Origin: a virus
IMG/VR virus record: IMGVR_UViG_3300029267_000542
Location: 1 to 23,938 of that record
DNA: 23,938 bases
Reading direction: 5' to 3' (one strand)
In this document: one piece after another, positions 1-23,938 of the stretch
Position numbering within the stretch: the stretch's first letter is position 1
How the letters are laid out: every line of letters begins with the position of its first letter
The notes under the pieces: model-generated
Databases searched by the model: none
What the model was told of the DNA's origin: nothing
What the model saw: the letters and a program-made list of their open reading frames with translations, nothing else
Position numbers and translations under genes: made by a program

Positions 1-514
1 GGCACACGGGACACCCCTCGCTGTCTGTAATAGACAATAGTGCCAAGTTAGGGTGTGGGCTTATCCATGCTCTCATAAGCAAGTAAACATCTTCCAAGAC
101 CTTTACGTCTTGTTGGCAGTACTCATCCATAAACTCCAAAGCCTCGTAGTCCTTATCCATACACCTACGCCATAGCCCCTGTTCGGTCTTTAGCTTGCCC
201 TCTATGCCAAAGAAGTTTTTAGCGATATAGTCCAACCTGTTAGAGGTAATAGAAAATCTTTTGCGCACATGGATTAATGTATCTATGACCTGATAGGGAG
301 AGGGTCTGCCAATACCATGTTCCAAGAACCGTGTATTGACCTTCTTAATATCGAACTTCACGCCATTGTGTGCAATTAAAACTTCCGCCTCGTTTATCAG
401 TTCCCATATAGAGCGTGAAATTCTACTGTCGTCTAAGTTATTTAGCTCCTCCTGTGTCATTCTATCAGACATTACCTCATCGGAAAATAACCACTTTGCC
501 GACCAACACAACAT
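1..514 (-). pseudogene. 3'-5' exonuclease (DEDD/RNase H-like), ExoI end missing; runs off left edge
   Basis: The minus-strand frame stays open from an ATG at 514 (MLCWSAKWLF...) to the window edge, giving at least 171 codons. It has an ExoII-type segment (AHNGVKFDIKKVNTR) and an ExoIII-type segment (YCQQDVKVLEDVY). After HPNLALL it reaches GCPVC, the start of what looks like a C-terminal zinc ribbon. This matches the phage DEDD exonuclease family, which trims DNA 3' ends. Members normally begin with a VLVFDIETSP-type strand carrying the ExoI Asp and Glu. Here the upstream frame stops after KVLVW and the body resumes at MLCWSAKW in another frame, so ExoI is absent. The real start could be 514 or the ATG at 472, which overlaps the stop of the upstream frame as TAATG. 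Family assignment is fairly sure. Loss of activity is inferred. Confidence 0.72.
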
Positions 515-735
515 ACCCAGACCAGCACTTTGCAGTTATCCATGTTTTTCTTGGAGATAAGTTGGTTGATAATACCTTGGTTTTCGCTTACTATTCTCCT
601 AATAATTCTTTCTGCCGAAGAAGTAGAAAATATTAATTTAGGATTGTCTTTTTTTAACTCTTTCAGAATTTCAGAAGAACTTAATCCTTTTGCGGATAAT
701 TTTATAATCGCCGAATGATGGGTCTCCCAATTCAT
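472..735 (-). pseudogene. Helix-turn-helix N-terminal part of the exonuclease gene, frame broken
   Basis: This is an 87-codon frame starting with MNWETHHSAIIKLSAKG. The first half (about residues 8-50) reads like a resolvase or sigma-type helix-turn-helix: SAIIKLSAKGLSSSEILKEL followed by SSAERIIRRIV. Residues 64-73 (KNMDNCKVLVW) look like the first strand of the DEDD exonuclease. The next ten or so residues (VCCVGRQSG) are out-of-frame translation of exonuclease sequence. It stops at 472 in a TAATG overlap with an in-frame ATG of the exonuclease body. In related phages an HTH and exonuclease in one polypeptide is plausible, so I read this as the 5' part of one gene split by a small deletion. 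It could also be expressed as a short HTH protein. Confidence 0.6.
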
Positions 736-745
736 TGTTGTCTTT

Positions 746-1075
746 TTAGGTTATGGATGTGATTTCAAATGAAATATACTCCTTCCCCTTGTCAACCTTT
801 TCTTTTGTGGCGCAAAAGGAAAAAACGTCTTTATCGTTGAATTTGTACTTTTTTTGTAGTATGTCTTGTACCAATTTTACAGGATTGTCAACATCAGATA
901 ACACGCTACTAAAGCCAAAGGTGTATTCTATGTGGTAAGGGGGTGTCGGCATTTTGTAGTTCTTTGGCAACAAAAGCAATAGCGTTTTCTCATACGCCTT
1001 GTACTCCTTTGTCTTTATCCGCCTCCCCTTCCACGCTTTATTAACGCTTAATGGCTTTATATCAATCCTCCTCAT
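746..1075 (-). CDS. rusA: RusA-family Holliday junction resolvase
   Basis: This 109-residue protein has the RusA layout. The N-terminus is basic, with SVNKAWKGRRIKTKEYKAYE (about residues 10-29). A central motif, SDVDNPVKLVQDIL (about 59-72), is followed by KFNDKDVFSFCATKEKV and a final strand, YISFEITS. The Asp of DVDN, the Asp of QDIL and the Asp of NDKDV fit the family's metal-binding aspartates. RusA cuts four-way junctions; in phages it resolves recombination or replication intermediates before packaging. The length is usual for the family (about 100-135 residues). The start at 1075 overlaps the 3' end of the upstream acidic gene by 14 bases. It lies next to the exonuclease, consistent with a DNA recombination and repair group. 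Confidence 0.85.
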   Translation of the reverse strand: MRRIDIKPLSVNKAWKGRRIKTKEYKAYEKTLLLLLPKNYKMPTPPYHIEYTFGFSSVLSDVDNPVKLVQDILQKKYKFNDKDVFSFCATKEKVDKGKEYISFEITSIT

Positions 1076-1304
1076 CTTCTTCTTCCTCTAAATCATCCGA
1101 ATTATCAGGGAAGATGGTAAGGTCGTACTCATCTTCGGGGAACTTAATGTACTTAGAGAATAACAAGTGTATTTGCTTTGCCTGTTCTGGGATAATATCC
1201 TCGTCCATGCTTGCATCGGCATTGACGGCAAACGCCCTGTTTGCTCCAATCGTTAACCCCGTTTTTACAAGCATATGCAAAATTGCTGATTCGTGTAGTT
1301 TCAT
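1062..1304 (-). CDS. Small acidic hypothetical protein
   Basis: I do not recognise this 80-residue protein. It begins MKLHESAILHMLVKTGL and ends in a run of acidic residues (SDDLEEEEDEED). It has no membrane segment, cysteine motif or clear DNA-binding motif. The ATG at 1304 is 12 bases from the stop of the DnaA-like gene, and the 3' end overlaps rusA by 14 bases, so it sits inside the tightly packed minus-strand operon. Phage proteins with such tails sometimes bind basic partners or mimic DNA, but nothing here identifies a partner. Gene reality rests on the packing and the fixed overlap. Confidence 0.7.
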   Translation of the reverse strand: MKLHESAILHMLVKTGLTIGANRAFAVNADASMDEDIIPEQAKQIHLLFSKYIKFPEDEYDLTIFPDNSDDLEEEEDEED

Positions 1305-1316
1305 GTGTTTTTATTT

Positions 1317-1811
1317 TTATAAACCATCAAATATGTTCTCTTTGGTATAGGTCTTTATTAGGGTGATTTCGGTATCCGTTAGCTGCCCTGTCTGATACCA
1401 CGCTATAACCTTGCTTATTGCCTTTGTAATATTACCATGGCTTGTATGACCATATCTCCAACCTACATTTTTCAGCGACATATTGTAACCATGATAAGCA
1501 ATAAATCGCAAAATATGCTTAGTGCGACTATTGCCTTTGCCGTGCTTTTTATAAACATTCTTTAACGGTACTTTGTGCAGGTCTGCAACCATAACATCTA
1601 CCTCATCAAGCGGAGTATTATTGGTTGGTTGTCTGTGTATAGACAACAAGTACGACAACTCTTTAACCTTGCTTGATAATACCTTGTTCTGTTGTTTTAA
1701 TCTTTTTAGCTCTTTGTAGTCAAAAGATGCTAATAATGTCTTATACCGTTCTTTCCAATCTACTTCTTTGGGCTTTGCTTTGCCTACGGGGTTTAATACA
1801 CTCCATGCCAT
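1317..1811 (-). CDS. DnaA domain IV-like DNA-binding protein
   Basis: This 164-residue protein has a basic, partly coiled-coil N-terminal half (about residues 20-60, YKELKRLKQQNKVLSSKVKE). Its C-terminal half (about 70-150) reads like domain IV of the replication initiator DnaA. LDEVDVMVADLHKVPLKNVY corresponds to the first helices, RTKHILRFIAYHGYNMSLKNVG to the basic helix and turn, and TSHGNITKAISKV stands where DnaA has its DHTTV signature helix. DnaA domain IV binds duplex DNA boxes at origins. There is no AAA+ ATPase domain, so this is not an initiator by itself. It could mark a phage origin, compete for host DnaA boxes, or act as a regulator. Its neighbours are replication and repair genes. 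The domain call is fairly confident; the role is inferred. Confidence 0.72.
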   Translation of the reverse strand: MAWSVLNPVGKAKPKEVDWKERYKTLLASFDYKELKRLKQQNKVLSSKVKELSYLLSIHRQPTNNTPLDEVDVMVADLHKVPLKNVYKKHGKGNSRTKHILRFIAYHGYNMSLKNVGWRYGHTSHGNITKAISKVIAWYQTGQLTDTEITLIKTYTKENIFDGL

Positions 1812-1817
1812 AATAAT

Positions 1818-2261
1818 TTATTTTTTTTTGTTGTTATAATATAAACTTTTACAATACCATTCTGATAAATCCCATTCAAGGGCTACCTGTCGAGGGCTTT
1901 TTGTCTGCAACTCCTTCAAAATCGTTATCTTATCTTCTTCCGTGATTTTTTTATGCAACATATCCCCAAATCTACAAACACCTTTTATCCGCTTCTTAAA
2001 AAAATCAGGGGTATTTATCTCTTGTATGTCCGCTTCCATGACCGCTTTTTTCATCTGCGACAAATATCTTTGAGAGGTAATCGTTCTACCATTAGGCGAT
2101 AAGTCCGCATAGTCTTGGTCTTTGCAAGTAACAACGCCATTGTGCAGTATCAGCTTTACATCTCCCATCCACAGTGCATTTTCTATTGTGCCGTCTGTTT
2201 TAGCAAACGGTATTGAACGACCCTTTGCCTTTACACACTTTCTAAATGCCTGTTCGTCCAT
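1818..2261 (-). CDS. Hypothetical protein with a possible C-terminal HTH
   Basis: This 147-residue protein is not recognised. The first 90 residues carry a beta-rich stretch (GTIENALWMGDVKLILHNGVVTCKDQDYADL). About residues 105-140 (ITEEDKITILKELQTKSPRQ, then VALEWDLSEWYCKSLYY) have the spacing of a helix-turn-helix: an acidic helix, a turn, then a second helix with aromatic residues. The protein ends in a basic NNKKK. It lies between the SSB-like group and the DnaA-like gene, 6 bases upstream of the latter, so it is probably expressed with them. A DNA-binding role is an inference from the C-terminus and the neighbours. Confidence 0.62.
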   Translation of the reverse strand: MDEQAFRKCVKAKGRSIPFAKTDGTIENALWMGDVKLILHNGVVTCKDQDYADLSPNGRTITSQRYLSQMKKAVMEADIQEINTPDFFKKRIKGVCRFGDMLHKKITEEDKITILKELQTKSPRQVALEWDLSEWYCKSLYYNNKKK

Positions 2262-2269
2262 TCTGTCCT

Positions 2270-2650
2270 TTATAGCAAAAGGTCATCGTCATTGTAAATC
2301 TTAGGAGAATTGGCTACCGATATTGTTTCGGCAATCACAACGTCATCATCGCCCCTATCTTCTTCGCCAAAAGTAATATCCCACCTTTGCTTGTACACTA
2401 CCTTTTGGTTATTGTCATACTCCCAATTCTCGCCAATAAAACCCATCTCAAAAGTGCCGTTTTGCTCTTTCATAAATATAGGTCTGCCGAAGTTATACAA
2501 GGGGGGTATCACGCTTTCGTGTGTTTCAGGATTGCGTATCACAAAGAACGTGGTGTAATTGTCCTTTTTGTACTGCCGAAACTCCCCCTCATATACCACA
2601 GGGTTTTCCATGCGATTGCCCTTATCATTCCATACCGCTACTTTTACCAT
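2270..2650 (-). CDS. Hypothetical protein with an acidic C-terminal tail
   Basis: This 126-residue protein is not recognised. The N-terminal 90 residues are rich in beta-forming and aromatic residues (YEGEFRQYKKDNYTTFFVIR, FEMGFIGENWEY), as in a small beta-barrel. The end is strongly acidic (EEDRGDDDVVIAE...) and closes with YNDDDLLL. This resembles, without matching, the acidic hydrophobic tip that single-strand binding proteins use to recruit partners. The start overlaps the upstream gene by 26 bases, and the true SSB-like candidate is two genes upstream. An accessory role in replication is possible; I cannot name a family. Confidence 0.62.
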   Translation of the reverse strand: MVKVAVWNDKGNRMENPVVYEGEFRQYKKDNYTTFFVIRNPETHESVIPPLYNFGRPIFMKEQNGTFEMGFIGENWEYDNNQKVVYKQRWDITFGEEDRGDDDVVIAETISVANSPKIYNDDDLLL

Positions 2651-2933
2651 CTCTTTTTAGTTTGTTTATGCCGTTAATCAAATCCTCTTTCAGTACCGAT
2701 GCTTGAACATTAGGGATATAGTTTTCTTCATCCCCAATGTCCTGAATATCGGTTTCGTTTATTACCGCATATGTAGGCATATTTGACACCATTGTGCAAA
2801 CAGACGTAAGGAGTTCTTCGTGCATTTCTTCTACGATACGCTCTGCGGTGCGTAGCCACACCGTTTTCATTTCAGGGTTCTCCTCCCATGACCTTGCAGC
2901 CATGCGCATCTTTTCTGTATATTTACTTACCAT
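2625..2933 (-). CDS. Small hypothetical protein
   Basis: This 102-residue protein begins MVSKYTEKMRMAARSWEENP. It is mostly helical in composition, with a long amphipathic stretch at about residues 12-50 (LRTAERIVEEMHEELLTSV). A middle acidic loop (DIQDIGDEENYIPN) separates it from a final basic helix (LINGINKLKRDGKSSGME). There are no cysteine, membrane or nucleotide-binding motifs. It starts 9 bases downstream of the SSB-like gene and overlaps the next gene by 26 bases, so it is probably translated together with both. I do not recognise the family. Confidence 0.63.
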   Translation of the reverse strand: MVSKYTEKMRMAARSWEENPEMKTVWLRTAERIVEEMHEELLTSVCTMVSNMPTYAVINETDIQDIGDEENYIPNVQASVLKEDLINGINKLKRDGKSSGME

Positions 2934-2942
2934 AGCCTTGCA

Positions 2943-3296
2943 TTAAAAAGGTAGGTCTCCATCATCCTCAGAACTACTTGATGCGGGGGTGCTATTATTT
3001 TTACCACCACTCTTTTCAGTAGCCTCTCCAGACCATATTACCCTTGTATTGCCCAAATATACCTTTTTTTCGCCACTCACACGCTGTTCTTTAGTTTGAC
3101 CAAGCCAAACACCGCCGTTATTGCCGTATTGGTCTACGCTGTCATTCACCTCTCCCATAAGGTCTAAGTAAATGCCTTTCTCTCCACGATAGAACTGGTC
3201 TATTGGGAACTGTATTACTTCTGTGCCTTTTGAGGTCTTTGTAATCTGATGCTTTAACTTTGAAACGTCAGCCTTAATTGATGTTAATCTTACCAT
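2943..3296 (-). CDS. Single-stranded DNA-binding-like protein with DLPF tip
   Basis: This 117-residue protein has a beta-rich body of about 90 residues, which could form an OB-fold-sized domain (IQFPIDQFYRGEKGIYLDLM, VYLGNTRVIWSG). A Ser/Gly/Asn-rich linker follows (SGGKNNSTPASSSS), then the tip EDDGDLPF. Bacterial SSB proteins end in a disordered linker and a DDDIPF-type tip that binds replication and repair partners. The layout here is the same, with the last two residues identical. Length is short for an SSB but normal for phage versions. The OB fold itself is not proven by eye. Neighbouring replication and recombination genes fit the assignment. Confidence 0.6.
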   Translation of the reverse strand: MVRLTSIKADVSKLKHQITKTSKGTEVIQFPIDQFYRGEKGIYLDLMGEVNDSVDQYGNNGGVWLGQTKEQRVSGEKKVYLGNTRVIWSGEATEKSGGKNNSTPASSSSEDDGDLPF

Positions 3297-3304
3297 TGTT
3301 TTTA

Positions 3305-4078
3305 TTATTTGATTTTGTGAAAAATATCTTTAACGCCATCACGATAGTCTTGTATCGCCTGTGTGTACTTAGGCATAAATTCTGTTGCATAACGCACTTT
3401 CCATTGCGTGTAATCATCGCCACCTGCGTCTACGTGGTCTAAATCCACACCACACAAAAAGACGTTCCAAAAGCCTGCAATCGAGGAACGGACGCTGTAT
3501 AGGCTATCGTCAAAACCATACACCCCATCCAGCTGATACAGACCGCCAATTCTGTCAATAAGTGCAGAGGAAAACATTGTGCAAGTACCCATTATGTGTC
3601 GGCACTTCTCTACTACTATCCACCGCTGACCCTTTTCTTGCGGTATCATGTGTAATTTACTTTGCGCCCAATCTGTTCTGTGTGGGCTTTCATCTAAATC
3701 CCTGCGCTTTAATCCAATAATGCCTATCTTGGGTTCTCTTGCAATAGCCTCTTCCATTAAGTCTACCCACCCATCACTGTGAACAACAACATCGTTATCC
3801 ATTTTTATAGCGTTTTCCCCAACATTGCGGAGAGCCAAGCCTTGATTAATGGCTTTGGCAGTCCCCACGTTTTGTTGGTTGGTTATCAGGGTGAACCCCA
3901 TGCGTGTCTGCATATGAGATAGCAGTTGCTTTGTAGCCTTGCAGCTATCGTTGTCTATTACTACAAGCCTGTGCTTGTTGAAATCTACCCTTTTTTGCAA
4001 ACTTTCTAATGTCTGCCGAGTGTAATCTGTTCTTCTGTTTTCGACTGTATCATAAACAGCCATGTTTATTAACGCCAT
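3305..4078 (-). CDS. Family 2-type (GT-A) glycosyltransferase
   Basis: The 257-residue protein carries GT-A features in order. About residues 37-44 (RLVVIDNDS) form the nucleotide-binding strand. NQQNVGTAKAINQGL (about 67-81) is the usual N-x-G...A.N.G motif. MDNDVVVH (93-100) contains the DxD metal and sugar-nucleotide motif. A conserved aromatic and acidic region follows (GVYGFDDSLYSVRSS). No transmembrane segments are seen, unlike GtrB-type enzymes. It should transfer a sugar from an activated nucleotide donor; the acceptor (modified phage DNA, a virion protein or a host surface glycan) cannot be read from the sequence. It follows the second glycosyltransferase by 3 bases. The ATG at 4078 is used; a second ATG at 4063 also fits. 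Confidence 0.85.
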   Translation of the reverse strand: MALINMAVYDTVENRRTDYTRQTLESLQKRVDFNKHRLVVIDNDSCKATKQLLSHMQTRMGFTLITNQQNVGTAKAINQGLALRNVGENAIKMDNDVVVHSDGWVDLMEEAIAREPKIGIIGLKRRDLDESPHRTDWAQSKLHMIPQEKGQRWIVVEKCRHIMGTCTMFSSALIDRIGGLYQLDGVYGFDDSLYSVRSSIAGFWNVFLCGVDLDHVDAGGDDYTQWKVRYATEFMPKYTQAIQDYRDGVKDIFHKIK

Positions 4079-4081
4079 GTG

Positions 4082-5053
4082 TTACAAAGATAACATTGTT
4101 TTTAGAATATTTAAACGCTTGTGATAATTTGTTTTTGCCCTTTCCTGTGCTTTTTTCTGTTGGGTTACTACCTCATCCGACATTGCGGCATATCCATCCC
4201 TCCATGTGTTGTACGCCTGATTAAGCGCAAGGTGCAATCCACCTTTTTTGTAGGCATAGGTATCGGAGTTATTCCATTCAGGAGTTATGCTTAACATTCC
4301 ATTTACTAACCCCTCCAATACAGCGCAATCGCTTTTGCTTTTGTTAAACAGGCTTTCGTTCAATGGAACGTACAAGACATCGCCAATTTGTTTTCCTTGT
4401 AAAAATTCAAAGTAGGTAGATGTGTCCATGCCTTTTATCTTCCTAATACCACAATGCCTGTTGACCTCTCTTATGCAGATAGGTGAAACATCCCCAATAA
4501 ATACAAACTCTATGTCTTTTTTACCATTAAGAAATTTCAACAGTTCGGGCATATTGTCAAAGAAGTCTAAGTCGTGGGTATTGCTACCACGCCATACTAT
4601 GCGAAACTTATCGGTACGCATAGGTTTATTGTAGGTAACGTCTAAGGGAATGTAGTTCTGTATTACCTCACCATTAGCGTTGTAGCTATCCATTAGAGGC
4701 TCTGTGCTTGTCGTTATCATGTCGGCTAACTGTACTAACTCTACAATAGAGTTCGTCTTGTATGCGTCATGTGTGGGGTTGTCGGTGGGTATATTGAGTA
4801 TATCATCATCCCAGTCCATCCATATTTTTGTGTACCGCTTTGCAAGTTGACAGTATCGCACATGGCTTTTATCGTGGGGGCGGTGCATGAAGATAAGGTC
4901 GTAACCTGTAAAGTCGCTCCATGACCCTTTATTGGAATTTTCAAAAACAATAGGCAAGTTTTCTTTTCTTGCTATTTGGTTAAACACTCCCCACGCACGG
5001 TAAAAAGAAGTACCATCGGTAGGGTGTGGTGTCCATAAGTTTACTTTCTTCAT
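4082..5053 (-). CDS. GT-B-type (family 4-like) glycosyltransferase
   Basis: This 323-residue protein begins with a strand and a Ser/Thr/Gly loop (VNLWTPHPTDGTSFYRAWG), as in GT-B enzymes that act without processive membrane anchors. Next comes DWDDDILNIP (about 80-89), then the linker-domain marker VIQNYIPLD (130-138). The donor-binding C-terminal half has FRIVWRGS, VFIGDVS and, at about 236-252, FNKSKSDCAVLEGLVNG, which stands where family 4 enzymes have the E-containing donor loop. No membrane helix is seen. It lies 14 bases downstream of a small membrane protein and 3 bases upstream of the GT-A enzyme, so the three genes look like one transcription unit. The family is fairly sure; the acceptor is unknown. 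Confidence 0.8.
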   Translation of the reverse strand: MKKVNLWTPHPTDGTSFYRAWGVFNQIARKENLPIVFENSNKGSWSDFTGYDLIFMHRPHDKSHVRYCQLAKRYTKIWMDWDDDILNIPTDNPTHDAYKTNSIVELVQLADMITTSTEPLMDSYNANGEVIQNYIPLDVTYNKPMRTDKFRIVWRGSNTHDLDFFDNMPELLKFLNGKKDIEFVFIGDVSPICIREVNRHCGIRKIKGMDTSTYFEFLQGKQIGDVLYVPLNESLFNKSKSDCAVLEGLVNGMLSITPEWNNSDTYAYKKGGLHLALNQAYNTWRDGYAAMSDEVVTQQKKAQERAKTNYHKRLNILKTMLSL

Positions 5054-5067
5054 ATTCCTAATCTAAT

Positions 5068-5436
5068 TTACTTATACGTTGTGTGAAAACCCAACATCCA
5101 CGACCCATAAAAAGCAATAAACACAAAGATTAATTCTATTACTGTAAAATCAAAGCAAGGCAAAAACACCGCACAGGCAATAAGAATAAACCTGCTGATA
5201 GTGCTGAACAAATGATAGGCATCAGTAGTCCATGCAAGAATAGTAGTGCTACCCCAAAATGCAGGCTCAGTTGTTGAACCCGCCTTATACTTGTTCTTCC
5301 ACGATATTTCAGGATTCCAAAACAAGGGGTTAAGGTTGTACTTTTCATACTCTTTGTAGTGAAAGAGCAATCCTTGTGTGATGCCGTAAGAAGCACCTGA
5401 AATAAAGAATAAAAGCAATGTTACAATTTCTGTCAT
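5068..5436 (-). CDS. Small integral membrane protein with SWKNKYK motif
   Basis: This 122-residue protein has a hydrophobic N-terminal helix (about residues 4-20), a soluble segment with LNPLFWNPEISWKNKYKAG (about 35-53), then TTDAYHLFSTISRF leading into two hydrophobic segments near the C-terminus (about 83-118). The pattern FW...SWKNKYK followed later by TDAYHLF resembles a family of uncharacterised membrane proteins from Bacteroidota and their phages that I know only as hypothetical. It is not a clear holin or GtrA flippase. A good promoter lies just upstream (5453-5482), giving a leader of only about 10-14 bases. The gene heads the unit containing both glycosyltransferases, so a shared role at the cell envelope is possible. 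Confidence 0.75.
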   Translation of the reverse strand: MTEIVTLLLFFISGASYGITQGLLFHYKEYEKYNLNPLFWNPEISWKNKYKAGSTTEPAFWGSTTILAWTTDAYHLFSTISRFILIACAVFLPCFDFTVIELIFVFIAFYGSWMLGFHTTYK

Positions 5437-5452
5437 AGTTGTTAGTTTGTTA

Positions 5453-5482
5453 CAAAATTAATAATTGATACTCAAAATACAA
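5453..5482 (-). promoter_or_regulatory. Bacteroidota-type promoter for the membrane protein/glycosyltransferase unit
   Basis: On the minus strand the sequence TTG (5482-5480), a 19-base spacer and TAATTTTG (5460-5453) match the Bacteroides consensus of a -33 TTG and a -7 TAnnTTTG. Transcription would begin near 5446-5449, about 10-14 bases before the ATG at 5436. The site fills the gap between the HU/IHF-like gene and the membrane protein gene. Confidence 0.62.
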
Positions 5483-5484
5483 AA

Positions 5485-6045
5485 TCATTCCGAGTAATAT
5501 TTACATATCCTATGCAACCCCTTGGGGGTAGCAATAGGTATCAAGTTCTTTCGTTTAAGCCATGAAAAAACAGAACCAGTAGATGTGTACTGCTCGGAGG
5601 TAACTTCTTCTATATCGGCAGAAATAACACCCCAACGCCATATCTTCTTACCCCTTACCGTTTCTGATACCATTTCAACCACAGGCTTAACCAATAAATC
5701 CTCATCCCCGACAAGGCTTTTTATCCACCCTAATCGGTACGTATTGCTACTTACCCGATAGTGCTGTAAATCGCCTACTCTTTTTCTACTGTTGTACGTT
5801 GTTTTCTTAGCATCCTCTATGGCTTTACGGATGCCGTCAGGCATAGGAACGTCCTGACCCAATGCTTTGTACTTAAATATGTATTTGTGTAGCCTGAACT
5901 CGCAAATGTCTTTTATGGCAATAGGTTCAAACTTTTCAGCACTTAAACGTATTCCTTCCCAAAAGGAACGAATATAACCTTTTACTAATTTTTCGTCTAA
6001 ATTTTCTTCCCTTGCTATTTGGGAAATAATATCTCTTTCTAACAT
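5485..6045 (-). CDS. HU/IHF-like DNA-binding protein with a C-terminal extension
   Basis: The first 60 residues of this 186-residue protein (IISQIAREENLDEKLVKGYI, RSFWEGIRLSAEKFEPIAIK, DICEFRLHKY) follow the HU/IHF dimerisation pattern: two helices, a longer helix, then the strand where HU has the V-x-I-x-G-F-G-x-F motif, here IAIKDICEFRL. The rest is unusual: a basic stretch (TTYNSRKRVG) and a C-terminal region of about 45 residues (SEQYTSTGSVFSWLKRKN) that may be a second small helix-turn-helix domain. Similar HU/IHF-like subunits are known in crAss-like phages. The gene follows the ring-like gene by 16 bases. Assigned mainly from the N-terminal pattern. Confidence 0.6.
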   Translation of the reverse strand: MLERDIISQIAREENLDEKLVKGYIRSFWEGIRLSAEKFEPIAIKDICEFRLHKYIFKYKALGQDVPMPDGIRKAIEDAKKTTYNSRKRVGDLQHYRVSSNTYRLGWIKSLVGDEDLLVKPVVEMVSETVRGKKIWRWGVISADIEEVTSEQYTSTGSVFSWLKRKNLIPIATPKGLHRICKYYSE

Positions 6046-6061
6046 TTTTGTTTCTTAGCAC

Positions 6062-6736
6062 TTAGGTATCGTCCCTTGAATTGTTTTGTAAATCTGTCGG
6101 GGTCTGTATTGTAAGACCCAATTCTTGTAAAACAAAACGCACCACTTCATCTTCTGTGGTAGTAAGCATAGGATAGTCTACTGTATAGCCCTCTACATCA
6201 AAGTCGGGGTTTATCCTATCGTCTACCTCCGATGGGTCAGCAAAAACACCACGAATATCTATTACCTCAATATCCTCTAATTGGTCGGAGGGGGCAACAT
6301 AAATATCGCCTCCACGCAAATACCAAAAGTTGAACATAGCACCAATCTTTGTCTTTTTCTTTACCGCTATATCCGTTGGCTCGGCATACATAAACGGTAA
6401 CGCCCTATCAATTATACCCACATAGGTTATTGCTCTGTGTTTAGGCAAAGACAGGAACGTAGGAACACTACACACCTTTTTTACCTTACACCCCCATACG
6501 TACAATGGGTTTTCGGCTTTATCCACCTCGCATAGCTTACGAGCACCGTAGTCTTGTTCCACGTATTTCAGTAACGTGCTTTCTTTACCAAAGTCGGTTG
6601 AATACTTTATGTTGGTATTTCGGTATGTGTTAAGCAGGGAATAAAGATAACGAAGTGTCATTCTCGCATCATCTGATGCTACGCCACCACGTTGTACCGC
6701 CCTTCTAAGCCTTACACACCATTCATGTGCTGTCAT
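6062..6736 (-). CDS. Virion connector/ring-like structural protein
   Basis: I take the ATG at 6736, giving 224 residues beginning MTAHEWCVRLRRAV. It forms an ATGA overlap with the GroES-like gene; an upstream in-frame ATG at 6763 would overlap by 31 bases. The layout matches a family annotated as structural in crAss-like and related Bacteroidota phages. It begins with an N-terminal helical unit (SDDARMTLRYLYSLLNTYRN), followed by a middle part (KVKKVCSVPTFLSLPKHRAI, TYVGIIDRALPF). Next comes a strand-rich part (FNFWYLRGGDIYVAPS), then VIDIRGVFADPSEVDD and a final helix (VVRFVLQELGLTIQTPTDLQ). Such proteins form connector rings between portal and tail. Finding it on the minus strand, away from the plus-strand virion block, is notable. 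Confidence 0.6.
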   Translation of the reverse strand: MTAHEWCVRLRRAVQRGGVASDDARMTLRYLYSLLNTYRNTNIKYSTDFGKESTLLKYVEQDYGARKLCEVDKAENPLYVWGCKVKKVCSVPTFLSLPKHRAITYVGIIDRALPFMYAEPTDIAVKKKTKIGAMFNFWYLRGGDIYVAPSDQLEDIEVIDIRGVFADPSEVDDRINPDFDVEGYTVDYPMLTTTEDEVVRFVLQELGLTIQTPTDLQNNSRDDT

Positions 6737-7023
6737 ACAAGATATTTTTGCGAATATACGCAATCTTTTGGAATAATAGCCATTATATCGGTTTCCCTCA
6801 TTAACAGCATCTCTTTTTCGTCTATTTCGTGTTTCAGTCCTACGCCACGCTCGAATACAACCATATCCCCAACCTTCACATCTCTTGCCTTATCGGCTTT
6901 GTAGGTTATTGTCCCGACCACAGGAGCGACAGAGGTAGTCCCTAAATCCGCCATTATAAGCCCATAATTAAACTTCTTAACATCTTCTGGTTCTACAAAT
7001 ATTAGGTTTCTTAGTAACTTCAT
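6733..7023 (-). CDS. groES: GroES-like co-chaperonin (Cpn10)
   Basis: This 96-residue protein is the usual length for a 10-kDa co-chaperonin. It begins MKLLRNLIFVEPED. A flexible loop (about residues 16-32) contains GLIMADLGTTS, whose LIM tripeptide stands where GroES has the IVL that docks on GroEL. VVGTITYKADKARDVKVGDMVVFERG (about 35-60) matches the beta-barrel core G-x-V...VKVGDxVxF, and MLLMRETDIMAII (72-84) matches the final yLiMrExDIlAVi strand. It would cap the host GroEL chamber to help fold phage proteins, as T4 gp31 does for its capsid protein. The gene overlaps the downstream ring-like gene by ATGA. A repeat-rich noncoding stretch lies upstream. Confidence 0.85.
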   Translation of the reverse strand: MKLLRNLIFVEPEDVKKFNYGLIMADLGTTSVAPVVGTITYKADKARDVKVGDMVVFERGVGLKHEIDEKEMLLMRETDIMAIIPKDCVYSQKYLV

Positions 7024-7043
7024 GTTTAAATATTTTACGATTT

Positions 7044-7064
7044 GCGAATTGCGAATTGCGAATT
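7044..7064. repeat. Tandem 7-bp repeat, three copies of GCGAATT
   Basis: Three exact copies of GCGAATT lie head to tail, preceded by a diverged half copy (acgattt, 7037-7043). The array starts 21 bases upstream of the GroES-like start codon (minus strand) in its 5' leader or promoter region. Phased 7-bp spacing is not helical; the function is unknown. Confidence 0.85.
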
Positions 7065-7111
7065 TAGCACAAAATTTTGAACTAATCGCTTTCTGTTTAA
7101 ATAATTTGCAC

Positions 7112-7119
7112 CAAATATA
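7112..7119 (-). promoter_or_regulatory. Possible -7 box upstream of GroES-like gene
   Basis: The minus strand reads TATATTTG, a full match to TAnnTTTG, about 90 bases before the GroES-like ATG. No TTG lies at the usual 19-21 base spacing (the nearest, within AATTTTG, is 14 bases away), so this is only a candidate. If used, the transcript would carry the 7-bp repeat array in its leader. Confidence 0.35.
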
Positions 7120-7207
7120 GTAAATAGTTGGGACAAAATTTGTTATATCTTATTGGTTTTTGGTTGTTTGTGGTTGGTGCAATTTTTTGAACTACGTTTA
7201 GCAACAA

Positions 7208-7236
7208 GTTGTAAAACATTAAAACGATTTTACAAC
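7208..7236. repeat. 9-bp perfect inverted repeat (possible hairpin or operator)
   Basis: GTTGTAAAA (7208-7216) and TTTTACAAC (7228-7236) are perfect reverse complements separated by 11 bases. The site lies just downstream of the 68-residue gene and upstream of the GroES-like gene on the minus strand. No T-tract follows on either strand, so a simple rho-independent terminator is unlikely. A dimeric repressor site or an RNA hairpin is possible. Confidence 0.6.
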
Positions 7237-7253
7237 AATGTATAACAGTAACA

Positions 7254-7460
7254 CTAACTGTCAAGTTTTTTTATCAACTTCTTCAAAGCGGTGTATTCGC
7301 CCCAAGTTAATTGAAACCTTGTGCTTAACTTACCTACTATTTCAACATCAAACCCCTCACCATTTTTCCATTCGGTAACTTCTATAAAGTCTTGTTCATT
7401 TGCTGTGTGGTCGTATTTCTTCAAGCAAATAAATACCGCTTTTCTTGTGTACTTATTCAT
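7254..7460 (-). CDS. Small hypothetical protein
   Basis: This 68-residue protein begins MNKYTRKAVFICLKKYD and ends LTWGEYTALKKLIKKLDS. It has a beta-rich middle (FIEVTEWKNGEGFDVEIVGKL) and a basic amphipathic C-terminal helix. I do not recognise it. The copy of a 28-bp repeat (7463-7490) ends just 3 bases before the ATG, so the repeat is effectively its leader. It is the most upstream gene of the small-gene cluster nearest to GroES. Confidence 0.55.
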   Translation of the reverse strand: MNKYTRKAVFICLKKYDHTANEQDFIEVTEWKNGEGFDVEIVGKLSTRFQLTWGEYTALKKLIKKLDS

Positions 7461-7462
7461 AT

Positions 7463-7490
7463 TTTTCTTAATACAATCTCAGCCGCTTGT
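7463..7490. repeat. 28-bp repeat, copy A
   Basis: This segment matches 7936-7963 at 22 of 28 positions, and all six differences are transitions. In the minus-strand sense it reads ACAAGCGGCTGAGATTGTAT then TAAGAAAA, and stands directly before the ATG at 7460. ACAA and TTGT within it can pair. It may be a shared leader, promoter-region element or regulatory RNA motif. Confidence 0.6.
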
Positions 7491-7499
7491 ATATAACTG

Positions 7500-7600
7500 T
7501 TATTTTTCAAGTCGCCTAAAAAACATTACAATGTTCATTTCCCTTCGTTGCCCTTTGGCTTTTGGTTGTTTTTATCGGTTATCAATAGTTTAGTGTTCAT
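7500..7600 (-). other. Two tiny overlapping frames (21 and 12 residues), uncertain
   Basis: From an ATG at 7600 a 21-residue frame (MNTKLLITDKNNQKPKGNEG...) ends at 7535 in an ATGA overlap with a second ATG at 7538, which gives 12 residues (MNIVMFFRRLEK) ending at 7500. They fill most of a 178-base gap between two small genes. Chance frames are likely in such AT-rich sequence; the only support is the overlap, which mimics coupled genes elsewhere in the window. Confidence 0.22.
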
Positions 7601-7638
7601 TAGTGAGAACCGTGTTTTATACGACTGTTGTGGTGCAT

Positions 7639-7833
7639 TTAATACGTTTTGCATCGAAAATATTCGAAGTCGATATGTTCTTCCATAAACAAAGCCTTTG
7701 CGTGTTTATTATTGTAAGCCTCATACCATTTTGCCCAGTACCCACCATTTTGGATATATTCGACTTTTATAGCCTTGGTTTCATTTTTAGGCTTTATTTC
7801 GTTTTTTTCGTTAATTGTACAATGAATAATCAT
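7639..7833 (-). CDS. Small hypothetical protein
   Basis: This 64-residue protein (MIIHCTINEKNEIKPKNETK...) has a basic N-terminal half and an aromatic, charged C-terminal half (GGYWAKWYEAYNNKHAKALF). It is rich in Lys, Asn, Tyr and Trp with no membrane segment. I do not recognise it. Its ATG at 7833 overlaps, as ATGA, a 12-codon frame that is itself joined by TAATG to a 17-codon frame, so it may be translated from a leader of short frames. Its support is moderate: an open frame in a region without any better candidate on either strand. Confidence 0.5.
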   Translation of the reverse strand: MIIHCTINEKNEIKPKNETKAIKVEYIQNGGYWAKWYEAYNNKHAKALFMEEHIDFEYFRCKTY

Positions 7834-7921
7834 ATTTTGGTTTTTTTAATGTTGGTTATTTCATACATTAAGTGCCTTTTTTACCGTTAACGTTGATTTT
7901 TTCATACAAGGCACTAATCAT
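7830..7921 (-). other. Two tiny coupled frames upstream of the 64-residue gene, uncertain
   Basis: An ATG at 7921 opens a 17-residue frame (MISALYEKINVNGKKGT) ending at 7868. Its TAA overlaps an ATG (TAATG) opening a 12-residue frame (MYEITNIKKTKI), which ends at 7830 in an ATGA overlap with the 64-residue gene. Such a chain could be a leader-peptide arrangement or chance. Confidence 0.25.
7871..7915. repeat. 8-bp inverted repeat enclosing a 29-base loop
   Basis: AGTGCCTT (7871-7878) pairs perfectly with AAGGCACT (7908-7915). The loop contains the palindrome GTTAAC. It spans almost exactly the tiny 17-codon frame and could form a weak hairpin in the leader of the 64-residue gene. There is no clear terminator T-tract at the outside of the stem. 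Confidence 0.45.
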
Positions 7922-7935
7922 ATACTTACCAGTTA

Positions 7936-7963
7936 TTTTCTCAATACAACCCTAACTGCTTGT
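7936..7963. repeat. 28-bp repeat, copy B
   Basis: This is the second copy of the element at 7463-7490 (22 of 28 identical, all differences transitions). In the minus-strand sense it reads ACAAGCAGTTAGGGTTGTAT then TGAGAAAA. It lies 15 bases before the tiny ATG at 7921, in the leader of the second small gene unit, parallel in position and orientation to copy A. Confidence 0.6.
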
Positions 7964-8026
7964 TAATCTTGTCCGACAAGGTAGTGAATAGGATTTTGTA
8001 TTGCCACTTAATAGTTCATACGCCAG

Positions 8027-8308
8027 TTACCTTCTTTTAGGCTTTACTCTTGCGTTCCACTTAGGCTCATCCAAAGCACAGCTTTCTTCCCATGACCGTA
8101 TCTTGGTAGCCAAAGGGCAAAGGCATATCTCACAATGCTTACCCGATATTTGTGGGTTACGCCTGTCTTTGATTATATCCGTGAATGACATTCTTTTGTG
8201 TACGCAGTTGCCACAGATAGTAGCACGTTCTGCTGCCATTTTCTCGGTTTCCTTATTTGGGAACACATAGTTCCACCAGCCGTTAATAATACTTAGTATT
8301 TTTTTCAT
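8027..8308 (-). CDS. Small zinc-ribbon-like protein
   Basis: This 93-residue protein has an N-terminal amphipathic segment (MKKILSIINGWWNYVFPNK) and then cysteine pairs typical of a metal-binding ribbon: ICGNCVHK (about residues 31-38), HCEICLCPLATKIRS (about 58-72) and ESCALDEPKW (about 74-83). Proteins with this CxxC...CxICxCPL...SC pattern recur in Bacteroidota phages, usually near lysis genes, with no known function. The N-terminal tryptophan-rich helix could associate with a membrane surface. It starts 7 bases downstream of the amidase gene and is probably cotranscribed with it, so a link to lysis is possible but unproven. Confidence 0.72.
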   Translation of the reverse strand: MKKILSIINGWWNYVFPNKETEKMAAERATICGNCVHKRMSFTDIIKDRRNPQISGKHCEICLCPLATKIRSWEESCALDEPKWNARVKPKRR

Positions 8309-8315
8309 TTATGGT

Positions 8316-8801
8316 TTATTTGATGTAAATATTTTTTTTAGGTATGCCAATAGCACTCAACCACTTTGGGACGTCAAACGAAGGGCAAGCCTTTTTTGCA
8401 AATTGATTATGACCCGCTACCTTGATATTGGGATGCCGTGCAATGGTTTCCTTGACGTATTTTATCATTGCCAATTCCTGCAACCATGTGCGTGTATCTC
8501 TCGCCTTTTTCACGTCATTAGCGTCTACTCCGCCAACGTAGACAACGTGCCTGCTGATGCTGTTTATTCCGCTTGCTCCGTTGGTTATTTCCCAAACATC
8601 AACAATATCATCGTCATTGTAAGGCACTAAATTTTCAACTCTTCCGTCCAAGTGTATCATATCGGCATATCCTACCTGTTTCCAACCTCTACCTTTCGGT
8701 GGTGGTGATGTATGCCAGCGCCTTATTTCGTCTGATGTTACATCCCTACCTTCAGGGGTAGCGGTACAATGTATGACTAAGTAGGTTAGTGGTTTGCTCA
8801 T
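8316..8801 (-). CDS. N-acetylmuramoyl-L-alanine amidase (T7 lysozyme-like endolysin)
   Basis: This 161-residue amidase-2 domain protein has YLVIHCTAT (about residues 7-15) with the first zinc ligand His11, GYADMIHLDG with Tyr45, and VAGHNQFAKKACPSFDV (about 128-144) with His131, Lys137 and Cys139. The His-x5-Lys-x-Cys spacing equals that of T7 lysozyme (His122, Lys128, Cys130). It should cut the amide bond between the sugar and peptide of host peptidoglycan at lysis. No signal peptide is seen, so it would need a holin or other route. The start overlaps the upstream gene by ATGA. As in T7, such an enzyme can also regulate transcription, but nothing here shows that. Confidence 0.92.
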   Translation of the reverse strand: MSKPLTYLVIHCTATPEGRDVTSDEIRRWHTSPPPKGRGWKQVGYADMIHLDGRVENLVPYNDDDIVDVWEITNGASGINSISRHVVYVGGVDANDVKKARDTRTWLQELAMIKYVKETIARHPNIKVAGHNQFAKKACPSFDVPKWLSAIGIPKKNIYIK

Positions 8802-9091
8802 GCGTAGTTAGCGTTGTATTTGTCTAAAATAGAACCTAAAGATATATGATTTTCAGGGAATAGTTCCTTTACTTGGTTTTTACGCTTATATTCTCCACCC
8901 TCTGCTTCGTAGAAATTAAGTGTCATATTCTCACCGTTTCTGTTAAACCACAGTTCTATCATGCTGTCGTCTGTTGTTCTGCGGAACTTTACATTGGTAC
9001 ACTGACACGCTACATACGGATATCCGTATAGTTCGGGGTTAAAGTTGAAAGTGTACTCTACACCGTTTCTTTCATAAGTAAATTGTTCCAT
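8798..9091 (-). CDS. Hypothetical beta-rich protein
   Basis: This 97-residue protein begins MEQFTYERNGVEYTFNFNPE and is dominated by alternating beta-type residues with many aromatics (YGYPYVACQC, MIELWFNRNGENMTLNFYEA). A short helix is likely near the end (LGSILDKYNANYA). I do not recognise it. It overlaps the amidase start by four bases (ATGA), so the two are probably translated together. It lies 22 bases downstream of the primase-helicase gene. A lysis accessory or replication role cannot be decided from sequence. Confidence 0.68.
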   Translation of the reverse strand: MEQFTYERNGVEYTFNFNPELYGYPYVACQCTNVKFRRTTDDSMIELWFNRNGENMTLNFYEAEGGEYKRKNQVKELFPENHISLGSILDKYNANYA

Positions 9092-9113
9092 GTTTTTGTT
9101 TGTTGTTTTGCTA

Positions 9114-10898
9114 TTAAAAATTCTTAAACGCTTCTAAATAAGGGTCTACGCCGTCAAAAACATATCTTCTTTTGCTTCTGTAATATTCAAAATGAACAGT
9201 ACCCTTTTTCCCGACTATTTTTTGTCTTTTTATCTTCTTTGTGTGTAATTCGCAAGCTGTTGACATAGGGTCTGTTTGATGGTTAGGTCTGTGATAAATT
9301 AAAATATTGTACATCTTGTTATTCCACATAGCACCACCCGCCATGTCATAAACATCGGGGCATGGGTAATTACCTGTGCTGTCTTTATATGCTTTTGTAG
9401 GGTGCGCAACAATCCAAAAATAAACATTGTTAGATACCGCAAATCTATCAAAATCTCCCAATATACCCTCTAAATATTGGTCGGAACGACCACCAAATGT
9501 TGCATAATCGTTTGTCATCTGGTTGAAAGGGTCAATAATACAGCCGTCTATACCCTCTTTTATTATCAATTCCAAGAACCGTTCTTTTACATATGCAGGG
9601 GTCGGACTTAATGACTCAGGGTAGATATAAAAAAACCTACTTGAAACAAAGTCATAAGCCATTTCATACACTTTCTGTGATGGTCTATTCGGGTTATTAG
9701 GTGTGCAATCACAACTTAAGTATATCTCTGTAAGGTCGTGATAAAACTCTTGTGCAGGGTTATCTTCGGGAGCAAATATGGCAAACTTAGAACCGTGCTT
9801 TATGCTGTGTAGCAATTTGTACCATTTCATGTAATTCGATTTCCCGTAGTTACCATAGCCTGAAAGCAACGTAACCTCACCTCGCTTCATTTTGAAGTGA
9901 CTATCAAGTTCCTCCAACCCAACACCATGCACAAAACCATACCCTTCGTTGTAGATTTTTATAGCATCACCCTTCACGTCAAGACCGTAAACAACATCTC
10001 TTGGTCTTACATTTTCATCGTAAATAGAAGCATCAACCTCTACCTCTTTTCGTGTAATCTTATCAATCAGCGTCTCCCTTTCAAATACCGCTGTGCCAAG
10101 TTGATTGAATTTGTAGGCAGACTTTATGGTTCGTGTGGTTTCTCCTTTTGTAAAATCCGTACCCCTAACATCAAACCGATTTAGAAATAAACCCTCTGTT
10201 ACATCCTGTGGAATACCAAAGCGACAGCAAGCCGATGCTAACTTGTACAGAAATAGGTTTCTTTCGCCCTCTACGAAACTATCTCCCTTGTTGGCTAACC
10301 AAGTAAGCAAATTGGTAAAAATGCTCTCATACTCGCTTAAAACGTCAAATTGCTCAATCTTCTCAAATTTGGTTGTTTTGGTGTAAACAACAGCCTTTGG
10401 GTTTATGTAAATATCGGGGTCGCAACTTTCAAAGCATATACGGCTTTCGTTAATCCCTGATTTGTCTATTTCGGGCATTTCTTCTTGCAGTGCTTCAAAG
10501 TGCGCTCGGTGCATCTTTGGCTGTGCAATTCTGACAAGTGCCTTTAGACCGTTACCCGATGGTGATACCCAACAAGAGTAGATGAAGTCTTTGGAAATTA
10601 GTTCTGTTTGGTAGTCCCTAAGCTCATCACCTGTGCCGATATTGTCAAAGTCTAATACCAAAAATCCGCTGTGTTCGACAATGCTTGCATCTGTTCTTTC
10701 GGCGGGAAACTTACCCGACCACAGGACTATCGGTAAACCCTGCTTTAGCAATTCACGCTTTTTTTTGTCTATGGCATTGCGTATGGCGTTTGTCTTTTCG
10801 GACTGCTTACAATCTTTTATCCTTTTCAGAGCCTTTTCTACGGTTATGTATTTCGGCTCTTTGGAATACATACTCTCAAATATCGTTACTGTCGGCAT
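9114..10898 (-). CDS. VirE-N/prim-pol primase fused to DnaB-like helicase
   Basis: Using the ATG at 10898 (594 residues), the N-terminal region carries LVLDFDN (about residues 81-86) and SPSGNGLKALV (about 112-122). This is the metal-binding DFD and SGxG pair of VirE-N/BT4734-type archaeo-eukaryotic primases. A PriCT-like helical region follows (NLFLYKLASACCRFGI). The C-terminal half has Walker A GYGNYGKS (about 347-354), Walker B GCIIDPFNQ (Asp about 456) and a sensor segment AHPTK, as in DnaB/RecA-type replicative helicases. It would prime and unwind phage DNA. A frame opening with TTG at 10919 overlaps the upstream gene and is less likely. It follows the initiator-like gene by 11 bases. 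Confidence 0.85.
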   Translation of the reverse strand: MPTVTIFESMYSKEPKYITVEKALKRIKDCKQSEKTNAIRNAIDKKKRELLKQGLPIVLWSGKFPAERTDASIVEHSGFLVLDFDNIGTGDELRDYQTELISKDFIYSCWVSPSGNGLKALVRIAQPKMHRAHFEALQEEMPEIDKSGINESRICFESCDPDIYINPKAVVYTKTTKFEKIEQFDVLSEYESIFTNLLTWLANKGDSFVEGERNLFLYKLASACCRFGIPQDVTEGLFLNRFDVRGTDFTKGETTRTIKSAYKFNQLGTAVFERETLIDKITRKEVEVDASIYDENVRPRDVVYGLDVKGDAIKIYNEGYGFVHGVGLEELDSHFKMKRGEVTLLSGYGNYGKSNYMKWYKLLHSIKHGSKFAIFAPEDNPAQEFYHDLTEIYLSCDCTPNNPNRPSQKVYEMAYDFVSSRFFYIYPESLSPTPAYVKERFLELIIKEGIDGCIIDPFNQMTNDYATFGGRSDQYLEGILGDFDRFAVSNNVYFWIVAHPTKAYKDSTGNYPCPDVYDMAGGAMWNNKMYNILIYHRPNHQTDPMSTACELHTKKIKRQKIVGKKGTVHFEYYRSKRRYVFDGVDPYLEAFKNF

Positions 10899-10909
10899 AA
10901 TATTATTTT

Positions 10910-11722
10910 TCAAACCCAATCATCTCTTTCAGGTATGTACTGTTTACTAACATTTGCTTGTTCAACTTTCTTTGTGGGTTCGATAACTTCATCTTCCCAC
11001 CGCTTTTGGTTTATGTACGTGCTTGGGTGTGCTATAAATTGCATCTCCTTACCCTTGCAAAAATCGTCAATCTTCTCTAAGGCTACAAATTTTTCTTCAT
11101 CTTTTAATTTGTTCCACGCTTTTTCAGCAACCACCTTTTGCGTCTTGCGAGGATAGGCTTGCCAAAATTCCGAAAAATCGGGCGGGGCGGAATCTATATT
11201 GGCTACTAACACCATTTCAGAGGTTGATGCTGTATCCCCAATGTTGTCATGTTGTGCTAATTTGTCATTTTCAGAATTTTCGGACAATATATTATTCTTT
11301 ATTTCTTTACTTCTTATATTCTTTACTTCTTTAGATGTGGTTAGTTGTTGGTTAGTTGTTGGTTGATAGGGTGTTAGATTGATGGTTGATTTGCTGGTTA
11401 TTTCATCGTCTACATCTTGATAAAAGTCATAGTTTACAATGGTTGCGATAGAAAATTTGTTGGTTACCTTGATGGTTATTTCGTTGGTTGATTTTAGATG
11501 ATTTATTGCTGTGCGAACAGACTGTTCAGTAATAGTAAGGGTTTTAGCCAATTTTTGTCTACCAATTACTACACTTCCACGAGGTATTAAATACCCTTTG
11601 TATCGGCTATCTTCATAGTTCGCAGTTAATAGCAAGTGCATAAAAACTCTAAAGGTATTTCCGTCAGAGTACCACTCCCATTTAATCATTCTTCTGTGAA
11701 GTTTAATCCATCCTGTGTCCAT
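10910..11722 (-). CDS. Winged-helix replication protein (initiator or helicase-loader type)
   Basis: The N-terminal 110 residues of this 270-residue protein (GWIKLHRRMIKWEWYSDGNT, FRVFMHLLLTANY, PRGSVVIGRQKLAKTL, TEQSVRTAINHLKSTNEI) are the conserved winged-helix module of phage replication proteins. It is followed by a Thr/Asn-rich linker (about 118-175). The C-terminal domain reads FWQAYPRKTQKVVAEKAWNK and later FIAHPSTYINQKRWEDE, the usual tail of such proteins in Bacteroidota and Firmicutes phages. They bind the origin or load the helicase, which fits the primase-helicase gene directly downstream. The long polar linker also carries recurrent TTGGTTA-like motifs at the DNA level (about 11340-11490). 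Confidence 0.8.
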   Translation of the reverse strand: MDTGWIKLHRRMIKWEWYSDGNTFRVFMHLLLTANYEDSRYKGYLIPRGSVVIGRQKLAKTLTITEQSVRTAINHLKSTNEITIKVTNKFSIATIVNYDFYQDVDDEITSKSTINLTPYQPTTNQQLTTSKEVKNIRSKEIKNNILSENSENDKLAQHDNIGDTASTSEMVLVANIDSAPPDFSEFWQAYPRKTQKVVAEKAWNKLKDEEKFVALEKIDDFCKGKEMQFIAHPSTYINQKRWEDEVIEPTKKVEQANVSKQYIPERDDWV

Positions 11723-11731
11723 GCTTTGATT

Positions 11732-11995
11732 TTATTGGTTTTGTATTTTACCAAAATTAATTTTGTGTTTCCATTCAAACTCAATACCGTTTGATGTTTT
11801 TGCAGAGATAATATAACCACTATCTTGCAACTCTTTGAAAACCCTATCAATCGTTCCACGCCTTTGACCAAATTCGGTGTAAAGGTTTTTCTTCAAAATC
11901 TTGTAATCTTCGCCAAAACTCAAAAGACAGAACAAAAGACCTTTTGCCTCTAAAGACAAAGACTTGTCATTAACTACGCTATTCATTATTTCCAT
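11732..11995 (-). CDS. Small winged-helix DNA-binding protein
   Basis: This 87-residue protein (MEIMNSVVNDKSLSLEAKG...) has the pattern of a winged helix: LSLEAKGLLFCLLSFGEDYK (helix 1), KILKKNLYTEFGQRRGTIDR (recognition region), and VFKELQDSGYIISAKTSNGI (helix and wing). The motif is like the first half of the downstream replication protein but without a C-terminal domain. It lies 9 bases upstream of that gene and 5 bases downstream of the first gene of the arm. It is probably an early regulator or a replication cofactor. Confidence 0.72.
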   Translation of the reverse strand: MEIMNSVVNDKSLSLEAKGLLFCLLSFGEDYKILKKNLYTEFGQRRGTIDRVFKELQDSGYIISAKTSNGIEFEWKHKINFGKIQNQ

Positions 11996-12000
11996 TTTTG

Positions 12001-12279
12001 TTATTTTGTGTTATATGCCTTATCAGTTACTTTTATGTAACCATTTTCACCAATCCTTTCTATGTAGCCAAACGCTTCCAAAGAATTAAGTATGTTGAAT
12101 ATACTCTTTTGTGAAAGGTCAAGCCTTTCCGCAAAAACTCTTTTTGGGATTGTTGAATATTCTCCTTGCCATTGGTCTTGAATTATTGAATTGTGTATTT
12201 CTACCAATACAGCCATTTGGTTTAGCGACAAGCCTAACGCCTTTCGTTGCTTGTGCAGGTCGAGGTCAAGTGTACTCAT
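12001..12279 (-). CDS. First gene of the leftward arm: winged-helix regulator-like protein
   Basis: This 92-residue protein shows LSLNQMAVLVEIHNSIIQDQ, then STIPKRVFAERLDLSQKSIF, NILNSLEAFGYIERIGENGY and IKVTDKAYNTK, the helix-turn-helix and beta-wing order of MarR- or replication-type winged helices. It is the first gene of the minus-strand arm and lies directly beside the divergent region, the classic place for an early regulator acting on both promoters. It could also be a replication protein, since two more winged-helix proteins follow. The ATG at 12279 is preceded by an AT-rich leader and a candidate promoter. Confidence 0.75.
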   Translation of the reverse strand: MSTLDLDLHKQRKALGLSLNQMAVLVEIHNSIIQDQWQGEYSTIPKRVFAERLDLSQKSIFNILNSLEAFGYIERIGENGYIKVTDKAYNTK

Positions 12280-12307
12280 TTTATTGTTTGTTTGTGAAGT
12301 ATTTACA

Positions 12308-12334
12308 CAAAGGTAAGCAAATATTATTATTCAA
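12308..12334 (-). promoter_or_regulatory. Candidate leftward early promoter
   Basis: On the minus strand TACCTTTG (12315-12308) matches TAnnTTTG; a TTG (12334-12332) lies 16 bases upstream, slightly closer than the usual 19-21. Transcription would start near 12301-12304, about 25 bases before the ATG of the winged-helix gene. It is the only good candidate for driving the whole leftward arm. Confidence 0.45.
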
Positions 12335-12346
12335 CCTAATAAACAG

Positions 12347-12375
12347 TTTGTTTTGTATAACTTTTTTTATTTTTG
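12347..12375 (+). promoter_or_regulatory. Candidate rightward promoter for the packaging/virion arm
   Basis: TTTG (12347-12350), a 17-base gap and TATTTTTG (12368-12375) approximate the Bacteroidota promoter. The start would lie near 12382. A purine-rich AAAGGAA just before the ATG at 12404 is a plausible ribosome binding site. Confidence 0.45.
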
Positions 12376-12403
12376 AAGTCTTTGGCAAAGTTAAAGGAAT
12401 TTT

Positions 12404-12952
12404 ATGGCAGATATTAAAAGACCATTGTTGTTTGAAACAACGGAAGATGGATTGGTAGATGATGAAAGAACGGCATGGTATCCACAGTTTAAAAAGCTAT
12501 CACAGGTGGAAATGACCTATGTGGCGTGGATAACAGACTACAACTCCCCCCTATACTCTCAACCCATAGACAGGCGTAAGGACTTAGCAAAGACAATGCT
12601 AAAGACAAAGACAGGGGAAGGTATTGTTGCAAAATCGGATATAGACTTGGCTGTTATGCTGTACAACGAAATACAGTATGACCACTTGGTAGAACAGCTT
12701 AACTCACAGCGTAACATTTTGGACGTATTCACTCGTGAACTGAATATCATTCACTCAATGGGTGATGACAAAAAAGACGTAGAGCGTATTATCAAGGCTA
12801 CCGAAATGCAACAGAGGGCGGAAAAAGAGATAGACAGGTTGCAGGATAAGGTGCTGAAACGCATAACACAAGAAAGCAAAAATAGGGGCAACAAGGTAGA
12901 AAACCACTACTACACATGGTTACAGAGAGCAAAGAATGAAGCACGTTCATAA
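12404..12952 (+). CDS. Coiled-coil protein upstream of TerL (possible small terminase)
   Basis: This 182-residue protein is almost entirely helical by composition, with strong heptad-like stretches (about residues 95-165, LNSQRNILDVFTRELNIIHS, EMQQRAEKEIDRLQDKVLKR). The N-terminus carries LSQVEMTYVAWITDYNSPLY. It overlaps the large terminase gene by 17 bases, which is where small terminase subunits usually lie. There is no clear helix-turn-helix at the N-terminus, so the terminase call rests on position and the oligomerisation-type coiled coil. It is the first gene of the rightward arm and has a well-spaced AAAGGAA before its ATG. Confidence 0.6.
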   Translation: MADIKRPLLFETTEDGLVDDERTAWYPQFKKLSQVEMTYVAWITDYNSPLYSQPIDRRKDLAKTMLKTKTGEGIVAKSDIDLAVMLYNEIQYDHLVEQLNSQRNILDVFTRELNIIHSMGDDKKDVERIIKATEMQQRAEKEIDRLQDKVLKRITQESKNRGNKVENHYYTWLQRAKNEARS

Positions 12953-14891
12953 GGCATATCAACCTGTAATCTACAACGGCATACCTAATTTTCAGCGGTC
13001 AGACGACCCTGCAAGCGAGTATTGGCAATGGTGGGATGAGCAGTACAATCGGTGTTTGTATGGATATAAACCCGATGGGTATGAGCGTATTGCAGGGAGA
13101 TACTACTTTTACCTAAACTTCTGCAAGATAAAAATGTCCGATGGGGTAAGGGAGGAAATTTCACACCCCTACTACCGTGACTTAGACCACGAGCTATCTG
13201 AAATATTTGAACAAGCAAAGAGGGAACACAAGGGTATTATACTCCCAAAAGCTCGTGAAAAGGGTATTACATACGACTGTTTGGGTCAGGCAATATTGCA
13301 TGAGGTAGTATTTTATGAGGGTTCGGAAGTGGGTGTTGGAACTGCTATTCCTAAGTACATGGAAAAGGACAAATTAGTTCTTAACGAAATGTACAACCGT
13401 TTGCCATTGGAATTAATGGGTGGCACAATACGGAAAAACGAGGACTATTGGAAGTTTGGTATTTCATCACAGGAGGTGTTGCCATCAGGGGAGCGGATGC
13501 CTGAAAAGGAAAGTGGCATACGCTCGGTAATACACTTTAGACCCAACTTCAACAAAATCATAGACGGCTTTAACTCCTTGCGTTTGTCGTGGGCGTTCTA
13601 CGATGAGTGCGGTCTTATCAATAAACTTCTCACCATCCACAACAAAAACTTGGCGACCTTCATGCGTGGGGATACGCAGTTTGGAACAATGATATACGGT
13701 GGTACGGCAAAATCGTTTGACAGCAAGGATAACGATTACGAGAAGATGTACGACATGGCAGACGACCTAAACTTAATCAAGTTTGAAGTCTACGCTCGAA
13801 AAGCATTACATGGATTTATAGACTACAATACAGGCAAGAGTGATGAACAGGGTGCGCAGAAGTGGATAGACGAAAAGATGTACAAGCCTGTTGAGAATGA
13901 TAAATTGGCATTAGCCCAACGTCAGCAGGAATATCCATCAGAACCCGAACACTTTTGGATGCGCAAGAGTGGTGGTATATTACCGTTAGGAATAATAAAC
14001 GACCAAATAAAAACCATTAAAGCCGATAAGCGGTTCAATGCCCGAACAAAGGAGCACGGACTGTTAGAGCGTGGCGACCTAAAGTGGATGCGCAACTTTG
14101 GCGGTGAAGTAGAGTGGCATCCCAACCCTAAAGGGGCGATGCTTATTTACCAACACCCCAAGCACTTAGAAAGCAATGTAAAGTACAGCAATTTGTACGT
14201 TGGAGGCGTTGACCCATACAACAAAGTAGAAACGGTAGAAACAGATAGTATGGGTGCTTGTATTATCTACAAGCGGTTTATAGGCATATCGGAAGAGTGT
14301 GAAATGCCTGTTTTGGAATACGTAGACCGACCCACAGCAACGGTGTTTGAGGTGGGTAAGAAGTTTCAAGACAAGGATGTGTTCTACAATAACTTGTACA
14401 AGATAGCAAGGTATTACGACTGTAAACTATTGGTGGAAGATACCGACACGCAGCTATTTGCTAAGTTTAAAGAGTGGTCAGCGGACTATAAAGTATTAGC
14501 CCCTATTCCCACAAACGAGGTAAGCGCAAGGACAAACCAGAAGAACAGGTACGGTATTTCACCAACGGAAGGGGTAAAAGTGAATTTATCTAATCATCTC
14601 GACACATATTTGAAGGCACATCCCGAAAGTATATTATTTTTGCGGTTGCTGCAAGACTTGCGGAAGTGGGGTGCAGCGAACACGGATATAGCGATAGCCT
14701 TTGGTTATTGCCTTTTGTATGATAGCGACCTAAATGCAAAAAGAAGGGTTGCTAAGGAAGATAAGCATGGTGACGAAATACAAAGACCATTTGGAGCGCA
14801 ATATGTTAGGCGTAACGGCAAATTGGTTTGTGTTTCCGATGACCATTTCTTTTACGGTAAACAGAGTCAAACAACAGTCAAAGACAGATAA
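12936..14891 (+). CDS. terL: Terminase large subunit (TerL)
   Basis: This 651-residue protein has an ATPase domain followed by an RNase H-like nuclease domain. A deviant Walker A reads KAREKGITY (105-113), Walker B is AFYDECG (220-226), and the coupling motif GGTA is at 255-258. The nuclease acidic set includes Asp426 (VGGVDPYN), Glu501/Asp502 (LLVEDTDTQLF) and Asp584 (NTDIAIA). It pumps and cuts DNA at the portal during head filling. The deviant Walker A with Arg rather than a GKS loop is common in this phage group. The stop overlaps the portal start as TAATG. Length and motif order suit the crAss-like relatives. Confidence 0.92.
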   Translation: MKHVHKAYQPVIYNGIPNFQRSDDPASEYWQWWDEQYNRCLYGYKPDGYERIAGRYYFYLNFCKIKMSDGVREEISHPYYRDLDHELSEIFEQAKREHKGIILPKAREKGITYDCLGQAILHEVVFYEGSEVGVGTAIPKYMEKDKLVLNEMYNRLPLELMGGTIRKNEDYWKFGISSQEVLPSGERMPEKESGIRSVIHFRPNFNKIIDGFNSLRLSWAFYDECGLINKLLTIHNKNLATFMRGDTQFGTMIYGGTAKSFDSKDNDYEKMYDMADDLNLIKFEVYARKALHGFIDYNTGKSDEQGAQKWIDEKMYKPVENDKLALAQRQQEYPSEPEHFWMRKSGGILPLGIINDQIKTIKADKRFNARTKEHGLLERGDLKWMRNFGGEVEWHPNPKGAMLIYQHPKHLESNVKYSNLYVGGVDPYNKVETVETDSMGACIIYKRFIGISEECEMPVLEYVDRPTATVFEVGKKFQDKDVFYNNLYKIARYYDCKLLVEDTDTQLFAKFKEWSADYKVLAPIPTNEVSARTNQKNRYGISPTEGVKVNLSNHLDTYLKAHPESILFLRLLQDLRKWGAANTDIAIAFGYCLLYDSDLNAKRRVAKEDKHGDEIQRPFGAQYVRRNGKLVCVSDDHFFYGKQSQTTVKDR

Positions 14892-17143
14892 TGGCAAATT
14901 CACTAAACATCACGAAACCGAAGCAGAACATTCCTGAAAGCCAAAAGAACGAAGAGTGGTACAGGAAAAACATCTACTACGGACTATCGCTATACCAAAG
15001 CCCATCGGCAATAGCACAGAGGGATTTAATGAATAGAAACTGGCGTGTGTATCAAGGCGATATAGGCGAGGATGAGTTTAACTACCTAATGTACCCCGAA
15101 GGGAACGCAGACCCTACCCTAACGGTACAAGCAATCTTTAGGAACTACCAATTAGCATTTCCGCTGATACAGCAAAGGATAGGCGAGTATGTTTCCCAAA
15201 AGATAAATGTCAGCGTAGAGATAATAAATAGAGAAGCGGTATTAGCAAAACAAGAAAGGAAGGCGGCTATCATGGCAGAGAAAATTGCTAAGAAAGCCAT
15301 TGTGGATATAGAGGAGCAATTAGGCATACAGATACCTGTTGAGGAGCGGTCATTGGGACTACCTGATGACTTAAAGAAATTGGAGCAGATGAAGATACGT
15401 GAAGCTGCGGAAGATTTTATGCTCAATGGTATTAACTACCTAATGACCAATTACGATTTTAAGGAGTTTGTGAAAAAGGGATTAGAGAGTTACCTGATTA
15501 CAGGTGGATTTTTGGGTATTAATAGGCGAGTAAACAACGACCCTGTACCTGAAAGGGTAATGCCACAGGATGCTTTTGTAATGATGAAAAGCGATGACGA
15601 TGATGTGAGGTGGGGGGACGGTTGGCTTACAATGCGTTGGTTATCTATTCCTTCGGTATTAGACAGCTATCAGTTGACCGACAAGCAAGTCGATGAATTA
15701 GAGAAGCTACAAAACATGACGGCTTCGGAGTTTAATTCGTTGTATGTACAGAACTCAAACTGGTATGATGGCTTTGGTATAGACTATTTCTACCGTAATA
15801 TCGGTCAAGAAGATGCTAAGGTATTGGTAGTGGAAATGGAGTGGCGTAGTTTGAGCCATATGTACATCAAGAAAAGCAAAAACAAGTTTGACGATAACTC
15901 TTACTTCTACAAAAAGATTACAGAAGAAGATTATGTAGAGTTAAGCAAAAAGAAAAAAGACGAATTAGAGAAAGTGCCGTTTTATGATTTGCGTGAAGCG
16001 ACAATGGTGGGGCATCAAATGTTATTGAAGCACGGCAGGGTAAAAGACCAATTCAGGAGTGAGAGGTACGGCTATGGTAGAGTGCCTTTACAGTTGTATG
16101 GTGTACAGAAAAACCCGATGTTAGCACTAATGACCATCCTTGCTCCTTTGCAGATAGAGTACAGTATTGGGTGGTTTCATATAGAGAGGTTATTGGCACA
16201 AGCTGGTGGCAAAGCTATTGAACTATGGATGCACAACAAACCTTCGGGATGGTCGAATGAAAAGTGGCTATTTCATGCAAAACACAAAGGTTTAATTGTT
16301 CGGGAATGGACAGAGGATAAGGGTATGTTGAGTGATGAGCGTGGTATGCAACAGGCTATTGACTTGGGGCTATCGAGTTCGTTACAGTACCTAATTCAGT
16401 ACGTTGGACTTATAGAGCAAACGGCATATCGGTTGGTGGGTACAAACCCTGCGGCACAAGGCTTTTTGCGTGGCGATGAGTTGGTGGGTAACGTACAAGC
16501 CAACTTGGTACAGAGTGCAACAAGTGCAGCCCCTATCTACTATGACATTAAAAGGGCGGTAGAGATGTCTTTGAACGATGCCGCTGATAAGATGAAAACA
16601 TGGTGGAAAGAGGGGGATGTAAAAGTATGGTTAAGCGACAAAGAGATAATTCCCATGAAAGTAACTTCTGATATGGCAAACTACGAGTACGGCATATTTG
16701 TGAAGAACGATGCGAGTGATGAAAAAGCTATTCAGCGATTGGAAACACTTTCACAGTTGGCGTTACAGAGTGGTGGTGCGGAATTTATAGACGTGCTAAT
16801 GGAAATGGAAGAAGGTCAAAACGCCTCGGAAAAACGTGCTATTGTGAAAAAGGGTATGAGTGAAATTCGCAAGCAACAGCAACAAATGCAACAAGAGCAG
16901 ATGGCTACACAACAAGCTATGGCACAAGCGAAACAGCAAGAGGTGGCATTGAAAGGCGAAGAAGTTAGGATTAAGGGAGAAACCCCGATAGCGGTGGCAC
17001 AGATAAACAAAGAGGCTAAGGAAAATGTAAAGCGCATGGAGATAGAGCATGACGAAAATGTAGAAGAAATCGGTGCGGCACAGCAAGAGAGGCAAATTGC
17101 TTTAAAAAATGAAATGAAAAAAAGTGACATACCCAAACGCTAA
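14891..17143 (+). CDS. Portal protein
   Basis: This 750-residue protein is the right length and position for a P22/crAss-type portal. The N-terminal half has the stem and clip pattern (RNWRVYQGDIGEDEFNYLMY, FRNYQLAFPLIQQRIGEYVS). The middle has hydrophobic helices (NPMLALMTILAPLQIEYSIG) and the conserved LVGTNPAAQGFLRGDELVGN. The final 110 residues (from about residue 640) are Gln-, Glu- and Lys-rich helices such as KQQQQMQQEQMATQQAMAQA, fitting the long C-terminal barrel of podovirus portals. It forms the dodecameric ring through which DNA enters and leaves. It begins inside the TerL stop (TAATG). Confidence 0.85.
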   Translation: MANSLNITKPKQNIPESQKNEEWYRKNIYYGLSLYQSPSAIAQRDLMNRNWRVYQGDIGEDEFNYLMYPEGNADPTLTVQAIFRNYQLAFPLIQQRIGEYVSQKINVSVEIINREAVLAKQERKAAIMAEKIAKKAIVDIEEQLGIQIPVEERSLGLPDDLKKLEQMKIREAAEDFMLNGINYLMTNYDFKEFVKKGLESYLITGGFLGINRRVNNDPVPERVMPQDAFVMMKSDDDDVRWGDGWLTMRWLSIPSVLDSYQLTDKQVDELEKLQNMTASEFNSLYVQNSNWYDGFGIDYFYRNIGQEDAKVLVVEMEWRSLSHMYIKKSKNKFDDNSYFYKKITEEDYVELSKKKKDELEKVPFYDLREATMVGHQMLLKHGRVKDQFRSERYGYGRVPLQLYGVQKNPMLALMTILAPLQIEYSIGWFHIERLLAQAGGKAIELWMHNKPSGWSNEKWLFHAKHKGLIVREWTEDKGMLSDERGMQQAIDLGLSSSLQYLIQYVGLIEQTAYRLVGTNPAAQGFLRGDELVGNVQANLVQSATSAAPIYYDIKRAVEMSLNDAADKMKTWWKEGDVKVWLSDKEIIPMKVTSDMANYEYGIFVKNDASDEKAIQRLETLSQLALQSGGAEFIDVLMEMEEGQNASEKRAIVKKGMSEIRKQQQQMQQEQMATQQAMAQAKQQEVALKGEEVRIKGETPIAVAQINKEAKENVKRMEIEHDENVEEIGAAQQERQIALKNEMKKSDIPKR

Positions 17144-17169
17144 TAGGGCTGTTTTTATTTGAAGTGGTA

Positions 17170-17177
17170 TAAATTTG
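17170..17177 (+). promoter_or_regulatory. Possible -7 box before the scaffold and capsid genes
   Basis: TAAATTTG matches TAnnTTTG 20 bases before the ATG of the scaffold-like gene. No TTG is found at the normal -33 spacing, so this is tentative. A separate promoter here would allow higher expression of scaffold and capsid than of the portal. Confidence 0.3.
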
Positions 17178-17197
17178 TGCATTAACGATTATAAATT

Positions 17198-18184
17198 ATG
17201 GCAGAAAATATTGAAAAGACTGCATTAGAGCAGGCAGAAGAAGTAAAGGCTGAAACAACTGAAACAACTGAAACGGCTGTTGAGGCGAAAAGTGAAACAC
17301 CAAAGGCGGAGAACGCAGAGGTGGCATCAGATGAGGATGACGATGATGATATTACGGTATCTGATTGGATGAATTTCGGTGATGAAGAAGATGAGGATGG
17401 CGATAAGAAGGAAGAGGCAAAGTCAGAAGAGACTGTAAAGGAAAACGATGATGAGCCGAGTGAAGATGAATGGTGGGCTGTTGGTGCTAAAAAGCTAGGC
17501 ATTAAAGCCACGAGTGAAGAGGAGTTCTTAGAAGCTGCGAAACCGAAGGAAGTTTTTGTAGATGCGACAGATAAGGTAGTTGCAAACTTAAAGACATATT
17601 TAAGTTATAGCGATGAAAACCTTTTGAAAGCGGAATACGAGGCTTTAGGTTGGAGTAAAGAAGATATTGACAAGACTATAAGTGCGTTGGAAAAGAATGG
17701 CAATTTAGAGATTGAAGCCATTAAGGTTCGTAATAGCATAAAGGGTTCTATAAAGGAACGGACTATTGCGATGGAGAACGAGAGAAAACAAGCACGAGAT
17801 AAGGAGTTGAGCTTCGTATCTACTGTGAATAACAATGTATCGAAGGCTATTGGAGAAACTGAAAAGGTTTTTGGTTTCAAGGTAGCAAAAGATACGGATG
17901 GTGTTACCCGATGGAAAACAGAGATGACAAAGTACATCACAACTGGTTCTTTCCAAAAGGATATAAACACTATCACCGAAGAAGCCTTTAAGGGAAATCC
18001 TGAAAGGATGATTGAGTTAGCGCAGTTTATACGTAGTAAGGACGGTATCATAAAAGGGCTTGTTCAGAAAGGTAAGGGCGAGAAGGCGGAGGAGCTTTTG
18101 AAGGGCTTGCGAAATTCATCTGATGGTGTGCGGGCGGCATCGGAAGGAAACGGCAAGAAGGGTTCTGTTGTTGGATGGTTCTAA
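17198..18184 (+). CDS. Acidic scaffold-like protein upstream of the major capsid gene
   Basis: This 328-residue protein has a very acidic N-terminal third that includes a Thr/Glu repeat (ETTETTETAVEAKSE, from a tandem CTGAAACAA at 17250-17276) and DEDDDDDITVSDWMNFGDEE. The middle and C-terminal parts are charged helices (IAMENERKQARDKELSFVST, FIRSKDGIIKGLVQKGKGEK). The end, VVGWF, is hydrophobic. Its position between portal and capsid, low hydrophobicity and charge pattern fit an internal scaffolding protein that shapes the procapsid. No protease motif was seen. It could alternatively be an internal head protein that stays in the virion. Confidence 0.65.
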   Translation: MAENIEKTALEQAEEVKAETTETTETAVEAKSETPKAENAEVASDEDDDDDITVSDWMNFGDEEDEDGDKKEEAKSEETVKENDDEPSEDEWWAVGAKKLGIKATSEEEFLEAAKPKEVFVDATDKVVANLKTYLSYSDENLLKAEYEALGWSKEDIDKTISALEKNGNLEIEAIKVRNSIKGSIKERTIAMENERKQARDKELSFVSTVNNNVSKAIGETEKVFGFKVAKDTDGVTRWKTEMTKYITTGSFQKDINTITEEAFKGNPERMIELAQFIRSKDGIIKGLVQKGKGEKAEELLKGLRNSSDGVRAASEGNGKKGSVVGWF

Positions 18185-18224
18185 CCTACAAAATTGATAA
18201 CGAAAAAACGAAAAAAAGAAAACC

Positions 18225-19625
18225 ATGTATAACTTACAATACAGTGAGGCAACATACGATTCTTCTGTCTGTTTGACGGAGAACAACCTGATTGCCAACC
18301 TAAACAAAAAGCCACAGGTTATTGATACCTTGCATTTTGCACAAAAGGGGTATACAATGAACTTTATGACTTCCGCATTTGGAAGCGATGGCACAGGACG
18401 TTTACGTCTTGCCAATGACAACGTATCTTGGGCGGTACAACAAAGACCATTTGCTCCTATTGTCTTCAGGGGTTATGTAAGTGGTTCTACTGCATCCGAT
18501 GGTACTTTGATTGCTCTGACTCAAAATGCCCCTGCATTGGGTGACTCTTTGAAAACACAGGGCGGCTATGTAGTTCAGGTAGTATCTGTACCTACAAAGG
18601 TTACAGGCGGTTACAGCGTGAAACTGAAAAGCGTTGTTACAGTACCTACCTCTGAATTTGCGGTAAACAAAAAGGCGGGTCATATTGGAACTAAATTCCC
18701 TAATGGCTCTAAGCAAGGCTATGGTCGTGTAGCTGGTCTTGACTGGTATCACAACTGGTTCACCATTGCACGTAAGTCTTTGGATGTTGACAACTCTCTG
18801 CTTACTACTGTTACATGGGTAACTAACCCTACTGATGGTTCTAAGTATTGGTTTTTCAACTATCAGAAACAACTTTTGGAACAGCACCAATGGGAGTTGG
18901 AGCAACAAAGGTGGTTTGGTCAAAAGACTACTACTGACAATGGTTCAACTTGGATGACTGATGACGAGGGCAACCCCATCGTTTCAGGTGCTGGTTACAT
19001 TGAGCAGACTGCGGGTGCTAACTCTGACACTTACGTTCCTTACAACAGCAACTTGGTGGAAAAAATCAAGGACAGGATTGTATCGCTGATTGAGTTCGGT
19101 GGTGCTGCTACCTACGCCAAGATTACTGCACACACAGGTGACGGTTACGGAGCAAGAGCATTTGATGCTGCCATGCGTGATGACTTCAAGGAAGGCTACA
19201 AAACCTTATTCTACAACGCTGTTGCGGGTAAGGAGATTGAGGTTGGTGAGCAATTCAAATCTTATTCTTTCATGGGTAAAGATGTTGTTCTCATGCCGAA
19301 TATGCTGTTCATTGACCCACGCATCCACGTAGGTACACAAATTGAGGGTAAAGATAGTTCTGCATACGATATGTACTTCTTCCCTGTATACGCTGCGGGT
19401 CAGGGTCAGAACATTGCTTCTGCTTACCGAGTTGACGCACAAGGTCGTGGTGACAGACGCTTCATTGCGAAATACGAAGCGGGTATGATTTCACCTGAAA
19501 GCGGTGCGCCAATGTGGGCTGCGAGCGGTTATGACGGACACAAAGAACACTATTTGAGTGAGCATATGCTTGCGGTGTTCAATCCCGAAGAAACTGCATC
19601 GCTGAAAGCTGTTGCGGCATCCTAA
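18225..19625 (+). CDS. Major capsid protein (HK97-fold type)
   Basis: This 466-residue protein directly follows the scaffold-like gene and is followed by a strong terminator, as expected for an abundant product. The N-terminal region (LHFAQKGYTMNFMTSAFGSD) precedes a beta-rich insertion (FRGYVSGSTASDGTLIALTQ). The middle has QKQLLEQHQWELEQQRWFGQ, a long helix like the spine helix of HK97-fold capsid proteins. The C-terminus (GKDVVLMPNMLFIDPRIHVG, DRRFIAKYEAGMISPESGAP) is A-domain-like. It assembles the icosahedral shell. No leader for proteolysis is apparent. The fold assignment is from position, length and helix pattern, not from a database match. Confidence 0.85.
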   Translation: MYNLQYSEATYDSSVCLTENNLIANLNKKPQVIDTLHFAQKGYTMNFMTSAFGSDGTGRLRLANDNVSWAVQQRPFAPIVFRGYVSGSTASDGTLIALTQNAPALGDSLKTQGGYVVQVVSVPTKVTGGYSVKLKSVVTVPTSEFAVNKKAGHIGTKFPNGSKQGYGRVAGLDWYHNWFTIARKSLDVDNSLLTTVTWVTNPTDGSKYWFFNYQKQLLEQHQWELEQQRWFGQKTTTDNGSTWMTDDEGNPIVSGAGYIEQTAGANSDTYVPYNSNLVEKIKDRIVSLIEFGGAATYAKITAHTGDGYGARAFDAAMRDDFKEGYKTLFYNAVAGKEIEVGEQFKSYSFMGKDVVLMPNMLFIDPRIHVGTQIEGKDSSAYDMYFFPVYAAGQGQNIASAYRVDAQGRGDRRFIAKYEAGMISPESGAPMWAASGYDGHKEHYLSEHMLAVFNPEETASLKAVAAS

Positions 19626-19639
19626 AAGGATTATATAAT

Positions 19640-19671
19640 GGTGGGGGTAGATATACCCTCACCACTTTTTT
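19640..19671 (+). terminator. Rho-independent terminator after the capsid gene
   Basis: GGTGGGGGTA (19640-19649) pairs with TACCCTCACC (19654-19663) with a single G-U wobble and a four-base loop GATA; AC then a T-run follow. The hairpin lies 15 bases after the capsid stop. Confidence 0.85.
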
Positions 19672-19697
19672 ATTTTAAGAAAATATAATAGACAAAA

Positions 19698-20435
19698 ATG
19701 GCGAGTAACAAAGCAAAGACACAGGTGGTAGAAGATGAGATTACCTATGGTGTTATTAGGAGAAACAAGGAGTTTGTGAGGCATAACGCTCCTATTAAGT
19801 TTTCGGAGTATCGTGATAGGGATGGCAGGTACAAACAGATTAAGTTTGACAAGAGCGACAAGATTAATTACAATACGTATGGGGAAATGACGTGGGGGGT
19901 AACGATATCGGAAGAGCCGATTTACTTTAACCTGAAAGACCCTATTGACAATTTGAAATTTCGGTTTGCGAAGGAGATGCGTGATAAGGACTTGCATCCG
20001 TTCCAAGCGAGCGCACCGTTACTTGTTATTGACGAGCCTGAAATGGACGATGCGTCTGCGGTAGACCGCTTTGAGTTGGAATTAAAGGCTAAGAATATTA
20101 TTGCCAATAAATTAAGTAATCCAAAGGACAGGCGTGAATTTGCGTACTATTTTGGGTTGCACGAGGGCAACGATAACAGGGTTATGAAGAACCTTATAGA
20201 GAAGGCTAATGATGACCCACGAGGATTTATTGAGGCTTATGAGGATGATTACAAGCACATAGTTATTTTGGTGCGCAAGGCGGTAGACTTAGGGATAGTA
20301 AGCCGCAAGGGTGAAATTGGAATTTTCTACTTCAACGAGCATCAGTTGGGGGTATCGTTTGACGACATTGTGTCGGAACTTGTCAAAGACGAGGCGTTAC
20401 TAACCTTATTGAACTCGGAGGTAGCTAAGAGGTAA
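19698..20435 (+). CDS. Probable virion protein, function unknown
   Basis: This 245-residue protein follows the capsid terminator. It begins with a basic stretch (MASNKAKTQVVEDEITYGVI) and a beta-rich middle (YGEMTWGVTISEEPIYFNLK). The C-terminal half is helical, with charged and hydrophobic turns (DRFELELKAKNIIANKLSNP, EAYEDDYKHIVILVRKAVDL) and a final helix (DIVSELVKDEALLTLLNSEV). It lies in the head-to-tail block and is 14 bases upstream of a candidate connector, so it may be a head completion or auxiliary capsid factor. I do not recognise the family. Confidence 0.65.
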   Translation: MASNKAKTQVVEDEITYGVIRRNKEFVRHNAPIKFSEYRDRDGRYKQIKFDKSDKINYNTYGEMTWGVTISEEPIYFNLKDPIDNLKFRFAKEMRDKDLHPFQASAPLLVIDEPEMDDASAVDRFELELKAKNIIANKLSNPKDRREFAYYFGLHEGNDNRVMKNLIEKANDDPRGFIEAYEDDYKHIVILVRKAVDLGIVSRKGEIGIFYFNEHQLGVSFDDIVSELVKDEALLTLLNSEVAKR

Positions 20436-20449
20436 ATAATTAGCGTTAT

Positions 20450-21064
20450 ATGACGTATGCAGAAATGGGCGAACAGTTAGACCTTGAACTCGATGAGAGT
20501 GGTGGGTTATGGTTCAATGATGACGAAAAGTCGGATTGGCTAAACAAGGCTGTTGACAAATTTGTGCAGAACGTATATATGATGTTTGAGGTTGATGAGG
20601 ATGCGAGGGAGAAGTTACGGTTGCTTGTAAAGACAAGTGCTTTGCAATCGGGTTCTACTTTTAACTTAGCTTTGTTGACTGATTTATTTTACCTTTTGAG
20701 TTTGACAGGAAGTTTTACTGTTAGTTCGGGTGGTTCGAGCCATGTTATTACACGGAGAATTGCCCCCCAACAGTTAGATGACCTTGACGACCAAGACCCT
20801 TTTAGTAGGGGAACAAATGCCGACCCTCGATATGAGGAGGTTGGTGATGTCTTGGAGATAAAGAGTGTTACGCCACCCGTAAATGTGTATGCTCGATATT
20901 TGAAAAGACCGAAGGTTGTGGATATTGTTGGTAGTCCTACTGATGTTTTGGACATACCCATACAGTTCCATAACGAAATTGTGGATATTGCCCGTGACAT
21001 GGCATTGGAGAACATGAACTCTCCGAGATATGTAACGGCAAAGAACGAAACAAGAGAAAACTAA
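20450..21064 (+). CDS. Head-tail connector (ring)-like protein
   Basis: This 204-residue protein begins with an acidic helical region (MTYAEMGEQLDLELDESGGL, DWLNKAVDKFVQNVYMMFEV) followed by beta segments (SFTVSSGGSSHVITRRI) and a C-terminal LDIPIQFHNEIVDIARDMAL helix. This alpha-beta-alpha order and length resemble the adaptor and ring proteins that stack under the portal in crAss-like and P22-like phages, in which residues such as LDLPEELHEEIV occur in the final helix. The location between capsid and tail genes agrees. A weak RBS precedes the ATG. Confidence 0.55.
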   Translation: MTYAEMGEQLDLELDESGGLWFNDDEKSDWLNKAVDKFVQNVYMMFEVDEDAREKLRLLVKTSALQSGSTFNLALLTDLFYLLSLTGSFTVSSGGSSHVITRRIAPQQLDDLDDQDPFSRGTNADPRYEEVGDVLEIKSVTPPVNVYARYLKRPKVVDIVGSPTDVLDIPIQFHNEIVDIARDMALENMNSPRYVTAKNETREN

Positions 21065-21092
21065 TTTTGAAAAAACAAAAAAAAGATAAATA

Positions 21093-21896
21093 ATGGCACA
21101 TCAAACCATTCCTGAAAGTCTGCCCTGTGTATGTACGCCTATTCCACAATGCGTGGATGTGGTTAGTGCTGAAACGGATGACCCTACGATTTCTGCGGGG
21201 GTACTTACTGTACCCTCTGTTGGAGAAACCCGCACTATCAATTACTTTGATATTGTGGACATTGACTTAACTTGTGCTGCTACTGCTGTTGCACAGGTGA
21301 ACACTATTGCGCCTTCAAGTTTTTCTGTTGGCACTTGCTGTGGCTCATCTGCTGTATATGAAATTCAGTTGTCGCAGGTACAGTGTGAGGATGTAGTAAC
21401 CCTCACCTACAATGTAGACGTTAATGCAGACACTACTGCTGCTGAAATTGTCGATAGCTTTGTAGCACAGATTAATGCTGACCCGTTAGCGTTTGTAACG
21501 GCTGCTGACACAGGTTCTACTTTTACGCTTACTGCTGACACAGCGGGTTGTGCGTTTAATGTAGATTACATCACTGACAACTTAGTAAATGTTGCTACTA
21601 CTGCCAACGTAGTTGGTGCGGGGCAAGCTGCTAACTTGACTTACAATGGTGTTCCTGCTGCTAATTTCAGTGCTTCTGCTACCTATCACACTTTGGACAT
21701 CACTTACCGTAGCTTTGTTGTAAACCCTGTTAAGGGTTGTGAGGATTGCTACAAGGCTTGCGAAGAGTTTTGCAGGTTGTTTGTGGTGAACGATGGTGAT
21801 GGAGATGCTTGGCTGACAGCGTTCTACGACATCACCGATGGTACTGCAACTGCTTCTGGCTATTTGGCTAAGAGCGGTGCAAATCCATCGTGCTAA
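21093..21896 (+). CDS. Cysteine-rich head decoration or fibre-like protein
   Basis: This 267-residue protein is Ala/Thr/Val-rich and looks like repeated beta sandwiches. TCCGSSAVYEIQLSQVQCED begins a strand-rich section, and ATTANVVGAGQAANLTYNGV ends another. It has 13 cysteines: three near the start (PCVCTPIPQC), a central pair (TCC), one in VQCED, and a cluster CEDCYKACEEFC near the end. The composition suggests an exterior head protein or fibre stabilised by metal or disulfide bonds, which is unusual for a cytoplasm-assembled virion. A strong terminator follows, so it is the last gene of a transcription unit. Confidence 0.6.
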   Translation: MAHQTIPESLPCVCTPIPQCVDVVSAETDDPTISAGVLTVPSVGETRTINYFDIVDIDLTCAATAVAQVNTIAPSSFSVGTCCGSSAVYEIQLSQVQCEDVVTLTYNVDVNADTTAAEIVDSFVAQINADPLAFVTAADTGSTFTLTADTAGCAFNVDYITDNLVNVATTANVVGAGQAANLTYNGVPAANFSASATYHTLDITYRSFVVNPVKGCEDCYKACEEFCRLFVVNDGDGDAWLTAFYDITDGTATASGYLAKSGANPSC

Positions 21897-21918
21897 GAGC
21901 CTAATGCCTTAGGACTAT

Positions 21919-21953
21919 AAAGGGGCGGTGAGTAAAGTCACTGCCCTTTTTTT
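21919..21953 (+). terminator. Rho-independent terminator after the cysteine-rich gene
   Basis: GGGCGGTGA (21923-21931) pairs with TCACTGCCC (21938-21946) through one G-U wobble and a six-base loop; T7 (21947-21953) follows. The stem is extended by AAA-TTT pairs. A second small palindrome (CCTAA/TTAGG, 21900-21913) lies just before it. Confidence 0.88.
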
Positions 21954-21982
21954 GTTTCACTAAAAAGTGTTTATTATCTTTA
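21951..21982 (+). promoter_or_regulatory. Candidate promoter abutting the terminator
   Basis: TTTG (21951-21954), a 20-base spacer and TATCTTTA (21975-21982; seven of eight matches to TAnnTTTG) lie in the only gap before the 72-residue gene. Transcription would start near 21987, about 12 bases before the ATG. The -33 element is made from the T-tract of the terminator. Confidence 0.45.
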
Positions 21983-21998
21983 TGGCAAACAAAGGTAG

Positions 21999-22217
21999 AT
22001 GAAAAAAGAAGAACAGATACGTTTAGAGATACAGCGTTGTGAGGCTCAAATGGATGGTCTTTCCAATGTAGTATCTTCGGGCTTTGGTAAAGCATTAACA
22101 CAGCGTTCTAACAAAAGTATACTATCCTTGCGTGAACAGCTATTTGAAAGAACCTTAGCTTTACGTTGGGTATTGGGTGAGTATGAGAGAAAGCCAAAGA
22201 GGAACAAGGTTGGGTGA
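21999..22217 (+). CDS. Small helical hypothetical protein
   Basis: This 72-residue protein is nearly all charged helix (MKKEEQIRLEIQRCEAQMDG, SILSLREQLFERTLALRWVL). It overlaps the downstream HU/IHF-like gene by 35 bases, which supports cotranslation. It begins after a terminator and candidate promoter, so it is the first gene of the tail-connector unit. I do not recognise it; a small coiled-coil assembly or chaperone-like factor is a fair guess. Confidence 0.55.
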   Translation: MKKEEQIRLEIQRCEAQMDGLSNVVSSGFGKALTQRSNKSILSLREQLFERTLALRWVLGEYERKPKRNKVG

Positions 22218-22749
22218 ATACAGATACATAAAGAGCAATACCTTACCCACCCTATGGGATAAGTATAGTAGGTCTTATATGCAAGACTACATAGAAACGC
22301 ATGGGATAAGGAGAAAGGCAGCGGAATATCTGTATAAGCGGATAGCAAGGCGTTACTTGGAGATTGTATTTGACGCTTTGATAGAGGACGGAGAGGATGT
22401 AAGAACACCGATAGGCACTTTTGTGGTTCGGCAGATGAAGGCAGACAGGTGGAAAAGCACAGGCTATGCAAGGGATTTTACGATAGGTGGTGGTAAGAAG
22501 TACGGCATAAATGATTTTATGCGCAAGGGCAACAGCTACCCGACTATATTTTTTAATAGCGATGGTCAGGTGATATACAGAACGGTGATGTGGCGTATGT
22601 ATCTAAAGGTACAGTATCGTTTACGCAGGAGGCTGTATGAGGCTTTCTACGACCATGATTACGAGTATAAGCGTATGCAATGGACACCTAAGAAAAAGAA
22701 GAGTACAAAGGCTGTATGGAGGCATAATCAGTTGATAAGGGTAAAATAG
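22183..22749 (+). CDS. HU/IHF-like basic protein of the virion block
   Basis: The ATG at 22183 (188 residues) is preferred; a GTG at 22177 would add only two residues. It is highly basic. Residues about 35-85 (THGIRRKAAEYLYKRIARRY, LEIVFDALIEDGEDVRTPIG, TFVVRQMKADRW) follow the HU/IHF helix-helix-strand pattern, with TPIGTFVV standing where HU has GFGxF. The C-terminus is long and basic (QYRLRRRLYEAFYDHDYEYK, TPKKKKSTKAVWRHNQ). IHF-like subunits are known in the crAss-like virion block. It may fold or package DNA within the head. The upstream 72-residue gene overlaps it. Confidence 0.58.
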   Translation: MRESQRGTRLGEYRYIKSNTLPTLWDKYSRSYMQDYIETHGIRRKAAEYLYKRIARRYLEIVFDALIEDGEDVRTPIGTFVVRQMKADRWKSTGYARDFTIGGGKKYGINDFMRKGNSYPTIFFNSDGQVIYRTVMWRMYLKVQYRLRRRLYEAFYDHDYEYKRMQWTPKKKKSTKAVWRHNQLIRVK

Positions 22750-22754
22750 TACTC

Positions 22755-23054
22755 ATGATTTCACGACACAAAAAGATACTAAGCGTTATCAAAAGAATAA
22801 GGGATAGCTTTATGGGAAGTGAGTACATCTACACCAACGGAAGCTGTGTGAAGTTTGCTATGATACTTAGGGAGATATTCCCCGAAGGGAAGGTGCTTTA
22901 CAATGCCGACCACGCTGTTTTTGAGTACGATGGCGTATGCTATGACATAAGGGGTGTTGCTTACGATGACAGGTATTTGCCTTTGGAAGAATATGGTTTT
23001 GGTCAGATAAAAGATATTCTCTCACAAAAAGCATCTATTGTTGTGAAGTATTAG
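22755..23054 (+). CDS. Small protein with a Cys-His-Asp triad (hydrolase-like)
   Basis: This 99-residue protein has a basic N-terminus (MISRHKKILSVIKRIRDSFM) and then the spaced set NGSCVKFAMIL (Cys31), YNADHAVFEYDG (His53) and VCYDIRGVAYD (Asp64). The motif order G-x-C...helix...H-x-V-x-x-x-x-G-x-x-Y-D is that of papain-like cysteine hydrolases or acyltransferases in minimal form, and similar small proteins occur in many phages without known activity. It is 5 bases downstream of the HU/IHF-like gene. A virion-processing, host-modifying or purely structural role is possible. Confidence 0.68.
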   Translation: MISRHKKILSVIKRIRDSFMGSEYIYTNGSCVKFAMILREIFPEGKVLYNADHAVFEYDGVCYDIRGVAYDDRYLPLEEYGFGQIKDILSQKASIVVKY

Positions 23055-23095
23055 TAATTCAAACACTATAAAAAGGGTGTCAGCTAAAGAAATTG

Positions 23096-23103
23096 TACTT
23101 TTG
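23096..23103 (+). promoter_or_regulatory. Possible -7 box immediately before the cysteine-rich connector gene
   Basis: TACTTTTG matches TAnnTTTG. It ends five bases before the ATG at 23108, so a start at the normal distance would fall on or next to the ATG, giving a leaderless mRNA. No TTG is present at the usual -33 position. Confidence 0.35.
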
Positions 23104-23107
23104 TCGC

Positions 23108-23812
23108 ATGGGTAATTGTGCCGACTGCGGAGCATCATTTTCTGAAATAAAAAACAGGCTACTCCTTACAAGCAATAGGTCTGATATAAGCAAATGGGAT
23201 GAGCATTTGTACTATTGGATTATTGAAGCGGAAAGGGCAATAGGAACATTTGACGGCTTGCACATAGTCAATAACTACACAATAAAGCCTAATGCCCCTA
23301 CAACTAAGATAGAGTTACCCGATGATGTGTATATGCTCACAGACGTATGTTTTGGCTCAAACCCAAGTATGTACACAGGCGTTGGTTCTTACTTCAATAA
23401 GAACTGCGCTTGCGGTGGGAGCAACGGTTCGTGCGGTTGCATACGTTGGTACACCAATGGGTGCTACATCTATACATCAAGAAATGTAAGCGAGGTAACA
23501 ATATCCTACAACGCCATACCTTTAGATGAAGAGGGTTTTCCTTATGTAAAGCAAGACCACGTTCCTGCAATCCTTGCATTTATACGTTTACAGATGCTAC
23601 AAGCAAACTTTGACGAAAAGGTGAATGGTGGCGTGTACCAAACAAGACAAAGGGAGTGGGCTAATCAGTTGAGGGTAGCACGTTCTCGTGACAATACCCC
23701 CAAGACTGATGCTGAAATAGATAGACTATCAAATATATGGAACTCCAAGTTGCCTGTTAGTTACAGGTCAAACAGGGGTAGAGATAGGAGTTATATCTTA
23801 GTGCCGTTATAA
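23108..23812 (+). CDS. Cysteine-rich tail connector-like protein
   Basis: The ATG at 23108 (234 residues, MGNCADCGASFSEI...) is preferred to a TTG at 23093. The body resembles tail-connector proteins: a helix (HLYYWIIEAERAIGTFDG), NYTIKPNAPTTKIELPDDVY, and a C-terminal helical part (VPAILAFIRLQMLQANFDEK, RQREWANQLRVARSRD). Its odd feature is a cysteine cluster, NCACGGSNGSCGCIRWYTNG (about residues 98-118), added to two early cysteines. The stop overlaps the following large tail gene as TAATG. P22 gp4-like accessory proteins sit in this place, but the sequence match by eye is partial. Confidence 0.6.
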   Translation: MGNCADCGASFSEIKNRLLLTSNRSDISKWDEHLYYWIIEAERAIGTFDGLHIVNNYTIKPNAPTTKIELPDDVYMLTDVCFGSNPSMYTGVGSYFNKNCACGGSNGSCGCIRWYTNGCYIYTSRNVSEVTISYNAIPLDEEGFPYVKQDHVPAILAFIRLQMLQANFDEKVNGGVYQTRQREWANQLRVARSRDNTPKTDAEIDRLSNIWNSKLPVSYRSNRGRDRSYILVPL

Positions 23813-23938
23813 TGCAGAAATCAAGACCTAAAATAAATAACTACTTCTTAGGTGGTTTGCACTCCGACAACGATGTACAGTTGCAACCGCCCAATACATA
23901 CCGTAGGAGTATGAATGGTAGGATACTGTTCAATAGTG
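23812..23938 (+). CDS. Start of a large tail (muzzle/stabilisation-type) protein, cut by the window edge
   Basis: The frame opens at ATG 23812 and is open to the edge (42 codons). It reads MQKSRPKINNYFLGGLHSDN and DVQLQPPNTYRRSMNGRILF. A start of this shape (a leader, then LPxGxYRxAxN) is typical of large muzzle or tail-stabilisation proteins in crAss-like phages, which cap the tail below the rings. The ATG is coupled to the previous stop as TAATG. The rest is outside the window, so length and domains cannot be checked. Confidence 0.6.
   Translation, partial: MQKSRPKINNYFLGGLHSDNDVQLQPPNTYRRSMNGRILFNS

Follow-up and report, generated by a model that had tools for sequence, protein, structure and literature searches.

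The window, i.e., the whole stretch of 23,938 nucleotides analyzed here (IMG/VR virus record IMGVR_UViG_3300029267_000542, positions 1 to 23,938), almost certainly carries a broken copy of a conserved DEDD-type exonuclease gene, disrupted by a private loss of 85 bases that represents either a recent allele or an error of the record. It is not a new kind of enzyme: what we observe is a private mutation, or a sequencing or assembly error, in an ordinary gene. The relevant features are the following:

472 to 735, minus strand: 5' part of the exonuclease gene, an ORF of 87 aa
2 to 514, minus strand: 3' part of the gene, the exonuclease body in another frame (171 aa, with no stop before the contig ends)
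518 to 519, minus strand: deletion junction, where 85 bases of the sibling record G001 (19484-19568) are missing
470 to 474, minus strand: TAATG, where the first frame's stop overlaps an ATG inside the body; the intact sibling also has this string, out of frame

The two ORFs are two pieces of one gene. The first (735-472) encodes an N-terminal helical (HTH-like) domain and the opening residues of the first core strand (KVLV), followed by 15 out-of-frame codons and a stop. It shares its residues with positions 1-72 of the intact 325-aa protein of G001, and its C-terminal end reads MDNCKVLVWVCCVGRQSGYFPMR before the stop (also given as KVLVWVCCVGRQSGYFPMR plus stop). The body, whose first start is the ATG at 514 (beginning MLCWSAKW), carries ExoII (AHNGVKFD) and ExoIII (YCQQDV) in the frame 514-2, the upstream part of the gene being in a different frame. 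The DxE motif is absent from all three minus-strand frames between the two ORFs of the window. The frames, the coordinates, and the loss of ExoI are thus as described in an earlier sequence-only reading of this DNA, which had proposed that a stretch of a few dozen codons, its length not divisible by three, was deleted and that everything downstream remained intact. This last statement holds as far as base 2, the limit to which it can be checked; past that point the contig stops, which truncates the C-terminal zinc-ribbon part.

Scanning IMG/VR with the body yielded 30 loci, among them one (L003) that was 100% identical to it. This locus belongs to the record IMGVR_UViG_3300029258_001146 (G001), whose match to the window spans 20,001 bases and contains 11 substitutions, none of them within 5 kb of the junction. 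In an ungapped alignment, positions 1-518 of the window match G001 at 100% and positions 519-20001 at 99.94%. What is left of G001 between the two aligned blocks is exactly 85 bases (19484-19568), sited between positions 518 and 519 of the window, and they code for FDIETYPFLAYSFNKWKTNISDDFIVHDW, i.e., the DxE motif of ExoI plus the greater part of its strand. The exonuclease gene of G001 is a single intact ORF of 325 aa. The missing segment amounts to 28 codons plus one base, hence the frame shift, and the kind of deletion anticipated from the sequence alone is the one found relative to this near-identical sibling.

The gene encodes a conserved phage DEDD-type 3'-5' exonuclease with an N-terminal helical HTH-like domain, an RNase H-like core, and a C-terminal zinc ribbon. 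The intact G001 protein matches positions 4-313 of the 321 in the PHROG 403 profile (E 2.2e-83), so that the whole protein belongs to the family. The body of the window matches positions 100-270 (E 1.2e-54), leaving the first 99 profile positions unmatched, and also matches the Pfam family RNase_H_2 (PF13482, E 2.9e-09). PHROG 403, annotated as "DNA polymerase exonuclease subunit", is an already well-known family of DEDD-type 3'-5' exonucleases of crAss-like and many other phages, with members in Cellulophaga phage phi38:1 (gp009, YP_008241390.1) and in the crAss-like phages cr108_1, cr111_1, and DAC15. As in other DEDD (DnaQ-like or RNase H-like) 3'-5' exonucleases, the intact sibling protein has the DxE pair (D74 and E76), the ExoII aspartate (D157), and the ExoIII aspartate (D238), whereas the copy in the window lacks the DxE pair. 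In the structural model (mean pLDDT of 86), the intact protein has four N-terminal helices (3-15, 20-30, 38-51, and 53-63), a core with its first strand at 70-78 and the next at 102-110, and a strand-rich, zinc-ribbon-like C-terminal part. A PDB search by sequence gave no match, and the top PDB matches of a fold search with this model were B-family polymerases bearing an exonuclease, in agreement with the DEDD assignment. B-family polymerases are expected to hold an RNase H-like exonuclease domain. A literature search retrieved only general papers on proofreading.

The intact protein is 52% identical to that of phi38:1 over residues 61-325, and in both cases a RusA/Holliday-resolvase-like gene lies directly upstream of the exonuclease. 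Gene order and protein similarity thus point to the phi38:1/crAss-like branch as the probable affiliation. In phi38:1 a family-A polymerase gene is found close upstream; no such partner was detected in the window or in G001, both of which are fragments. Within the same two fragments, PHROG 403 matches only this gene in each record, i.e., we found no second, compensating copy of the exonuclease.

The deleted segment is otherwise kept across the family. Two scans of viral contigs gave 85 distinct relative proteins, all of which keep an in-frame DxE (in locus L049, for example, as FDIESSP), and none of which shows the split arrangement or has lost the motif. Among 20 aligned relatives, the residues D74, E76, N152, D157, and D180 are invariant. 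Unlike the intact PHROG 403 relatives that we checked, the copy in the window has lost the 85 bases for ExoI together with its reading frame. When viral contigs were scanned with the left-flank sequence, only the intact sibling matched, and scans with both flanks of the junction gave no further record and no second one with the short junction, with the proviso that such scans may omit records very near the window, so that a very close copy could escape them. Since the relatives keep the in-frame DxE and the junction flanks match no further record, the short form appears to be private to the record of the window. The comparison with relatives proposed in the sequence-only reading therefore recovers the full-length form, both in the sibling and in every relative examined, and its view that the short form is either recent or artefactual agrees with the absence of this form among them.

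We consider a recent null allele and an error of the record to be about equally plausible. There is close to an even chance that the allele is real, i.e., that an illegitimate (non-homologous) deletion arose in a phage sub-population and was tolerated briefly, or complemented in mixed infections. The microhomology at the breakpoints is zero, and none of the 11-mers spanning the junction occurs elsewhere in G001. An overlap-driven mis-join is therefore not evident, no repeat explains one, and some read probably carried the junction, as De Bruijn assemblers would need junction-carrying reads to produce it. Substitutions elsewhere show that the two records derive from different molecules. Arguments against a real allele are the conservation of the motif in every other relative, the failure to find a second record with the junction, and the position of the latter, 518 bases from a contig end. 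The chance that the gene of the phage is intact and that the 85 bases were lost in assembly, library preparation, or sequencing is in our view only a little under even. The short form is in no other record that we found, the contig of the sibling continues for 6983 bases where that of the window stops, and a null allele would be unexpected as a consensus given how strongly the gene is conserved. However, the usual signature of an overlap-driven mis-join is not seen. The surviving sequence is free of further decay, which is compatible with either origin. We also considered two specific routes to the deletion. Mediation by repeats does not fit, since the only direct repeat of at least 8 bases nearby (GCAAAGTG, 119 bases apart) does not match a loss of 85 bases and microhomology is nil; a hairpin-driven event is not suggested either, as the region has an unremarkable folding energy (z of -0.84).

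Whichever its origin, the deletion takes out residues 73-101, including Asp74, Glu76, and the bulk of the first core strand. The 85-base loss between 518 and 519 both removes this segment and shifts the frame, and translation of the sequence as written yields an N-terminal stub of 87 aa and, presumably, no active exonuclease. DEDD exonucleases require the ExoI carboxylates for metal binding. Since these are lost, both the stub and the body are expected to be inactive. If the deletion is real, it likely entails the loss of a 3'-5' exonuclease, possibly proofreading, function.

It had been suggested that the two halves might still be made as separate proteins. A functional split, in which re-initiation at TAATG or at the ATG at 514 would produce halves that work together, is very improbable. 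In its favor, the stop TAA (474-472) overlaps at base 472 an ATG that is in frame with the body (472-470), as the sequence-only reading had pointed out, and the body is open from 514. The ATG at 472 comes after an earlier start of the body, the one at 514. Against a split, Asp74 and Glu76 are in neither half. A start at 472 would also, according to the structural model, lose the next core strand (102-110), and no relative has a split gene. In the intact sibling, the same letters read ...GAG GTA ATG TCT... in frame. Since TAATG is thus already out of frame there, the overlap seems to be an accidental by-product of the frame change rather than an evolved coupling, and the idea of separate working proteins is not supported. 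Even less probable is a programmed frameshift or a spliced insert, with the intact form carrying an element that is missing here, since nothing beyond the frame change itself speaks for it, the 85 bases encode the most conserved catalytic segment and are present in all relatives, the one slippery heptamer that the tested stretch contains, an A-run, lies in the first frame a long way upstream of the junction, and frameshifting could not restore the DxE.

In itself, this is an ordinary case of a well-known phage gene whose copy is broken or mis-assembled, and it calls for caution: a striking loss of a motif in a single metagenomic contig amounted to one difference of 85 bases from a near-identical record. 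There is a slim chance that the deletion is both real and abundant, in which case there would be a natural phage strain devoid of this 3'-5' exonuclease, possibly with a higher mutation rate or reliant on intact siblings to complement it. Should the deletion prove real and frequent, these two records would provide a natural test of the role of a stand-alone exonuclease in the replication fidelity of crAss-like phages.

A few other observations were made on these records. Across around 19 kb, the only difference between the window and G001, besides the deletion and a cluster near the end of G001, is a neighboring double substitution at 5755-5756 (CC in the window, TT in G001), which results in R97Q in the ORF 6045-5485 (minus strand). 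The cluster comprises 9 of the 11 substitutions, at positions 19677-19892, at most 325 bases from the contig end of G001, and causes four amino-acid changes in the ORF 19698-20435, which points to mixed strains at this end of the contig. The window also encodes a primase/helicase-like gene (9114-10919, minus strand) whose N-terminal domain is BT4734-like and whose C-terminal part is DnaB-like. Among the homologs of the exonuclease, the C-terminal four-cysteine ribbon (CPxC...CxxC), found in L003:2695-3669 and its relatives, is conserved in most of the family, with 90% or more of the aligned rows having it. The segment N-terminal to the core differs across the relatives compared (L009, L011, L018, L031, and L119 versus L103 and L111 versus L004, L005, L021, and L023), the types being HTH-like, C/H-rich (FRCKHRH...SHP.C), and CxxC zinc-ribbon-like. 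This variety suggests that modules have been swapped on one exonuclease core.
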